A DNA stretch of 64,000 nucleotides from the NCBI RefSeq assembly GCF_900109525.1, contig NZ_FOAN01000003.1:496001-560000 (forward strand), written 5' to 3'. The DNA is from Allobosea lupini. GTDB lineage: Bacteria > Pseudomonadota > Alphaproteobacteria > Rhizobiales > Beijerinckiaceae. Of this stretch, positions 1 to 64,000 are shown piece after piece. The notes under the pieces are model-generated. The model had not been told where the DNA came from. It did not search any database and saw nothing but the letters and a program-made list of their open reading frames with translations. The translations under genes and the position numbers were made by a program. Position 1 is the stretch's first letter, and every line of letters begins with the position of its first letter.

Positions 1-791
1 CCAAGCGCGCCGTGCTGCTGATCCACGACATGCAGCGCTATTTCCTGCGCTTCTACGATGGGAAGGGCGTGCTGCTGCCGCAGCTGATCGGCAATCTCGT
101 GCGCCTGCGCGACTGGGCGCGGGCCAATGGCGTGCCGGTCGTCTACACCGCCCAGCCGCATGAGCAGCCGCATGGCGATCGTGCTCTGCTCAATGACATG
201 TGGGGGCCGGGTCTTACCGTCGCCGCGCCCGATCTGCAGGAGGTCGTCGCCGAGTTGACGCCAGGCCCGGACGATATCGTCCTCACCAAATGGCGCTACA
301 GCGCCTTCAAGCGCTCCGACCTGCTGGAGCGGATGCGCGCGCTTGGCCGCGATCAGCTCGTGATCGGCGGCGTCTACGCCCATATCGGCTGCATGGTGAC
401 GGCCGTCGACGCGTTCATGAGCGACATCCAGCCCTTCCTGGTCGGCGACGCCGTCGCCGATTTCTCCGAGGCCGAGCATCTGATGGCGCTGCGCTATGTC
501 GCGACGCGCTGCGGCGCACTGGTTTCGACCGACAGTCTTGCGGGCGTGGCGGAGCGTCCGCAGGCGACGCGCGAATGGCTGCAGGCGCGCGTGCTCGAAC
601 TGGTCGAGGACGAGACCGAGCTCGACCCCGACGAGAACCTGATCTTCTACGGGCTCGATTCGGTGCAGGTCATGGTGCTCGCCAGCGAGCTGAAGGAGCG
701 CGGCGTCATCGTCGGCTTCGACGATCTCGCCCGCGTGCCGACGCTGAACGGCTGGTGGTCGCTGATCGAGCAGCGCCGCCTGGCGGCCTGA
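1..791 (+). CDS. entB: EntB-like isochorismatase with C-terminal aryl carrier domain (5' partial)
   Basis: The reading frame is open to base 1, so the true start lies upstream; a GTG at 12 is internal. The visible 259 residues hold an isochorismatase domain (Asp6 in LLIHDMQ, Lys93 in TKWRYSAF, then VYAHIGCM) and a carrier domain with Ser217 in GLDS, the expected phosphopantetheine site. In EntB the position of the cysteine nucleophile of related hydrolases is Gly, as here, which fits isochorismate hydrolysis. The family makes 2,3-dihydro-2,3-dihydroxybenzoate and carries the activated aryl acid for siderophore assembly. About 25 N-terminal residues are missing compared with EntB. The next gene encodes the matching carrier-activating enzyme. 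Confidence 0.93.
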
Positions 792-796
792 GCCGG

Positions 797-1474
797 GTGC
801 TGTTGGAGAGCGGGCCAAAGCTGCTCCATCCCTGGCAGGACGAGCCCATCGACTATCGCTGCGCCGCGATGCGGTTCTCGCGCGAGCCCGGTCAGGCAGC
901 CCCCGGCATCGTCCTGCCGGACCGCATCGCGCGCGCCGCGCCCCGGCGTCGAGCCGAATGGCTGGCGGGCCGGCGCTGCGCCAGCGAGGCCCTGCGGTTG
1001 CTGACCGGGCAGGGCGCCTGTCCCGGCATGGCGTCCGATCGCTCGCCGCTCTGGCCTGTCGGTATCGTTGGCTCGATCTCGCATAGCGGCGATGTCGCGA
1101 TCGCCATCGCCGCGCGCGCCGGCGCCTGCCGCGGCATCGGCGTCGACATCGAGCGGCTCATGGACGGGCAGGGGGCGAGCGAGGTCGCATCCGAGGCACT
1201 GACGCCCCGGGAACGCCGTCGTCTCGGGAATGACCCCTTCTCGGTGACGCTCGCCTTCTCGGCCAAGGAGAGCCTGTTCAAGGCGCTGCATCCACTGCTG
1301 CGCCGCCCGATATCTTTCCAGCTCTCCGAACTGGTGGCTTGGAACGGGCAGGGCACGGCGCGCCTGCGCCTCGTCGAGGGGTTGTCGTCGGAGTTTCCGG
1401 CCGGTCGCGAGATCGAAGCCCGCTTCGCGCGCTTCGGCGACCTGCTGCTGACGCGCGTGCTGATCCCGGCTTGA
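797..1474 (+). CDS. entD: 4'-phosphopantetheinyl transferase, EntD-like
   Basis: A protein of 225 residues if the GTG at 797 is the start; ATG 869 is an alternative but gives a short protein. It carries the Sfp/EntD signatures: SISHSGD near residues 94-99, GVDIE (Asp117, Glu119, metal binding) and FSAKESLFKA (Lys157, Glu158). It transfers phosphopantetheine from CoA to carrier domains such as the one encoded just upstream. The gap to the upstream stop is 5 bases, so the two are very likely one transcript. The end meets the oppositely oriented methyltransferase gene, leaving 22 bases between the stops. The function is secure; the exact start is not. Confidence 0.88.
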   Translation: MLLESGPKLLHPWQDEPIDYRCAAMRFSREPGQAAPGIVLPDRIARAAPRRRAEWLAGRRCASEALRLLTGQGACPGMASDRSPLWPVGIVGSISHSGDVAIAIAARAGACRGIGVDIERLMDGQGASEVASEALTPRERRRLGNDPFSVTLAFSAKESLFKALHPLLRRPISFQLSELVAWNGQGTARLRLVEGLSSEFPAGREIEARFARFGDLLLTRVLIPA

Positions 1475-1496
1475 CGGAGTCGGCGTGCCACCTGCC

Positions 1497-2534
1497 TCAG
1501 CGTGGGTGGCGGAATTCCAGGATATGGAATGGTGAGGCGGTCGGCGTGACCGAGGCGGTCTTGAAGCCGCTTGCGGCCAGCAACTGCGAGAACTCGCCGG
1601 CGCTGCGCTCCTGCCCGCCCATCAGCACCATCATCAGCAGGTCCTGCGAGGTCTCGTTCGGCCTGCCGCGGGCGGGATCGACCATGATGTCGACCACGAT
1701 GAAGCGCTCCGGCCCCTGGGTCGCGGCTTTCGCGTTGGCGAGGATGCGGCCGGCGGCCTTGTCGTCGAAGTCGTGCAGGATCCGGCTGAAGACATAGGCG
1801 TCGCCGCCGGACGGGATCTCGTCGAAGAACGAGCCGTGCTGCACCCGGGCGCGCCCCGCCTGCACCAGCTCGGCGAAGTGCGGATTGAGCGCCTCGGTCG
1901 CCCGCGGCAGCTCATAGAGCACGCCGCTGGTGCCAGGGTTGCGGCGGAGCAATTCGGCCAGCAGCGAGCCGTCGCCGCCGCCGACATCGACGATCGTCTC
2001 GCCGGCCGAGAACTGGATGTGGCGCACCGCGACGCCGATCAGCGCCGTCGCGATCGCGCGCATCTGGATGTCGAAGCGCGCCTGCGCCGCCTCGTCCTGC
2101 CCGAGCCAGCTGAAGAACGGGCTGCCATGGGCGAGCTCGAACGCAGGCGTGCCGCTTTTGATCTGCTCGCCGAGCCGCTCCCAGGCGCGTCCATGCAGCG
2201 GATCGAGCTCGAAGCGGACCCAGGGCACCAGCGAATGGGGATGGCCGGGAACGAGGGCGCGCGTCGTCGGCACGGCGAGGTAGCGGCCTGCATCGTCGCG
2301 ACCGATGATCTCTTCGTTGACGAGATGGCCGAGCAGCCTTGCCAGCAACTCGGCCTTGCCGCCGATGCGTTCGGCGAGCTCGCCGGCGGTCCGAGGCCCC
2401 TCCTGCAGCGCAGCGGGGATGCCGAGCTCGACCGCGGTGCGGATGCAATAGGTGGTGCGATAGGCGGCGATCTGCTGGAGCAGGCGCAAAGGCGGGCCGG
2501 GCGGTGGCGCGGCCGGGCGCGACAGGTCGTTCAT
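1497..2534 (-). CDS. Class I SAM-dependent O-methyltransferase with dimerisation domain
   Basis: The 345-residue product resembles the acetylserotonin/hydroxyneurosporene O-methyltransferase family. An N-terminal winged-helix dimerisation domain (about 15-100) precedes a SAM fold with VDVGGGDGS at 182-190 and a catalytic His254 in RILHDFDD. The ATG at 2534 is chosen because AGAGG lies just upstream; an earlier in-frame start would add a low-complexity Pro-rich leader. It lies between siderophore biosynthesis and receptor genes and is co-directional with the receptor, so it may methylate a catechol or a siderophore precursor. That substrate is inference from position only. Confidence 0.82.
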   Translation of the reverse strand: MNDLSRPAAPPPGPPLRLLQQIAAYRTTYCIRTAVELGIPAALQEGPRTAGELAERIGGKAELLARLLGHLVNEEIIGRDDAGRYLAVPTTRALVPGHPHSLVPWVRFELDPLHGRAWERLGEQIKSGTPAFELAHGSPFFSWLGQDEAAQARFDIQMRAIATALIGVAVRHIQFSAGETIVDVGGGDGSLLAELLRRNPGTSGVLYELPRATEALNPHFAELVQAGRARVQHGSFFDEIPSGGDAYVFSRILHDFDDKAAGRILANAKAATQGPERFIVVDIMVDPARGRPNETSQDLLMMVLMGGQERSAGEFSQLLAASGFKTASVTPTASPFHILEFRHPR

Positions 2535-2631
2535 GCGAACCTCTTTGCGGGACGGTGGGTGCGGGCACGGGGGCGGCGGGCGCAATCGCTCACCGCCGCG
2601 CCGTCTTGTCAGGCGCGCCAAGAGCGCTCGT

Positions 2632-4713
2632 TCAGAACGTGCCCTTGATGCCGGCGCCGAACATGCGCGGCTCGGTCATGCTCGCCTCGGTGCCGCCGAT
2701 GCCGCGATTCTGCTGCATATAGGTCGGCTTGCGCTCGTCGAAGATGTTCTTGACGTAGCCATAGACCTGCAGATTGTCCGTGATCTGATAGCTCGCGCGC
2801 ATGTCGGCGATCGTATAGGGCTTGATCAGATAGAGGCGCGTATTGGCGACGTCGGAATAATAGCCGTCTGTGTGGCGGAGCTGGGCGGTGAGGTTGAGCT
2901 TGCTGGTGACGTCCCAGCTCACGCCGAAGCTCAGCATGTAGCCCGGGGATTTCGCGAATTCGTTGCCCTTATAGCCGGCATTGGCGGTGATCTTGTCGAT
3001 CTCCGTGCGCAGCAGGCCGGCACCGGCCTTCAGCGTCAGGTTGTCGAGCAGGCGGTAATCGGCGTTGACCTCGAGCCCGTAGGCATGGGCCTTCTCGGCA
3101 TTGATCGCATAGGACTGCACCACGCCCGTCGTGAGCACGACCGGGATGAAGTACTGGGCGTTCTGGAAGTCGGTGTAGAACAGGTTGCCGCTGACGTTCA
3201 GCCGGTTGTTCAGCAGGCTGGCGCGGGTGAACAGCTCATAGTTCCACGACGTCTCTTCCTGGAACGGCTGCCACCGGCCGGCGGTGAGGTTGAGCGAGAC
3301 GCCGCCGGGATTATAGCCGCGATTGACCAGCGCACCGATGGTCCAGTCCGGCGTCACCGCATAGGCGATCGAGGCCTTGGGCAGCACGGCCTGGAAGGTC
3401 TTGTCGAAATTGACGCCTTGCGCAGCAAAGACCGTGCGGCCGACGCGCTCGATCTGGTCCTGCTGGAAGCGCAGCGAGCCGGTGAAGGTCCAGCGATCGG
3501 TCAGGCGATAGCTGGCCTCGCCGAAGATGCCGAGATTGCGCTTGGTGTCGTCGAAGGTCGACCGGCCGGTGAGATAGAGCAGCTCGTCCGTCTTGGTGTG
3601 GGCATAGTAGACCCCGGCGACGCCACTGATGACATCGCTCTGCTCGCCATAGTTCAGCCGGAGCTCGTTCGAGATGTTCCGCTGGGTGATATAGGCGTCG
3701 CCATTGCCGAGCAGGCCGGTCTTGCGGCTCACCGAGAGGTCGGTGAACTGCGTCTGGTTGGACAGCTTGAGGCGGTTGCCGAAATCATAGCTGAGGTCGA
3801 GGACGCCGGTGTTGCTGTTCTGCTTGAAGCTCGGCATCGTCGTGGTGACGTGCTTCAGCCGGTCGAACGGAGCCGACGCCGCCTCCTGGCTCGGCCGGTT
3901 GCTCTCGTTGCGCGAATAGGTGAGCTTCGCCTCGAAGCCGGGCAACTCGCTCGGGCGCCAGAGCAGCTTGGCCCGCAGGTTCAGGTTCCGGAAATCCTGG
4001 TCGGCATAGCGCGTCTGGAAGTTCGGACTGATATAGTCGATGAAGGTGTCGCGGCCGGAATAGTCGAGCGTGATGCGCCCGGCGAGCTGGTCCTTGATGA
4101 TCGGTCCCGACAGCATCAGCGCGGCGCGCCGCGTCGCATAGCTCCCGAACTCGGTCAGGAAGGCTGCTTCGCGGGTGAAGGTCGGGTCCTTGGTGTTGAC
4201 GATGATCGCGCCGGCGATCGCATTGGCGCCCTGCGAGGTCGTCTGCGGCCCGCGGAAGACCTCGATGCTCTTGACGTCCCAGGGCGAGACCGCGCCGAAA
4301 TAGAACTCGTTGTAGCTGAGATAGTGGCCGTCGACATTGATGGTCGCGCGCGGCACCGTGCCGCCCCAGAACGAGTTCTGGCCGGTGAGCGGGCCTTGCG
4401 TGTCCAGGCCGCGGATGATCGGAGCGCTGACCGTATCGCTATAGGTCACGTTCGGCGTGCCGACGAGGATCTCGGACACGGTGGCGTTGCCGGTGTTCGC
4501 CCGGGCGATGTCCTTATCGGTAATGACCGAAACCGACGATGCCGTGTTCTTCAGATCGCGCTCGACCTTCTCGCCGGTGACCGTGATCGCATCGAGCTCG
4601 ATCGTTCCGGCTGCCGGGGCCGGATTGCTCTGCGCGAAGGCTGGCGTCGCGGCAGCGACGGCGATGAGCGATGCGAAGCTCACGCTGCGCATCAGGACAA
4701 GCTTGGACGACAT
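2632..4713 (-). CDS. TonB-dependent outer-membrane receptor (siderophore type)
   Basis: A protein of 693 residues with a signal peptide ending at about TPAFAQ, a TonB-box-like segment (IELDAITVTGEK) near residues 36-47, a plug domain to about residue 165 with VFRGPQTT, and a long beta-barrel ending in Phe (KGTF), as is usual for outer-membrane barrels. The ATG at 4713 has GGGGA upstream and is preferred over a GTG five codons earlier. It imports a ferric siderophore or similar ligand using TonB energy. The neighbouring siderophore synthesis genes and FecCD importer support iron uptake. It is divergent from the IclR-type regulator, with an inverted repeat between them. Confidence 0.93.
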   Translation of the reverse strand: MSSKLVLMRSVSFASLIAVAAATPAFAQSNPAPAAGTIELDAITVTGEKVERDLKNTASSVSVITDKDIARANTGNATVSEILVGTPNVTYSDTVSAPIIRGLDTQGPLTGQNSFWGGTVPRATINVDGHYLSYNEFYFGAVSPWDVKSIEVFRGPQTTSQGANAIAGAIIVNTKDPTFTREAAFLTEFGSYATRRAALMLSGPIIKDQLAGRITLDYSGRDTFIDYISPNFQTRYADQDFRNLNLRAKLLWRPSELPGFEAKLTYSRNESNRPSQEAASAPFDRLKHVTTTMPSFKQNSNTGVLDLSYDFGNRLKLSNQTQFTDLSVSRKTGLLGNGDAYITQRNISNELRLNYGEQSDVISGVAGVYYAHTKTDELLYLTGRSTFDDTKRNLGIFGEASYRLTDRWTFTGSLRFQQDQIERVGRTVFAAQGVNFDKTFQAVLPKASIAYAVTPDWTIGALVNRGYNPGGVSLNLTAGRWQPFQEETSWNYELFTRASLLNNRLNVSGNLFYTDFQNAQYFIPVVLTTGVVQSYAINAEKAHAYGLEVNADYRLLDNLTLKAGAGLLRTEIDKITANAGYKGNEFAKSPGYMLSFGVSWDVTSKLNLTAQLRHTDGYYSDVANTRLYLIKPYTIADMRASYQITDNLQVYGYVKNIFDERKPTYMQQNRGIGGTEASMTEPRMFGAGIKGTF

Positions 4714-4774
4714 GAGGTTCCCCACCACCCGATCAAATCTCGCTGGCTGGGGACGAGGCCGTGGCTCGCGAGGT

Positions 4775-4798
4775 CACACTGAACGATCCTACAGTGTG
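4775..4798. promoter_or_regulatory. Inverted repeat between receptor and IclR-type genes
   Basis: Arms CACACTG (4775-4781) and CAGTGTG (4792-4798) are perfect complements separated by 10 bases. The site lies about 60 bases upstream of the receptor start and 200 bases upstream of the IclR-type start, where an operator would be expected. It does not resemble a Fur, Irr or RirA box that I would recognise. Confidence 0.4.
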
Positions 4799-4996
4799 GG
4801 ATGCATTCCGCATGTCAACATGAAGCGAGCACAGGATCGCCGTATTGCCGTACCGCTGTGCTTTTCCGGTCGCAGTTCTCGGGCTGCGCAGCGCAGTGTT
4901 TGGAAGCGCTCGAATGAGGCGGTGCTTGTCGCCGGCAGGCTCCCGGTGTCACAAAGCGCGGGCCGGCATCTGCCGCGCTTTCCCGCCGCGATTCGC

Positions 4997-5749
4997 ATGA
5001 CCACCTTCAGCACCAAACGCTCGCCGACGATCCAGTCGGTCTCGATCGCCGCCCGCTTCCTCGACATCCTGGCCAAGGCGGACGGGCCCTTGGTGCTGGG
5101 CGAGATCGCCCGGCGGGCGCGCACCGGTTCGTCCACCGCCCATCGCTACATGCAGAGCCTGGTGCGGGAGGGGCTGGCGGCGCAGGACGACGTCACAGGC
5201 CATTACGATCTCGGCCCGGTCGCCCTCAGCATCGGGGTGCGCGCACTTCGGCGCATCGATGCGGTCGAGGTCGCGGCCCGGGCGATGAAGAGGCTGGCGT
5301 CCGCTATCGCCGCCAGCTGCGGCGTGGCGATCTGGACCGAGCGGGGGCCGACCATCGTGCGCTGGTACCGCAACACCGATTTCGCGCTCAGCACGGTGAC
5401 GCTGGGCGACGTCCTGCCTGTCGACAACACCGCCTGCGGCTTCGTCTTCCAGGCGCATCTGCCGAAGGAGGCGATCGCCGCCGCGCGCAAGCTGCAGCCG
5501 GCCTCCTTCCGCGGCAGCCGCCCGCCAGCCGAGATGCTCGACGCCGTCCGGCGCGACGGGGGCGCGGAACTGAACGAACACCTGTTTTCGCTGCTGACCG
5601 GCAAGGCCGCACCGGTCTTCAACGCGCTCGGCGAGATCGCCTGCGTCGTCACCACCGTCTCCTTCGTCAAGACCGCCGAGGCCGAGGGCCATCGCGCCGC
5701 CTTGTTTGCCGCGGCGCAGGCGGCGACGCGGGACGCGGGTGGCACCTGA
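4997..5749 (+). CDS. IclR-family transcriptional regulator
   Basis: A protein of 250 residues from ATG 4997, the usual IclR length. The N-terminal winged helix-turn-helix covers about 8-70 (LGEIARRARTGSSTAHRYM), followed by a GAF-like effector domain (about 85-245). IclR proteins bind small metabolites and act as repressors or activators. The gene is divergent from the TonB-dependent receptor and converges on the LLM monooxygenase with only 6 bases between stops, so it probably controls one or both. Longer in-frame starts lie inside the receptor gene and are not supported. The effector cannot be read from sequence. Confidence 0.88.
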   Translation: MTTFSTKRSPTIQSVSIAARFLDILAKADGPLVLGEIARRARTGSSTAHRYMQSLVREGLAAQDDVTGHYDLGPVALSIGVRALRRIDAVEVAARAMKRLASAIAASCGVAIWTERGPTIVRWYRNTDFALSTVTLGDVLPVDNTACGFVFQAHLPKEAIAAARKLQPASFRGSRPPAEMLDAVRRDGGAELNEHLFSLLTGKAAPVFNALGEIACVVTTVSFVKTAEAEGHRAALFAAAQAATRDAGGT

Positions 5750-5755
5750 GCTGCA

Positions 5756-7030
5756 TCACTGCTCTTCGTCGATCCCCAGGTGTTGGCGCAGCGTCGTGCC
5801 TTCATAGTCGCTGCGGAACAGGCCCCGCCGCGCCAGAGCCGGAACCAGCTCCTCCAGGAACAGGCGCAGCGATTCCATGGAGCCGCCGGGGATCGCGATG
5901 ACGCCGTCGATCGCCCCGGCCTCGAACCAGGCGGTGATCTCGGCGAGGCCGTCGTCGACGGTTCCGACGCAGACCCAATGGGCCGAGCCGACAACCTCCG
6001 GCCGCGCCAGCACTTCAGCTACAGTAGGCTCGTTCGCCGCGATGAAGCGCCGCAGCAGCTCGGCATGGGTGCGGCTGCGCACCGGCGTATCGAGTGGCGG
6101 CAGCATCGGCGCCGTCACGCGCGCTTCGGGCGCAAGGTCGCCGAGATCGAGCCCGAGGACGGACTTCACCATCTTGCGGCGCTGTTCGGCGGTGAGGTGA
6201 GCGTGCGCCCGCGCATGTAGTGCCCAGGCCTCTTCACGCGTCTCGGCGAGGAAGAAATGCAGGCCCGGCAGCACGCGTACCGAATCCGGGCTGCGGCCAT
6301 GCCCCTGCGCGCGCCGGCGCAGGTCGCCGCGCAGTTCGATGCCGGCCTCGCGGTCGGGCATGGCGGCGAAGGTCGCATCGGCGATGGAGGAAGCGAAATC
6401 GCGCCCGATATCGGAGGCGCCGGCCTGGAACAGCGGCGGCGGGCCCGCCGGATGGCCGGGCACGTTGAGCGGTCCCCTCACGCTGAAGAATTCGCCGCGA
6501 TGCTCGATCGCGGCGCTCGGCGTCGTGCCCGTCAGCGCCTCATGCGGATAGCTCCGCCACAGCTTGCACATGACGTCAGTGAACTCGGCCGCCTTGCGAT
6601 AGCGGACCTCCGGCGGCGGCATCGGCGCATCGCCGAAATTCTCCGCGCCCTCGATCGAGGTGACGATGTTGAGGCCGACGCGCCCCCGGCTGATCCAGTG
6701 CAGCGACTGGATCTGGCGCGCCACTACGAAAGGCGGGTTGAAGCTGGTCGAGACGGTGGTGACGAGCCCGATCCTATCGGTTTGGCAGGCGAGTGCGGTC
6801 AGCAGCAGCGTCGGGTCGAGGCCGACGAAGCCGCTGCCGGCAGCAGCCGGATGCAGCAGGAGATAGTCGGGCTTGAAGACGAAATCGAGCTTGGCCTGCT
6901 CGGCCATCCGGGTCAGCGCGAGGTTGAACGCGACGGGATCGCGGGCTGGCAGAGGGTCCGGATCATCCGCTGCTCTGCTCTTCAGCCAGGTCGGCGTCAG
7001 GCTCAAACCGATGTGGAGCTGTCTGGTCAT
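5756..7030 (-). CDS. LLM-class FMN-dependent monooxygenase (NtaA/SnaA/DszA type)
   Basis: The 424-residue protein begins MTRQLHIGLSLTPTWLKS and shows the luciferase-like barrel features of the NtaA/SnaA/DszA group: GLDPTLLLTALA, TTVSTSFNPPFVVARQ, SRGRVGLNIVTS and GAENFGD. These enzymes oxidise organic substrates with reduced FMN supplied by a separate reductase. The gene starts 2 bases after the end of the siderophore-type ABC ATPase gene on the same strand, so they are co-transcribed. This suggests a role in modifying or breaking down an imported siderophore or chelator; the group includes nitrilotriacetate and EDTA monooxygenases. The substrate is inference. Confidence 0.87.
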   Translation of the reverse strand: MTRQLHIGLSLTPTWLKSRAADDPDPLPARDPVAFNLALTRMAEQAKLDFVFKPDYLLLHPAAAGSGFVGLDPTLLLTALACQTDRIGLVTTVSTSFNPPFVVARQIQSLHWISRGRVGLNIVTSIEGAENFGDAPMPPPEVRYRKAAEFTDVMCKLWRSYPHEALTGTTPSAAIEHRGEFFSVRGPLNVPGHPAGPPPLFQAGASDIGRDFASSIADATFAAMPDREAGIELRGDLRRRAQGHGRSPDSVRVLPGLHFFLAETREEAWALHARAHAHLTAEQRRKMVKSVLGLDLGDLAPEARVTAPMLPPLDTPVRSRTHAELLRRFIAANEPTVAEVLARPEVVGSAHWVCVGTVDDGLAEITAWFEAGAIDGVIAIPGGSMESLRLFLEELVPALARRGLFRSDYEGTTLRQHLGIDEEQ

Positions 7031-7032
7031 GG

Positions 7033-7872
7033 TCAGTTGGACCGGTCGCTGGAACGCGCTGCCCGCTTTTGTCCCCTGGGTACGACGAGCGGGGTTTTCG
7101 CGATCGGGTCGGGGATGACGATGCAGGGCAGGCCGAAGACCTCTTCGATCAGCGCGGCCGTGACGATGCCCGCCGGAGGGCCCTCGGCGACGATCGCGCC
7201 GTCCTTCATCGCGACGAGATGCGAGGCGTAGCGGCAGGCCTGGTTGAGATCGTGCAGCACCGCGACGACCGTACGCCCCTGCGCATTGAGCTCGGCCAGC
7301 AGGTCGAGCAGCTCGATCTGGTGGGCGATGTCGAGGAAGGTCGTCGGCTCGTCGAGCAGCAGGATCGGCGTTTCCTGCGCGAGCACCAGCGCGATCCAGA
7401 CCCGCTGGCGCTGGCCGCCGGAGAGCTCGTCGACCGGGCGTGTCGAAAGCGTGTCGACGCGCGTCGCCCGCATCGCGGCGGCGACCGCCGCTTCATCCGC
7501 CTTCGACCATTGCCGCAGGAAGGATTGGTGCGGATAGCGGCCGCGGGCGACGAGGTCGGCGACCGTGATGCCGTCCGGCGCGATCGCGCTCTGCGGCAGG
7601 AGGCCGAGGCGCCGCGCGACCTCCTTGGCCGGGCGCTCGCCGATCTGCCTGCCGTCGAGGACCACCTGGCCGGCGGCTGGCGTGAGCAAGCGCGACAGGG
7701 CCCGCAGCAGGGTCGACTTTCCGCAGGCATTGGGTCCGACGATCACGGTGAACGAGCCGTCGGCGATCGAGAGCGAGAGGCCGGTCGAGATCGTGCGCGC
7801 CTCGTAGCGGAGCGTCAGCGCATCGGCGTGGAGACGGGAATCGGGTCGCGAAGTACTTTTCAATTCTTCCAA
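7033..7872 (-). CDS. Iron-siderophore ABC transporter ATP-binding protein (FepC/FecE type)
   Basis: The protein has Walker A GPNACGKST, signature LSGGQRQR, Walker B ILLLDEPTTFLD and an H-loop (VLHDLNQA), and matches the FepC/FhuC family in length (about 279 residues). No ATG or GTG is available near the N-terminus: the frame opens with TTG at 7872, and a second TTG at 7863 has GGAAG just upstream, so either may be used. It energises the importer whose binding protein and permeases are encoded divergently from 8112. The LLM monooxygenase follows directly in the same operon. Confidence 0.9.
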   Translation of the reverse strand: MEELKSTSRPDSRLHADALTLRYEARTISTGLSLSIADGSFTVIVGPNACGKSTLLRALSRLLTPAAGQVVLDGRQIGERPAKEVARRLGLLPQSAIAPDGITVADLVARGRYPHQSFLRQWSKADEAAVAAAMRATRVDTLSTRPVDELSGGQRQRVWIALVLAQETPILLLDEPTTFLDIAHQIELLDLLAELNAQGRTVVAVLHDLNQACRYASHLVAMKDGAIVAEGPPAGIVTAALIEEVFGLPCIVIPDPIAKTPLVVPRGQKRAARSSDRSN

Positions 7873-7990
7873 TCTACAGTCGATGTCGTCGGGCTCGAGG
7901 CTTTCGACGGCATCCCTTTCGGCTCTAGTTGTGGTAAAGCAGTCACCGTCGGTGGATTTACGTTCGATAACTGACTCTCTGTCCTGCGTC

Positions 7991-8011
7991 CATATTGCAT
8001 CGCGGAATATG
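7991..8011. promoter_or_regulatory. AT-rich inverted repeat in the divergent siderophore-transport promoter region
   Basis: CATATT (7991-7996) and AATATG (8006-8011) are complementary arms with a 9-base spacer. They lie between the divergent ATPase and binding-protein genes and stand out in GC-rich DNA. An iron-responsive operator is possible, but I cannot match it to a known Irr, RirA or Fur consensus. Confidence 0.3.
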
Positions 8012-8111
8012 ATCCGTCATGAGGAATGACACGCCTGGGCTCGATGGAGCAGGGCGGTGGTCGGAGCCAGGCTCCCGACCCGCAGGACGACACCGGCCAG
8101 ACAGATCGACG

Positions 8112-9077
8112 ATGCCCCTGATCAAGCTCTTCATCGCCATCATCACCATCGCGGCTGCCCTGAATGGGAATGGCCGGCCGGCTTATGGCCAGGAGGCCGG
8201 CTGGCCCCGTACCATCAGGCACGCCGCCGGCGAGTTGACGCTGGCCAGGAAGCCTCTGCGCATCGTCTCGACCACGCCGAGCGTCACCGGCATCCTGCTG
8301 GCGATCGAGGCGCCCCTGCTCGCGACTGCGGCGACGACGCCGAGCCCGCTCACCGACGCCAAGGGTTTCTTCTCGCAATGGGCCGGCGACGCCGACAAGC
8401 GCGGCGTCAAGGTGCTCTATCCGAACCTGAAATTCGACATCGAGGCGGTGCTCGGCTGGAAGCCGGACATGGTGATCGCTTCGACAACCGGCGCCGACAG
8501 CATCCTGCAGCACCGGGCCGAGCTCGAAGCGCTCGGCGTCCCGACTCTTGTGGTCGATTATTCGAGCCGGAGCTGGCAGGAGCTGGCAACCGACCTCGGC
8601 AAGGCGATCGGCCTCGAAAAGGAGGCTGCCGCCGCGATCGCGCGCTTCGACACCGATCTCACCGCCGCTGCGGGCGCCATTCCAGCAAGGGGCGCGAAGG
8701 CCAGCATCGTCGGCTACAACATCGCCGGCAGCTATTCGGTAGCGCGGACAGCGAGCCCGGTTTCCAAGCTCGTCTCGGCTTTGGGCTTCGAGATCGTCGG
8801 CCTGCCGCCGGAGCTGAAGCCGAATTCGGCGCGTCCCTCGGATTTCGAATTCTTCTCCCGCGAGAATCTCTCGGCCGCGATCGCTGCCGACACCGTCTTC
8901 CTCCTGCGCGCGACCGAAAAGGACGTCGAGGCCTTCCTGGCCGAGCCGGTGCTCGCCAATCACCCGGCGGTCATCGGCAAGCGGGTCTATCCGCTCGGGC
9001 TGACCTCCTTCCGCATCGATCCCTATTCCGGGCGCCAGGTCATCGAACGGCTGCGCGAGAGCTTCGCCAGGCGATGA
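8112..9077 (+). CDS. Siderophore ABC transporter periplasmic binding protein (FepB type)
   Basis: A protein of 321 residues from ATG 8112, chosen because it begins directly with a signal peptide (MPLIKLFIAI ... AYGQ). An upstream in-frame ATG at 8019 would add 31 polar residues in front of it. The mature part has the class III binding-protein pattern (RIVSTTPSVTGILLAI, WKPDMVIAS, LGVPTLVVD, IGLEKEA). It delivers ferric siderophore to the two FecCD permeases that follow, with its stop overlapping the next start in ATGA. The matching receptor is the TonB-dependent protein at 2632-4713. Confidence 0.88.
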   Translation: MPLIKLFIAIITIAAALNGNGRPAYGQEAGWPRTIRHAAGELTLARKPLRIVSTTPSVTGILLAIEAPLLATAATTPSPLTDAKGFFSQWAGDADKRGVKVLYPNLKFDIEAVLGWKPDMVIASTTGADSILQHRAELEALGVPTLVVDYSSRSWQELATDLGKAIGLEKEAAAAIARFDTDLTAAAGAIPARGAKASIVGYNIAGSYSVARTASPVSKLVSALGFEIVGLPPELKPNSARPSDFEFFSRENLSAAIAADTVFLLRATEKDVEAFLAEPVLANHPAVIGKRVYPLGLTSFRIDPYSGRQVIERLRESFARR

Positions 9078-10078
9078 GATGGCATAGGCGCCGGTGGTGG
9101 CTCGCCATCGGCATCATCGCGCTCGCTTTGCTGGCGCTGGCGAGCCTCGCGGTCGGCTCGCGGCCGATCCCGCTGGCCACGGTCGTCGCCGCGCTGCGCG
9201 CCTATGATCCCGGCAACGATCTGCATCTGGTCGTCTGGCAGTTGCGGGTGCCCCGATTGCTCACGGCCGTTCTCGCCGGTGCGGCGCTTGGCCTTGCCGG
9301 GGCGATCATGCAGGCGATCACCCGCAATCCCTTGGCCGAGCCGGGCCTGCTCGGCATCAATGCCGGTGCGGCGGTCGCCGTCGTGCTCGGAGTGACTCTG
9401 CTCGGCCTGACCCGGCCCGTCCACTATGCCGGGCTCTCCGCGCTCGGAGCGGGCCTTGCCGGCGCTGTCGTGTTCCTGCTCGGGCGGGCGCACGAGACCG
9501 GGACCAATCCCGTTCGGCTCGTGCTCGCCGGCGCCGGCCTCTCGATCGTGCTGGGCGCGATCACCGGCATCATGGTGCTCAACGCCTCGCCCATCGCCTT
9601 CGATAATTTCCGTCATTGGGCCGCTGGATCGGTGGAGGGAGCGAGCTTCGAAGTCGCCCTCATACTGGCAGTCGGCGTTGCGGCGGGCTTCGGCGTCGCC
9701 TTGTCGATCGTCGGTGGTCTCAACGTGCTGGCGCTAGGGCAGGAACTCGGCCAGGCGCTCGGAGCCACGCCGCGCACGATCTGGCTGTCGGCCTGCCTTG
9801 CGGTGATGCTGCTGGCGGGCGCCGCCACCGCCGCAGCCGGGCCGATCAGCTTCGTCGGCCTGATCGCCCCGCATCTGGCGCGGGCGCTTGTCGGCCCGGA
9901 CCATCGCTGGATCCTGCCCGGCTCGGCGCTCTTTGCCGCGCTGCTCCTGCTCGGCGCCGATGTGATCGGGCGCGTGGTCGCGGCGCCCTCCGAGGTCGCC
10001 GCCGGCATCGTCGCGGCGCTGCTTGGCGGCCCCTTCTTCATCACGGCCGTGCGCCGCTTCCGGGTGAGCCGGCCATGA
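9074..10078 (+). CDS. FecCD-family siderophore ABC transporter permease 1
   Basis: The 334-residue, multi-spanning membrane protein has FecCD hallmarks: LRVPRLLTAVLAGAALGLAG near residues 57-76, QAITRNPLAEPGLLGI, and AAGPISFVGLIAPHLAR near the EAA-like coupling region. The ATG at 9074 overlaps the upstream stop (ATGA), indicating translational coupling. It forms the channel with the next protein and moves ferric siderophore into the cytoplasm. The product resembles FepD in position and sequence, but the substrate-specific name is not assigned. Confidence 0.92.
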   Translation: MRWHRRRWWLAIGIIALALLALASLAVGSRPIPLATVVAALRAYDPGNDLHLVVWQLRVPRLLTAVLAGAALGLAGAIMQAITRNPLAEPGLLGINAGAAVAVVLGVTLLGLTRPVHYAGLSALGAGLAGAVVFLLGRAHETGTNPVRLVLAGAGLSIVLGAITGIMVLNASPIAFDNFRHWAAGSVEGASFEVALILAVGVAAGFGVALSIVGGLNVLALGQELGQALGATPRTIWLSACLAVMLLAGAATAAAGPISFVGLIAPHLARALVGPDHRWILPGSALFAALLLLGADVIGRVVAAPSEVAAGIVAALLGGPFFITAVRRFRVSRP

Positions 10079-11106
10079 GTGCGCCCGCAACGCTCAGGAT
10101 AGGTTCGTTCTCGCTGCGCTGGCGGCCGCGCACTGCGCTGGTCTGTGCGGCGCTCGCCGGAGCAGCCCTTGCCCTCGCCGTCGCCCTGCTGGGTATGGGC
10201 ACGCTCGCCTTCACGCCGGCCGAAGTCGTCGCCGCGCTATTCGGCAAGGCTGGAAATCCGCTGGCCGAACGCGTCATCTGGAGCCTGCGCCTGCCGCGTG
10301 TCGTCACGGCGGCCTGCGTCGGGGCGGCGCTCGGCATGGCCGGGGCGATCTTCCAGTCGGTCTCGCGCAACGCGCTGGGCTCGCCCGATATCATCGGCTT
10401 CACCACCGGAGCGGCGACCGGCGCGATCGTGCAGATCATCCTGTTCGGCGCCGATCCCTTCGCCGTCGCGCTGGCAGCGGTGCTGTCGGGCATGGCGACC
10501 GCAGCGCTCGTCTTCATGCTGGCGCTGAAGGGGCGCGTCACCGGCGGTTACCGGCTCGTGCTGGTCGGCATCGGTGTCGGCGCGACGCTGTCCGGCGTCA
10601 ATACGATCCTGCTTGTGGCGAGCGACCTTGACCGCTCGATCTCCGCCCAGATCTGGCTGGCGGGTTCGCTGACGGCGCGCAGCTGGTCCCACGCCGTCCC
10701 GGCCGCTCTCGGCCTGGTGCTGATCGTGCCGGTCGCGCTCCTGAATGCCCGGCGCCTCGCTCTGCTCGAGATGGGCGACGATGCTGCCAGCCAGCTCGGT
10801 GTTCCGGTCGAGCGCACGCGGCTCGCCATGGTGATGACGGCCGTCGGCCTGACGGCGATGGCGACGGCGGCGGCCGGGCCGATCGCCTTCATCGCCTTGG
10901 CCGGCCCGCAGCTCGCGCGGCACCTGTGCCGCTCGCCGGAGGTGCCGCTGCTGCCTGGGGCCGCTATGGGCGCCGTCCTGCTGCTGGCGGCGGACCTGGT
11001 CAGCCAGCGCGTTCCGTCCGGCCTCAATCTGCCGATCGGCCTGACGACCGGGCTCCTGGGCGGAATCTATCTGCTCTGGCGGCTGGTCCGCGACGAGAAG
11101 GTCTGA
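10075..11106 (+). CDS. FecCD-family siderophore ABC transporter permease 2
   Basis: The second permease has 343 residues, with SLRLPRVVTAACVGAALGMAG, FQSVSRNALGSPDIIGFTTG and TAAAGPIAFIALAGPQLAR, the same family landmarks as the preceding gene. It starts at ATG 10075 in an ATGA overlap with permease 1. With the ATPase from the divergent operon and the binding protein it completes an importer. The resemblance is closest to FepG-type subunits. No gene follows for about 230 bases, so this is the likely end of the operon. Confidence 0.92.
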   Translation: MSAPATLRIGSFSLRWRPRTALVCAALAGAALALAVALLGMGTLAFTPAEVVAALFGKAGNPLAERVIWSLRLPRVVTAACVGAALGMAGAIFQSVSRNALGSPDIIGFTTGAATGAIVQIILFGADPFAVALAAVLSGMATAALVFMLALKGRVTGGYRLVLVGIGVGATLSGVNTILLVASDLDRSISAQIWLAGSLTARSWSHAVPAALGLVLIVPVALLNARRLALLEMGDDAASQLGVPVERTRLAMVMTAVGLTAMATAAAGPIAFIALAGPQLARHLCRSPEVPLLPGAAMGAVLLLAADLVSQRVPSGLNLPIGLTTGLLGGIYLLWRLVRDEKV

Positions 11107-11150
11107 GCTGCGATCGGGCCTGCCAAGATGGCTGCCATAGTGGCTGACAA

Positions 11151-11169
11151 TCAATTGCAAATTAATTGA
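11151..11169. promoter_or_regulatory. AT-rich inverted repeat upstream of the Dpp-like operon
   Basis: TCAATT (11151-11156) and AATTGA (11164-11169) are perfect complements with a 7-base spacer. The site is in the 227-base gap between the siderophore permease and the dipeptide-type binding protein, about 165 bases before the latter. It could be an operator or promoter element for that operon; the GntR-type regulator encoded downstream is one candidate binder. Confidence 0.3.
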
Positions 11170-11333
11170 GCAGAATTTTGCCAAATGTATGCAACGACGA
11201 GAGCGAAAGCTCGCTGATAGAGATAAGCCCATTGTTATCAAGGGGGTGTGAACCGGCACGGTAACTGCATCGGCTTCTCCGAGGTGAAGCGTTCGGGCCT
11301 TTGACGGCTCCGGCAGCAATCGGGGAGAGCACA

Positions 11334-12923
11334 ATGGGTATCACGCGTCGGGCGGCTATAGCTGGAGGTTTGGCAGCTCCCTTCGTCATGAGGCAGGGCG
11401 CGCATGCACAGGCGCCGAGCCGCAGCGAGACATTGCTGCTCGTCCAGGAATACGGACCCAACAGCCTGGACATGCAGGGCATCGGCTCGTCGCAGCCGGT
11501 GAATGGCGTCGCGTTGAACTGCTATGATCGCCTGCTGCGCTTCAAGCCTGTGCCGATCCCCGGCGGCGGCGGCAACCAGGTCTCGATGGGCGAGCTCGAG
11601 GGCGAGCTGGCCGAGAGCTGGCAGCTCGCCTCCGACGGCATGAGCTGCACCTTCAAGCTGCGCGACGCGAAATTCCATTCCGGCCGTCCGGTGACCGCGA
11701 CGGACGTGAAATGGTCGCTGGATCGGGCCTGCACGATCGGCGGCTTCGCGACCACCCAGATGAATGCCGGCTCGCTGGAGAAGCCCGAGCAGTTCGTCGT
11801 CGTCGACGACAAGACCTTCCGCGTCGACTTCGTCCGCAAGGACAAGATGACGCTGCCCAACCTCGCCGTGACGATCCCCTTCGTCTTCGATTCCGAGCTC
11901 GCCATAAAGAACGGCGGCGGTGACCCGCACGCCAAGGAGTATCTCAAGAACAACATCGCCGGCTCGGGCGCCTACAAGGTCGAGAGCTGGAAGCCGGGTG
12001 TCGAGACGATCTATGTCCGCAATGACGCCTGGGCTTGTGGGAAGCTGCCGCAGCTGCGCCGCATCATCGCGCGCGACATCGCCTCGCCCGCGACGCGACG
12101 GGCCCTGATGGAGCGCGGCGACGCCGACGTGTCCTACGGTCTGCCGCCGAAGGATTTCAAGGATCTGCTCGATGGCGGCAAGGTCAATGTCGTCGGCGTG
12201 CCGATCCCCAACGGCGTCTGGGGCTGCTATCTCAACACGCAGGTCGGCCCGTTCAAGGATGTGCGGCTGCGCCAGGCGGTCGCCTGGGTGATGCCCTATG
12301 AGAAGATCCTGCAGGCTTCGCTGTTCGGGCGCGGCGTCGACATGTCGGGCGGCACGACGCCCAAGGTCGCCTGGCCGCAGCCCTTCCCCTACAAGACCGA
12401 CGTGGCCAAGGCCAAGGCGCTGGTCGATGCCGCCGGCGGCCCCTTCTCGACGACGCTGTATTTCGACGCCGGCAACGCCACCGTTGCCGAGCCAATGGCT
12501 GTGCTGATCAAGGAGGCGCTGGCTTCGGTCGGGATCACCGTCGAGATCAACAAGGTCCCGGGCGCGAATTTCCGCACCGAGATCGCCAAGAAGACCAATC
12601 CGATGGTGCTGAACCGCTTCGCCGGCTGGCTCGACTATCCCGACTACTACCTGTTCTGGACGATGCACGGCAACAATTCGATCTTCAACATCGCCGCCTA
12701 CCAGAACCCGGCGCTGGACAAGCTCGTCGACGCTGCCCGCTTCGCGCCCGACAAGGCGGCCTACGACGCCAATGTCGTCGACTTCATCAAGCTGGTGAAC
12801 GCCGAGGTGCCGATGGTGCCGATCAACCAGCCGACCCATGACGTCGCATTGCAGAAGTCGATCGGCGGCTACCAGTTCCAGCCCTGCCGCGAGCCGGACT
12901 TCCGCTACCTGACCAAGGCGTGA
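11334..12923 (+). CDS. ABC transporter substrate-binding protein, family 5 (DppA/OppA type)
   Basis: A 529-residue periplasmic protein. ATG 11334 is chosen because GGGGAGAG lies just upstream and the product then begins with a twin-arginine-like leader (GITRRAAIAGG, cleavage near AHAQ). The family signature is seen in the ESWQLASDG region, FKLRDAKFHSGRPVTATDVKWSL and the C-terminal PMVPINQP segment. Family 5 proteins bind peptides, nickel, opines or other small polar molecules. It heads an operon with two permeases, a fused ATPase and an AtzH-like gene, so the ligand may be a nitrogen-rich ureide-type compound. The ligand is inference. Confidence 0.92.
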   Translation: MGITRRAAIAGGLAAPFVMRQGAHAQAPSRSETLLLVQEYGPNSLDMQGIGSSQPVNGVALNCYDRLLRFKPVPIPGGGGNQVSMGELEGELAESWQLASDGMSCTFKLRDAKFHSGRPVTATDVKWSLDRACTIGGFATTQMNAGSLEKPEQFVVVDDKTFRVDFVRKDKMTLPNLAVTIPFVFDSELAIKNGGGDPHAKEYLKNNIAGSGAYKVESWKPGVETIYVRNDAWACGKLPQLRRIIARDIASPATRRALMERGDADVSYGLPPKDFKDLLDGGKVNVVGVPIPNGVWGCYLNTQVGPFKDVRLRQAVAWVMPYEKILQASLFGRGVDMSGGTTPKVAWPQPFPYKTDVAKAKALVDAAGGPFSTTLYFDAGNATVAEPMAVLIKEALASVGITVEINKVPGANFRTEIAKKTNPMVLNRFAGWLDYPDYYLFWTMHGNNSIFNIAAYQNPALDKLVDAARFAPDKAAYDANVVDFIKLVNAEVPMVPINQPTHDVALQKSIGGYQFQPCREPDFRYLTKA

Positions 12924-13002
12924 CGACGCAGGAAACAGCCCGTCATGCCGGGGCGCGCCGCCCGCGCGAACCCGGCCTGACGGCAGCAGCGGAGGCTTCC
13001 CC

Positions 13003-14016
13003 ATGCTCGGCCTGATCATCGCCCGGCTGAAGACGACGATCCCGTCGATCCTCGGCGTCATCATCGTCACCTTCCTGCTGACGCGCGTGCTGCCCGGCGA
13101 CACAGCAGCCTATTTCGCCGGGCCTGCGGCGACGCCGCAGGCCATCGCCGAGATCCGCAGCAAGCTCGGGCTCGACCAGCCGTTGCCGGTGCAGTTCGTG
13201 TCCTATGTGACGGCGCTGGTAAAGGGCGATCTCGGCCAGTCGCTGACGACGGGCCAGCCGGTGACGGCCGATCTGGCCCAGCGCCTGCCGGCCTCGGCCG
13301 AGCTGACGCTGTTCGGCCTGCTGATCTCGATGGCGATCGCCTTGCCGCTCGGCGTGCTCGCGGCGGTCAGGCAGGGCTCCTGGATCGATCATCTCTGCCG
13401 CATCGTCGCGACGGCCGGGGTTTCCCTGCCCGTGTTCTTCACCGGCCTGCTGCTGGTCTACGTGTTCTATTTCATCCTCGGCTGGGCGCCGGCACCACTG
13501 GGGCGGCTCGACGCCTTCGCCTCCGAGCCGCCCCGCGTCACCGGCTTCCTGCTGATCGACAGCCTGGTCGCGCGCGATCCTGAAACCTTCCGCGCCGCAC
13601 TCTCCCAGATCGCGCTGCCGGCGCTGACCCTCGCGATCTTCTCGCTGGCGCCGATCACACGCATGACCCGCGCCTCGATGCTCGCCGTGCTCGGCGCCGA
13701 TTTCGTCCGCACCGCGCGCGCCAGCGGCCTGTCCACGCGGGCGGTGATCGGCACCTATGCCTTCCGCAACGCCATGCTGCCGGTGGTCACCACGCTCGGC
13801 ATGGTCTTCTCGTTCCTGCTCGGCGCCAATGTGCTCGTCGAGAAGGTCTTCGCCTGGCCGGGGGTCGGCTCCTATGCGGTCGAGGCGCTGATCGCCTCAG
13901 ACTACGCGCCGATCCAGGGCTTCGTGCTCACCATGGCGATCCTCTACGTCGCCCTCAACCTCGCGATCGACATCCTCTACGGCGTGATCGACCCCCGCGT
14001 CCGGCTGGAGGCCTGA
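13003..14016 (+). CDS. ABC transporter permease (DppB type)
   Basis: A 337-residue membrane protein with the DppB/OppB N-terminal pattern (TIPSILGVIIVTFLLTRVLPGD), a large periplasmic loop (PAATPQAIAEIRSKLGLDQP) and the permease coupling loop GLSTRAVIGTYAFRNAMLPV. It has about six membrane segments. GGAGG lies a few bases upstream of the ATG. It follows the binding-protein gene after 79 bases and precedes the DppC-type gene by 4 bases, so it is part of the same importer operon. Confidence 0.93.
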   Translation: MLGLIIARLKTTIPSILGVIIVTFLLTRVLPGDTAAYFAGPAATPQAIAEIRSKLGLDQPLPVQFVSYVTALVKGDLGQSLTTGQPVTADLAQRLPASAELTLFGLLISMAIALPLGVLAAVRQGSWIDHLCRIVATAGVSLPVFFTGLLLVYVFYFILGWAPAPLGRLDAFASEPPRVTGFLLIDSLVARDPETFRAALSQIALPALTLAIFSLAPITRMTRASMLAVLGADFVRTARASGLSTRAVIGTYAFRNAMLPVVTTLGMVFSFLLGANVLVEKVFAWPGVGSYAVEALIASDYAPIQGFVLTMAILYVALNLAIDILYGVIDPRVRLEA

Positions 14017-14020
14017 GCCG

Positions 14021-14920
14021 ATGAACGACATGAGCAAGGTCGAGCCGCCGCCGCTGCGCTTCGAGGCCCCGCCCTCGACTTCGCTGCTGGCTCATGCCCG
14101 GCACATCGTCTCCGAGAACCCGGTGACAGGCCTCGCCTTCGGCCTGTTCGCCCTGATCCTGTTTGCCGCGATCTTCGGGCCGCTGGTCGTGCCTTACGAT
14201 CCACTCGCCTCGAACACCAGTTCGGCGCTCAAGCCGCCGAGCGCCGCCCACTGGTTCGGCACCGACCAGCTCGGGCGCGACATCTTCAGCCGGGTGATCG
14301 CCGCGACGCGGCTCGACTTCACCATCGCCGTCGCCTCGGTCGCGCTCGTCTTCCTGCTCGGCGGGCTCGCCGGCGTCGCCGCCGGCTTCTTCGGCGGCTG
14401 GGTCGACACGATTATCGGGCGCGTCGCCGACACGATCATGGCCTTTCCGCTCTTCGTGCTCGCCATGGGCATCGTAGCCGCACTCGGCAATTCCGTGACC
14501 AACATCGTGATCGCCACCGCGATCATCAATTTTCCGCTCTATGCCAGGGTGGCGCGGGCCGAGGCGAATGTCCGGCGCGAGGCCGGCTTCGTCCAGGCGG
14601 CCCGGCTCTCCGGCAATTCGGAATGGCGGCTTCTGCTGACCCAGATCGTGCCCAACATCATGCCGATCATGGCAGTGCAGATGTCGCTGACCATGGGCTA
14701 TGCCATCCTCAACGCCGCCGGCCTGTCCTTCATCGGTCTTGGCGTGCGTCCACCGACGCCGGAATGGGGGATCATGGTCGCGGAGGGCGCGAGCTTCATC
14801 GTCTCGGGCGAATGGTGGATCGCCTTCTTTCCGGGCCTGGCCCTGATGACGGCGGTATTCTGCTTCAACCTGCTCGGCGACGGCGTGCGCGACCTCGTCG
14901 ATCCGCAGAGGAGGAACTGA
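14021..14920 (+). CDS. ABC transporter permease (DppC type)
   Basis: A 299-residue membrane protein with a cytoplasmic N-terminal segment, then GLAFGLFALILFAAIFGPL and the DppC/OppC signature HWFGTDQLGRDIFSRVI near residues 77-93. The coupling loop EAGFVQAARLSGNSEWRLLL is also present. It pairs with the DppB-type protein to form the membrane channel. The gap to the upstream gene is 4 bases and to the ATPase gene 3 bases, which indicates tight co-expression. Confidence 0.93.
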   Translation: MNDMSKVEPPPLRFEAPPSTSLLAHARHIVSENPVTGLAFGLFALILFAAIFGPLVVPYDPLASNTSSALKPPSAAHWFGTDQLGRDIFSRVIAATRLDFTIAVASVALVFLLGGLAGVAAGFFGGWVDTIIGRVADTIMAFPLFVLAMGIVAALGNSVTNIVIATAIINFPLYARVARAEANVRREAGFVQAARLSGNSEWRLLLTQIVPNIMPIMAVQMSLTMGYAILNAAGLSFIGLGVRPPTPEWGIMVAEGASFIVSGEWWIAFFPGLALMTAVFCFNLLGDGVRDLVDPQRRN

Positions 14921-14923
14921 GCG

Positions 14924-16627
14924 ATGGCAGCCAGTCCGCTCCTGGAAGTCAGGAACCTCACCGTCGAGTTCGCGACCCGCCGCGGCAAGGTGCAGGCGGT
15001 GAAGTCGATCGACATCAGCGTCGGCAAGGGCGAGACGGTCGCGATCGTCGGCGAATCCGGCTCGGGCAAGTCCGTCACCTCCTATGCGGTGGTGCGTATC
15101 CTCGACCGCGCCGGCCGCGTCGCCGAAGGCTCGATCGGCTTCTCGGGCATCGATCTCGTCGGCGCGAGCGAAGCGCAGATGCGCGACCTGCGCGGCCGCG
15201 AAATCTCGATGATCTTCCAGAATCCGCGCGCCGCGCTGAACCCGATCCGCAAGGTCGGCAAGCAGATCGAGGACGTGCTGCTCCAGCATGTCCAGGCGAC
15301 CCGGGCGACAGCGCGCGAGAAGGCCATTGCGGCGCTGGAGAAGGTGCGGATCGCGCGCCCGCAGGAGCGCTATGACGCCTATCCCTTCGAGCTCTCGGGC
15401 GGCATGTGCCAGCGCATCGTGATCGCGCTGGCGCTCGCCTGCCAGCCGCAGCTGCTGATCGCAGACGAGCCGACGACCGGTCTCGACGTCACCACGCAGA
15501 AGGCGGTGATGGACCTGATCGTCGAGCTCACCCGCGAGCGCGGCATGTCGACCATCCTGATCACCCATGATCTCGGCCTTGCCGCCGCCTATTGCGACAA
15601 GGTCGTGGTGATGGAGAAGGGCCGCGTCGTCGAGACCGCGGCCGCAGCCGAGATCTTCCGCAATCCGCAGCACCCCTATACGCGGCGGCTGATGAAGGCG
15701 ACGCCACGCGTCGGCATGCAACTGCGTGACCTCCTGCCGGACGCTCCGCCCGAAGCAATGACGGCCTCCCGGACCAGCGTTCCAAACCTGGATCAGGGCG
15801 GCGCTCCGCTGCTGATCGTCGAGAACCTGGTCAAGGAGTATCCGCGCCCGGCGGCGGGCTCGCTCCTTGCGAAGCTGACCGGCAAGGCCGAGCCGGAAAA
15901 GCCCGCCTTCCGGGCCGTCGACGGCATCGGCTTTTCGGTCCGGCGCGGCGAGACGCTCGGCCTCGTTGGCGAATCCGGCTGCGGCAAGTCGACGACCTCG
16001 ATGATGGTCAACCGACTGCTCGACCCGACGGCGGGCCGGATCGTCTTCGACGGGCAGGATATCGGGTCGATCCCGGCCAGGCAGTTCGCGTTGACGCCGC
16101 TGCGCCGGCGTATCCAGATGGTGTTCCAGGATCCGACCGACAGCCTGAATCCGCGCTTCACCGCCGAGCGCGCCATCCTCGATCCCGTTCTGCGTATGGG
16201 CTCGCTCAGGGGCCGCGACGCCCTGCGCGCCCGCTGCGAGGAACTGGCCGGGCTGGTCGGACTGCCGGTCGAGCTGATCGACCGCTTCCCTCACCAGCTT
16301 TCGGGCGGGCAGAAGGCACGCGTCGGCATCGCACGAGCGATCGCCCTCAATCCCGATCTCGTCATCCTCGACGAGCCGACGGCGGCGCTCGACGTCTCCG
16401 TGCAGGCGGTGGTGCTGAACCTACTCGAGGAGCTGAGGCAGCGCCTCCGCATGAGCTACATCTTCGTCTCGCACGATCTGAACGTCGTGCGTCTGCTCTG
16501 CGACCGCGTGATCGTGATGCGAAGCGGCCGGATCGTCGAGGAGGGCACGGCCGAGGCGGTGTTGGGCGCGCCGCAGGCGGACTACACCAGGGAATTGCTG
16601 ACCGCGATCCCGCATCCGCCCCTGTGA
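14924..16627 (+). CDS. Fused dipeptide-type ABC transporter ATPase (DppD-DppF in one chain)
   Basis: The 567-residue chain has two complete ATPase domains. The first holds [17 protein letters not shown] and [12 protein letters not shown]; the second holds [17 protein letters not shown] and [11 protein letters not shown]. Each is followed by the family C-terminal extension ([24 protein letters not shown]). In many bacteria these are two proteins, DppD and DppF; such fusions are common in alphaproteobacteria. It energises the importer encoded just upstream. The Cys in the first signature (LSGGMCQR) is a small departure from the usual LSGGMRQR. Confidence 0.94.
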
Positions 16628-16677
16628 GCGGGAGCACGGCTGGCGCAAGAAGACGATGACCGGATGAGGAAACCCCG

Positions 16678-17058
16678 ATGAAGATCAACGACCCGGCCGT
16701 GCTGGCCGAAGTCGAGGCGGCCTTCGCCGAGTACGAGCGCGCGCTGACGACCAACGACGTCGCGACGCTCGACCGGCTGTTCAAGGACAGTCCGGCCACG
16801 CTGCGTTACGGCGTCGCCGAAAATCTCTATGGCTATGCCGAGATCGCAGCCTTCCGCTCGGCGCGCTCGCCGGTCGGCCTGGAACGCGCATTGGAACGAA
16901 CTGTCATCACCAGCTATGGCGAGGCCATGGCGACCGCGAACACGCTGTTCCGCCGCGACTCGATGGTCGGAAAGGTCGGCCGCCAGAGCCAGACCTGGGT
17001 GAAGTTTGAGGAAGGCTGGCGGGTGGTCGCCGCCCATGTCAGCGTCATCGCCGAATGA
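16678..17058 (+). CDS. atzH: AtzH/HpxZ-like NTF2-fold protein (DUF3225)
   Basis: The 126-residue protein matches the small NTF2-like family that includes HpxZ of oxalurate catabolism and AtzH of the s-triazine pathway ([42 protein letters not shown]). AtzH has been described as the enzyme that decarboxylates 1,3-dicarboxyurea to allophanate, between AtzE-AtzG and AtzF; that is family knowledge, recalled. All three of those partners are encoded in this window. The gene follows the ABC ATPase by 50 bases, which ties the transporter to the catabolic genes. HpxZ is an alternative name, but no HpxW homologue is seen. Confidence 0.83.
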
Positions 17059-17146
17059 CGTCCGTCCGCCACCGCCCCGCGTCATGACGCTGCGGTTTCC
17101 GCCTGCTAAGAACGGCCAGGCGAATCCGCCGCCCCGGACGCAATCG

Positions 17147-17839
17147 ATGCCGCCCCAAGCCGTTCTTTCCGACAAGCCGAAACCGGCCTCTCAGCCTCGT
17201 ACCAGAACGGAGACGCTGCGCGCCAGGCTCGCCGACGAGATCGTATCGGGCGTCCTGGAGCCCGGCACGCCGCTGGACGAGCATGAACTCGCCAACCGTT
17301 TCGGGGTCTCGCGCACGCCGGTCCGCGAAGCGATCCGTCAGCTTTCAGCGTCGGGCCTGGTCCGCGTCCGCCCTCATCGCGGCGCCGTTGTCGCCCTGCC
17401 GACGCCACGCGAGCTCAACGACATGTTCGAGGTGATGGCCGAGCTGGAGGCGCTTTGCGCCGGTCTCGCCGCGCGCAGCATGACCGTGGTCGAACGGCGG
17501 GCCCTCGAGACGCTGCACCAGGATCTGCGCGTGCTGGTGCACAAGGGCGATCCCGCCAGTTATCACGACAAGAACGAGGCCTTCCACGCGGCGATCTATG
17601 CCGGCTCGCACAACAGCTATCTCTCCGAGCTGACCCTGATGACGCGGGCTCGCGTCGCGCCTTTCCGCCGGGCCCAGTTCCGCGCCGCCGGCAGGCTCGG
17701 CGGCTCCTATTCCGAGCACGATCTGATCGTGCAGGCGATCCTGCGCGGCGATCAGGCCGGGGCAGCGGCGGCGATGCGCGCCCATATCGGCATCGTACGC
17801 GATGCGTTCCGGAGCTATGCGGAAACCGCGACCGGCTAG
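17147..17839 (+). CDS. GntR-family regulator, FCD (FadR-like) type
   Basis: A protein of 230 residues from ATG 17147; an ATG at 17084 would add 21 residues of Pro-rich leader. The winged helix (about 22-85) contains ELANRFGVSRTPVREAIRQL and RVRPHRGAVV, followed by an FCD helical effector domain (about 95-220) with ELEALCAG and the metal-site histidine pattern around NEAFHAAIY and EHDLIVQAI. These regulators are usually repressors released by a pathway metabolite. Its position between transport and catabolic genes makes it the likely local regulator. Candidate operators are the dyads at 11151 and 19783. Confidence 0.88.
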   Translation: MPPQAVLSDKPKPASQPRTRTETLRARLADEIVSGVLEPGTPLDEHELANRFGVSRTPVREAIRQLSASGLVRVRPHRGAVVALPTPRELNDMFEVMAELEALCAGLAARSMTVVERRALETLHQDLRVLVHKGDPASYHDKNEAFHAAIYAGSHNSYLSELTLMTRARVAPFRRAQFRAAGRLGGSYSEHDLIVQAILRGDQAGAAAAMRAHIGIVRDAFRSYAETATG

Positions 17840-17867
17840 ACGATGTCCCCAATTCCTAGAATCGCGG

Positions 17868-17941
17868 AACTGCTCCAGGTCCTTGTTTTATCGCATTGTC
17901 GTCACGCGGACTGGTGTCCACTTCGCTCGAAAATGCTCTAG
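17868..17941. repeat. Dispersed intergenic repeat of Hyphomicrobiales type
   Basis: Read on the minus strand, the segment has the pattern I associate with a small interspersed repeat common between genes in Bosea, Bradyrhizobium, Methylobacterium and relatives: a start like AGAGCATTTTCGAGCGAAGT, then a GTGGACACC-type core and GATAAAACAAGGACCT. It fills the gap between the convergent GntR and AtzF genes and overlaps the AtzF stop by a few bases. Only this copy is seen in the window. Identification is from memory of such sequences. Confidence 0.6.
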
Positions 17942-19728
17942 ATCTGCGCCGCGACGAAAGCGCGCCAGCCGCCGAAATTGCTGATGTCGCGAGCGCCGTC
18001 CGTCGCCGCCGCCTCGCAGAGGAAGCCCTTGACCCGCGATCCGTCGGCGAGCGCGAGCGTCCCGATGCCGAGCGGTGCGGGTATGCCGGCGACGAAGGCA
18101 CCGAAGCCCGCGACCGGCAGCGACCAGACTTCGAGCGCGATCGGCGCGCCCTCGCCGGGGCCTAACCGCAGCAGTCCGGGCCGGGCCGGCGGCCCACCTG
18201 GCAAGGCGAAGAGACGATAATCCGCGGTCGTCGTCGTGGCGCGCAGGAAGCTGCCGCCGAGTGCCGTCAGTTCGCCGTTGAGCGGCATGCCGGAGAGATG
18301 GGCACCGACAACAGCGATCTCGACCGTATCGGGTGCAGCGCCGACAGGCAGCTCCGCCAAGGGCGGATGCGGCACGCCGGTCGCGCCGAGCGGCAAGCCG
18401 GATGCGGCGTGGAAAGCTGCGCCGATCGACGCCAGCGCAGCGTCTTGCCCGCTCGGCGCGATGAAGGTGACACCTCCCGCCGTCCCATCGTCAGCGAGGC
18501 TGGCCGGAACGGCGAGGGCGCAGAGATCGAGCAGGTTGACGAAATTCGTGTAGCGGCCGAGCATCGAATTGGCGCCGATCGGGTCGGCTGTCATCTCTGC
18601 CAGGGTCACCGGACGCGGGGCCGTCGGCACCATCAGGGCACCGAGCCCCTTCAGCGCGGCGCGAGCGGCGAGCGAAAGCTCGGCGAGGCGATAGCGGGCG
18701 GCGAAGGTCGCGGCCGCATCGGGCAAGGGCTTGCCGGCGATGACCGCGCGGATCACCGGCAGGATTTCCTCCGGCTCGCGCTCATGCAGATCGCGGATCG
18801 CGAGCCAGCGCTCGGCGACCCAGGGACCATCGTAGAGAAGCTGCGCCGTCTGGTAGAACGGTGTCATGTCGATCGGCACGATCTCGGCGCCGAGGCCTTG
18901 TGCACGCACAAGCGCTTGCTCGAAACCTGCTCGCGCTTCTTCATCTCCGGCGAAGTCCAAATCCTGCTCGCGCGGCACGCAGAGCCGCAGCCTCGGCGGG
19001 CAGGCGCCGAGGCGCCCGAGCGGGACGGCCCGGGAGAACGGGTCGTCCGCGTCCGGGCCGGCCAGCGCCTGCAGGACGAGCCAGGCGTCAGCGACCGTCA
19101 GGGCGAAGACGGAGACGCAATCGAGCGTGCGGCAGGCCGGCACGACGCCGGCCGTCGGAACGAGGCCGAGGCTGGGCTTCAGGCCGACGAGGTTCTGCAG
19201 GCCGGCCGGTATGCGGCCCGAGCCCGCCGTGTCCGTGCCGAGCGCGACCGGGACGATGCCGGCGGCGACTGCGCTCGCCGACCCCGAGCTCGATCCGCCG
19301 GGAACGAGATCGGCACGCAACGTGTTGCGAGGCGTCCCATAAGGCGAACGGGTGCCGTTGAGGCCGGTCGCGAACTGGTCGAGATTGGTCTTGCCGAGGA
19401 TGATCGCGCCGGCAGCCTTCAGGCGCGCGACAGCGCTGGCGTCCCTCCGTGGCTCATAGGCATAGGCTGGGCAGGCGGCGGTGGTCGCCAGCCCGGCGAC
19501 GTCGATATTGTCCTTCACCGCGACCGGCACGCCCCAGAGCGGGCGCCCTTGCGGCCCCTCCGCCTGAAGACGCTCCGCCTCGGCCAACGCCTCCGCTTCC
19601 GGCTTGAAGCTGATGAATAGGGCCTCGTCGGCATGGGCGCGCAGACGGGCATAGGCGGCAGCGACCGTCTCGGCGATCGTGCGGCTGCCGTCATGATGGC
19701 GGGAAAGGATACTGGTCAGCGTCGGCAC
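17938..19728 (-). CDS. atzF: Allophanate hydrolase
   Basis: A 596-residue protein, the normal length for AtzF. The N-terminal amidase-signature domain holds the Ser-cisSer-Lys triad Lys72, Ser146 (in GGSSSGS) and Ser170 (DTAGSGRIP), with the same spacing as known AtzF. A C-terminal domain from about residue 465 (VGAHLSGMPLNGELTALGG) is typical of the family. It converts allophanate to ammonia and CO2. The start is GTG 19728; no in-frame ATG exists nearby and the ribosome site is weak. It is divergent from the hydrolase gene at 20014. No urea carboxylase is visible, so allophanate probably comes from the biuret/carboxybiuret branch. Confidence 0.94.
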   Translation of the reverse strand: MPTLTSILSRHHDGSRTIAETVAAAYARLRAHADEALFISFKPEAEALAEAERLQAEGPQGRPLWGVPVAVKDNIDVAGLATTAACPAYAYEPRRDASAVARLKAAGAIILGKTNLDQFATGLNGTRSPYGTPRNTLRADLVPGGSSSGSASAVAAGIVPVALGTDTAGSGRIPAGLQNLVGLKPSLGLVPTAGVVPACRTLDCVSVFALTVADAWLVLQALAGPDADDPFSRAVPLGRLGACPPRLRLCVPREQDLDFAGDEEARAGFEQALVRAQGLGAEIVPIDMTPFYQTAQLLYDGPWVAERWLAIRDLHEREPEEILPVIRAVIAGKPLPDAAATFAARYRLAELSLAARAALKGLGALMVPTAPRPVTLAEMTADPIGANSMLGRYTNFVNLLDLCALAVPASLADDGTAGGVTFIAPSGQDAALASIGAAFHAASGLPLGATGVPHPPLAELPVGAAPDTVEIAVVGAHLSGMPLNGELTALGGSFLRATTTTADYRLFALPGGPPARPGLLRLGPGEGAPIALEVWSLPVAGFGAFVAGIPAPLGIGTLALADGSRVKGFLCEAAATDGARDISNFGGWRAFVAAQI

Positions 19729-19782
19729 GAGATCATGTCCATGTCTTGAGTCAGCCTATCTGTTAGGCAATTTCTCGAGCAT

Positions 19783-19801
19783 TGCATGCAAAGATTATGC
19801 A
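19783..19801. promoter_or_regulatory. Dyad in the divergent atzF / cysteine-hydrolase promoter region
   Basis: TGCAT (19783-19787) and ATGCA (19797-19801) are complementary arms with a 9-base spacer, and a perfect 10-base palindrome (TTGCATGCAA) sits at 19782-19791. It lies 54 bases upstream of the atzF start and about 210 upstream of the hydrolase start, a good place for the GntR-type regulator. Confidence 0.4.
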
Positions 19802-20013
19802 TCTCTCCGGCAGAAGGCTGGCGAGGGCGGTCGCCACGCGGTCCGTCCCGGCCTCTCCGGCAAGGGCCGCGGCCGCAAATGCCAGCGGGATTCGTCGACG
19901 TTTCAAAGCCATGGCCGCTACTCCCTGACGTCTCGCGCCCTGCTGGCCGGATGAGGAGGCCGGCGGGCACAGCCCTTGCAAAGCCCGTTCCGTCAGCCCC
20001 GACGGAGGCCGCC

Positions 20014-20700
20014 ATGAGTCGCTCCGAGATCGCAGCCAAGCCGTTCCCGCTCAGCGTCGATCTGGCGCGCGCCGCACTCGTCATCATCGACATGCAGCGC
20101 GACTTCCTCGAGCCCGGGGGCTTCGGCGCGGCGCTCGGCAACGACGTCTCGCTGCTGATGGCGGCAGTCGAGCCCTGCCGGCGCATGCTCGCCGGCGCGC
20201 GTGCCGCCGGCCTGCTCGTGATCCACACCCGCGAGGGCCACCGGCCCGATCTCTCCGATGCGCCGCGCGCCAAGGTCGAGCGCGGCGCGCCCGAGAAGCG
20301 CATCGGCGCGCCCGGCCCGATGGGGCGCATCCTGATCCGCGGCGAGGCCGGCCACGACATCGTTCCGGCTCTGGCGCCGCTTCCCGAGGAGCCGGTGATC
20401 GACAAGCCCGGCAAGGGCGCCTTCTACCAGACCGATCTCGACCTGATGCTGCGCAATCGCGGCATCGAGACGCTGCTGGTCTGCGGCGTCACCACCGAGG
20501 TCTGCGTCCACACCACCGTGCGCGAGGCCAATGACCGAGGCTATCGCTGCCTCGTGCTGGCGGACGCCTGCGCGTCCTACTTCCCGGAGTTCCACGAGGT
20601 CGGCCTGCGCATGATCGCGGCCCAGGGCGGGATCTTCGGCTGGGTCTCGACAACGGACACCGTGCTGGCGGCGCTCGCCGCGCAGGACCAGGCAGCTTAG
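20014..20700 (+). CDS. Isochorismatase-like cysteine hydrolase, biuret/triuret hydrolase type
   Basis: A protein of 228 residues from ATG 20014, with GGAGG five bases upstream. The triad Asp26 (VIIDMQRDF), Lys131 (DKPGKGAF) and Cys164 (GVTTEVCV) is intact. [16 protein letters not shown] and REANDRGY resemble the biuret hydrolase of Rhizobium leguminosarum, and Gln204 in AAQGGIFG seems to match its substrate-contacting Gln. Biuret hydrolases release ammonia and allophanate; the related triuret hydrolase gives carboxybiuret. The neighbours AtzE, AtzG, AtzH and AtzF fit either. It is followed by a permease after 15 bases. Subfamily choice needs comparison. Confidence 0.85.
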
Positions 20701-20715
20701 GAACGGGAGGGGGAG

Positions 20716-22326
20716 ATGGCGACGACCACCGCGACGACAGCCTCACCGAAGCTCTGGACGCCGGGCGACTGGAACGCCCTGTTCGGCTTCGGCACCAACA
20801 TCCTGGTCAACCTGTTGGTCCTGACCGGCCTGCTGCAGTTCGTCCTGAAGATGCCGAGCCAGATCGTCTTCGGCCGCATCCTGCCGGCGCTCGGGCTGAT
20901 GATGCTGCTCTCGACCGGCTATTACGCCTGGCTCGCCTGGAAGCTGGCGAAGGAGACCGGCCGCGACGATGTTTGCGCGCTGCCGTCCGGCATCAGCGTG
21001 CCGCACATGTTCGTCGTCACCTTCGTGATCATGCTGCCGATCGCGAGCATGACCGGCGACCCCCTTAAGGGCTGGGAGGCCGGCCTCGTCTGGGTCTTCT
21101 TCCAGAGCTTCATCCTGATGATCGGCGGCTTCATCGCCCCGCTCGTCCGCAGGATCACGCCGCGCGCTGCCTTGCTCGGCACGCTGGCAGGAGTCTCGAT
21201 CGCCTTCATCTCGATGCGGCCGGCTCTGGAGATCTTCCTGACGCCGGCGATCGGGCTTACTTGCCTCGCCATCATCCTGGTGAGCTGGTTCGGCGGCGTG
21301 CGCTATCCGCGCGGCATCCCGGCCGGGCTCGTCGCCATCGTTTTCGGCATGGCGATCGCATGGGGCGCGGCGTCGTTCGGGCTCGACGTCGGCGGCCTGA
21401 GCCTCGCCAGGCTCGGCGCCGCCTTCGCCAATTTCGGCTTCTCGCTGCCGCTGCCGGCGGTCGACCACGTCTTCTCGGGCTTCACCTATCTCGGCATCAT
21501 CCTGGTGACGGCCATTCCCTTCGGCATCTACGACCTCGTCGAGGCGATGGACAATGTCGAAAGCGCCGAAGCGGCGGGCGACCATTATCCGACGACGCGG
21601 GTGCTGACCGCCGACGGCGTCGTCTCGCTGATCGGCTGCCTGATGGGCAACCCCTTCATCAACGCGGTGTATATCGGCCATCCCGGCTGGAAGGCGATGG
21701 GCGGACGCATCGGCTATTCGGCCGCGACCGGCGTGATCGTCGCGGCCCTGTGCTGGTTCGGCGTCGTCGCGCTGCTGCTGGCGCTGGTGCCGATCGTCGC
21801 GATCTCGCCCATCCTGCTCTATATCGGCATGCTGATCGGCGCGCAGGCGTTCCAGACCACGCCGGCGAGCCATGCCCCCGCAATCGTGCTCGCCCTGACG
21901 CCGCATCTCGCCGCCTGGGCCAAGGTGCTGATCGACGGCGCACTCGGCGCGGCCGGCACCACTGCGGCCGCGGTTGGTATCGACAAGATGGCCAATATGG
22001 GTGTGCTCTACCATGGCCTCGAGCTGATGGGCGGCGGCGCCATCCTCTCCGGTCTCGTGCTGGGCGCGATCGCCGTCTTCGTGATCGAGAGACAGTTCCT
22101 GAACGCTGCCGCCTTCGCCGCCGCCGGCGCGGTGCTGACCTATTTCGGCCTGATGCACGGCGAGGCGATCGGGATCGGCAAGGGGTTCGGCGTCACGCCC
22201 GCGATCAGCCTGGGCTATGCGATGGTCGCGGGCTTCCTCTGGCTCTGCGCGCGCCAGCTCGCGGGCGAGGGGGCCACGAAGACGATGACGAGCGAGCCGC
22301 ATGCGCGGCTGGAGCCGGCGGAATGA
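20716..22326 (+). CDS. NCS2-type (xanthine/uracil/AzgA-like) permease
   Basis: A 536-residue membrane protein with about 12-14 hydrophobic segments and NCS2-like features: LPSGISVPHMFVVTF, the acidic conserved stretch YDLVEAMDNVESAEAAG, and LIGCLMGNPFINAVYIGHPG. This group takes up nucleobases and related ring or ureide nitrogen compounds. It is translated from an operon with the upstream cysteine hydrolase and overlaps AtzG in ATGA, so it likely imports the substrate of this pathway, such as biuret, triuret or cyanurate. The compound is inference. It is somewhat longer than typical NCS2 proteins. Confidence 0.85.
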   Translation: MATTTATTASPKLWTPGDWNALFGFGTNILVNLLVLTGLLQFVLKMPSQIVFGRILPALGLMMLLSTGYYAWLAWKLAKETGRDDVCALPSGISVPHMFVVTFVIMLPIASMTGDPLKGWEAGLVWVFFQSFILMIGGFIAPLVRRITPRAALLGTLAGVSIAFISMRPALEIFLTPAIGLTCLAIILVSWFGGVRYPRGIPAGLVAIVFGMAIAWGAASFGLDVGGLSLARLGAAFANFGFSLPLPAVDHVFSGFTYLGIILVTAIPFGIYDLVEAMDNVESAEAAGDHYPTTRVLTADGVVSLIGCLMGNPFINAVYIGHPGWKAMGGRIGYSAATGVIVAALCWFGVVALLLALVPIVAISPILLYIGMLIGAQAFQTTPASHAPAIVLALTPHLAAWAKVLIDGALGAAGTTAAAVGIDKMANMGVLYHGLELMGGGAILSGLVLGAIAVFVIERQFLNAAAFAAAGAVLTYFGLMHGEAIGIGKGFGVTPAISLGYAMVAGFLWLCARQLAGEGATKTMTSEPHARLEPAE

Positions 22327-22547
22327 GCGAGGCGAAGCGCGAGTTCGATCCGGCTGCGCATCTCGATGCGACGGCACCTTCGCTGGGGCTTGCGATCACG
22401 GCGGAGCAGCGGCCGGGCGTGATCCGCTTCCTGGCGACCGCGGAAGCGATGGCGAGGATCGTGCAGGCGGCACCGGTCGGCGACGACACGCTCGAGCTCG
22501 CGCCGGTCTTCCGACCAGGGCGGGTGCGGGTGGAGGAAGAGGCGTGA
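22323..22547 (+). CDS. atzG: AtzG-like small subunit (DUF4089)
   Basis: A 74-residue protein with the GatC-like helical pattern of AtzG/HpxX (LGLAITAEQRPGVIRFLATAE; ELAPVFRP). AtzG is known to form a complex with AtzE that is needed for the stable 1-carboxybiuret hydrolase, a relic of the GatCAB architecture. The start overlaps the permease stop (ATGA) and the stop overlaps the AtzE start (GTGA), so all three are translationally coupled. The identity rests on length, position and these motifs. Confidence 0.88.
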   Translation: MSEAKREFDPAAHLDATAPSLGLAITAEQRPGVIRFLATAEAMARIVQAAPVGDDTLELAPVFRPGRVRVEEEA

Positions 22548-23938
22548 GCGTCGATGTCTTCGCACCGGCGCATCGAATCGCAGCCCAGGTCAGATCAGGA
22601 GAGGTGGGCGCCGAGGTCATGGCCCGCGCCTTCCTCGACCGGATCGGCCGGATCGACGGCAAGATCAACGCCTTCACCGATGTGACGGCGGCACGCGCGC
22701 TCGCGCAGGCGGCCGCGATCGACAGGGCCCGCGCGGCGGGCGAGCCGCTCGGCCCGCTCGCTGGCGTCCCCTTCGCCGCCAAGAACCTGTTCGACATCGA
22801 GGGCCTGCCGACACGGGCGGGCTCGAAGATCAACCGCGAGCGGACGCCAGCCTGGCGCGACGCGGTGCTGATCGAGCGCCTGACGGCGGCCGGCGCCGTG
22901 CTGATCGGCGGGCTCAACATGGGCGAATACGCCTATGACTTCACCGGCGAGAACGTCCATGACGGGCCTTGCCGCAATCCCCATGACCTCTCGCGCATGG
23001 CAGGGGGCTCCTCCTCGGGCTCCGGTGCGGCGACGGCCGCCGGCATGGCGCCGATCTCACTGGGCTCCGACACCAACGGCTCGATCCGCGTGCCGTCCTC
23101 GCTGTGCGGCGTGTTCGGCCTGAAGCCGACCTATGGCCGCTTGCCGCGCACGCGCAGCTTTCCGTTCTGCGACTCGCTCGATCATCTCGGCCCATTCGCA
23201 CGGGATGTCACCGATCTCGCCTTGGCCTACGACCTGCTGCAAGGCCCGGACCCGCATGATCCGGCCTGCGCGCAGCGGCCGGTCGAACCAGTCTCGGCGC
23301 AGCTGACGAAAGGTGCCTCGGGCCTGCGGATCGCCGTGGCGGGCGGATATTTCGCCACCGACGGCCTGCCGGAGGCTGCGGCTGCGGTCGGTGCCGTGGC
23401 GCAGGCGCTTGGCGCAACACGTACGGTCGCGCTCGATGGTGCTGAGATCGCGCGGGCGGCGGCCTTCCTCGTTACCAATGCAGAGAGCGCTGCCCTGCAT
23501 CTCGGCCGTCTGCAACTGCGAGCGGACGATTTCGACCCTGATACGCGCGATCGCTTCCTCGCCGGGGCCATGTTGCCGGCTGCCTGGTACATCCAGGCGC
23601 AGCGGGCGCGGCGCTGGTTTCACGACCAGATGATGCGGACCTTCGAGGAGGTCGACCTGATCATTGCGCCAGCGACGCCCTGTCCGGCGCCGCCGATCGG
23701 CCAGAAGGTGCTTGAGATCAGGGGCCAGACGCTGCCGCTGCGCCCCAGTCTCGGCCTCTTCACCCAGCCGATTTCCTGCATCGGCCTGCCGGTCGCGGCG
23801 GTGCCGGTCGCGGGCGGGGGGCTGCCGATCGGGGTCCAACTCATCGCTGCGCCCTGGCGAGAGGACATCTGCCTGAGAGCCGCTCGCGCTTTGCAAGAGA
23901 TGACGATCTGCAGCGCCGAGCCGCCGAAAGGGATCTGA
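22544..23938 (+). CDS. atzE: 1-carboxybiuret hydrolase, AtzE-type amidase
   Basis: The 464-residue amidase-signature enzyme has Lys80 (FAAKNLFD), Ser156 (AGGSSSGS) and Ser180 (SDTNGSIRVP) as the Ser-cisSer-Lys triad, plus FDIEGLPTRAGSKI and GEYAYDFTGEN typical of AtzE/HpxY. AtzE with AtzG removes ammonia from 1-carboxybiuret. The GTG at 22544 has GGAGG upstream and overlaps the AtzG stop. The product would pass to the AtzH-like protein and AtzF encoded nearby. The close paralogue HpxY of oxalurate breakdown is an alternative, but the presence of AtzF favours the carboxybiuret route. Confidence 0.9.
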   Translation: MSVDVFAPAHRIAAQVRSGEVGAEVMARAFLDRIGRIDGKINAFTDVTAARALAQAAAIDRARAAGEPLGPLAGVPFAAKNLFDIEGLPTRAGSKINRERTPAWRDAVLIERLTAAGAVLIGGLNMGEYAYDFTGENVHDGPCRNPHDLSRMAGGSSSGSGAATAAGMAPISLGSDTNGSIRVPSSLCGVFGLKPTYGRLPRTRSFPFCDSLDHLGPFARDVTDLALAYDLLQGPDPHDPACAQRPVEPVSAQLTKGASGLRIAVAGGYFATDGLPEAAAAVGAVAQALGATRTVALDGAEIARAAAFLVTNAESAALHLGRLQLRADDFDPDTRDRFLAGAMLPAAWYIQAQRARRWFHDQMMRTFEEVDLIIAPATPCPAPPIGQKVLEIRGQTLPLRPSLGLFTQPISCIGLPVAAVPVAGGGLPIGVQLIAAPWREDICLRAARALQEMTICSAEPPKGI

Positions 23939-24008
23939 TTCTCGGAGATGATGGCCCGCTGGGCGATCGAGCAGTCGGCTCGGAGCCTGGTCCCGGGCCT
24001 GCCTGGCC

Positions 24009-25028
24009 TCAGTTTCCGGTACCGATCAGCGTCCTCGCGAGCGCGCTGGCGGATCGGCGTTCCGGGCGATAGCGAATCTCGATGAGACGACGTGACATCC
24101 CGACGGGCAGGAATGCGATCAGGATGTGGAAGAGCGAGAGGGCGAGCTTCCGCTTCGGAGAGAAATCATCGGCGCTGATGACCTTGATGAGGTTCGGAAG
24201 CTGCCGAAAGCGATCCATCCGGCGATCGATGGAGGCAAGAATCGACCGCTTCTCCAGGTAAAAGAAGGTTCGTTCGACATCGAGTTGCGGCGGCCTGCTG
24301 CCCGCGGGCACGGCTCGATTGAGATGGGCGATGAGGCTTTTGAAGCGCTGCATGTGCTGCTCGATCCTGCCGGTGTCGATCGCCCGCCCGACACCGGAGA
24401 TGTTGCGATCGTGGACGCGGTAGAGCCCGAGTTCCTTCGGCAGGGAGACGACCTCGCCGAAAAAGGGGGCCGCGAGGACGATGATTCCGTCGACTGCGTC
24501 GTCATAATCGGCATCGCGCAGCAATTCGCAGAGGTCGCGCCTGAAGACGTTTCCGGAGGTTGGCGGGCTGATATAGACGCCGGTTCGGCGGACACGTTCG
24601 CTGAGGTCTCCCGTTACGCGGATCTGATCGGGTTCGGGAACGGCCGAGCCCAGCTTGTTGCCGTCTCCGTCGATGCGGCTGAGGCAGAATTGCAGCTTGG
24701 CGATCGATGGCCCGAGCCGCGGGATGATCGCATCGAGTGCGCCGGGAGCGAGTTCGTCGTCGGCATCGAGGAACAGCACGAAGGGCGCCGTCGTCCGGTC
24801 GAGGCCGAAGACGCAGGCCCGGCGCTGGCCGCCGTTCTCGATCCGGTAGGCTGTGACCCCCGTCCTGCCGATGACCTCCCAGGAAGAGTCGGTCGAGCCA
24901 TCGTCGACGACGATCAGTTCGAAGTCGTCGCGACCCTGCGCGAGCACGCTGCGGATCGCGCGCTCGACATAGTCCGCATAGTTGTAGCAGTTCACGATCA
25001 CCGCGAGCCTTGAGGTCGAACCGGTCAT
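24009..25028 (-). CDS. Glycosyltransferase family 2
   Basis: A protein of 339 residues from ATG 25028, with GGAG upstream. The GT-A fold is marked by AVIVNCYNYADYVERAIRS, VVDDGSTDSSWEV and the metal-binding DADDE (LFLDADDELAPGA). A C-terminal half of about 120 residues has no clear landmark beyond helices. It transfers a sugar to a lipid-linked or growing glycan at the cytoplasmic face. It is the first gene of the exopolysaccharide locus and divergent from the GT4 gene at 25174. The sugar cannot be read from sequence. Confidence 0.87.
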   Translation of the reverse strand: MTGSTSRLAVIVNCYNYADYVERAIRSVLAQGRDDFELIVVDDGSTDSSWEVIGRTGVTAYRIENGGQRRACVFGLDRTTAPFVLFLDADDELAPGALDAIIPRLGPSIAKLQFCLSRIDGDGNKLGSAVPEPDQIRVTGDLSERVRRTGVYISPPTSGNVFRRDLCELLRDADYDDAVDGIIVLAAPFFGEVVSLPKELGLYRVHDRNISGVGRAIDTGRIEQHMQRFKSLIAHLNRAVPAGSRPPQLDVERTFFYLEKRSILASIDRRMDRFRQLPNLIKVISADDFSPKRKLALSLFHILIAFLPVGMSRRLIEIRYRPERRSASALARTLIGTGN

Positions 25029-25173
25029 GCGCTGCTCCGCTGAAGCCTGGACCCGGGCGGCGCTCGCATGGCGACTGGTCTGCGCCATCGGCGACGAGGC
25101 GCCCCCTTGGCGCAGACATTGCAAGAGCCGTACCGGGCCGATCGACGGCGCCGGAACGATTGTCGAGCACGCA

Positions 25174-26343
25174 ATGCCGGACAGGAAGACTAGGGTTCTC
25201 TATATCGTGCCGCCGACGCGGTCCTTTGCCGGCATAGAGCGTGTCACGGATTCGATCTGTTCGGCGCTGGCGATCGAATACCAGATCGACCTCGACGTTT
25301 CAGTCCTCTACACGTCGCCCTTCGAGCAGATCGTCGGCCAACCGCGGCCATACCACGTCATTCTCAGCTTCTCCGACGGGCGGCTTGATCTGCTGCGGCG
25401 GGTCCGGAAGACGATCGCCGGCGGCCGGTTCGACCTCGTCGTGGTGCCGCAGGTCGAAGCGACCGCCGTTTTCTGGCTCGCCTGTCTCGGCATCAGGCGC
25501 CGCTTCATCCTCTATCTTCACGGCAATCCCCGCCTCGAGCGACGTTCCTTCAAGGCGAGCGCGCTGTTCGAGGCGATGCGGTTTCTGGTCTTGCCGCGGC
25601 TGGCGCGCGTCTTCGGGACGTCGCCGCGCCAACTCGACGCCTTCCGAAGCGACTATCCCAGCAAGGTCGAACATGTCTGGGTGGCCAACCCCGTGCGCTC
25701 CTTCGATACGCCCGTCCCTGTGCCGGCCCCCGCCATCGGCCGCCCGGTCCGCTTCGTCACAGTCGGTCGCTTCGCCTATCAGAAGGGCTACGACATCCTT
25801 CTGCGCGCCTTCGCGGCCTTCTGCGAGAAGCGCGGGGATGCCGAGCTCGCGCTCGTCGGCTATGGCGAGGAGGAGCCCGCGATCCGCAGCTTGATCGACG
25901 AGCTCGGCCTCGCCGGCCGGGTCACGATCCAGCACTACCCCGATAGCCCCGCCATTCCATTGTCGAACAGCGACGTCTATTTGTCGGGCGCGCGCTGGGA
26001 AGGCTGGTCCCTCGCCATTTGCGAGGCGCTTCGCTTCGGCCTGCCGGTGGTCGCCTTCGACTGCGAATTCGGACCGAGCGACATCATCGTCGATGACCGG
26101 CTCGGCCGGCTCGTCCCGCTGGGCGATACTGCCGGTTTCGTCAAGGCGATGGTGCATTACCACGACCATGTCGTGTCGGAGCGCCGCCATGCGCAGTACC
26201 GCATCGACTACATCGATCGTTTCAGCCTCGACAAGGTGGTGCACGCCCATGCGCGAGCCTTGCTCGCCGCCGACGGACGTGTCGAGACACGGACCAGTGC
26301 CGCTGCGGACAGCCTGAGAGCTGAGCCAGCCGGAGCGTCCTGA
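25174..26343 (+). CDS. Glycosyltransferase family 4
   Basis: A 389-residue protein with the GT-B fold: an acceptor domain starting RVLYIVPPTRSFAGIERVTD, then a donor domain with VTVGRFAYQKGYDILLRAF and the GT4 motif LSGARWEGWSLAICEALRFGLPVVAFD, including E-x7-E. Earlier in-frame starts fall in the divergent gene. It adds a sugar from a nucleotide donor during polysaccharide synthesis. It is divergent from the GT2 gene and converges on the ManC gene. Confidence 0.88.
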   Translation: MPDRKTRVLYIVPPTRSFAGIERVTDSICSALAIEYQIDLDVSVLYTSPFEQIVGQPRPYHVILSFSDGRLDLLRRVRKTIAGGRFDLVVVPQVEATAVFWLACLGIRRRFILYLHGNPRLERRSFKASALFEAMRFLVLPRLARVFGTSPRQLDAFRSDYPSKVEHVWVANPVRSFDTPVPVPAPAIGRPVRFVTVGRFAYQKGYDILLRAFAAFCEKRGDAELALVGYGEEEPAIRSLIDELGLAGRVTIQHYPDSPAIPLSNSDVYLSGARWEGWSLAICEALRFGLPVVAFDCEFGPSDIIVDDRLGRLVPLGDTAGFVKAMVHYHDHVVSERRHAQYRIDYIDRFSLDKVVHAHARALLAADGRVETRTSAAADSLRAEPAGAS

Positions 26344-26361
26344 CTCCGGGGACTGCTCCGC

Positions 26362-27828
26362 TCATACCCGGCGGTAAACGTCCTCGTAGCGGACAATGTC
26401 GTCCTCGCCCAGATAGGAGCCGGACTGGACTTCGATGATCTCGAGCAGGATCTTGCCCGGATTCGCCATGCGGTGAACGCAGCCGATCGGCAGATAGATC
26501 GACTCGTTCTCATGCACGAGGATGGTTTCGGCATCGCGCGTCACTTCGGCCGTGCCGCGAACCACCACCCAGTGCTCGGCGCGATGATAGTGGCTCTGCA
26601 GGGACAGCTTCTGGCCGGGATCGACGACGATGCGCTTGACCTGGAAGCGCGCGGCGAGGTCGAGCGTCTGATAGTACCCCCAGGGCCGATCGACACGGCG
26701 GGAGCTCACCACCGCCGGATGGCCGTCGGCCTTGAGCCGCTCGAAGGCGCCCTTGACCTCCTCGGCGCGCTCGCGCTTCGTCACCATCACCGCGTCGTTC
26801 TCGACCACGACCACGGCATCCTCCATGCCGACGAGCACGGTGAGCGGGCCGCTGCTCTGAACATAACAGTTGCGGCTGTCGACGAACTCGACATTGTCGC
26901 CGCCGGCATTGCCGGCCTCGTCCCGTGCCGAAGCCTCCCACACGCTCGACCAGCTGCCGACGTCAGACCAACCGAAGGAGGCGGGAACGACGCTGGCGAG
27001 TTCGGTTCGCTCCATCACGGCGTAGTCGATCGATTTGCGGGGCGCGCTGGCAAAATGTTCGGCGTCCAGGCGATGGAAGCCGATATCCTCCTTGGCATGC
27101 GCCACGGCCGCCGTCGCGGCGCTCGCGATCGCCGGCTCGTGCCGGCCGAGTTCAGCCATGAAGCTGTCGGCGCGGAACAGGAACATGCCGCTGTTCCAGA
27201 GATAGCCCTCGTCGAGATAGCGGGCCGCGGTCGGCGCATCTGGCTTCTCGACGAAGCTCAGCACCTTGCGGGCGCCGGCATCGCCCGGTTGGGGGCGGAT
27301 GTAGCCATAGCCTGTCGCGGGCTTGTCCGGGACCATGCCGAAGGTGACGAGCTGGCCTTGGATCGCGGCAGCGGCCGCGATCTCGACGGCGCTGCGGAAG
27401 GCCGGCAGGTCGCCGATCAGATGGTCGGAGGCGAGCACTAGGACGAGCGCTTGGGGATCGCGCTGCTGGATGAAGCTCACGGCGGCGGCGATGGCCGGTG
27501 CGGAATCACGGCGCGCCGGCTCGAGCAGGATCTCGCCCGCCATCTGGACCTGCTTCATCTGGCTCAGCACGAGGAAACGGAAATCCTCGTGGGTCACGAT
27601 CACGGGGGCGCCGAATAGCGGGTGCCTGATCCGGCACAGCGTCTGCTGGAACATCGACTCCTCGCCGAGCAGCGAGATGAACTGCTTCGGGAACGCTTCG
27701 CGCGATGCCGGCCACAGCCGTGATCCAGCGCCGCCGCACAGCACGATCGGCACGATCGTGCCGGCGCGAGCGACGAGAGGTGGCTCGACCGCGGTCGCAG
27801 AAGCCTGGGTGATAGGATCGATCTTCAC
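26362..27828 (-). CDS. manC: Mannose-1-phosphate guanylyltransferase / mannose-6-phosphate isomerase
   Basis: A 488-residue bifunctional enzyme. The N-terminal nucleotidyltransferase has IVLCGGAGSRLWPASREAFPKQF and FVEKPDAPTA; the C-terminal cupin isomerase domain has RPWGYYQTLD, QSHYHRAEHWVVVRGTAEV and LPIGCVHRM. It makes GDP-mannose from mannose-1-phosphate, and the isomerase half feeds mannose-6-phosphate. This predicts mannose, or a sugar derived from GDP-mannose, in the polymer. It overlaps the upstream VanZ-like gene by 4 bases, so the two are coupled. Confidence 0.94.
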   Translation of the reverse strand: MKIDPITQASATAVEPPLVARAGTIVPIVLCGGAGSRLWPASREAFPKQFISLLGEESMFQQTLCRIRHPLFGAPVIVTHEDFRFLVLSQMKQVQMAGEILLEPARRDSAPAIAAAVSFIQQRDPQALVLVLASDHLIGDLPAFRSAVEIAAAAAIQGQLVTFGMVPDKPATGYGYIRPQPGDAGARKVLSFVEKPDAPTAARYLDEGYLWNSGMFLFRADSFMAELGRHEPAIASAATAAVAHAKEDIGFHRLDAEHFASAPRKSIDYAVMERTELASVVPASFGWSDVGSWSSVWEASARDEAGNAGGDNVEFVDSRNCYVQSSGPLTVLVGMEDAVVVVENDAVMVTKRERAEEVKGAFERLKADGHPAVVSSRRVDRPWGYYQTLDLAARFQVKRIVVDPGQKLSLQSHYHRAEHWVVVRGTAEVTRDAETILVHENESIYLPIGCVHRMANPGKILLEIIEVQSGSYLGEDDIVRYEDVYRRV

Positions 27829-28589
27829 AAGCTCCTCGCAGATGGTTTGAGCCGCTCGACGCCGGAGACGAGCGCAAAGCCCAGCCCAAGGCCGATGGCC
27901 TTGATCCAGACGTCGTGGATGGTGCCGTGCCGCGTCGGCGACCAGTTCTGGGCGAGTTCGAGCGAGATCACCGCAGCAAGACCGACAGCGAAGATGAGAA
28001 AGCGCTGCCGCGGATAGCCGATCGCGAAGGCGGCGGCCGCGGCGAGAAAGGCGAGTCCGCGTTCAAGATCGGGGATCAGCCATGAGACGGACGGCCGCTG
28101 CTCGATGCCGGACAGCGTCGCATAGACGATGACGAGCATCAGCGCCCAGCCGGAGAAGCGTGAGAGGCGGCGGATGGCCGCCATCCGCGCCCGCACCAGC
28201 CGCACGAGGCGGGAGAGCCACCTGCTCGCTCTGGTTCCGCCACGCAGCGCGCCGCCGATGCCGGTGTCCTCGATCTCTGTGCGCCAGGCTGCCAGCATCG
28301 ACCTTTGCGCCCGCAGCTGTTCCAGGCGGCGGAATGCGGCCATCATCTGCGCCTCCGCCTCGACCAGCCTGGCCTCGTCGGCCGGCTCGCGCTCGAAATA
28401 GATGCCGTCCTCGTTCCCGAGCAGCGCTGCGGCGCGGGTGCGCGCCTCGTCGAGCCGCCGCGACAACCCGGCGCTTTCGCGCTCGATCCCCGCAAGCGCC
28501 TGCTCGAGGTGGCGGTAGAGCGGTCCGAGCCTGTCGAGATCGGTTTCGCGATCTCGATCCAGGCTACGAAACCGGGCAGGCAGCGTCAT
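27825..28589 (-). CDS. Coiled-coil protein with C-terminal VanZ-like membrane domain
   Basis: A 254-residue protein from ATG 28589, with GGGGAG upstream. Residues about 15-105 are highly charged and predicted coiled coil (LYRHLEQALAGIERESAGLS, EAEAQMMAAFRRLEQLRAQ). Residues about 145-240 hold four membrane segments with the VanZ-like end SLELAQNWSPTRHGTIHDVWIK. VanZ-like domains occur alone in teicoplanin resistance and in many polysaccharide loci, where the role is unknown. Its stop overlaps the manC start, so it is part of that operon. The pairing of coiled coil and VanZ domain is unusual. Function is not assigned. Confidence 0.72.
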   Translation of the reverse strand: MTLPARFRSLDRDRETDLDRLGPLYRHLEQALAGIERESAGLSRRLDEARTRAAALLGNEDGIYFEREPADEARLVEAEAQMMAAFRRLEQLRAQRSMLAAWRTEIEDTGIGGALRGGTRASRWLSRLVRLVRARMAAIRRLSRFSGWALMLVIVYATLSGIEQRPSVSWLIPDLERGLAFLAAAAAFAIGYPRQRFLIFAVGLAAVISLELAQNWSPTRHGTIHDVWIKAIGLGLGFALVSGVERLKPSARSL

Positions 28590-28699
28590 TGCCCTGTCTC
28601 CCCTCGCAATGCGGGTAGCGGCACGACGCGCGATCGCGCCAACCGCTGTTGCGGGGATGATCAGCAATTCATGTGCCAGAAGGCCGGCGCAGCGAAGCG

Positions 28700-28927
28700 T
28701 CAGCGAGGCTGACGCGGCCCAAGGATGTCGAGGACGCCGCGCGAGCGCGGTTCTTTGCCGGTTGCGGTCCGCGACCTGAGGACTGTGACGAGCGCGGCGA
28801 AGGCGGCGACGGCCGCGCTGGCGACCACGGCGGTGGCGATCAACGCGACCACCAGCCCATGCGGCCACATGAGCCAGAGGGTCAGCGCGCCGCTGGCAAT
28901 GGCAGCCAGGAAGAAGACGATCAGCAT
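28700..28927 (-). CDS. Small two-helix membrane protein, ExoX/SyrA-like in layout
   Basis: A 75-residue protein with two hydrophobic segments (LIVFFLAAIASGALTLWLM and VVALIATAVVASAAVAAFAALV) and a basic tail. Rhizobial ExoX/SyrA proteins, which dampen ExoY-dependent exopolysaccharide synthesis, have the same size and two-helix layout, but I see no diagnostic motif, so the link is suggestive only. It lies in the exopolysaccharide locus between the VanZ-like gene and the ExoF-like gene. The ribosome site is weak; a GTG one codon earlier is possible. It could also be a chance reading frame. Confidence 0.45.
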   Translation of the reverse strand: MLIVFFLAAIASGALTLWLMWPHGLVVALIATAVVASAAVAAFAALVTVLRSRTATGKEPRSRGVLDILGPRQPR

Positions 28928-29119
28928 CACTTGTGCTTTCGCGGCTCGCTATCGGCCAGTGACTATAGCTTTGCTCGCCGGTTCGAGAAAGGCTTCACGG
29001 GCGTGCGGACTATCCACCAGCCTGAGCCGTCGTGGTTAAGGGCGCGCTAACGGCGCTCGAAGGGGGCTGGCAACGGATTTGCTTGGGAGCTGCCGGATCA
29101 GTCCGCAGCGGAGAGTTTC

Positions 29120-30457
29120 GTGAGACGTCTCACCCTCCTCGACCATTTTTTCCCAATGCGTATGCACGCTTGTGCCTGGGCACTCGCCCCCTTGCTGACG
29201 GTGTTGTCTCTGACGCTTGCCGGCGCTGGGCAGGCCTGGGCGAATGACTTCGAATACCGTGTCGCCGCGCAGGATCGGCTTAAGATCAAGGTGTCCGAGT
29301 GGCGGCCGAACTCGCGCGAACTCTTCGAATGGTCGGCGCTGAGCGGAGAGTTCGCCGTCAGCTCGACCGGCATGCTTTCGCTGCCGGTGGTCGGCACGTT
29401 CTCGGTCGATGGCAAGGCCCCGGCCGAGATCGCGGCACTGATCTCGGAGCGGCTGAAGGGAACGGCCGGGCTCGTCAACGCGCCTGCAGCCGCCGTCGAA
29501 ATTGCCCAGTATCGGCCGATCTATGTCGTGGGCACCGTCGAGAAACCCGGCGAGTACGCGTTCAGGCCGACGATGACCGCGTTGCAGGCCGTCGCGATTG
29601 CCGGCGGATTCCAGCGCATGGAGCTGGCGCTGGGCCGTTTCGAGCGCGAGACGATCGTCGCCGAGGGCGAAATTCGCGTCCAGCAGACGCAGTTGCTCGC
29701 CCTGCAGGTGCGCCGCGACAGGCTGCTGGCGGAAACGCGCCAGGCGGAAGCGATCACCTTCTCCGAGGATATCCGCAGGAGCCTCGATGACAGCGCCGCT
29801 CAGGCGATGCGCGAGGAGAACGCATTGTTCGGCTCGCGGCGCAAGGCGGTTCGCTCGCAACTCGATCTCCTGCAGCAATCGCGCGGGCTGCTTGAGGAGG
29901 AATTGCGCACGCTCGGCGCCAAGGCGGTGACCCAGCAGCGTCAGCAGGATCTGATCCGGCGTGAGCTCAACAATATCAACAGCTTGATCAGCAAGGGACT
30001 GGCCGTGAGCCCCCGCCAGCTCGCGGTCGAGCAGAATCTCGCGCAATCCGAGAGCCAGGCGCTCGACCTGATGCTCGCAACGGCGCGCGCCAAGCAGGAG
30101 ATCAGCCGCATCGACCGCACGCTGGCCGATCTGGAGAACCAGCGCGAGATCGATACCAGGCGCGAACTGCGCGAGACCCAGCTTTCGCTCAAGCAGTCCG
30201 AGGACCGGATCGCGGCGCTACGCGCGCTCATCCACGAATCGACCGCACTAGCGCCAAGGCTGCAGAGCCAGCAGGAGAAGCAGCTCGCGCGCATGCGCTT
30301 GAGTGTGCAGCGCCGCCAAGGCGACGCGGTGAACGAGATCGCGATCGAGGAAAGCTCGCCGATCCTGCCCGGAGATATCGTCAGGGTCGAGCGAGCCTCA
30401 CTGCAATCGATCATCTCGTCGCTGCCCTCCACCAGCACGGCCGGGGCGCAGAACTAG
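29120..30457 (+). CDS. ExoF-like polysaccharide export protein (Wza/SLBB family, coiled coil)
   Basis: A 445-residue exported protein. A signal peptide (ends near QAWAN) is followed by a Poly_export domain (FEYRVAAQDRLKIKVSEW ... GMLSLPVVGTFSVDGKAPAEI), an SLBB-type segment (RPIYVVGTVEKPGEYAFRP) and a long coiled coil (about 185-410). This matches ExoF1-like outer-membrane-linked export components of alphaproteobacteria. GTG 29120 is chosen because GGAGAG lies five bases upstream; ATG 29156 is an alternative. It probably forms the periplasmic/outer-membrane channel of the polymer exporter. Confidence 0.88.
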   Translation: MRRLTLLDHFFPMRMHACAWALAPLLTVLSLTLAGAGQAWANDFEYRVAAQDRLKIKVSEWRPNSRELFEWSALSGEFAVSSTGMLSLPVVGTFSVDGKAPAEIAALISERLKGTAGLVNAPAAAVEIAQYRPIYVVGTVEKPGEYAFRPTMTALQAVAIAGGFQRMELALGRFERETIVAEGEIRVQQTQLLALQVRRDRLLAETRQAEAITFSEDIRRSLDDSAAQAMREENALFGSRRKAVRSQLDLLQQSRGLLEEELRTLGAKAVTQQRQQDLIRRELNNINSLISKGLAVSPRQLAVEQNLAQSESQALDLMLATARAKQEISRIDRTLADLENQREIDTRRELRETQLSLKQSEDRIAALRALIHESTALAPRLQSQQEKQLARMRLSVQRRQGDAVNEIAIEESSPILPGDIVRVERASLQSIISSLPSTSTAGAQN

Positions 30458-30528
30458 ATATCGCAGGAAACCCCCGGGTCGATTTGCGGCCGCTGAAAGC
30501 AGGCTCCCGTCCATGCGGAGGTAGGCCT

Positions 30529-31152
30529 ATGTTGTCATTCTCGCGACCTGCTCGCATTTTTCTTGCAGACGAACATCCGATCTTCCTGGCAGGACTGCGC
30601 TTCTGCTTGGCCGACCAATCGAACATGATCGTCGTCGGCGAGGTCCATTCATCCGCAGACCTCGCACGGGTGGTCGAGAAGGCAGCTCCCGATGTCGCCG
30701 TCGTCGGCGAGCATTTCAACGGTGTTTCGGTCGTCGAAAGCCTGCTGAACGACCTTCCAGCCCTGCGGATCCTCGTCGTTGCCGAGGAGCGCGACAATGC
30801 CCGCGCCCATCGCCTGCTTGCGTTCGGCGTACGCGGCTATGTCCTGAAGCAATCGCCTGGCTCGATCATGTGCAAGGCGATCGCGACAGTTCTCCGCGGC
30901 GGCTGCTTCCTCGATTCAGTGGAGCCCGTTCCGCTTCAGGCAGGGGGGCGGCGGGCAGCTGTCCTGACCGAGCGCGAGCAGGAGGTTCTGCGCTTGATCG
31001 CGCTGGGATTCAGTATTCGCGAGGCAGCCGAACGCATCGGAATCACCGCAAAGTCCGCGGAAACCTATAAGATGCGCGCCAGTGCCAAGCTGAGCATCGA
31101 TAGCCGGCAGCAGATCGTGCAATACGCCATCACGCGCGGATGGTTTGAGTAG
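30529..31152 (+). CDS. LuxR-type regulator with atypical receiver domain
   Basis: A 207-residue protein with a receiver-like domain (about 8-130) and a LuxR winged helix (about 147-205: LTEREQEVLRLIALGFSIREAAERIGI). ATG 30529 has GGAGG upstream. In NarL-like proteins the phospho-acceptor Asp sits where this protein has Gly60 (DVAVVGEHFNG), while the Lys (VLKQS, Lys107) and an N-terminal acidic pair (ADEHP) remain. Normal phosphorylation is therefore doubtful. It lies between ExoF-like and ExoY-like genes, so it likely controls polymer synthesis. Ligand or partner control is inference. Confidence 0.87.
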   Translation: MLSFSRPARIFLADEHPIFLAGLRFCLADQSNMIVVGEVHSSADLARVVEKAAPDVAVVGEHFNGVSVVESLLNDLPALRILVVAEERDNARAHRLLAFGVRGYVLKQSPGSIMCKAIATVLRGGCFLDSVEPVPLQAGGRRAAVLTEREQEVLRLIALGFSIREAAERIGITAKSAETYKMRASAKLSIDSRQQIVQYAITRGWFE

Positions 31153-31208
31153 CGCTTCTAAAGAATTTAGATCGCGGTCGGTTCATCCATTTGTTTTATT
31201 CGGATCTC

Positions 31209-31233
31209 CCGCTGCGTCACCGCGACGCAGCGG
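31209..31233. terminator. Strong hairpin after the LuxR-type gene
   Basis: CCGCTGCGTC (31209-31218) pairs fully with GACGCAGCGG (31224-31233) around a 5-base loop, 57 bases after the LuxR-type stop. There is no clear T-run after it, so intrinsic termination is uncertain; it may slow or end transcription before the exoY-like gene. Confidence 0.35.
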
Positions 31234-31300
31234 AGGGCTGGTGCGCGGCTGGGCGCAGTTCGCCGATATGCTCCCGAAAGAAGCGAATTTCCGTCAAATC

Positions 31301-31320
31301 TGTCAGGAATTTTACTGACA
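31301..31320. promoter_or_regulatory. 20-base dyad upstream of the exoY-like gene
   Basis: TGTCAG (31301-31306) and CTGACA (31315-31320) are perfect complements with an AT-rich 8-base spacer, giving a 20-base dyad of the size bound by LuxR-type dimers. It lies between the LuxR-type regulator gene and the exoY-like gene, 128 bases upstream of the latter. Confidence 0.42.
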
Positions 31321-31405
31321 AAGCTCAGCTTGCAGTCAGGCAGCTGCATTGCTGAACAAATATGCTGCATCGCACAAAAGCCTATTGTTATGTATTCGTT
31401 GCGCG

Positions 31406-31420
31406 TTAATAATCTATTAA
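31406..31420. promoter_or_regulatory. AT-only dyad just upstream of the exoY-like gene
   Basis: TTAATA and TATTAA are perfect complements around a 3-base spacer, ending 27 bases before the ATG at 31448. The stretch from about 31290 to 31447 is far richer in A and T than the rest of the window, as expected for a promoter or a site for a silencer such as an H-NS-like or MucR/Ros-type protein. Confidence 0.4.
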
Positions 31421-31447
31421 GATGCGGTTTATGCGTAGGGTGCTGCA

Positions 31448-32140
31448 ATGAGCCGATTTCCGGACTCGCAAAATTTGTCGGCGTCCTTCTCTCTACCCAT
31501 GCGTGTATCGCAAGGGGAGTACAGATTCGCCAGGGGCGTAGTAAAGAGAGGGTTCGACCTTACGGCGGGAATCCTCCTTCTCTTTCTGCTCGCGCCCCTT
31601 ATGCTGCTCATAGCTGCCCTGGTCAGGGCCGGCGATGGCGGTCCAGCCCTCTTCAAGCAGCCGCGGGTTGGCCGCGGCGGGAAAAGCTTTCGCTGCTGGA
31701 AGTTCCGCACCATGGCCTGCAACGCCGATGAGGCGTTGCAGCATCTGCTCGCCACCGATCCCGCTGCCGCCAAAGAATGGGCCGAGAGTCAAAAGCTGAC
31801 ACGCGATCCGCGGATCACGCCGGTCGGCGCCTTCCTGCGGCGCTCGAGCCTCGACGAACTGCCTCAGCTCTTCAACATCATCGCCGGCGAGATGAGCTTC
31901 GTAGGGCCGCGCCCTATCGTAGCAGCCGAGCGCGAACGCTATGGCGAGGCCTTCAATCACTGCTTTTCGGTCCCGCCCGGGCTCACCGGTCTTTGGCAGA
32001 TCAGTGGCCGCAGCGATTGCTCCTACGCCACCCGAATCTCGCTCGACAGCCAGTACGCGTCGGAATGGCACCTCATGCTCGACGCCAAGATTCTGGTGAA
32101 GACGGTCCCGGCAGTGCTGATGCAGCGGGGGAGTCGATAA
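31448..32140 (+). CDS. ExoY-like undecaprenyl-phosphate sugar-1-phosphate transferase
   Basis: A 230-residue membrane-anchored enzyme. A hydrophobic segment (ILLLFLLAPLMLLIAALV) follows KRGFDLTAG, and the catalytic part has FKQPRVGRGGKSFRCWKFRTM, RRSSLDELPQLFNII and VGPRPIVAAER. It starts repeat-unit assembly by placing a sugar phosphate, usually galactose or glucose, on undecaprenyl phosphate. The size and layout match the ExoY/PssA class rather than the longer WbaP class. ATG 31448 is used; ATG 31499 would cut part of the N-terminus. An AT-rich region with two dyads precedes it, so it is likely the regulated step. Confidence 0.92.
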   Translation: MSRFPDSQNLSASFSLPMRVSQGEYRFARGVVKRGFDLTAGILLLFLLAPLMLLIAALVRAGDGGPALFKQPRVGRGGKSFRCWKFRTMACNADEALQHLLATDPAAAKEWAESQKLTRDPRITPVGAFLRRSSLDELPQLFNIIAGEMSFVGPRPIVAAERERYGEAFNHCFSVPPGLTGLWQISGRSDCSYATRISLDSQYASEWHLMLDAKILVKTVPAVLMQRGSR

Positions 32141-32215
32141 GGCCCGCCGAAGTCCGCGAGCCTGATCCGCAAGTTCACGCCCAGCTCAGATGGGTTCCAT
32201 GGAGTTCCTCGGCCC

Positions 32216-33373
32216 ATGAAAATCGCGATCGTCCACTACTGGCTCGTCGGCATGCGCGGTGGCGAGAAGGTGATCGAGGCGCTGTGCCGGATGTATCCGG
32301 ACGCGGACGTCTTCACCCATGTCTACGTTCCCGAGGCGGTCTCCGACGAGATCCGGCGACACAAGGTGACGACGAGCTTCATCGGCAGGCTGCCGCGGGC
32401 CGCGAAGCTCTACCAGCGCTACCTGCCGCTGATGCCGCTGGCCCTCGAGCAGCTCGACCTGCGCGGCTACGACCTGATCATTTCCAGCGAGTCCGGTCCG
32501 GCCAAGGGCATTGTGCCGCCACCGGGTGCGATGCACATCTGCTATTGCCATTCGCCGATGCGCTATATCTGGAACATGTTCCACGAATACAGGGAGCGCT
32601 CCGGACCGATCACTCGCCTGCTCATGCCGACATTGGCCCATTACATCCGCAATTGGGATAGTGTCTCGGCCAATCGTGTCGATCACTTCGTCGCCAACTC
32701 CGAGACGGTGGCCACCCGGCTGCATCGCTACTATCGCCGCGCCTCGACGGTGATCCATCCGCCCGTCGATGTCGACGCCTTCGAGGTGCTGCCCAACGGT
32801 CTCGTCGAGGATTACTGCCTCATGGTCGGCGAGCTCGTCGGCTACAAGCGGCCGGAGCTCGCAGTCGAAGCGTTCAATCGCACCGGCCGACGCCTCGTCG
32901 TGATCGGCGGCGGCGAGATGCTCGCCGAGCTCCGCCGCATCGCCAAGCCGAATGTCCAGGTGCTTGGGCCACAGCCCTTCAGCGTCCTGCGCTACCATTA
33001 TTCGCGCTGCCGCGCCCTGATCTTCCCCGGCGAGGAAGATTTCGGGATCGTGCCGGTCGAAGCCATGGCGAGCGGGCGGCCGGTGATCGCCTTCCGCCGC
33101 GGCGGCGCCACCGAGACGGTGGTCGACGGCATGAGCGGCGTCTTCTTCGACGAGCAGAGTGTCGATGCGCTCATCGCTGCCGAGGAGAGGGCCAGGGCGA
33201 TTGCCTGGCAGCCGCGGGAGATCGCGGACTATGCCCGCAGTTTCTCGACCGCCGTCTTCGAGAAGCAGATGGCGCTGCACATCAACCAGCTGCTCAAGCC
33301 GCTCGCCGGGACGATCTCGATGGCCATGCCGCCGGTGCAGCCACGCCCTGCCCTGGTCCAGAGCCTGGCGTGA
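32216..33373 (+). CDS. Glycosyltransferase family 4
   Basis: A 385-residue GT-B enzyme starting MKIAIVHYWLVGMRGGEKVIEAL, with a WcaI/RfaB-like donor domain: CLMVGELVGYKRPELAVEAFN, VQVLGPQPF and the E-x7-E motif in FPGEEDFGIVPVEAMASGRP. It adds one sugar to the lipid-linked repeat unit. It is part of a continuous run of genes from 31448 to 39244 on the plus strand. Its C-terminal tail after about residue 360 is Pro-rich and likely disordered. Confidence 0.9.
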   Translation: MKIAIVHYWLVGMRGGEKVIEALCRMYPDADVFTHVYVPEAVSDEIRRHKVTTSFIGRLPRAAKLYQRYLPLMPLALEQLDLRGYDLIISSESGPAKGIVPPPGAMHICYCHSPMRYIWNMFHEYRERSGPITRLLMPTLAHYIRNWDSVSANRVDHFVANSETVATRLHRYYRRASTVIHPPVDVDAFEVLPNGLVEDYCLMVGELVGYKRPELAVEAFNRTGRRLVVIGGGEMLAELRRIAKPNVQVLGPQPFSVLRYHYSRCRALIFPGEEDFGIVPVEAMASGRPVIAFRRGGATETVVDGMSGVFFDEQSVDALIAAEERARAIAWQPREIADYARSFSTAVFEKQMALHINQLLKPLAGTISMAMPPVQPRPALVQSLA

Positions 33374-33410
33374 ACGAGACCTGCCCTTCGCGATACCGAG
33401 GAAGAACCCG

Positions 33411-34103
33411 ATGCAGACGATCTACCAGAGCGACGTCTATGCCGACCTGAACCCGACCTGGCACGAGGAAGACTCGCCGTGGAAGGCGCGGCAGATCGAG
33501 GCGATCCTGCGCAAGAACGCGATCGCCTTCGACAAGGCCTGCGAGGTCGGCTGCGGCACTGGCGAGATCCTGTTCAACCTGGCGAAGGCTTTCCCGCAGG
33601 CACGTTTCGATGGCTACGAGATCTCGCCGCACGCATTTCAGCGCGCCAAGTACAAGGAGACCGACAAGGTCAACTTCTCGCTCGGCGATTTCACGACCGA
33701 GGGCCCATCGGATTACGACCTGCTCGTGATCGCCGACGTGATCGAGCATGTCGAGGACTACATCGCCTTCATCAAGGCCTTGCGCGGCAAGGGCCGCTAC
33801 AAGGTCTTCCACATTCCGCTGGATCTGTCCGTCCAGTCGCTGCTGCGCGGCTGGCCGATCACCAAGCTGCGCGAGAACGTCGGCCACCTGCATTACTTCT
33901 TCAAGGAGACCGCCCTCGCGACCCTCGCGGACTGCGGCTACCGCGTCATCGATCACGCCTACACCGCGAGCCGGCTGGAGCTGCCGAACCAGGCGCTGAG
34001 CAGCCGATTGATGCGCCTGCCGCGCCGGCTCTGCTTCTCGCTCAATCCGGACCTGACGGTCCGCGTGCTGGGCGGCTACTCGCTGATGGTGCTCGCCGAA
34101 TGA
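33411..34103 (+). CDS. Class I SAM-dependent methyltransferase in the polysaccharide operon
   Basis: A 230-residue protein with a SAM-binding loop CEVGCGTGEILFNLA near residues 45-59 and motif VIADVIEHVEDYIAFIK near 109-125. GAGGAA lies upstream of the ATG. Its position between glycosyltransferase genes suggests it methylates a sugar or a glycan end. Methyl capping can stop chain growth in some systems, but nothing here shows that. The acceptor is unknown. Confidence 0.83.
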   Translation: MQTIYQSDVYADLNPTWHEEDSPWKARQIEAILRKNAIAFDKACEVGCGTGEILFNLAKAFPQARFDGYEISPHAFQRAKYKETDKVNFSLGDFTTEGPSDYDLLVIADVIEHVEDYIAFIKALRGKGRYKVFHIPLDLSVQSLLRGWPITKLRENVGHLHYFFKETALATLADCGYRVIDHAYTASRLELPNQALSSRLMRLPRRLCFSLNPDLTVRVLGGYSLMVLAE

Positions 34104-34167
34104 CCATGGCGCGCGGATACGATCAGGGCGGAGGCGGGCTGGCGCCACCGCGGAAGGCTCCGCTGCC

Positions 34168-35571
34168 ATGAGCATGGAGCCGATCGGCGTGCTGACTATT
34201 CTGATCGGCCTGATCTGCCTGACGCTCGGGACGGGCGCGCTCGTCCATGGGCTCGCGATCCTGGCGGTCCTGGGGGCAGCCGCGGCCATGCTGATCGGTG
34301 CCGCCAACATTCAGCCCGGGCATGTGATGCTGGTGTTCCTCGCCTTCGGCGCGCTGAGCCGCCGCCGCGAGGCCGCAGCCGCCATCCGCGCGCTGCATCC
34401 GAACGAGCCCGGCTTCTGGTTCGCCTGCCTCGTCATCTATGGTGTCGCCACCGCCTTCCTGATGCCACGCCTGTTCGCCGGCATCACCGAGATCGTCCCA
34501 CTCGGCACCACGGCCTTCGACGATACCGGCTCGACCGTGCCGCTCGCACCCGTCTCGAGCAACGTCACCCAGAGCCTCTATCTTTCGACCACTCTGCTCT
34601 GCCTGGTCACACTGACCGCCATCGCTGGGACGCGTCAGGGCTTCTCGGCCGTCTTCAATGCGCTGCTCGCCTGCTGCATCGCCAATACGGTCTTCGCCGT
34701 CCTCGACATCGCGACCTATGCGACCGGCACGCAGGAGTTGCTCGGCTTCATCCGGAACGCCCGCTACACGCTGCACACCGACACCGAGATCGCCGGTATG
34801 AAACGGATCGTCGGCTCCTATACGGAGGCTTCGGTCTTCGCACGCTCGACCCTCGGCGTGCTCGGCTTCACCGGCACCTTGTGGCTCTGCGGCGTGCGAC
34901 CGGGGCTCACCGGCTCGATCGCCGGGCTTTCGCTCGTCCTGATCGTCCTCTCGACCTCCTCGACCGGCCTGGCCGGCGCTCCTGTGATGCTGCTCCTGCT
35001 CCATGCCTTCGCCATGACCCGGCTCGTGCTGGGCAATGCGGCGCGGCAGGCGGCCTTCTTCGCCCTCGGCGCTCCGGTCATTGGACTGGCGGTCGTCCTG
35101 CTGCTTCTGCTCGATGCCGAAGCGATCGCGAAGATCTACGGCTATGTCGACCTCGTCGTGCTGAACAAGGCGAGTTCCGATTCCGGCATCGAGCGCAGCT
35201 CCTGGAACGTGATCTCCTTCCAGAATTTCCTCGACAGCTGGGGGCTCGGCGTCGGGGTCGGCACCGCGCGCGCCTCGAGCTTTGCGGTCGCATTGCTCGC
35301 GAGCGTTGGCGTTCCCGGCGCACTCTTCTATGCGGTCTTTGTCTTCGAATGCTTCCTGCGCCCGCGCGGCCAGCCGGGCAGCCTCGAGGCCGACATCGCC
35401 GTCGCCGCGCGCAACGGCTATGCCGGCTTGCTGATCGGCGATCTGCTCGTCGGCCCGATCATCGATCAAGGCTTCTCCTTCTGCATGCTGGCCGGGCTCG
35501 CGGCCGCGATCAGGCCGCGAACCTCCAGCGTCCCCAGGCCTGTCCCTTCGTTCACCGGAGCGAGAATATGA
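34168..35571 (+). CDS. Multi-spanning membrane protein, likely Wzy/ligase-like polymerase
   Basis: A 467-residue protein with about 10-12 hydrophobic segments. A periplasmic-type loop with SDSGIERSSWNVISFQNFLD and then GLGVGVGTARASS resembles the conserved region of O-antigen polymerase and ligase proteins. In a Wzx/Wzy system this protein would join repeat units outside the membrane. It is the only gene in the locus that fits this role. Its stop overlaps the start of the GT4-GT2 fusion (ATGA). The overall similarity to named polymerases is low, so the call is by topology and context. Confidence 0.7.
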   Translation: MSMEPIGVLTILIGLICLTLGTGALVHGLAILAVLGAAAAMLIGAANIQPGHVMLVFLAFGALSRRREAAAAIRALHPNEPGFWFACLVIYGVATAFLMPRLFAGITEIVPLGTTAFDDTGSTVPLAPVSSNVTQSLYLSTTLLCLVTLTAIAGTRQGFSAVFNALLACCIANTVFAVLDIATYATGTQELLGFIRNARYTLHTDTEIAGMKRIVGSYTEASVFARSTLGVLGFTGTLWLCGVRPGLTGSIAGLSLVLIVLSTSSTGLAGAPVMLLLLHAFAMTRLVLGNAARQAAFFALGAPVIGLAVVLLLLLDAEAIAKIYGYVDLVVLNKASSDSGIERSSWNVISFQNFLDSWGLGVGVGTARASSFAVALLASVGVPGALFYAVFVFECFLRPRGQPGSLEADIAVAARNGYAGLLIGDLLVGPIIDQGFSFCMLAGLAAAIRPRTSSVPRPVPSFTGARI

Positions 35572-37571
35572 CCGAGACCTTCGCGGTGAACGGCCGCTTC
35601 ATGGCGCAGGCAATGACCGGCGTGCAGCGCTATGCGCACAACGTCGTCGCCGCGCTTGACGAGAGCCTGGCGGCAGGCGGCCAGAGAGCCGTCCTCGTTG
35701 CACCGCAGGATACCGACACCCCTGCGCTGCAGGCGCTCGATACGATCCGGGGCGGGCGATTGAAGGGGCACGCCTGGGAGCAGATCGAGCTGCCGCGCCT
35801 TTGGGGAGGGCGCCTCCTCAACCTCTGCAACACGGCGCCGGCCATGAAGGGCGACCAGATCGTCTGCATCCACGACGCCAATGTCTTCACGGCACCCGAG
35901 AGCTACAGCCGTGGCTTCCGCGCCGCTTACACCACGCTGCAGCCGCTGCTGGCACGCCGCAGCGCCAGGATCGCCACCGTCTCGCACGCCTCCGCCCGGC
36001 AACTCGCGCGCCACCTGCCGCTTCGCGCCGCCGAGATCGCGGTTCTCCCGAACGGCCATGAGCATGCCCTGGCCTGGGACCCGGCCAAGGCGGATCGGGC
36101 TCGGGCGCTGTTGGCGGCACCGGAGGTTAATGAGCGGCCTTTCGTCCTGGCTTTGGGCTCGCAGGCCCGCCACAAGAACCTCGCGCTTCTCGCCACGATC
36201 GCGCCGGCCCTGGCCGAACTCGGCGTCGATATCATCGTCGTCGGCGGCGGCAGCGGCATCTTCGCGCCGGAAGAGCGCGCGCAAGCCGCCAACCTCAAGC
36301 TTCCGGGGCGGGTCAGCGACGACGATCTTGCCTTCCTGCTCGAGCGGGCGCTTTGCCTGGCTTTCCCATCCTGGACCGAGGGGTTCGGCCTGCCGATCGT
36401 CGAGGCGATGGCGCGGGGCTGCCCGGTCGTCTCCTCGAACTGCGCCAGCATGCCTGAGGTCTGCGGCGACGCCGCGTTGCTGGCATCGCCCGCGGATCCG
36501 GAAGCGTGGGTCGAGCATGTCAGAACACTGCTGGGGTCGGCGGCGCTGCGGCAGGAGCTGAGCGGGCGCGGCCGCGAGCGTCTGCCGCTGTTCTCCTGGC
36601 GCAGCAGCGCCGAGGGCTACCTCGAGCTGGCGCAATCGCCGAAGGCACATCGCGCCACGCCGCCCGCGCCGACGATCCAGGCCCCGCGCATCGCCGCCGT
36701 GATCGCCACTCGCGGCCGGCCGGAGGTGGTGACGCAGACCGTCCTGCATTTGCTCGCCCGGCAGAGCTTGAAGCCCGACAGCGTCATCGTCTCCTGTATC
36801 GATCCGGCCGATGCCGGCGAGTTGCAGGGGCGAAACGACGTCGTGGTGCTGACCGGGCCGGCCGGGCTCGCTGCGCAGCGTAACACCGCGCTCGCGAACC
36901 TGCCGCCCGGCACCGAGATCGTCGCCTTCTTCGACGACGATTTCGTCGCCCATGAGGATTGGCTGGCGACGGCCGCCCGCACTTTCCGCGACGAGGCCAG
37001 CGTCGTCGCCTTCACCGGCCGGGTCCTGGCCGACGGGGTGGGGGGCCCCGGTATCGAGCTTGCGGAGGCGATGAGGCTGGTCGCGGCTCCGCCGGCGAGC
37101 GACTGGTCCTGGGTCGAGCCCTACAGCCCCTATGGCTGCAACATGGCCTTTCGCCTCGCCAGCATCGGCGACCTGCGCTTCGACGAGCGGCTCGTACTCT
37201 ATGGCTGGCTGGAGGATCGCGACTTTGCGGCAGGGTTGGCCCGCCGTGGCGGCCGCTTGGTCAAATCCGCCGATGCGATCGGCGTCCATATGGGCGTCAA
37301 AGGTGGGCGCATGGCCGGCGAGCGCTTCGGCTATTCGCAGATCGTCAATCCGCTCTACATGCTGCGCAAGGGCACGATGACGCTCGGCCAGGTCGCCGAT
37401 CACCTCTTCCGCAACATGTCCGCCAATCTCGGCCGCTCGCTGCGCCCCGAGCCGTTCATCGATCGACGCGGCCGTCTCTTGGGCAATCTGCTCGGGATCG
37501 CCGACATCCTGCGCGGGCGCATGCAGCCCGAGCGCGCCGCCGCCTTGCAGCCTAGGGGTAAGTTCAGATGA
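35568..37571 (+). CDS. Two-domain glycosyltransferase, GT4 fused to GT2
   Basis: A 667-residue protein. Residues about 1-350 form a GT4 enzyme (MTETFAVNGRFMAQAMTGVQ, FVLALGSQARHKNLALL, FPSWTEGFGLPIVEAMARGCP with E-x7-E). Residues about 370-620 form a GT2 enzyme (RIAAVIATRGRPEVVTQTV, FFDDDFVAHEDWL as metal motif, YGWLEDRDFAAGLARRGG). The two domains could add two successive sugars from one polypeptide. The start overlaps the polymerase-like stop and the end overlaps the Wzz-like start, both in ATGA. The link at about 350-370 is Pro/Ala-rich and no frameshift is seen. Confidence 0.88.
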   Translation: MTETFAVNGRFMAQAMTGVQRYAHNVVAALDESLAAGGQRAVLVAPQDTDTPALQALDTIRGGRLKGHAWEQIELPRLWGGRLLNLCNTAPAMKGDQIVCIHDANVFTAPESYSRGFRAAYTTLQPLLARRSARIATVSHASARQLARHLPLRAAEIAVLPNGHEHALAWDPAKADRARALLAAPEVNERPFVLALGSQARHKNLALLATIAPALAELGVDIIVVGGGSGIFAPEERAQAANLKLPGRVSDDDLAFLLERALCLAFPSWTEGFGLPIVEAMARGCPVVSSNCASMPEVCGDAALLASPADPEAWVEHVRTLLGSAALRQELSGRGRERLPLFSWRSSAEGYLELAQSPKAHRATPPAPTIQAPRIAAVIATRGRPEVVTQTVLHLLARQSLKPDSVIVSCIDPADAGELQGRNDVVVLTGPAGLAAQRNTALANLPPGTEIVAFFDDDFVAHEDWLATAARTFRDEASVVAFTGRVLADGVGGPGIELAEAMRLVAAPPASDWSWVEPYSPYGCNMAFRLASIGDLRFDERLVLYGWLEDRDFAAGLARRGGRLVKSADAIGVHMGVKGGRMAGERFGYSQIVNPLYMLRKGTMTLGQVADHLFRNMSANLGRSLRPEPFIDRRGRLLGNLLGIADILRGRMQPERAAALQPRGKFR

Positions 37572-39244
37572 TGCTGGGAAAACCGGGCGCATCCGGCGCG
37601 CCATTCCGTATCCTGCCACTGCCGGACCCGGCCATGGCGCCGGTAAGCGATGGCCCGGTCGCCCTGCTGCGGACGATCGGTGCCGCCGGCCTGCGGCACA
37701 AGGGCAAGCTGGCCGTCTGGGTCGCGCTCTGCCTGGCGGCAGGCTTCTTCTATGTCCGAACCACGCCGCCGACCTATAGCGCGGCGGCGACCGTGCTGCT
37801 GGAGCCGCGGCGGCAGGCTCCGAGTTCGGCGCGCGAGATCGCGGCACCGAGTTCGCTCGACCTCAATGCCGCCGACAGCGAACTGCAGGTGATCCGCTCG
37901 GAGCGCTTGCTCAGCACCGTTTTCGACGCGCTGGCCCTGAGCGATCATCCTGAGCTCGGACCACAGTCGCCAGGTCCGTTGCAGGCATTGAGCGGTCGCA
38001 TCACGGGCGCGCTTCGCGGTGCCTTGGTGGCATTGGGACTGTCCCAGCCGCCGAGCCGGAGCGCGGAAGCGTCGCTGCGTGTCGATCCGCGCCGCAACGC
38101 CTTCGAGAATTTTGTGCGGCGTTTCTCGGCGCGCCGTGTCGGCCAGTCCTATGTGCTGGAGATCGCCTATTCCTCAGCCGATCCGGAGCTTCCGGCGCGC
38201 GTCGCCAACGCGGCCGCCTCCGCCTATCTGCTCCAATCCGTCTCCTTCAAGGCCGACGCCGCGCGTAGCGGCGCGGAGTTCCTGCAAGGCAGGCTGGACA
38301 CGCTCGCGACCCAGGTCCGGACCGCGGAAGCGGCTGTCCGCAGCGGCACGCTGCCGGCGCAGCCGATCCCCGATGCGGATGCCAGGATCATCGGTGCCGC
38401 CCAGATGCCGCTCGGCCCGTCGGCACCGCGCGGCAGCCTGATCATGGCGTTCGCCGGCGTCTTCAGCCTGCTCAGCGGCCTGTTCGTCGCCGTGCTCGCT
38501 TCGGTCTTCGACCGCCGGGTCCGGCTCCCGCAGGACCTCGTACGCGAAACGGGCCTGCCCTGCCTCGGCGTTGTGCCCCAGGTCGGCAGCTGGGGCGGGC
38601 AAGTGCGAGCCTCGGGCCCGGACAAGTCGCTGCTGGTGACGCGCGAGGACGCCGGTCCCTTTGCCGCGGCGATCCGTGATCTGCAGACGGCGATCGAGAT
38701 CGCCTGGGGCGCGGGCCGCTCCCAGGGCAGCCCGGTCGTCGCGATCGGAGCGTGGCGGGCAGGTGCCGGCGCGACGCTGCTGACGATGAATCTCGCGCAG
38801 CTGATCAACCATCGCGGCCGGCAGGTCAGCGTCATCAGCCCTGATGCCGCCCGCACGCAGGCCGACCACGGCAAGGAGGGGGCATCGCTGACCGACGTGA
38901 TCGCCTCGGGCAGCGCGGCGCCTGCGGCCTATGCCAACGTCGAGGGGGTTCACCTGCTGCCGATCCGCTCGGCGACGCCGCAGCTCAACCGGTTCGTCGA
39001 CTTTCGGGATCCGCGCGCTGCCCTGGTCGTCGCTCAGGCGAGACAACGCGGCGAGGTGCTGATCGACCTGCCGCCGCTGGGCGAATCCTCCGATGCGGTC
39101 GCCCTCGCGACCCATGCCGACATCGTCGTCCTCGTCGCCGCTGAAGGCGTGACGAGCCATGACGAGCTCAACGAGGCACTGGGTTCTCTGCGGCGCGCCG
39201 GCATCACCGTCATCGGCGCCGTGATCAATCGCAGTCGATCCTGA
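37568..39244 (+). CDS. Wzz/Wzc-like chain-length protein with degenerate kinase domain
   Basis: A 558-residue membrane protein. A Wzz domain is flanked by membrane helices near 47-63 and 290-312, with a Pro-containing stretch (PLGPSAPRGS) before the second. The cytoplasmic C-terminal half resembles the BY-kinase fold but its Walker A reads GAWRAGAGAT (394-403), with Ala402 where Lys is needed, and no C-terminal tyrosine cluster is present. It should set polymer length without normal kinase activity. It ends the plus-strand run that begins at 31448 and converges on the acyltransferase gene. Confidence 0.87.
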   Translation: MMLGKPGASGAPFRILPLPDPAMAPVSDGPVALLRTIGAAGLRHKGKLAVWVALCLAAGFFYVRTTPPTYSAAATVLLEPRRQAPSSAREIAAPSSLDLNAADSELQVIRSERLLSTVFDALALSDHPELGPQSPGPLQALSGRITGALRGALVALGLSQPPSRSAEASLRVDPRRNAFENFVRRFSARRVGQSYVLEIAYSSADPELPARVANAAASAYLLQSVSFKADAARSGAEFLQGRLDTLATQVRTAEAAVRSGTLPAQPIPDADARIIGAAQMPLGPSAPRGSLIMAFAGVFSLLSGLFVAVLASVFDRRVRLPQDLVRETGLPCLGVVPQVGSWGGQVRASGPDKSLLVTREDAGPFAAAIRDLQTAIEIAWGAGRSQGSPVVAIGAWRAGAGATLLTMNLAQLINHRGRQVSVISPDAARTQADHGKEGASLTDVIASGSAAPAAYANVEGVHLLPIRSATPQLNRFVDFRDPRAALVVAQARQRGEVLIDLPPLGESSDAVALATHADIVVLVAAEGVTSHDELNEALGSLRRAGITVIGAVINRSRS

Positions 39245-39249
39245 TTGTC

Positions 39250-40392
39250 TCAGCCGGCTGCGCCGCGCATGTCGCGGCGCCCGATCGGGATTGTGCGAAG
39301 CCGCCGGCGCAAGCGACCGAGCAGTCCAAGGAAGGGCCGCTCGAGCCAGCGCTCGGCGGCGTAGGCGATGGCGACCATGAGCAGCAGGCTCCCGGCGACG
39401 AGGCAGGCGAGCAGCGGCGCGTGTCGGCCTGCGCGCAGGGCGGCTTCTGCCACGACCGTGTAGATGAGCGGGACGTGGATGAGATAAAGCGGGAACGAGA
39501 TCGCGCCGAGGAAGCGCCCGCTCCGGCCCGAGAGCCAGGTGACAAGCAGACCGGAGCGCAGGCAGCCATAGACCACGAGCATCGCGCCGAGCGGATAGAG
39601 CAGGCCGCCCTTCTTCTCCGGATTCAGCGGCTCCGGCAGCCAGTCGAGACCGAGCTGGCGCGCCGCATCGCCGCTTTGGGAGCCGATCAGGAGACCCAGG
39701 AGCAGCGCGGAGATCGGCAGGGCTGATGGGAGTCGGCCGGCCGCCCAGGCCTCGCGCAGGACGATGCCGAGCGGGAAGCAGACATAGTCGTAGCGTCGCA
39801 GGGCGATGAAGATCACGGCGCTGCCGATCGCGATCGCCAGCCGGGATCGGGAGCTTGTGAAAGCGCAGGCGGCAAAGCATAGAATCGAACCGAGCAACTC
39901 GGGCCGCATCGTCCACAGGACGTTGTTGAAGAACGAGCCGCCGGTCAGGAAGATGCCGGCCATGCCGTTGTAGATCGCGGCTGCCGGACCGGGGATGGTC
40001 TCCTGATAGGTCCAGCCGAGCCAGCGGCTGCCGGTGAGCGCCGCGAGGTCGGTGGCGGAGGTCGGAAACAGGCTCAGCAGCAACCAGGCCACGAGCGTGC
40101 TGGCGGTCGCCGGGATCGCCAGCCGCAGATAGCGGATGACGACGTCGATCCAGATCGGATCGGATTTGCGCAGCGTTGCATTCGTCACGACGAAGCCGCT
40201 CAGCACGAAGAACACCGAGACGGCGAAGGTGCCATTCCAGAGCACGGCGAAGGGCGTATAGGCGAGCCAGTGCGCGCCGGGCTGCTGTTCCGCCACGAGC
40301 CATGGCACCAGCGCCGACATCAGGTGGAAGATCACGACCGCGACCGCAGCGACGCCGCGCAGTCCGTCGAGGTGGTCGAGTCTCGGGTTCAC
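39250..40392 (-). CDS. Acyltransferase family 3 (OafA/ExoZ-like)
   Basis: A 380-residue membrane protein with about ten segments. The N-terminal LDHLDGLRGVAAVAVVIFHL carries the R-x10-H pattern needed for acyl transfer, and a family-like C-terminal segment (SFPLYLIHVPLIY) is present. GTG 40392 is preferred because GGGGAAGG precedes it and it overlaps the flippase stop (GTGA); an earlier GTG at 40434 would add 14 residues. It likely acetylates or succinylates sugars of the polymer, as ExoZ does in succinoglycan. Confidence 0.9.
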   Translation of the reverse strand: MNPRLDHLDGLRGVAAVAVVIFHLMSALVPWLVAEQQPGAHWLAYTPFAVLWNGTFAVSVFFVLSGFVVTNATLRKSDPIWIDVVIRYLRLAIPATASTLVAWLLLSLFPTSATDLAALTGSRWLGWTYQETIPGPAAAIYNGMAGIFLTGGSFFNNVLWTMRPELLGSILCFAACAFTSSRSRLAIAIGSAVIFIALRRYDYVCFPLGIVLREAWAAGRLPSALPISALLLGLLIGSQSGDAARQLGLDWLPEPLNPEKKGGLLYPLGAMLVVYGCLRSGLLVTWLSGRSGRFLGAISFPLYLIHVPLIYTVVAEAALRAGRHAPLLACLVAGSLLLMVAIAYAAERWLERPFLGLLGRLRRRLRTIPIGRRDMRGAAG

Positions 40393-41870
40393 CAGCCTTC
40401 CCCGATCTTGGCAGATCCGCTCCGCGGTCGCCACCAGCGGTCGGAAAGATCAAGGCGTCCGGCGCCGATCGCGAGCCGCATGCCGCAGGCGAGAAGCCCC
40501 AGCCCGTAGAGCAGAGCTCCAAGGGTCGCGATGGCGATGAGCTCGGCCAGGGCCGGCAGTTGCCAAGCGGCGATCGGGCCGCGCAGGGCGAGCACCCCGG
40601 CCGTCATGATGGCGCCAGCGAAGGCGACCTTCCAGAGATTGAGCAACTGCTCGGCGATGCCGATCGCGAGCAGGCTGCGAAGCCAGCGCAGGAAGAAGGC
40701 CGCCATGACCGCGGCCGCGACCAGCCGGCCGGCCGCCATGCCGACGGCCCCCCATTGCAGGAAGCCGATGGTGACGGCGGGTACGCGAATGGCGAGGTCG
40801 TAGAGATTGAGCCGGAAGATTACCTCGGGACGGCCGAGCGCCAGGCTCAGCGAATACAGCGTCTGGAAATAGGGCGTTGCCATCACCGAGAGCGAGAGCA
40901 GGCTGAGCAGCCAGTCGGCACCATGCCATTTCGGGCCGAGCAGGACCTCGACGATCAGGTCCGAGGTCAGGGCGATGCCCAGACTGCACGGCACCGAGGC
41001 CAGCATGCTGAAGCGCGCCGCCTTGAGGAAGGCGAGCCGCAGCCGCTGATCCTCTCCCTTGATCCGGGCGAAGGCGGCCATGATCGGCTGCAGCGCCGGG
41101 CCGATCAGGCTCTGGGTCGGCATGACCGAGAGATCGGCCGCGACCGCATAGCGCCCGAGCACTTCCTTGCTGCCGCCGAGCCCGAGCAGGATGCGATCGA
41201 ACTGCCAGTTCACCGCCGAGACGAGCTGCGCGCAGGTGAACCAGCCGACGAAGCTGGCGAAATCCGACAGGCGGGACAGCGACAGTGCCGGGCGATAGGG
41301 CGCGAGACGATAGGAGATGGCGCAGCCGAAGACGGGGGCGGCGACGAAGTTGACGACGAGCGCCCAGTAGCCGCCGCCGAGCAGGAGCGTCGCGATCGCC
41401 AGGCAAAAGGCAGCGAGCTTGCCGCCGGTCTCCAGCAGGAAATTGCGCAGGAAGCCGAGCTCGCGGATGAACAGGATGAGGCCGGGACTGGCGAGGCCTC
41501 GCGCGATCGGCGCGAAGGCGAGCGCGAGGATCACCGGTACGAGTTGCGGGTCGCCGTTGATCCAGGAAAACGGCCAGGCGACGGCGAGCAACAGCAGCGC
41601 GATGGCAAGGCCGCGCAGGGCGCCGAGAGTGAAGCCGGTGTCGAGATGGGCCTTGTCGACATGGGGCAGGCGAACCAGGGCCTGAGTCACCGGGATCTCG
41701 AGCACCATGTCGACGATCGCGACGCAGGACATGGCCAGCGCCGTCAGGCCGAAATCGGCCGGCGTCAGCATCCGCGCCATGATCAGCAGCGTGAAGAAAT
41801 CGATGAACCGGCCGAGGAAGCGCGAGGCGACCAGCCAACCGGCGCCCCGGAGGGCTTTCATGGCCAGCAT
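40389..41870 (-). CDS. Wzx-like polysaccharide flippase
   Basis: A 493-residue membrane protein with about 12-14 segments and PST-family features (ASRFLGRFIDFFTLLIMARMLTPADFG at the N-terminus, RFSMLASVPCSLGIALTSD and VEVLLGPKWHGADWLL further on). It moves lipid-linked repeat units across the inner membrane. ATG 41870 is chosen because AAGGGA lies upstream; a second ATG three codons later is possible. It overlaps the acyltransferase gene, so these two are coupled and presumably act in the same pathway. Confidence 0.9.
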   Translation of the reverse strand: MLAMKALRGAGWLVASRFLGRFIDFFTLLIMARMLTPADFGLTALAMSCVAIVDMVLEIPVTQALVRLPHVDKAHLDTGFTLGALRGLAIALLLLAVAWPFSWINGDPQLVPVILALAFAPIARGLASPGLILFIRELGFLRNFLLETGGKLAAFCLAIATLLLGGGYWALVVNFVAAPVFGCAISYRLAPYRPALSLSRLSDFASFVGWFTCAQLVSAVNWQFDRILLGLGGSKEVLGRYAVAADLSVMPTQSLIGPALQPIMAAFARIKGEDQRLRLAFLKAARFSMLASVPCSLGIALTSDLIVEVLLGPKWHGADWLLSLLSLSVMATPYFQTLYSLSLALGRPEVIFRLNLYDLAIRVPAVTIGFLQWGAVGMAAGRLVAAAVMAAFFLRWLRSLLAIGIAEQLLNLWKVAFAGAIMTAGVLALRGPIAAWQLPALAELIAIATLGALLYGLGLLACGMRLAIGAGRLDLSDRWWRPRSGSAKIGEGW

Positions 41871-41964
41871 GGCGATCCCTTCTCGAGCAGAGCGGGCAAG
41901 CGCAGATGCCGGGCGCGCGTTACCACCGCAGCTATCGACTTGGCCTCGATCACCCCATTCCGCA

Positions 41965-43944
41965 TCAGCGATGGAAGCCGGCGGAGAGCCCGCGCAGGGC
42001 ATGAAAGGCTTCGAGTGCCGTGAGCAGCGGCAGGCGCGTGCGGGGGAAGGCGCGCGCGATGGCGCCCTCCCGCCAGAGCTGGCTGCGGATCGATGCGATG
42101 CGGGACAGCATGCCGCCGGACAACGCCTCGCCATCGCCGACGACGCCGGCCCGGCCGAAATCGACGGACCGCTCGCCGATTGCCAATGCCGCGAGATCGG
42201 CATCGACCGGGCGAGTGACCGCCCGCCTAAGCCAAGGCCAGGCACGAGCCGCATCGGCCATGACTGCTGCGCCGCTGCCAACGCCGTCGATATAGGCGAG
42301 TGCGCCGGCCAGCAGCGGGTTGCCGATGCTGGGATCGACCGCGCCGAAGGCGATGTCGCCGGCATTGCAGATGACTTCGCCGTTCTCGTCTTCCGTGAAC
42401 GAGCGCACCGACGGGATCGCCGGCTCGAACAGGCTTTCGATCAGTTGCCAATAGCGCAGCACCGTGGAGCGGACTGCGAAAGGACTGTAGCGGTTGCGTT
42501 CCACCGCGAGCCCGACCACCCGCGGAAAATGGTCTTCGCTGAGACCCTTGTAGTTGCAGCGCGCGAACTGGATGGTCTCGAAGCTCAGATCGGGCAGGCC
42601 GGCTGCGAGCAGGCGCTGCGTGCTGCCGTAAAGGCCCGTATCGCACAGGATGATCCGTTTCGCGCCAGTGCTGACCGAGGCGAGATGGCGCCGGAAGAGC
42701 GCGTTCTGCCGATCGATGTCGGCCAGGATGTCTTCGCCCGCAGGCCGCTCGAGCATTGCGAAGAAGCGCTCGGGGACGAACGGCTCGTCCCATGACTGGA
42801 GAAGCTCGTAGCGTTTGCCGCCGAGCGCAGCTGCGACGCCGGCGAAGCTGGCGCCACTGAATTCGCGGCCGAGCTCGTCCAGCGCAGCGCCGCTACGGGC
42901 CATGATGGCGGCCCGGGCCGCAACCAGCCGAGAAATCATGAGGTTCTCGCGCGGCAGCGCGAGCGGCAGGCTCAGGCGTTCTGCAAGGCGCTCGAATGCC
43001 GCCCGGATGCCAAGACCGCCGCGGGCACAGAATAGCAGCGCCGCATCTCCGCGCTTGCCTGCTTCGTCGGCGTAGAGCCAGATCGCCAGGCAGAACTCGG
43101 CCACGATCGGCCCGAGCACTTCGCGTCCGAAGCCGTGGGGGTCGCTGACATGTCCCGCCGGCATGCGTCCAGGGGCCGTTGGCCGGCGAAGCACCCGGCC
43201 GAGTTCGCTCGCCGCGCCGTGCAGGCGCGACAGGCGGCGGCGCAGCTTGGGGCGCGGGAGATGGAGGGTCCGCAGGCCGAGCGCCGAGGGCACGACGTGG
43301 TCGGCGAGCCGATCATCGCCGACATGCAGGGTCCGCCGGGCGTCGATCCTTTCCGTGGCGAGGACGGCATGGAAGAGGTCGCCGCGCCGCTTGGTCAGGC
43401 CGAGATCGGCGCTGGAATAGATCCTGTCGAGCAGGTCGGGGCCGTGGACATGCGCAACGAGCGCCTCGAGCGTCGCGGTCGGCAGCGCGATGTCACTGAT
43501 CGCGACGACGCGGCGGCCTTCGCCACGGCAGCGGCGCAGCAGCGCCGCCAGCTCTCGGTTTGGCCGCAAAGAGTCCTTTTCGATGGCGAGCTCGATCGCG
43601 AGACGGATCTCGCACAGCTCCTCCACCCCCGCCTTCGGTACTCCGAGCACGAGGAGCTGACGCCGGATGATGTCGCGCAGCACGACCTCGCCGTCCTGAT
43701 CGGCCATGTCGAGTGCGCGATAGGCAAGGCGCTGCGCTGCGAGGCGCGCTTCGACCAGCGAGCTTTCCGCCACCGTCAGGCCTTGTTCGACCAGTTTGCG
43801 AGCAAAGCGGCGTTCGCCGGCGATAATCCGTGCGCGCTCCGAGCGGACTGTGCGCAGCAGCAGGGTGTCGAACAGGTCGGTCGAGATCAGCTCGACCCCG
43901 TCCAGCAGAGCCGCTTCGTCAGGATGTGGCCAGCCCGGCATCAT
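41965..43944 (-). CDS. Large HAD-superfamily protein of polysaccharide loci (COG5610-like)
   Basis: A 659-residue protein. The N-terminal HAD domain (about 15-235) has motif I STDLFDTLLL (Asp23, Asp26), motif II VAISDIALP and motif III HVGDDRLADHV, so the phosphohydrolase residues look intact. The remaining 400 residues have no domain I recognise but include FCARGGLGIRAAF and IILCDTGLYGSTQRLLA. Such proteins occur in rhizobial polysaccharide clusters with unknown roles. ATG 43944 and ATG 43941 are adjacent; GGAG precedes both. It is divergent from the flavoprotein gene. A role in removing a phosphate from a glycan is speculation. Confidence 0.78.
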   Translation of the reverse strand: MMPGWPHPDEAALLDGVELISTDLFDTLLLRTVRSERARIIAGERRFARKLVEQGLTVAESSLVEARLAAQRLAYRALDMADQDGEVVLRDIIRRQLLVLGVPKAGVEELCEIRLAIELAIEKDSLRPNRELAALLRRCRGEGRRVVAISDIALPTATLEALVAHVHGPDLLDRIYSSADLGLTKRRGDLFHAVLATERIDARRTLHVGDDRLADHVVPSALGLRTLHLPRPKLRRRLSRLHGAASELGRVLRRPTAPGRMPAGHVSDPHGFGREVLGPIVAEFCLAIWLYADEAGKRGDAALLFCARGGLGIRAAFERLAERLSLPLALPRENLMISRLVAARAAIMARSGAALDELGREFSGASFAGVAAALGGKRYELLQSWDEPFVPERFFAMLERPAGEDILADIDRQNALFRRHLASVSTGAKRIILCDTGLYGSTQRLLAAGLPDLSFETIQFARCNYKGLSEDHFPRVVGLAVERNRYSPFAVRSTVLRYWQLIESLFEPAIPSVRSFTEDENGEVICNAGDIAFGAVDPSIGNPLLAGALAYIDGVGSGAAVMADAARAWPWLRRAVTRPVDADLAALAIGERSVDFGRAGVVGDGEALSGGMLSRIASIRSQLWREGAIARAFPRTRLPLLTALEAFHALRGLSAGFHR

Positions 43945-44080
43945 ACGCTCCGTGCCCAGACGCAATGGTCGAGACCGTCGCGACAACGACGGCTGCATGC
44001 ACAAAGGCACGCGTTACGCAGATGAAAGCAGGGACCGTGCCAGTCCAGCCCGGGCATCTTTTTCAATCGCGGGGGCAATT

Positions 44081-44114
44081 GCTCATTCGAATCGCAATCG
44101 CTGCGCGAATGAGC
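44081..44114. promoter_or_regulatory. Nine-base inverted repeat in divergent promoter region
   Basis: GCTCATTCG (44081-44089) and CGAATGAGC (44106-44114) are perfect complements separated by 16 bases. The site lies between the divergent HAD-type gene and the flavoprotein gene, 68 bases before the latter. It could be an operator for a dimeric regulator or form a hairpin in the transcript leader. Confidence 0.4.
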
Positions 44115-44181
44115 AGGAAAAGGATCGCCATGGTGACGAGTCTTGCTTTCAGCTGATCTTGCAGGCGACTAGCCTTGTTGC

Positions 44182-45555
44182 ATGTCCGATCGATGGGGCT
44201 CGGGGATGGAAGAGACTGTCCAGCGAATCGACGATGCCGACAGCATGGCTGCCCAGCACTGCGATGCGATCGTCCTCGGCGCGGGCGTTTCGGGCCTGGT
44301 CGCGGCCTCGGTCCTCGCCCAGCAAGGTTGCAGGCGGATCGTCGTCGTCGACGAATACGCGCATCTCGGCGGGAACCATATCGACTGGTCGTCCGGCGAG
44401 TACACCTTCGACATCGGCAGCCTGATCTTCCAGGACGACTCGCCGCTGCTGCAGCATTTCCCCGAGCTGCTGCCGCTCTACGTGCCGATCGAGCCGCGCT
44501 GGGCCAGGCTGAACCCGCAAGGATTGATCACCGCTTATCCGATCTCGGTGAAGGACGACATCCTGCGCGCCGGGGCGGCCGAGGTCGCCCGGATCCTGAT
44601 GTCGGCGGCCTATGCCCGCCTGTTCAAGCGGCGTATGCGCAACGCCCGCGAATTCGCCCGTCACTGGATCGGAGCGAGGCTGCTGCACCGCTCGGGCCTC
44701 GATGCCTACATGACCCGGTTCTACGGCATTGCCTCCGACCAGATCGGCATCGAACTGGCCCGCAAGCGCATGCAATGGATCAGCGAGCACGCTTCGCTGC
44801 GCGGCCTTCTCGGCCGTCTGCGCCGGGCGAAGCCGCAGGGCCCGGCCAACCGGCAGATGGCGCGACCGCGCGAAGGCTTCGCCACGCTTTACGCTGCCGC
44901 CGCTGCATCGCTGACGGCGCGCGGCGCCAGTTTCCTGCTGGGGGCAAAGATCGACCGGATCGAGAAACTCGACAATCGCTTCGTCCTTTTCCGCGAGGGA
45001 AGGGCGATCGTCGCCGATCGGATCGTCTCGACCATTCCAATCCGGCGCCTGCAGGCGCTCTGCAATCTGCCGGTCTCGCAGGAACTGGAGACGATCACGC
45101 TGCTGGCGCTCTATTTCAGCTTTGACGGCGCACGCGGCTTCGATGAGGAGATCATCTACAATTTCTCCTATGACGGCGCCTGGAAGCGCCTGACCATGTA
45201 TTCCGATTTCTACGGCCGGGCGCAGGGGCGCGAATATTTCGGTGTCGAGGTGATCGCCAACCATATCGGCAAGTCCATCGCCCAGGCCGAGGCGGATTTC
45301 CGTGCCCATGTCGCGGCGAATGGATTGTTCCGCGGCGATCTCAGGCTCGAGGGTGGCCAGCTCCTCGACAATGCCTATCCGATCTATCGCGACGGCGCCG
45401 ACGAGAGCGCCGCCGAGGCGGTCAAGGCGCTGAAGACCTTCGGCATCGAGTCCTTCGGGCGGCAGGGCGGCTTCAATTACCAGCCGACGGCGCGGGTCTC
45501 GACGATCGAGGCCGAGGCGGCATTGCGGAGCGCCGCAGCGATCCCGGCACGGTAA
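44182..45555 (+). CDS. FAD-dependent oxidoreductase, UDP-galactopyranose-mutase-like
   Basis: A 457-residue protein with an N-terminal dinucleotide-binding fold AIVLGAGVSGLVAASVLA and VVDEYAHLGGNHIDWS, the latter like the UGM motif for FAD binding. A C-terminal FAD motif is less clear. Residues around GLDAYMTRFYGIASDQIGIE and GFATLYAAAAASL fit a protoporphyrinogen-oxidase/amine-oxidase type fold. It may convert a nucleotide sugar in polymer synthesis. ATG 44182 is used; ATG 44206 is possible. The exact reaction is uncertain, and a true UGM is usually shorter (about 370-390). Confidence 0.72.
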   Translation: MSDRWGSGMEETVQRIDDADSMAAQHCDAIVLGAGVSGLVAASVLAQQGCRRIVVVDEYAHLGGNHIDWSSGEYTFDIGSLIFQDDSPLLQHFPELLPLYVPIEPRWARLNPQGLITAYPISVKDDILRAGAAEVARILMSAAYARLFKRRMRNAREFARHWIGARLLHRSGLDAYMTRFYGIASDQIGIELARKRMQWISEHASLRGLLGRLRRAKPQGPANRQMARPREGFATLYAAAAASLTARGASFLLGAKIDRIEKLDNRFVLFREGRAIVADRIVSTIPIRRLQALCNLPVSQELETITLLALYFSFDGARGFDEEIIYNFSYDGAWKRLTMYSDFYGRAQGREYFGVEVIANHIGKSIAQAEADFRAHVAANGLFRGDLRLEGGQLLDNAYPIYRDGADESAAEAVKALKTFGIESFGRQGGFNYQPTARVSTIEAEAALRSAAAIPAR

Positions 45556-45630
45556 ATGCAAGGCTCGTAGTGCCCAGCGGCGCAGAGGCGCGAGCGCAGG
45601 CGAGTTGCGGTCCGAGCAGCGTGATGGGCC

Positions 45631-46725
45631 ATGCGTATCCTCCATTTGCTGAATCACACGACGCAGTCCAACGGCCATGTCCATGCCGCCGTCGATCTCG
45701 CCTGCGAGCAGAGTCGTCTCGGCCATGTCGTCGCCGTCGCCAGCGGTGGGGGCGATTTCGATGCGCTGCTCGTCCGCAACGGCATCAAGCTCTTCACGAT
45801 CGACCATCGGCGAAAGGCAACGACGCTGTTGGGGTCGGCCTGGGCCCTGCGGCAGGCGGTGGGCAGTTTCGGCGCCGACATCGTCCATGCCCATATGATG
45901 ACCAGCGCGGTACTGGCCTGGCCGATCTGCAAGCTCGCCGGCATCCCGCTGATCACCACCGTTCACAACGAGTTCGAGAAGAGCGCCATCCTGATGGGCC
46001 TCGGCACGCGCGTCATCGCTGTCAGCGCCGCCGTGGGCGCCTCGATGCGCCGGCGCGGCGTCCCGGCCGCCAAGCTCCGCGTGATCCTCAATGGCACCAT
46101 CGGCTCGGCCCGCTTGGCGAACCGCGAGACCACGCCCGTCACGCTCGCCTCGCCGAGCATCCTCTTCGTCGGCGGCCTGCATCCCCGCAAGGGCCTGGCC
46201 GATCTCTTCGCGGCCTTCGATATGGTCCATCGCCAGCACCCGCAGGCGCGCCTGCATATCGTCGGCGACGGGCCCTTCGCCCAGACCTATCGGGAGATGG
46301 TCGCGGGCCTCTCCTGCCATGAGGCCGTGCGCTTCGAAGGCAGCAAGGCGGACCCCTTTCCCTGGATGCGCGGCGCCGACATCTTCGTCCTGCCCTCCCA
46401 TGCAGACCCTGCGCCGCTCGTCCTGCCGGAGGCGCGGGAAGCGGGCTGCGCCGTCGTCGCGACCCGCGTCGACGGCATTCCCGAACTGCTCGAAGGTGGC
46501 GAGGCCGGCGTGCTGGTCCCGCCCCGCGACCCCGATGCGCTTGCCGCCGCTCTGTCCAGGCTGATCGCGGAGCCAGATGCGATCAGCCATTGGCGGGGGC
46601 GCAGCCAGTACCGGGTCGACCATCTCAGGATCGCGCGCGTCGCTCGCGAAACGCTCGATCTCTACGACGAGGCGGCCCTGCAACTGGGCCGCAAGGCCGG
46701 ATCGGTTCTGCCGCGTACCGGCTGA
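45631..46725 (+). CDS. Glycosyltransferase family 4
   Basis: A 364-residue GT-B enzyme starting MRILHLLNHTTQSNGHVHAA, with donor domain ILFVGGLHPRKGLADLFAAF, LHIVGDGPFAQTY and the motif LPSHADPAPLVLPEAREAGCAVVATRVDGIPEL with E-x7-type spacing. It lies 75 bases after the flavoprotein and 46 before the GH16 gene, on the same strand. It probably adds a sugar to the lipid-linked repeat unit. Confidence 0.9.
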   Translation: MRILHLLNHTTQSNGHVHAAVDLACEQSRLGHVVAVASGGGDFDALLVRNGIKLFTIDHRRKATTLLGSAWALRQAVGSFGADIVHAHMMTSAVLAWPICKLAGIPLITTVHNEFEKSAILMGLGTRVIAVSAAVGASMRRRGVPAAKLRVILNGTIGSARLANRETTPVTLASPSILFVGGLHPRKGLADLFAAFDMVHRQHPQARLHIVGDGPFAQTYREMVAGLSCHEAVRFEGSKADPFPWMRGADIFVLPSHADPAPLVLPEAREAGCAVVATRVDGIPELLEGGEAGVLVPPRDPDALAAALSRLIAEPDAISHWRGRSQYRVDHLRIARVARETLDLYDEAALQLGRKAGSVLPRTG

Positions 46726-46771
46726 ACACGCCGGAGCCGCCTCGGCGCTTCCCACCAGACGGAGATGAGCC

Positions 46772-47704
46772 ATGCCGACCATGCCATCCCGCCGGGCGCT
46801 GCTGCGTGCGGCAGCGGCCCTCGCGACAGCGGCGAGCGCGCGCCCGACACCAGCAGGCGCACAGCAGGACCCGGGAGACCCGACGCTCGGCCGCAGGCTC
46901 GTCTTCGACGAATCCTTCGCAAGCATCGATCCGGCGATCTGGCAGGCCGGTCCGAAGGCGACCACCCATGAGCCTGGCTTCTATGGGCGCTCGGCCTTCA
47001 GCCGCCGCGGCGGCGAAGAGGGGTTCGACCCCTACGCCATCGTCGCCGACCCGCTGGCCTCGGGCGGTCACGCGCTCGAGATTTCGGCCCGCTATCTCGG
47101 CCGGCAGATGAACGTGCCCGCCTATTACGGCAATGCGCTCCCGGAGTTCCAGTGGGTCTCCGGCAATCTCCAGACGGCGCGCCGGGACGGCACGATCCTG
47201 AAGGGCTGGCGCAGCGGCTATTTCGAGGCGCGGATGCGGTTCCCTGCCCATCCGCTGAGCTTCCCGGCCTTCTGGCTGATGAACGGCCGCAGCATCCTGT
47301 TCCCCAGGACCAGCGTCGAGATCGACATCGTCGAGCACAAGGGTTGGGAGCACCGGCTCTACGGCGCGTATCTGCACGAATGGGGGCAGCCCGGCGAGCG
47401 CCACGAGGGCCTCGGCGTTCCAACGGATGTTGACCTGACCAGCGGCTATTTCCGCTATGGCGGGCTGATCGAGGGCGATCGCTGCGTGCTCTATTTCGAG
47501 CGCCGGCCGATCCACGATCCAAAGACCGGCCGCGCGATCGACTGGCGCATCGGGCGCGCGAGCGAACTCGACGCCCAGAACGACGTCTTCTGGCCGCTGA
47601 TTACGCTCGCCCTGCGATCCGACGTACCCTTTCCGCAGCCGCTCAGGCCGGAGGACCGCGAGGCACGGCTGCGGGTCGATTATGTCCGCGTCTACGGCAG
47701 CTGA
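46772..47704 (+). CDS. Glycoside hydrolase family 16 (ExoK/beta-glucanase-like)
   Basis: A 310-residue secreted enzyme. The leader SRRALLRAAAALATAASA has a twin-arginine-like start, with cleavage near GAQ. The GH16 catalytic motif EIDIVE (nucleophile Glu, acid/base Glu) is intact, after FPAFWLMNGRS. GH16 enzymes cut beta-1,3/1,4 glucans; ExoK trims succinoglycan. It would trim or degrade the polymer made by this locus, or a related one. It ends the plus-strand set at 44182-47704 and is followed by a degraded gene fragment. Confidence 0.9.
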   Translation: MPTMPSRRALLRAAAALATAASARPTPAGAQQDPGDPTLGRRLVFDESFASIDPAIWQAGPKATTHEPGFYGRSAFSRRGGEEGFDPYAIVADPLASGGHALEISARYLGRQMNVPAYYGNALPEFQWVSGNLQTARRDGTILKGWRSGYFEARMRFPAHPLSFPAFWLMNGRSILFPRTSVEIDIVEHKGWEHRLYGAYLHEWGQPGERHEGLGVPTDVDLTSGYFRYGGLIEGDRCVLYFERRPIHDPKTGRAIDWRIGRASELDAQNDVFWPLITLALRSDVPFPQPLRPEDREARLRVDYVRVYGS

Positions 47705-47751
47705 CCGAAATTCTGTTACATGCGCTTCCGGGCTGCGCCGCAGCTCGGGCG

Positions 47752-47877
47752 ACCGTGGCGCGGCCATGGCACGAGCGCGTCTTTTTCGCGGGCGAAACCT
47801 GTTCGGCCGGTGATGTCTCGACCGCGCACAGAGCCTTCCAGACGGGGGGCGATGCGGCTAGTGCTCTCCTGGGCATC
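47752..47877 (+). pseudogene. Remnant of flavin amine oxidase C-terminus
   Basis: The frame reads as ARPWHERVFFAGETC then SAGDVSTAHRAFQTGGDAA and ALLG. This closely follows the C-terminal FAD-binding end of amine oxidases (FFAGE...STAHGAYLSGxxAA). Upstream residues, open to the GH16 stop, lose all family likeness, and the rest of the enzyme is absent. It fills the gap between the GH16 gene and the UvrA2-like gene. The likely history is decay after an insertion or deletion; no insertion sequence is visible. Confidence 0.6.
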
Positions 47878-47946
47878 CGTCATTTCATGGGCGTCGGACT
47901 GGTTGATCGCCGCGGCGGCGGGTCTTGCAGGCCGTATCGCTGTCGA

Positions 47947-50493
47947 TCAGATGGTCGTGGCGACCACGCCTTTGCCGAGCGCGCGAGCGAGATAAGGCGC
48001 GGTGCGGCTCGCCCGGCAGGCCGCGACCGTAGCCGGCGGGCCGCTCGCGACGATCCCGCCGCCCTCGTCGCCGGCGCCGGGCCCGATGTCGATCACCCAG
48101 TCGCTCGCCGCCGCGACCTTCATGTCGTGATCGACCAGGACCACGCTGTTGCCGGCATCGACCAGGGCGTGGAGCTGGCCGAGCAGGCGCTCGACATCCG
48201 TCGGATGGAGGCCGGTCGTCGGCTCGTCGAGCACATAGAGCGCGCCGCCGCGCTGGGCGCGCTGCAATTCCGTGGCGAGCTTCACGCGTTGCGCCTCGCC
48301 GCCTGAGAACTCGGTCGCGGGTTGTCCGAGGCGCAGATAGTTGAGCCCGACCTCGCGCAGCACCTTGAGCGACCGGCAGACATGGGGCGCGTCGTCGAAG
48401 AATGCCCAGGCGCCCTCGACGGTGAGCGCGAGCACCTCTGCGATCGTCTTGCCGCGATAGCGGATCTCGAGCGTCTTGGGGTTGTAGCGGGTACCGTGAC
48501 ATGTCGGGCAGGGGGCGTAGACGCTCGGCAGGAACAGCAATTCGACCATCACGAAACCCTCGCCCTCGCAGCGCGGGCAGCGGCCCTTGGCGACATTGAA
48601 GGAGAAGCGGCCGGCGTCGTAGCGGCGTTTCCTGGCTTCGGGCGTGGCCGCGAACAGCGCCCGGACATGATCGAATAGGCCGGTATAGGTCGCGAGGTTG
48701 GAGCGCGGGGTGCGGCCGATCGGCTTCTGGTCGACCTCGATCAGCCGCCTGATCCCTTCGAGCCCACCGACGATCCGACCCTCCGTCGCGCCGGCGGGGC
48801 GGTCCTCGAGCGCGGCTTCGGCGTCCCTCTCCTCCTCGGCCGCGACCGGGGCGCCGAGGGCACCGGCGACCAGCTCCACCAGCGCCTGGCTGACCAGGCT
48901 CGATTTCCCCGAGCCGGAGATTCCAGTGACGGTCGTCATCACGCCGAGCGGGATCGCGCAGTCGACCCGCTTGAGATTGTTGCGCGAGACTCCCTCAAGT
49001 CGCAGCCACCCGGCGGGCTCGCGGCCTCGGCTCGGCATCCCGCCGCCTTCGTCGAACAGATGGCGCCTCGTCTCCGACGCCCCGACCCCGCGCAGCCCCT
49101 CGATCGGGCCGCTATAGAGAATCTCGCCGCCATGTTCGCCGGCGGCGGGCCCGACATCGACGATCCAGTCGGCACGACGGACGACGTCCATCTCATGCTC
49201 GACCACGAACAGCGAATTGCCGACCGTCTTCAGGCCGTCGAGCGCCCGGATCAGCGCTTCGGTATCGGCGGGATGGAGACCGGCGGACGGCTCGTCCATC
49301 ACATAGACGACGCCGAACAGGTTGGAGACGACCTGGGTGGCGAGCCGCAGGCGCTGCAACTCGCCTGGCGACAGGGTCGGCGTGCCCCGTTCCAGCGTCA
49401 GATAGCCGAGGCCGAGGTCGAGCAGCACCGAGAGCCGGCGGCACAGATCGCCTGCGATGCGCGCGACGACGAGGGCCTTTTCCGGATGGGTCTTGCGCAG
49501 GGCTTTGAGCTTGGGGGCGTTAGCCTCGGCATAGGGCGCGAAGATCGTCGAAAACCGGGCCATCGGCAGGCGGCTCATCTCGGCGAGATCGAGCCCCTCG
49601 AAACGGACCGACAGCGCTTCCCGGCGCAGCCTCTTGCCGTCGCAGACCGGGCAAGGCCGGGCGATCATGAAGCGTGCGGCGCGCTTCTTCATCATCGCGC
49701 TCTGGGTCGTCGCATAGCTGTGGGTGACATGGCGCTTGGCGCTCGAGAAGGTGCCCATATAGGCAGGCTCGATCTTCTGCCGGATCGCGCGCTGGATCCG
49801 GTCATGGTCCCAGCCGGGATAGACCGGGACCTGGGGCTGCTCCTCGGTGAACAGGATCCAGTTGCGGACCTTCTTCGGCAGGTCGCGCCACGGCGTGTCG
49901 ACGTCGACGCCGAGGCTGATCAGGATGTCGCGCAGGTTCTGGCCGCCCCAGGCCGTCGGCCAGGCGGCGATAGCGCGCTCGCGGATCGTCTTGGACGGAT
50001 CGGGCACCATCGAGGCCTCGGTGACCTCGTGGATGCGGCCAAGGCCGTGGCAGCGCGGGCAGGCGCCTTCGGGCGTGTTGGGCGAGAAGGATTCGGCGTC
50101 GAGATGGGCCTGGCCCGGCGGATAGTCGCCGGCACGCGAATAGAGCATGCGCAGCAGGTTCGAGAGGGTGGTGACGCTGCCGACCGAGGAGCGGGTGGTG
50201 GGCGATCCGCGCTGCTGCTGCAGCGCCACCGCCGGAGGTAGGCCCTCGATCTCGTCGACCTCGGGCACTTCCATCTGGTGAAACAGGCGCCGGGCATAGG
50301 GCGAGACCGACTCCAGATAGCGGCGCTGCGCCTCGGCATAGAGGGTGGAGAAAGCCAGCGACGACTTGCCCGATCCCGACACGCCGGTGAAGACGACCAG
50401 GGCGTCGCGCGGAATGTCGACATCGACATTCTTGAGATTGTGCTCGCGGGCGCCGCGAACGCGGACGAAGCCCGAGGCCTTGATGTCTCGCAC
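47947..50493 (-). CDS. UvrA2-like excinuclease ATPase
   Basis: An 848-residue protein, shorter than standard UvrA (about 950), as in the class II UvrA/DrrC group. It has two ABC cassettes (GVSGSGKSS and GISGSGKSS as Walker [16 protein letters not shown] and [16 protein letters not shown] as signatures) and Cys-rich zinc motifs ([35 protein letters not shown]). Start is GTG 50493 with GGAGG five bases upstream. UvrA binds damaged DNA for nucleotide excision repair; UvrA2 proteins give resistance to DNA-binding drugs in some species. No uvrB or uvrC is nearby. Confidence 0.92.
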
Positions 50494-50734
50494 GCGACCC
50501 TCCAGGCCTTAGGACACCGGAGAGTTATGCCCCGGCATTTGCGCATTGCGTACCCGCGACAGGCGGTCGTTCAAAATCCAAGGCCTTGGAAGCCGGTGCG
50601 ATAACGGGCCCCGCGCAGCTCGACTGCGCCTTCCCACGCTGCCTGGAGCCGGACCGCGCCACGGCGAGCCATGGTATGTCTTGCCTTATCCGGGCGTCGT
50701 CATCACTGCATTCTTCTGCGCCAGACGCCCGGGC

Positions 50735-51157
50735 TCAGTCGGACGCGGCCAGTTCGCGTGCGGCGAAGTCCGCAGCGCCCGCTTCTGCGACCGCCTGATC
50801 CTGGACGCCCGAGCCGCCACTCACCCCAATCGCGCCAACCACACGGCCTTCCCGGTAAAGAGGAATGCCGCCGGCGAAGATCATCACGCGGCCCTGGTTG
50901 GACGTGTTGATGCCGAAGAACTCTCCGCCGTCCGGCGCGAGCTTCGCAAGATCACGCGTCGAGATGTCGAAGGCGCGCGCCGTAAACGCCTTCTTGATCG
51001 CAATGTCGATGCTGCCCAACCACGCTCCATCCATCCGAATATGCGTGATCAGATGCCCGCCCCAATCGGCCACCGCGATGTTCATGGGCTGGCCGATCTC
51101 ATCTGCCTTCGCCTCGGCCGCGGCAATGATCGAGCGTGCCTGCTCGAGCGTGATCAT
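50735..51157 (-). CDS. GlcG/HbpS-family protein (DUF336)
   Basis: A 140-residue protein with the GlcG/HbpS fold signature MITLEQARSIIAAAEAKADE, NIAVADWGGHLITHIRMDG and GGIPLYREGRVVGAIGVSGG. Members bind haem or are linked to glycolate use; the reaction is not established. ATG 51157 with GGAG upstream is preferred to GTG 51190. It is the last gene of a minus-strand stress group with two DJ-1/PfpI-type genes and a quinone-oxidoreductase-like gene. It starts 29 bases after the DJ-1-type stop. Confidence 0.85.
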   Translation of the reverse strand: MITLEQARSIIAAAEAKADEIGQPMNIAVADWGGHLITHIRMDGAWLGSIDIAIKKAFTARAFDISTRDLAKLAPDGGEFFGINTSNQGRVMIFAGGIPLYREGRVVGAIGVSGGSGVQDQAVAEAGAADFAARELAASD

Positions 51158-51186
51158 AGGCTGCTCCGCCTTTTGAGGGATGTGAT

Positions 51187-51900
51187 TCACGCCGATTGAA
51201 GCGGGCTGGCCGCTCCGTCACGCGCCGTCAGCCGATCAAGGAGGGCCTTCGCACCAGCCTCCGAAGAGGCCGGGTTCTGGCCGGTGATCAGATTGCCGTC
51301 GACGACGACGTAGGGCTGCCAGTCGGCGCCCCTCGAGAACAGTCCGCCGTTTCGCTTCAACTCGTCCTCGACCAGGAACGGAACGATCGCGGTCAGCCCC
51401 ACGGCCTCCTCCTCCGTGTTGGTGAACCCGGTGACGTTGCGGCCCTGGACAAGCGGCTTGCCGTCTGCGGCCCTCACATGACGGAGCACGCCGGGCGCGT
51501 GGCAGACGAGCGCGACGGGCTTGCCTGCCGCTATCGTCGCCTCGATCAGCGCGATCGAGCTGCGGTCTTCCGCCAGGTCCCAGAGGGGCCCATGGCCGCC
51601 GGGATAGAACACGGCATCGAAAGCCTCGTGCGAGACCGTGGCGAGCCGCTCTGTCGCCGCCAGCGCGGCCATGGCCGCAGCGTCGGCCTCGAAACGCCTC
51701 GTGTCGTCGGTCTGGGAATCAGGCTCGGCGCTCTTGGGATCGAGCGGCGGCTGGCCGCCCTTGGGCGAAGCCAGAGTGATCTCCGCGCCCGCGTCCTTGA
51801 AGGCATAGTAAGGTGCCGCCAGCTCCTCGAGCCAGAAGCCGGTCTTGCGGCCGGTGTCGCCGAGGCGGTCGTGCGAGGTGAGTACCATCAGTATCTTCAC
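51187..51900 (-). CDS. DJ-1/PfpI-family protein (glyoxalase III / HchA-like)
   Basis: A 237-residue protein with the catalytic Cys in VALVCHAPGVL and conserved YPGGHGPLWD. The layout (ILMVLTSHDRLGDTGRKTGFWLEE at the start, FTNTEEEAVG, VEDELKRNGG) fits the type 1 glutamine-amidotransferase-like/glyoxalase III group, which turns methylglyoxal into lactate or repairs glycated groups. GTG 51900 is chosen because GAGGAGGAAA lies just upstream; the preceding GTG at 51924 would put that site inside the coding region. It follows the MDR gene by about 24 bases. Confidence 0.87.
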   Translation of the reverse strand: MKILMVLTSHDRLGDTGRKTGFWLEELAAPYYAFKDAGAEITLASPKGGQPPLDPKSAEPDSQTDDTRRFEADAAAMAALAATERLATVSHEAFDAVFYPGGHGPLWDLAEDRSSIALIEATIAAGKPVALVCHAPGVLRHVRAADGKPLVQGRNVTGFTNTEEEAVGLTAIVPFLVEDELKRNGGLFSRGADWQPYVVVDGNLITGQNPASSEAGAKALLDRLTARDGAASPLQSA

Positions 51901-51924
51901 GTCAGTTTCCTCCTCGGCCAGCAC

Positions 51925-52920
51925 TCAGTGCGGGACGGTGACAACGATCTTCCCAAACTGCTCGTTGGATTCCATGTAGACGTGCGCCTTGACGATCTCG
52001 TCGAGCGTGAACGTCTTCGCGACGACCGGCTTCAGGCGGCCTCCGGCGAACCCATTTTCGATGAAAGCTGACGCTCGGGCCAGCCGCTCCTTGTCACGGA
52101 CGAATTCGAACAGGGTATAGCCGCGCAGCGTCAGCGCCTTCTGCATGGCCGCGATGATCGGGAACGGCGTAGGCGCGGCGGCGAGCGCACCGTAAATGAA
52201 GAGGACGCCATCGCGGCTCATCGCCTCGGCCAGCCTTTCCACCTGCGGTCCGCCGACCGGATCGAACACGAGGCGCGCCCCCTTGCCGCCTGTCGCGCGG
52301 TTGATCCCGGCCACCAGATCCTGCTCGGAGGTGACGACAACATGCGCGGCGCCCAAGTCTTCCAACGCCGCAGCCTTGGCGCGCGTGCGGGTCGTCGCGA
52401 TCGAGATCGCGCCGACGCTGTTCGCGATCTGGATGGCAGCGAGTCCGACGCTCGAGGACGCCGCCGTAACGACGACCGCGTCGCCTTCTCCGAGATGACC
52501 GATGTCGATCAGTGCACCCCATGCCGTGAGGTAGGCCATCCATATCGCCGCTGCCTCTATTGCCGATGCGCCGCTTGGGCGCCGCATGACGGCGTATGCC
52601 GGCACGATGGCCTTGTCGGCATAGACGCCGTAGTCGTTCATGGAGAAGGCCGGGATGACGCTGACCGGATCGCCTGGCGCGAAGCCGGTGACGCCGTCTC
52701 CAAGAGATTCGACCGTGGCAGAGGCTTCGTAACCGAGACGTGCCGGCAAACGCGGCGCTTCCAGGTAGGCGCCCGACCGGAACATCGCTTCGGCGCGGTT
52801 GAGACCGATCGCCTCGACGCGAACGCGCATCTCGCCTGGTCGCGGATCGCCGACCGGGAGGTCATCAAACTGCATCACATCCGGTCCGCCGGTGCGATGA
52901 AACCTGACCATGCATGTCAT
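51925..52920 (-). CDS. Zinc-free MDR oxidoreductase, NADPH:quinone-reductase-like
   Basis: A 331-residue medium-chain reductase: N-terminal GroES-like domain (GEMRVRVEAIGLNRAEAMFR, LGYEASATVESLGDGVTGFAPGD), then a Rossmann domain with VVVTAASSSVGLAAIQIANSVGA and LVFDPVGGPQVERLAEA. No zinc-ligand cysteines are visible, so quinone/enone reduction with NADPH is likelier than alcohol oxidation. ATG 52920 with AGGGG upstream is chosen over a longer frame. It stands in the same minus-strand run as the DJ-1 proteins, consistent with carbonyl stress. Confidence 0.88.
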   Translation of the reverse strand: MTCMVRFHRTGGPDVMQFDDLPVGDPRPGEMRVRVEAIGLNRAEAMFRSGAYLEAPRLPARLGYEASATVESLGDGVTGFAPGDPVSVIPAFSMNDYGVYADKAIVPAYAVMRRPSGASAIEAAAIWMAYLTAWGALIDIGHLGEGDAVVVTAASSSVGLAAIQIANSVGAISIATTRTRAKAAALEDLGAAHVVVTSEQDLVAGINRATGGKGARLVFDPVGGPQVERLAEAMSRDGVLFIYGALAAAPTPFPIIAAMQKALTLRGYTLFEFVRDKERLARASAFIENGFAGGRLKPVVAKTFTLDEIVKAHVYMESNEQFGKIVVTVPH

Positions 52921-53017
52921 GGCGATGCGCCCCTTCAGTCGGAACGAAGCGAGAAATGCGTGTGCCTCACTCTCGCCAGGCCGCTCGCCATCTGGCGGGA
53001 GCAGCATGACCGCCGCT

Positions 53018-53587
53018 TCAGGCCGCCGGCGCTACATGCCCTCGCGCGTCCGCGAACAGCTTGATGGTCTCACGGTTGAAAGCGGGCATGTCGTCGGCGC
53101 TGCGGCTGGTGACGAGGCCTTGGTCGACGACGACCTCCTCGTCGACCCAGTTGGCCCCGGCGTTCTTCAGATCGGTCTTGAGCGAAGGCCACGATGTCAT
53201 GCGGCGGCCGTGCGCCGCGCCCGTCTCGATGATCGTCCACGGGCCATGGCAGATCGAGGCGACGGGCTTCTTGGCGTCGAAGAACGATTTGGCGAAGGCC
53301 ACGGCCTTGACGTCCTCGCGCAGCGCGTCCGGGTTGATGACGCCGCCGGGCAGGAGGAGCGCGTCGTAATCCTGGGGATTGGCGGAAGCGAGCGGGACAT
53401 CGACCGGATAGCTGCGGCTCCAGTCGGTGAAGTCCCAGGCGAGGACCTTGTTGGGCTTCGGCGAAATCAGGCTGGTCTGGGCGCCGGCTTCGTCGAGCGC
53501 CTTGCGGGGCTCGGTCATTTCGACTTCCTCGAAACCGTCGGTGACGAGGATCGCGACGTTCATTCCCTTGAGCGTGTCGCTTGCCAT
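53018..53587 (-). CDS. PfpI-family protein (DJ-1 superfamily)
   Basis: A 189-residue protein with the PfpI pattern: NVAILVTDGFEEVEMTEPRKAL, DALLLPGGVINPD and the nucleophile elbow ASICHGPW. Members are described as proteases, glyoxalases or deglycases. ATG 53587 is chosen because AAGGAG lies upstream. It is the second DJ-1-type protein within 2.5 kb and follows the formaldehyde dehydrogenase gene by about 150 bases on the same strand, so a role in aldehyde stress is plausible. Confidence 0.9.
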   Translation of the reverse strand: MASDTLKGMNVAILVTDGFEEVEMTEPRKALDEAGAQTSLISPKPNKVLAWDFTDWSRSYPVDVPLASANPQDYDALLLPGGVINPDALREDVKAVAFAKSFFDAKKPVASICHGPWTIIETGAAHGRRMTSWPSLKTDLKNAGANWVDEEVVVDQGLVTSRSADDMPAFNRETIKLFADARGHVAPAA

Positions 53588-53738
53588 TGATGATCTCCTT
53601 CGAGCCGGGCGCGGCTGGGGCAGGTCGCCATTGGGAGAGGTCGCGGACGCGCGCACCGAGGGGCTTGGCGTGCGCGCCCGCTGTTTCGGCGGAATGAAGC
53701 GCCCAGGGGCACGGGCGCGGGAGGCATCCGCCGACCAC

Positions 53739-54938
53739 TCAGGCTACCAGTTTCGTGGTGTTGTGCGGATCGATGACGAACTTCTTGGGCGAGCCCTGGT
53801 CGAAGATGCGGTAGGCTTCTGGCGCCTTTTCGAGGGGGATGACCTCGACGTTCGCGAGCTTGCCGAGATACGGCATCCGGTCCCAGAGGATCGCCATCAT
53901 CAGATCGCGGTTGTAGTGCATGATCGGAGCCTGTCCGGCCGAGATATGCGGCGACTTGATCCAGGCCTTGCCGAAGTCGATGCGATACCGCCCGGCCTTG
54001 GCATCCTCGTCGATCGCCTCGCTGTCTCCCGCCGTGTAGATGCCGGGCGCGCCTATCGCGCCGTTGGCGCGAACGACCTCGATCAGCGAATTGAGCACTG
54101 CGGCCGGATCCTCGCCTGCGCCGGGGCCGTTTCCATGGGCTTCGAAGCCGACAGCGTCGACGCCGCAATCCACTTGCCGCTGGCCGAGAATGGCCTCGAT
54201 CTGGTCGGCGAGCGGCGTCGAAGAGGACACGTTCACGGTCTCGTACCCCGCGCTCCTGACCAGGGCGAGACGCTCGTTGTTGGTGTCCCCCACGATGATG
54301 CAGGAGGCGCCGAGGAGATGGGCGGAGGCCGCGGCGCAACGGCCGACCGGGCCGGCGCCGGCGATGTAGACGGTCGATCCGGGCTTGACGCCGGCCTGGA
54401 TGCAGCCGTGAAAGCCGGTGGGCAGAATGTCGGAGAGCAGGGTCAGGTCCTTGATCTTCGCCATGGCCTGATCCTTGTCGGGGAACCGAAGCAGGTTCCA
54501 GTCCGCGAACGGAACCATCAGGTAGTCGGACTGCCCGCCCTGCCAGCCGCCGAGATTGAACCCGTAGGCGCCGCAATCGGCCTCGTCGTTCACGTTCATG
54601 CAGGTGTCGGTATGGCCTTCCTTGCAGTTGCGGCAGCGCCCGCACGAGACATTGAACGGGACCGAGCAGAGGTCGCCCTTCTTGATGAAGTGCACATCGG
54701 GGCCGGTCTCGATCACCTCACCCGTCATCTCGTGGCCGAGCACCATGCCCGAGGGCGAGGGAAAACGGCCGCGGTAGATGTGCTGGTCACTGCCGCAGAT
54801 ATTGGTGGTGACGATCTTCAGGATCGCCCCGTGGGGCGTCTTGTTGCCCCTGGGATCGACGAGCTTGGGATAGTCGTAGGTTTCGACTTTGACAGTCCTC
54901 GGTCCCATATAGGTGACCGCACGATTACCTGAGGCCAT
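53739..54938 (-). CDS. fdhA: Glutathione-independent formaldehyde dehydrogenase
   Basis: A 399-residue zinc MDR enzyme. The catalytic zinc site is in TTNICGSDQHIYRGR and GHEMTGEVIE, and structural zinc Cys residues are in VSCGRCRNCKEGHTDTC. The Rossmann motif VYIAGAGPVGRCAAASAHLLGA follows. The conserved N-terminus NRAVTYMGPRTVKVE matches the Pseudomonas putida type enzyme, which oxidises formaldehyde with bound NAD. It links this region to C1 or aldehyde detoxification, beside PfpI proteins and the MEDS-domain protein. Confidence 0.92.
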   Translation of the reverse strand: MASGNRAVTYMGPRTVKVETYDYPKLVDPRGNKTPHGAILKIVTTNICGSDQHIYRGRFPSPSGMVLGHEMTGEVIETGPDVHFIKKGDLCSVPFNVSCGRCRNCKEGHTDTCMNVNDEADCGAYGFNLGGWQGGQSDYLMVPFADWNLLRFPDKDQAMAKIKDLTLLSDILPTGFHGCIQAGVKPGSTVYIAGAGPVGRCAAASAHLLGASCIIVGDTNNERLALVRSAGYETVNVSSSTPLADQIEAILGQRQVDCGVDAVGFEAHGNGPGAGEDPAAVLNSLIEVVRANGAIGAPGIYTAGDSEAIDEDAKAGRYRIDFGKAWIKSPHISAGQAPIMHYNRDLMMAILWDRMPYLGKLANVEVIPLEKAPEAYRIFDQGSPKKFVIDPHNTTKLVA

Positions 54939-55005
54939 GGCTGTGTCTCCAGCGGTTGTTTCCGGATCGGTCCGGCGGGGTTCGTTGACTTTTGGTCGAC
55001 CGGTC

Positions 55006-55305
55006 TCAGGGCAGCTTCGCCGCGAGCACGTCGAGCTTGTCGATGCGGGGGGACGAGGCGAAAAGATCGGGCGCCTTCTCCATCAGGGCCGCCGCGACGA
55101 GGCCGGAGAGATGCGCGTCGCGTCCCGCCTCATCGCGAAACACGTCGAAGATCCCGAAAGTCGAGGGACCCATGCGGACGCCGAACCACGCTATGGTTCC
55201 GGGCTCGTTCTCGACGAGCGGCTGGCCGCTTCGCAGAAATGCCTCGACCTCCGCCTCCTTTCCGGGCTTGGCGTCCATGGTGACGAGAAGCGCAAACTTG
55301 ACCAT
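55006..55305 (-). CDS. Small ABM-domain protein (antibiotic biosynthesis monooxygenase/YgiN-like)
   Basis: A 99-residue protein with the ferredoxin-like ABM fold pattern (MVKFALLVTMDAKPGKEAEVEAFL ... EPGTIAWFGVRMGPSTFGIFDVFRDEAGRDAHL). Many such proteins act as quinol monooxygenases or small oxidoreductases, others only bind. It lies 67 bases upstream of the formaldehyde dehydrogenase gene on the same strand and could be in the same transcript. Function is at family level only. Confidence 0.85.
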   Translation of the reverse strand: MVKFALLVTMDAKPGKEAEVEAFLRSGQPLVENEPGTIAWFGVRMGPSTFGIFDVFRDEAGRDAHLSGLVAAALMEKAPDLFASSPRIDKLDVLAAKLP

Positions 55306-55771
55306 TCGCTCATTCCTTCCGGGGAGTTTCGGCGAAGCTGCGTCCTCGATTGCGTCGGAGGCCGGCGCATTCGTCGGATTAAGGCCGGTATGCAGCCTCC
55401 CGCCTATCGAGCCTCAGGCGCGAGCGGGCCGCGCTGACGATCGTCAGCTTTGCAGAATTCTCGCGACGCCGGTCGATCCGGGCGGCAACGGAGCATGGTT
55501 CTTCATCCGGCGACCGCAGCCGCAAAGCGGTCTTCGTCGGAGCGAGGCTCCGCCACGCTGCTTGGCCGGACGAGCTGAGCCGGAATCGACCGCTCGCCCG
55601 ACCCGGCGCGCTGATCGCGAGCCGCTGTCGCGGCAGCGGTCGCGCCTGGTGGCCACGTTACGGTGCTTGTGGATCGAGGGCTTCACCTCGCCGCGGCAGC
55701 CTTCTCGCGGCCTGGCTCAGGGTCCCGGCCGGTCGGCCTCAGCTGCAGGCGCGACCGGCGCGGTCTGCGGA
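55306..55771. other. Gene-free stretch with a perfect 16-base palindrome
   Basis: No reading frame here has a recognisable product or convincing ribosome site; an 80-codon minus-strand frame at 55444-55686 is Arg/Ser/Gly-rich and looks like GC-rich noise. The stretch holds a perfect palindrome GCTGACGATCGTCAGC at 55433-55448. It lies between the ABM gene start (minus strand) and the MEDS gene stop, so it may be the promoter region of the ABM-fdhA group. Confidence 0.5.
55433..55448. promoter_or_regulatory. Perfect 16-base palindrome, candidate operator
   Basis: GCTGACGA followed by TCGTCAGC reads the same on both strands. It lies about 130 bases upstream of the ABM gene start, and a dimeric repressor of the TetR or LuxR class could bind a site of this shape. 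No matching regulator gene is next to it. Confidence 0.4.
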
Positions 55772-56419
55772 CTATCCCCGATAGGAGCGGCTCGGTCCGG
55801 TGCGCAACTGGACCTCGCGAATGAAATCCTGCGGGCGCGTGAAGAAGCTGTTCTCGACGAAGACGCCGCCGATGATAACCATCGGATGCGTGCGCAGGAT
55901 ATCGATGGCGTGCGGCACCGTCAGCAGATTGGCGTCGAAGGTGCAGATCACCGGGTCGTCGTAATTGGGCAGGACGCTGTTGAGCCGCATCTCGTATTCC
56001 ACCCAATCGTTGCTGCTCTTCCAGTCGTCGACCGCCGCCTCGGCATGCGCGATCATCCGCGTCAGGGGAAAGCCGAGATCGGCGCCGGCCTTCAAGGCCT
56101 CCTGGATGAGGACGAGCATGGCGTCCTTGTTGAAACGCGCGGTCCTGAGATAGGTGTCCTCCGGCACGGCGACCTCAAGCTGGCGGGTCTTCATCACCCT
56201 CTCGACATCGATCCCGGCGATGCGCAGCCGCTGGAAGTGATCCTCCTTATGGTGATCGGGGAGGACATGATAGGCGCGATGGCCGCAGTTGATGCCGTCG
56301 CAGATGAACGGGAGCAATGTCTCGTATTCTTCCACCGCCGAACTGAAGAATGTGCAGACATGCCGGTGCTCGCGCAGCATGCTTCCTCCGAAAGCAATGG
56401 GCTGGGCCGTCGAACTCAT
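55772..56419 (-). CDS. MEDS-domain (DcmR-sensory-type) protein
   Basis: A 215-residue protein whose MEDS-domain pattern is seen in HVCTFFSSAVEEYETLLPFICDGINCGHRAYHVLPDHHKEDHFQRL and the end HAIDILRTHPMVIIGG with FFTRPQDFI. MEDS domains, named for methanogen and methylotroph DcmR sensors, are predicted to bind small hydrocarbons or halogenated compounds and often sit with kinases. Here the domain stands alone with no helix-turn-helix. GGGGGAGA precedes the ATG. The upstream GAF gene stops one base before this gene's start, so they are coupled. Confidence 0.85.
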   Translation of the reverse strand: MSSTAQPIAFGGSMLREHRHVCTFFSSAVEEYETLLPFICDGINCGHRAYHVLPDHHKEDHFQRLRIAGIDVERVMKTRQLEVAVPEDTYLRTARFNKDAMLVLIQEALKAGADLGFPLTRMIAHAEAAVDDWKSSNDWVEYEMRLNSVLPNYDDPVICTFDANLLTVPHAIDILRTHPMVIIGGVFVENSFFTRPQDFIREVQLRTGPSRSYRG

Positions 56420-56420
56420 G

Positions 56421-56996
56421 TCAGTCTCCCCCGATGCGATCTTCCAACATAGTCCGGTGTGGCGCCGATCTTTCGCTCTTTACGAGGCGGTCGGCGATCT
56501 GGACGGCGAGCCGGTCGAGCGGAGCGAGATCGAACGCGCTCTCCTTTTGCGTGGCGCGAAAATGCGTCGAAAGCCCACCCCAGAGACGGCTATTGCTGCT
56601 GATCAGTGGCGTTGACTGCACGGCGGCAACGCCGCCGGCGCTCAACATGGCGAGCTCGCGCGTGCCCACGAACAGATAGCTCGTCGAGATGTCCTCGACG
56701 AAGACGCGCATGCGACGCGCGAAGGCGGCGGCGCAACTCGTATTGGTGTCGCGGCGCACGATTACGAAAAAGCTCAAGGACTGTTGCGAGAATCCGCGGC
56801 TGGCGATGAGTTCGAGACAGTCGGTGCTTTCGTCGAAGCGCTGCAGGGTGCCCATGTCGGCGCCCGTCATCCCGATCGCCATGTCGAGGACCGGCATCAG
56901 GTCCGAGCTGCGGTCCCTGGCGTTGTTCAGCCGCGCAAAAGCGGCGTCGACCCGTCGGCCGGTCTCGGCTGCGAGCGGCCTGGTGCGTTTTGCCAT
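56421..56996 (-). CDS. Stand-alone GAF-domain protein
   Basis: A 191-residue protein from ATG 56996 with GAGG upstream. Residues about 30-175 form a GAF domain (DMAIGMTGADMGTLQRFDES, GTRELAMLSAGGVAAVQSTPL, SSNSRLWGGLSTHFRATQ). No output domain is present, so it probably modulates a partner, such as the MEDS protein that follows it in the operon or the histidine kinase encoded divergently. A 28-30 base dyad lies upstream of it. Ligand unknown. Confidence 0.82.
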   Translation of the reverse strand: MAKRTRPLAAETGRRVDAAFARLNNARDRSSDLMPVLDMAIGMTGADMGTLQRFDESTDCLELIASRGFSQQSLSFFVIVRRDTNTSCAAAFARRMRVFVEDISTSYLFVGTRELAMLSAGGVAAVQSTPLISSNSRLWGGLSTHFRATQKESAFDLAPLDRLAVQIADRLVKSERSAPHRTMLEDRIGGD

Positions 56997-57519
56997 TCGT
57001 CGATCCTCACGCCGACGGTGCTGCGCCTGCGGCCGCGCGAACGAAAAATGTGATCGAGGACGGAGACGGCGGCCATTAAGCAATTTTGCGTAATGGCCGT
57101 CTTCGCCACGCCCGTAGACCATTGTCAGAACGAACAGTCGGCGCCATGCGGGCAGATATCTGCACGCGTGGCTTGAGGCAGGTGGACGGATGAATCCCGA
57201 CCAGAGGCTAGCGAGTGACGACAGCCCCCTTGCCGAACCGCCGGCCCGCGCCTCTGCGATCAATTCCTTGGGCAATCGACGCGGGAGGTGTATAGTCTAT
57301 TCAGGATGCGTTTTCCGCGCGACCGGCCTTTCCGCCGCCTCGATGTCGTCGACAGACACGGACAATGGCGCTCCCGGTCCTTGCGTAACCATTTAGTTCG
57401 CAATTGCGGATGGCGCGTCGCCATCCGGCAAATCCGGATGTGAATCTCTGCCGCGCGACTTCGGCGTTCTGGACAGACGCTGAAGATCCGATGTGCGTCC
57501 TGTATTGGGATCAGGCGGA
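56997..57519. other. Divergent intergenic region with a large dyad
   Basis: About 520 bases separate the divergent GAF gene and the histidine-kinase gene. The only strong structure is the dyad at 57070-57099. A 68-codon frame at 57190-57396 has no recognisable domain or good ribosome site, and I do not call it a gene. The stretch around 57380-57420 is AT-rich by local standards and may carry the kinase promoter. Confidence 0.5.
57070..57099. promoter_or_regulatory. Near-perfect 30-base palindrome upstream of GAF-MEDS genes
   Basis: GGCCATTA (57071-57078) pairs with TAATGGCC (57091-57098), inner GCAA (57080-57083) pairs with TTGC (57086-57089), and outer C/G at 57070/57099 also pair; only one pair mismatches (A57079/G57090). 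It lies about 75 bases upstream of the GAF-gene start, in the divergent region with the histidine kinase. It is a strong candidate for the FixJ-like regulator's operator. Confidence 0.5.
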
Positions 57520-59223
57520 ATGCTCCGGGTCGATGAGCTTTTCGAGCCGCTGGAGCTCAGGCACTGCATTCGCGATCTCGTCGCGCTCTCGACGCTGCCT
57601 GCGATCTGGAAGGACTACAGCGCGCGGCAGATCGCCGACAGCGTCGCCGCCGCGTTGATGTCGATGCTCGATGCGGACGTCGTCTATATTTCCGTGCCGG
57701 CGCTGCGCGACGAAGCCGCGGTCGATGTCGTCCGAACGGGCCTGCGAGTGCCCGCTGGATCACTGAGCGATGTCGAACGCAGCCTGCGCGACGCGTGGCG
57801 TGGCACCCGCGAGCAGACATTGATGATCGGCAGTCCGTTCGCGGAGGGAACGCTGCACATCGCAGCGGTGCCGATGGGCTTTGGTGGCGATGCCGGGATC
57901 ATGGCCGGTTCGCTCGATTCGCGATTTCCGAACGAGACGCATCGCCTGCTGCTCGGCATCGCGGCAAGCCATGCGACGCTCGCGATCCAGCGCTGGCACG
58001 TGGAAGGTCAGCGGCGGCGCATGGTGACCCTGATCGAGCGATCGTCGGAGTTCGTCGGCTTCGCCGGTCTTGAAGGCCGGGTGCAATATCTGAACACGGC
58101 CGGCTGCGAACTCCTCGGGCTCTCCGGCATCGAGGAAGCGCAGCGGCTGTCGATCTTCGAATTTCTCTCGCCGCCGGATCGGGTGCGCGCACATCAGGAG
58201 CTGATGCCGCTGGTGGAGGCGAGCGGCCGCTGGCTCGGCGAGCTCAATTTCCGCCACTTCAAGACGGGGGAGGACATTCCCTTCCTGGTCGACTGGTTCC
58301 GCATCGACGACTTTCGCACGGGCCGCCCGATGAACATGGCGACCGTCAGCCGCGACCTGAGAGGTCAGAGAGAACTCGAGGAGAATCTGCGACGCCTGAA
58401 CGAATCGCTGGAGCAGCGCGTATCGGACCGGACATCGGAGCTGGCGGAGGCGCTCGAACGGCTGACGCTCGAGGCCAAGGAGCGCCAGCGCGCCGATGTC
58501 CGCGCGCAGGAACTGCAGGTGGAGCTGCTTCATGCCTCCCGGCTGAGTGCCGCCGGGCAGATGGCCGGCGCCTTGGCGCATGAATTGAACCAGCCGCTGA
58601 CGGCATTCACCAATTCCGTCAACGCCGGGCGCCGGATGATGGCCAACGGCGCACACAGGGTCGAGACCATACGCGACGTGCTCGACGAAGCGGCTGGCCA
58701 GGCGCTTCGCGCCGGCGAGATCATCCGGCGTCTGCGCGAGTTCGCCACGCGCGGCGAGACGGACATGCGCATCGAACGACTGCCTGATTTGATCCGCGAA
58801 GCCAGCGATCTCGCCTCGGCGGGCACCGGTGCGCATGGCGTGCAGGTCCGGCTGAGTTTCGATCCGCGCGCCGAGGCCGTGTCGGGAGACCGGATCCAGC
58901 TGCAGCAGGTCGTGCTCAACCTGATCCGCAACGCGCAGGATGCAATGGCGGATAGCGAGCGGCGCGAGTTGGATGTGGTTACGGCGCGGCTCGACGACGG
59001 GTCGATCGAGATCGCGGTCGCGGATCGTGGCTCGGGGCTGTCGGACGACATCGTCGAGCACTTGTTCGAGCCGTTCCACACCACGAAGAGCAATGGCATG
59101 GGTTTGGGCCTCTCGATCTGCCGGACGATCGTCGAGGCCCATGGCGGCAAGCTGCGATACGAGCCGAACCAGGGCGGTGGCGCGATCTTTCGCGTGACGC
59201 TGCCTGTCCCCCCGGAGCGATGA
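57520..59223 (+). CDS. GAF-PAS histidine kinase (FixL-like HisKA type)
   Basis: A 567-residue kinase without clear membrane segments. Its parts are a GAF-like N-terminal domain (about 15-160), a PAS domain (about 172-280, LIERSSEFVGFAGLEGRVQYLNTAG), a coiled coil, HisKA with H354 in ALAHELNQPLTAF, and HATPase with the N box NLIRNAQDAM and GMGLGLSICRTI. ATG 57520 is used; GTG 57493 is possible. It should autophosphorylate and pass phosphate to the FixJ-like regulator 7 bases downstream. The cytoplasmic layout fits sensing of a small molecule or redox state; no haem ligand is evident. Confidence 0.92.
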   Translation: MLRVDELFEPLELRHCIRDLVALSTLPAIWKDYSARQIADSVAAALMSMLDADVVYISVPALRDEAAVDVVRTGLRVPAGSLSDVERSLRDAWRGTREQTLMIGSPFAEGTLHIAAVPMGFGGDAGIMAGSLDSRFPNETHRLLLGIAASHATLAIQRWHVEGQRRRMVTLIERSSEFVGFAGLEGRVQYLNTAGCELLGLSGIEEAQRLSIFEFLSPPDRVRAHQELMPLVEASGRWLGELNFRHFKTGEDIPFLVDWFRIDDFRTGRPMNMATVSRDLRGQRELEENLRRLNESLEQRVSDRTSELAEALERLTLEAKERQRADVRAQELQVELLHASRLSAAGQMAGALAHELNQPLTAFTNSVNAGRRMMANGAHRVETIRDVLDEAAGQALRAGEIIRRLREFATRGETDMRIERLPDLIREASDLASAGTGAHGVQVRLSFDPRAEAVSGDRIQLQQVVLNLIRNAQDAMADSERRELDVVTARLDDGSIEIAVADRGSGLSDDIVEHLFEPFHTTKSNGMGLGLSICRTIVEAHGGKLRYEPNQGGGAIFRVTLPVPPER

Positions 59224-59230
59224 GCGCAAG

Positions 59231-59848
59231 ATGGCCGATGCCAGGTTCGTTTATGTCGTCGATGACGATCCGGCCATCCGCCGGTCGCTGGAACGACTCC
59301 TGGATGCCGCCGGCTTCCGCGTGACGTCCTTCGCCACGCCGGCGGCCTTCCTCGGCGTCGCGGACGACCTGGCCATGGGCTGCGTGATGCTCGATCTGCG
59401 CATGCCGAAGATGGACGGCTTCGAGGTCCTCGCTCGCCTCCTGCAGCTGAACCCGGACTTGCCGGTCATCGTGATAACGGCACAGGGCGACGTCCAGACC
59501 GCTGTCCGAACGATGAAGGCGGGAGCGGTCGATTTCATCGAGAAGCCCTACGGCGACGACGCATTGATCGCGGCGATCGAGGCCGCGCTGAACACGGGTG
59601 CGACGAAGGGGCGAGCCGATGACGTCGTGGCGGCGTCCCTCCTGGTCGATTCGCTCAGTCCGCGTGAGCGGGAGGTGCTCGAGGCGCTGGTGGCGGGGCA
59701 ACCGAACAAGATCATCGCCTTCAGTCTCGGCATCAGCGTGCGCACGGTCGAGGTTCACCGCTCGCGCATGATGGACCGTCTGGGCGTGCGTCAGCTCGGC
59801 CAGGCCGTCCGCCTTTCGGTTCTCGCGAGCCTTGCCAAAGCGGTGTGA
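59231..59848 (+). CDS. FixJ-like response regulator
   Basis: A 205-residue protein with an intact receiver (acidic cluster VDDDPAI, Asp55 in MLDLRMP, Thr83, Lys105) and a LuxR-type winged helix (LSPREREVLEALVAGQPNKIIAFSLGISVRTVEVHRSRMMDRLGV). It is the cognate partner of the upstream kinase. The targets are likely the divergent GAF-MEDS genes, whose upstream region holds a 30-base dyad, and the tandem-repeat protein that follows. Confidence 0.93.
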   Translation: MADARFVYVVDDDPAIRRSLERLLDAAGFRVTSFATPAAFLGVADDLAMGCVMLDLRMPKMDGFEVLARLLQLNPDLPVIVITAQGDVQTAVRTMKAGAVDFIEKPYGDDALIAAIEAALNTGATKGRADDVVAASLLVDSLSPREREVLEALVAGQPNKIIAFSLGISVRTVEVHRSRMMDRLGVRQLGQAVRLSVLASLAKAV

Positions 59849-59950
59849 GCCCGCTTTTTAGCGCCCTGCCATGACGTATTCGCGAGGTTGAATCCGGCCG
59901 GCGGTCACCTACCTTCGTGGCTGAAGCGAATGGCAAGAGGACATGGGCTT

Positions 59951-60445
59951 ATGAGCCTTCTTCCCCGCGTGAGCGAGCTGACCCGGGAATGCGTGTCGAG
60001 GCAATTCGACGAGCTGGGTCCAGAGGCCTGCATGGGAGACATCACCGACGTCCTGAGGCGCGAAAATCCAGAACTTCTGGAGATGGCCCGCAAATGCGCC
60101 GCCGATATCGGCGATGCACCGAGGATCATGGTCGGCTTCGGCATGTTCTACCAGCTGCTGATCACGGCATCGGCCGATGCCGCCGGCAGGCCGGTCATGC
60201 ACGCCCTGCCGAGTGTCACGGCCGAGACGCGCGACGCTCTGGTGCGAGAGATCGACGAGTCGGGCCCCGATGCCTTCACGATCACGGCGATTGGAGAGCT
60301 CGAACGCAGCAACCCCGAGCTGATGCAGATGGCGCATGGTTTTGCCTCGCGTCAACGCGATTATGGGCGGGTCATGCAGGGATTTGCCCTGCTCTACAGA
60401 TCGCTCGACGCACAATTGGCGGCAGACAGGACATATCTGCACTGA
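59951..60445 (+). CDS. Unrecognised protein made of two tandem copies of one domain
   Basis: A 164-residue soluble-looking protein from ATG 59951 (ATG 59930 is possible). Residues 9-70 and 89-151 are repeats: both have L-x-R at the start, a GP-x-A segment, R-x-NPEL-x-x-MA and then GF-x-x-x-Y-x-x-L, for example NPELLEMARK against NPELMQMAHG. I do not recognise the domain. No signal peptide or membrane segment is seen. It follows the response regulator by about 100 bases on the same strand, so it may belong to that regulon. Confidence 0.75.
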   Translation: MSLLPRVSELTRECVSRQFDELGPEACMGDITDVLRRENPELLEMARKCAADIGDAPRIMVGFGMFYQLLITASADAAGRPVMHALPSVTAETRDALVREIDESGPDAFTITAIGELERSNPELMQMAHGFASRQRDYGRVMQGFALLYRSLDAQLAADRTYLH

Positions 60446-60511
60446 GGGGTCGACCGGTCCGGCGCCGATGCGCCGGAGCCGAGCGTTCAAGGCGAGCGAC
60501 GGCGTCGTGCC

Positions 60512-60940
60512 CTACTGCTGCGGATACTTGAATTCCGGCAATTTCTGCAATCGTTCCTTGCTGCCCTGTGCGAGGACGATCTTCGAGCCATCCCCGCTGA
60601 TCTCCAGGGCGGGGTAGGGGATCGCGACGAGGTGCGCGCCGAGACCGAGAAATCCGCCGATCTGAAGGATGGCGAACAGAACCTTCTCCCGGTCGACGAT
60701 CAGGTCGCTGATCGAGCCGATGCGCTCCCCGGCTCCGTTTTGGACATTGGAGCCGGAGAGCTTCGAGGCGCGGTAACCCTTGGCGACCTCCTTTACATCG
60801 ACGTCGAGCACCACGACGCTCTGCGAGAATGCCGGTCCTGTGCCGTATGGCATCAGGACGGCGGCCGTCAGCATCGTGATCGAGGCGGCTGCGAGCGCGC
60901 GGTGGAGTCGGCGGCGTAGGGCGTCGCTATTGGGCTGCAT
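60512..60940 (-). CDS. Exported PRC-barrel domain protein
   Basis: A 142-residue protein from ATG 60940, with GGAGG upstream. The N-terminal segment (ALAAASITMLTAAVLMPYG, cleavage near AFSQ) looks like a signal peptide. The rest has PRC-barrel features (YRASKLSGSNVQNGAGERIGSISDLIVD, VLFAILQIGGFLGLGAHLVAIPY). Such small exported PRC-barrel proteins are common in alphaproteobacteria and often stress-induced; the role is unknown. It converges on the tandem-repeat gene. Confidence 0.85.
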   Translation of the reverse strand: MQPNSDALRRRLHRALAAASITMLTAAVLMPYGTGPAFSQSVVVLDVDVKEVAKGYRASKLSGSNVQNGAGERIGSISDLIVDREKVLFAILQIGGFLGLGAHLVAIPYPALEISGDGSKIVLAQGSKERLQKLPEFKYPQQ

Positions 60941-61075
60941 CACGAGACCTCCGGTTCTTGAACGATGCCTGCGCGCGGGGGCAGTGGCTTTGCGCGGCGT
61001 CGAGGGTGCCGACAAGGTGAACTGAGACCGTCGCGACCGCCGTGACGGGTGTCAGTTTTTCGCGCCAGCGCGCAC

Positions 61076-61618
61076 TCAGCGCGCCGGCGCCAGCGCACCC
61101 ATCTCGTCTTGGATCGATGCGGCGAGCTCCGGCGCCGAGAACCCGCCCTGATGACGCACGCCGTTGACGAAGAAGGTCGGCGTTCCGTTGACGCCGCTGC
61201 GAATGCCGCCGATGAAATCCTCGCGGATCCTGTCCGCGTGCAACGAGCGGGCGATCGAATCCCGAAGGCCCATCTGCGACAACTGCAACGTCCCGGCCAG
61301 GGCAAACAGCAGCTGCGTGCTCAGCCGGTTGTTGTTGGAGAAGATCGCATCATGCATCTCCCAGAACCGGCCGTGATCGCCGGCATATTCCGCAGCCTCC
61401 GCCGCCGGTGCCGCGAGCGGATGGACCTCGACCAGCGGGAAATGCCGGAAAACGACCGACAGGGCCGGGCCGAAGCGGCTCTCCAGGAAGCGGACGACCG
61501 GATGGGCGGCCGCGCAATAGGGACATTGGTAGTCGCCGTATTCGACCAGCGTGACGGCCGCGTTGGGCCCGCCGCGGCGGTGGTCACGCGGGCTGACGGG
61601 AACTTTGAGCGTCGACAT
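61076..61618 (-). CDS. Cytoplasmic DsbA-family thiol oxidoreductase
   Basis: A 180-residue protein without signal peptide. It has the thioredoxin-fold CPYC motif (Cys32, Cys35) in EYGDYQCPYCAAAHP and the cis-Pro loop GVNGTPTFFVNG. This group (thioredoxin_4/FrnE-like) acts on thiols in the cytoplasm or is fused to antiporters in some bacteria. Its start lies inside the 3' end of the peroxiredoxin gene, overlapping by 35 bases, which suggests coupled translation. It likely serves redox stress with its neighbours. Confidence 0.88.
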   Translation of the reverse strand: MSTLKVPVSPRDHRRGGPNAAVTLVEYGDYQCPYCAAAHPVVRFLESRFGPALSVVFRHFPLVEVHPLAAPAAEAAEYAGDHGRFWEMHDAIFSNNNRLSTQLLFALAGTLQLSQMGLRDSIARSLHADRIREDFIGGIRSGVNGTPTFFVNGVRHQGGFSAPELAASIQDEMGALAPAR

Positions 61619-62096
61619 GATTCTGCTCCAGGTTTGGCATCTGGTCGAGGGCGTCGAGAATGCCGTCCGCGCCGGGATTGACCGCGACCGGAGACAGGTG
61701 GCTCCATGCGATCATGCCGTGCTGATCGATGATGAAGAGAGCGCGGGCGCTCTCGCCGACATCGTCGCGGTAGGCGCCGTAGGCGCGCGAAACCTCTCCC
61801 TTCGGATGGAAATCGGCCAGCAGCGGAAAATGCAGGTTCCGGTCGCGGGCGAAGGCCTGATGGCACCACGGGCCGTCCACGGAGATGCCCACGAGGTCGG
61901 CGCCTTTCTTGCGAAACTCCGTCAGCACGTGGTTGTAGAGCGTCATCTGGTCGCCGCAGACCGGGCTCCAGTCCGCCGGGTAGAAGGCCAGGATCAGGCG
62001 CCGCCCGGCGAATTCGGACAGGGACAGGGTCTGGTCGGGCGTGACGCGAAGCGTGAAGGCGGGCGCTTTCGTGCCGGATGCGAGAATTGTGGCCAT
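61584..62096 (-). CDS. Peroxiredoxin, AhpC/TSA family
   Basis: A 170-residue protein starting at ATG 62096 with AAAGGA upstream. Family features are APAFTLRVTPDQTLSLSEFAG, LILAFYPADWSPVCGDQM with the peroxidatic Cys, and GISVDGPWCHQAFARDRNLHFPLLAD. It reduces peroxides, probably with thioredoxin. It overlaps the DsbA-like gene by 35 bases, so they are co-translated. A second Cys (DGPWCHQ) could resolve the disulfide. Confidence 0.9.
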   Translation of the reverse strand: MATILASGTKAPAFTLRVTPDQTLSLSEFAGRRLILAFYPADWSPVCGDQMTLYNHVLTEFRKKGADLVGISVDGPWCHQAFARDRNLHFPLLADFHPKGEVSRAYGAYRDDVGESARALFIIDQHGMIAWSHLSPVAVNPGADGILDALDQMPNLEQNHVDAQSSRQPA

Positions 62097-62118
62097 GTCT
62101 AGATCCTTTCCCGATCGC

Positions 62119-62730
62119 TCAGGCCGCGCCGGAGGCGGCGAGATTGCCCGGCAATCCGGTTCGGTGGGATCGCAGCCTGTACGCCAGCACCAGAAGCGTG
62201 CCGCCCAGCACGAGCGCATGCGCGCCGGTCCAGAAGGTGAGCACCAATGCGCCGATGAACGGCGATATGACGAGGAGAACCCCGAGCACGATGCTGGCGA
62301 TGCCGCCGATCACCAGCCAGACACGGCCATGGTCGATCTTGAGCCGGAAAGCCGAGATCAGCATGAGCGTGCCCGATATCAGCGCCCATGCCGCCATCAG
62401 GAGGACGAAGGCCAGCACTGTGAGGCCGGGCCACAGCGCCGCGACGACGCCGGCGGCGATACCGAAGATGCCGCTCAGCAGCAGCCAGACCCAGCGCTCG
62501 CCCTTTCGCGCTCCCCGCACCGACATGACGATCCCGAAGACGCCGTCGACGATGCTGAAGGCGGCGAAGACGAAGACCAGCGACAGCATCGTGACGACCG
62601 GCATCGCAAAGGCGGTGATGCCGAACAGGATCGCGACCGCGCCGCGCAGCGCGACGGCCCACCAGTTATCGGCGAGCATGTCGTTCATCGCCTGGGTTTT
62701 CGCGCCGTCATTCACAGGGAGATCCGTCAT
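62119..62730 (-). CDS. HdeD-like membrane protein (DUF308)
   Basis: A 203-residue protein with six hydrophobic segments and the repeat pattern typical of HdeD/DUF308 (NWWAVALRGAVAILFGITAFAMP, FAAFSIVDGVFGIVMSVRGARKGERWVWLLLSGIFGI). HdeD is linked to acid resistance at high cell density in E. coli; in other bacteria its role is not known. It precedes the peroxiredoxin gene by 22 bases on the same strand. Confidence 0.88.
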   Translation of the reverse strand: MTDLPVNDGAKTQAMNDMLADNWWAVALRGAVAILFGITAFAMPVVTMLSLVFVFAAFSIVDGVFGIVMSVRGARKGERWVWLLLSGIFGIAAGVVAALWPGLTVLAFVLLMAAWALISGTLMLISAFRLKIDHGRVWLVIGGIASIVLGVLLVISPFIGALVLTFWTGAHALVLGGTLLVLAYRLRSHRTGLPGNLAASGAA

Positions 62731-62894
62731 CGTGCTCTCCGTTCAGATCCGTGGCCGAAACCTACTCCGCCAGGCCCGGTGGAACCTTGATGGCCGTCAG
62801 TTTTGCCGCAACGGCTCGACCTTTCGGATCGCCCGGGCGCCGCGCCGGGAAGGACGATCGGCTGAGCTCGGTCGCCCGCGCCGGTCCTCGGCAG

Positions 62895-64000
62895 TCAGGC
62901 CGCAAGCCCGTTGACCTCGACGAGCTCCGCCCTGACCCCGTTCACGATGCGAGCTGCGTCGTCCTGCGACTTCCCGCACAGCAACAGCGCCCGGTCCGCA
63001 AGCGCGAGGCCGGCCGCGAGGTTTTCCGGAAAGACCGCGGTCGCCTCGAGGCGCGCGAAGTGCGCCATGTCGAGATCGTCGGCGGTCGACACCAGGGATG
63101 CCGGCCCTGGCTCGATCGCCCTGACCCGGTGCAGGATGCTTTCCACCGTGTTCAGATGATCGAAGGTGATCGCGACCAGAAGGGCCCGGTCCAGACCCGC
63201 CGCCTCGAGAATGCGGTGATGTCTCGCATCGCCGAAGACGACCTCGTGACCTTGGCGGCGAGCCGTCCGGAATCGGGGCAGATCCGTCTCGATGGCAATA
63301 TACGCAATCCCCGCGGCTTCCAGGACGGTCGCTACGAGCCGGCCCACGCGACCACAGCCACACAGGATGACGTGATCATGCAGGCTGCCGCTTTGCATGC
63401 GAATCGATGCCTCTGTGGCGGCGATGCGACGTTCGCGACGGTCGAATAGCCATGCGGCCCAATGGTTGCGCTGGATCAGGAGGGGGGCGAACCCCATCGT
63501 CAGGGCAAGCGCGATCAGCGCCGGTTGGCCCAGCGCCGCCGGCACCAGGCCGGACTGGAGGGCGAGCGATGTCAGCAGCAGCCCGAACTCGCCGCCATGT
63601 GCCACGATAACGGCGGTCCGCGCGGAGGCCTCACGTGGCGCCCCGGCAATCAGGCCGGTCACGAAGGCCACGAGCGGCTTCGCCAGAACGAGCACGAGCA
63701 GCCAGACAACGATCATGCCGGGAAAGCTCGCTGCAGCCGACGTGTCGATGCCCATGCCAACCGTGATGAAGAAGAGGCCTACGAGCACGTCACGGAATGG
63801 CCGGATGTCTTCCTCGACCCGATGACGGAATTCGCTCTCGCCGATGACCATGCCCGCGACGAAGGCTCCGATCGGCGCAGGCAGCCCCGCCAGATGGACG
63901 ACATAGGCGGTGCCAAGTGCGGTCATCAGCGCCCACAGCAGGAAGAGGTCGGCGGAGCGCGACTTGAGCACCCAAGAGAAGCCGAGACGGATCAGAGGCC
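62895..64000 (-). CDS. Kef-type cation/proton antiporter with TrkA-N domain (5' partial)
   Basis: The frame is open to base 64000, so the N-terminal membrane part lies beyond the window; GTG 63971 is internal. The visible part has the last antiporter helices (GTAYVVHLAGLPAPIGAFVAGMVIGESEFRHRVEEDIRPF) and a RCK/TrkA-N domain (HVILCGCGRVGRLVATVLEAAGIAYIAIE, VFGDARHHRILEAAGL). KefB/C proteins export potassium under electrophile stress, controlled by glutathione adducts. This fits the aldehyde- and redox-stress genes nearby. Confidence 0.9.
   Translation of the reverse strand, partial: PLIRLGFSWVLKSRSADLFLLWALMTALGTAYVVHLAGLPAPIGAFVAGMVIGESEFRHRVEEDIRPFRDVLVGLFFITVGMGIDTSAAASFPGMIVVWLLVLVLAKPLVAFVTGLIAGAPREASARTAVIVAHGGEFGLLLTSLALQSGLVPAALGQPALIALALTMGFAPLLIQRNHWAAWLFDRRERRIAATEASIRMQSGSLHDHVILCGCGRVGRLVATVLEAAGIAYIAIETDLPRFRTARRQGHEVVFGDARHHRILEAAGLDRALLVAITFDHLNTVESILHRVRAIEPGPASLVSTADDLDMAHFARLEATAVFPENLAAGLALADRALLLCGKSQDDAARIVNGVRAELVEVNGLAA

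What the first reader, a model, noticed from the sequence alone, without database searches (positions are those of the whole stretch)
55772..60445. Sensory module: MEDS, GAF, GAF-PAS kinase, FixJ-like regulator and a repeat protein
Two divergent groups place stand-alone MEDS and GAF sensors opposite a cytoplasmic kinase and its regulator, followed by an unknown tandem-repeat protein. MEDS proteins are tied to sensing of small hydrocarbons. The whole looks like an undescribed sensing system, possibly for a volatile or C1 compound, close to formaldehyde dehydrogenase.
Basis: partly seen in the sequence, partly recalled or inferred. Interest (0 to 1): 0.58.

Follow-up and report, generated by a model that had tools for sequence, protein, structure and literature searches.

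The report
Mobile self-regulating MEDS-GAF kinase module
Four neighbouring genes (two free-standing sensor proteins, a sensor kinase and its gene switch) travel together between soil bacteria with their own private DNA control site, and usually land beside genes for repairing chemical and oxidative damage; the fifth gene in the original claim belongs to a different group.

Summary
The five genes exist but are not one unit. Four (GAF, MEDS | kinase, regulator) form a rare, horizontally scattered module: the same divergent layout occurs at 50-81% identity in five other genomes, none with the repeat protein (REP). REP instead neighbours a PRC/DsbA/AhpC/HdeD/Kef stress block.

New here: a 22-bp near-palindrome (window 57074-57095), resembling FixJ boxes, lies about 78 bp before GAF-MEDS. 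Its pattern occurs exactly in 1 of 397 order-level genomes, the one with the module, and at the module in all six GAF-containing copies. Weaker copies lie before HdeD and between a Crp/FNR gene and AhpC-DsbA or PRC in some module genomes. I read it as a FixLJ-type cascade that drives its own accessory sensors.

A general C1 role is not supported: formaldehyde dehydrogenase was not found in 4 of 6 other module genomes. Commoner neighbours (UvrA-like, ABM, HdeD, Crp-type) suggest electrophile, oxidative or DNA-damage stress (inferred). MEDS models as a KaiC-like fold without a P-loop, a relation already in print.

Verdict: new variant of a known kind; ligand unknown.

The parts
55772..56419 (-). 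stand-alone MEDS protein, 215 aa
   Evidence: PF14417 103.9 bits; 75-81% identical in five other module copies; KaiC-like model without P-loop
56421..56996 (-). stand-alone GAF protein, 191 aa, one base upstream of the MEDS start
   Evidence: PF01590 above cut-off; 46-66% identical in five module copies
57074..57095 (.). 22-bp near-palindromic operator CATTAAGCAATTTTGCGTAATG, about 78 bp before the GAF start
57520..59223 (+). soluble PAS-HisKA-HATPase sensor kinase with an N-terminal region that Pfam does not name
59231..59848 (+). FixJ-like response regulator (REC-GerE); best FixJ-model match in its genome
59951..60445 (+). REP, mostly helical internal-duplication protein; neighbour, not a member of the module
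60512..61015 (-). PRC-barrel protein (stress block, convergent with REP)
61076..61618 (-). DsbA-like thioredoxin (stress block)
61584..62219 (-). AhpC/TSA peroxiredoxin (stress block)
62119..62730 (-). HdeD-like DUF308 membrane protein (stress block)
62895..63971 (-). Kef-type antiporter (stress block)
55006..55305 (-). ABM-domain protein (neighbour, recurrent beside the module)
53739..54938 (-). glutathione-independent formaldehyde dehydrogenase-like (neighbour)
53018..53656 (-). PfpI/DJ-1-type protein (neighbour)
51925..53007 (-). zinc-type quinone oxidoreductase (neighbour)
51187..51924 (-). second DJ-1/PfpI protein (neighbour)
47947..50493 (-). UvrA-like protein, 848 aa; its relative directly follows MEDS in four other module copies

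Best explanation
A mobile, self-contained FixLJ-type module. A cytosolic PAS kinase phosphorylates the FixJ-like regulator (inferred from domains). The regulator binds the 22-bp operator before GAF-MEDS and raises those two proteins (inferred; the operator itself is shown). MEDS, a KaiC-like domain without a P-loop, and GAF then act as ligand-binding accessory sensors that tune the kinase or its partner in a feedback loop (inferred from the MEDS-kinase gene pairing). In several hosts the regulator also reaches a Crp/FNR regulator, AhpC-DsbA or PRC, and HdeD through weaker operators, as FixJ reaches FixK. The biological job is most likely defence against reactive small molecules (electrophile, oxidative or DNA-adduct stress), inferred from the neighbours and from what other MEDS regulators answer to.
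For: Divergent GAF-MEDS | HK-RR conserved in 5 other loci: GAF 50-65%, MEDS 75-81%, HK 63-80% (in three frames in L032), RR 64-76%. Operator found in all 6 GAF-containing copies; each copy ranks first in leave-one-out scans, window 26.1 against 14.9 as best of 20 shuffles and 4.0 for the next real site. Pattern at 0 mismatches in 1 of 397 genomes; at 0-1 mismatch only at the module in the 6 such genomes, whose sites shaped the pattern. No canonical FixJ over cut-off in the window's genome. Untrained operator-like sites before HdeD (L094, L089), between Crp and AhpC (L093, L101) and between Crp and PRC (L094, L089); the Crp-AhpC form occurs in only those 2 of 14 genomes, not in 7 UvrA-bearing genomes without the module. 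Kinase core within 4 kb of MEDS in 22 of 26 loci. L047 keeps MEDS with an orthologous HK (56%) and RR (61%) without GAF. FixJ boxes in print, TAAGTAATTTCCCTTA and GTAMGTAG, resemble the operator.
Against: No binding, phosphorylation or ligand data. The secondary sites are weak (scores 8-25); shuffled tracts reach 21.6. The window itself has only the one operator, and L047 has none at its module. Canonical FixJ is present in 5 of 7 module genomes and could bind the secondary sites there. The L032 kinase is split over three frames. That MEDS acts on the kinase rests on gene order alone. Four of 26 MEDS loci lack a kinase core within 4 kb. G470 has none of the HdeD, AhpC, DsbA, PRC or Crp genes in the roughly 60 kb searched.
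Confidence: 0.55

Rival explanations
1. Five-gene C1/formaldehyde sensing system, as first proposed: MEDS senses a C1 compound and controls the neighbouring fdhA.
For: fdhA lies 0.8 kb from MEDS here, with ABM between. In G213 a MEDS-GerE (DcmR-like) gene lies about 2 kb from an fdhA homologue (89%), with PfpI/DJ-1 (85%) and UvrA-like (94%) homologues beside it. DcmR answers to dichloromethane (recalled, and cited in PMC11507031).
Against: fdhA not found at E<=1e-60 in 4 of 6 other module genomes. No operator at fdhA. REP never travels with the module.
Confidence: 0.12
2. The four genes are ordinary cargo of a stress-gene hot spot: a FixLJ-like system of unknown target with two unrelated small sensor genes, kept together only by co-transfer.
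For: Islands with HdeD, PRC, AhpC, DsbA and Kef recur with and without the module. UvrA-like genes occur without MEDS in 9 examined loci.
Against: Shared operator between the two gene pairs, unique per genome. MEDS-kinase pairing in 22 of 26 loci, across several phyla by record title.
Confidence: 0.22
3. MEDS works by partner switching, as in RsbA-type anti-sigma factors, and not through the kinase.
For: Weak RsbA_anti_sig match, 31.3 bits against a cut-off of 210.
Against: No HATPase domain is attached to this MEDS, and no sigma or anti-sigma gene was seen among the family hits that name the neighbours.
Confidence: 0.06

Closest known systems
FixL-FixJ-FixK cascade of Alphaproteobacteria
   Same: Soluble PAS kinase plus FixJ-type regulator, FixJ-like palindrome, and a Crp/FNR gene as probable target in some hosts.
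   Different: Below the FixL (301 of 850) and FixJ (218 of 255) cut-offs; occurs where canonical FixJ is absent; main target is its own GAF-MEDS pair.
EtnR1/EtnR2 of ethene-oxidising mycobacteria
   Same: A stand-alone MEDS protein (EtnR2) beside a regulator, with suspected positive feedback (passages of PMC8784404).
   Different: EtnR1 is a CdaR/PucR-type protein; no FixLJ-type kinase and regulator.
DcmR-type MEDS-HTH regulators
   Same: MEDS as input domain. G213 has a MEDS-GerE fusion beside the same UvrA/fdhA/PfpI genes, with its HTH 58% identical to the module RR over 62 aa.
   Different: One-component fusion; here MEDS is separate and the GerE domain sits on a response regulator.
RsbA family (MEDS plus kinase-like anti-sigma factor)
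   Same: Shares a MEDS-like N-terminal region.
   Different: 31 bits against a cut-off of 210; no ATPase domain.
KaiC/FlaH-type RecA fold
   Same: Predicted MEDS fold: Foldseek 4yds E 3.8e-6; VIA-align Z 15.4, rmsd 2.9 over 180 residues with KaiC 7s65_A.
   Different: No Walker A motif in the MEDS sequence; labelled 'iKaiC' earlier in PMC5847659.

Membership tests
MEDS (PF14417) | profile match above the gathering score | tested here: met
   103.9 against 29.8 bits
FixJ | NCBIfam equivalog NF006900 above 255 bits | tested here: not met
   218.2 bits; 217.6 in the genome search
FixJ | REC plus GerE domains | tested here: met
FixL | NCBIfam equivalog NF041777 above 850 bits | tested here: not met
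   301.4 bits, kinase half only
FixL | haem-binding PAS domain | tested here: inconclusive
   The PAS region matches no FixL chain among 14 hits at E<=5. A histidine after the PDR motif is not kept in all six kinases; the FixL haem site is recalled.
FixLJ-FixK cascade | FixJ-type box before a Crp/FNR gene | tested here: inconclusive
   Present beside Crp genes in L093 and L101 and weakly in L094 and L089; not in the window or L102
RsbA anti-sigma | NF041045 above 210 bits and ATPase domain | tested here: not met
   31.3 bits; no HATPase hit
DcmR type | MEDS fused to a DNA-binding domain | tested here: not met
   MEDS only, 215 aa
EtnR1/EtnR2 | stand-alone MEDS beside a CdaR/PucR regulator and etnABCD | tested here: not met
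   No such gene among the families found near the module
KaiC-like fold | RecA/KaiC fold | tested here: met
   pLDDT 87 model
KaiC-like ATPase | Walker A motif | tested here: not met
   No GxxxxGK[ST] in the MEDS sequence (read)

The most novel reading that the evidence does not exclude
A 'three-component' signalling kind: a P-loop-less KaiC-like MEDS protein, made under the control of the response regulator itself, is an obligatory cofactor of a FixL-like kinase and supplies its ligand specificity. MEDS variants could then be swapped between kinases to retune what the cell detects; L047 pairs an orthologous kinase with a divergent MEDS.
Probability: 0.25. Interest if true: 0.65.

Novelty: new variant of a known kind. 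Interest (0 to 1): 0.45.

Why it matters
MEDS is widespread, but I found no solved ligand or mechanism for it in the papers seen. A small module with a private, well-defined operator gives a direct reporter: fuse the 57074 operator to a reporter and ask which chemicals turn it on. It would also show how FixLJ-type systems can be re-wired from oxygen to other stresses by free-standing sensor proteins.

Tried and rejected
Rejected: REP as a module member. fdhA as a fixed partner. UvrA-like gene as a marker of the module: 12 of 397 order genomes have it, and the nine without a module that I examined show none of the island genes beyond an unrelated kinase and a 36% dehydrogenase hit. Canonical FixJ as owner of the window operator. 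An FNR-box scan found boxes before HdeD (L093, L089) and before AhpC (L047) but none in the window. The promoter/terminator scan gave no more than shuffles.

Led nowhere: the REP single-sequence model was poor (pLDDT 52.5) and was not used for a fold search; a PDB profile search of REP found no convincing relative; hhalign of the kinase N-terminus against the GAF protein failed. The paper searches found no account of this module (open-licence PMC papers only).

Rows dropped: L037 (a stop in the given MEDS frame), L036 (3.4-kb contig), L042, L048 and L051 were left out of alignment A7. L041 and G443 appear to be the same contig (equal length), and the two S. medicae loci are near-duplicates, so 22 of 26 overstates independence.
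Full report
WHAT IS THERE. The window is bases 496001-560000 of contig 11 of a 6.13-Mb genome. Five frames were claimed and all exist. On the minus strand GAF (56996-56421) is followed after one base by MEDS (56419-55772). Divergently on the plus strand lie a PAS-HisKA-HATPase kinase (57520-59223) and a REC-GerE regulator (59231-59848), then REP. Starts were corrected from conserved alignments. The kinase's N-terminal 'GAF' is not supported by Pfam or by profile comparison with the GAF protein. REP is a genuine duplication (halves 39% identical) without a Pfam family.

RARE AND SCATTERED. Neither MEDS nor REP was found in 120 genus/family relatives. In 397 order-level genomes MEDS was found in 11, REP in 4 and the UvrA-like protein in 12; all four REP genomes are among the twelve UvrA genomes. 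The window's genome holds a single MEDS.

FOUR GENES TRAVEL, THE FIFTH DOES NOT. A genome-contig scan with a MEDS alignment gave 21 loci. Five of them carry the same GAF-MEDS | HK-RR layout: Bradyrhizobium sp. Arg816, B. viridifuturi, B. stylosanthis, Rhodopseudomonas palustris 2.1.18 and a Pseudolabrys MAG. None has REP in the stretch held, nor in the wider tracts. A sixth, a Hyphomicrobiaceae MAG (L047), has MEDS-HK-RR in one line without GAF: the kinase is 56% and the regulator 61% identical, but MEDS only 34%. REP instead lies convergent to PRC in three places: S. fredii pNGR234b and G213 (both followed by DsbA, AhpC, HdeD, Kef) and G241 (followed by Kef). In a fourth, G421, REP has only a Kef homologue about 9 kb away.

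MEDS GOES WITH KINASES. Of 26 loci with a stand-alone MEDS (21 and 5 plasmid loci), 22 have a kinase core within 4 kb. The exceptions are L036 (a 3.4-kb contig), L039 (a weaker kinase-like frame does follow), L041 and L042. Some loci are near-duplicates, so the independent number is smaller.

A PRIVATE OPERATOR. The divergent regions share one 22-bp near-palindrome before GAF: CATTAAGCAATTTTGCGTAATG in the window, GATTAAGYAATTYTACGTARTC in the Bradyrhizobium and Rhodopseudomonas copies, GATTACGTAAAAATACGTAATC in Pseudolabrys. Dyad matches are 7-9 of 10, and the outermost base is changed on both sides together in the window copy. With the matrix trained on the other five, each copy is the top hit of its tract; for the window 26.1 against 14.9 (best of 20 shuffles) and 4.0 (next real site). 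The pattern with no mismatch occurs in 1 of 397 genomes, at this module. In the seven module genomes, matches with 0-1 mismatch lie only at the module in six, and none lies at the L047 module; six further matches with two mismatches lie elsewhere, one of them the HdeD site described below. The six sites shaped the pattern, so the informative numbers are 0 of 396 module-less genomes and the uniqueness within each genome. The site resembles published FixJ boxes (TAAGTAATTTCCCTTA; GTAMGTAG; passages of PMC4999443; GTACGTAG in R. palustris fixK, passages of PMC13327599). The window's genome has no FixJ above the family cut-off; its best match is the module regulator. So the window site is best read as this regulator's own.

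PROBABLE FURTHER TARGETS. The same matrix, scanned over 436 kb of tracts, found untrained sites before HdeD in R. palustris (25.4) and Arg816 (20.0), between Crp/FNR and AhpC-DsbA in B. viridifuturi (22.0) and Pseudolabrys (13.9), and weakly between Crp and PRC in R. palustris (10.8) and Arg816 (8.1). Other hits above 8, with no evident meaning, are L004 13.1, L092 12.0, L100 10.3, L099 9.1 and L095 8.0. Ten shuffles of the same 436 kb gave on average 0.3 sites above 14, but single shuffled tracts reached 21.6, so it is the recurrence at the same promoters that persuades, not the scores. The Crp-AhpC form was found in only 2 of 14 genomes tested, both with the module, and in none of seven UvrA-bearing genomes without it. 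All four module genomes with such sites also hold a canonical FixJ, which might be the true binder there.

NEIGHBOURS. A UvrA-like gene directly follows MEDS in four of five copies (72-73% identical to the window's, which lies 5.3 kb away). ABM follows it in L032, L033 and L050; in Arg816 an ABM gene lies with fdhA and PfpI about 25 kb off. HdeD lies within about 30 kb in the window, G466, G467, G468 and G469; AhpC-DsbA in the window, G467, G469 and L047; a Crp-type gene in G466, G467, G468, G469, L047 and 7 kb beyond the window's end. G470 has none of these three. In Pseudolabrys an Hsp20-like and a Lon-like frame follow AhpC-DsbA (read by eye). fdhA was not found in 4 of 6 other module genomes. 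In G213 a MEDS-GerE fusion stands beside UvrA, two PfpI/DJ-1 genes, fdhA and ABM. Together this points to reactive-chemical, oxidative and DNA-damage stress rather than to C1 metabolism as such; this is inference from neighbours.

STRUCTURE OF MEDS. The model (17 sequences, pLDDT 87, pTM 0.84) matches FlaH and KaiC (Foldseek 4yds E 3.8e-6; KaiC Z 15.4, rmsd 2.9 over 180 residues) but the sequence has no P-loop motif. The KaiC relation ('iKaiC') is already in a table of PMC5847659 (passage). H20, C22, C159, R176 and H178 are invariant in 17 sequences, a plausible ligand or metal site (inferred).

LIKELY WORKING. Kinase signals to regulator (domain inference); regulator acts on GAF-MEDS (operator shown, binding inferred); GAF and MEDS feed back on the kinase (inferred); some hosts add Crp/FNR, AhpC-DsbA, PRC and HdeD as targets (probable). 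Known parallels: stand-alone MEDS EtnR2, linked to ethene and its epoxide with suspected self-activation (passages of PMC8784404 and PMC11507031), and the DcmR type. The 2005 paper that named MEDS was not seen; it is cited by those papers.

VERDICT. A real four-gene variant of the FixLJ kind, not described in the papers that my searches reached, with accessory sensors and its own operator; the fifth gene and the C1 story do not hold as stated.

Noticed in passing
L030 (G213 C1:63500-83400), 9385-10239(-): MEDS-GerE fusion (DcmR-like) beside a Crp-type gene, UvrA-like, two PfpI/DJ-1 genes, fdhA and ABM: a one-component regulator where the window has a two-component one.
   Followed up: partly
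L032, 3151-4882(-): The module kinase of B. viridifuturi SEMIA 690 is split over three frames: a broken gene or an assembly error.
   Followed up: no
L037, around 4443-5078(-), 5932-6474(+) and 11682-12179(+): A Rokuibacteriota MAG contig with three MEDS-like frames and several kinases within 12 kb.
   Followed up: no
L101 (G469 C67), 9615-13547: AhpC, DsbA, an Hsp20-like frame and a Lon-like frame follow in one direction behind the Crp/operator region.
   Followed up: no
window 47947-50493: A UvrA-like protein (848 aa, shorter than the 924-943-position UvrA models) found in only 12 of 397 order-level genomes; role unknown.
   Followed up: partly
window 59951-60445 and L004, L010, L011, L012: REP, an unnamed mostly helical duplicated family (about 75 aa per repeat, NPEL..MA motif); in 4 of 397 order genomes, all of which also carry the UvrA-like gene.
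   Followed up: partly
L093:14684, L089:805, L047:4636: FNR-type boxes (TTGATNNNNATCAA, 0-1 mismatch) before HdeD and AhpC in module genomes; in L089 about 60 bp after an operator-like site.
   Followed up: partly
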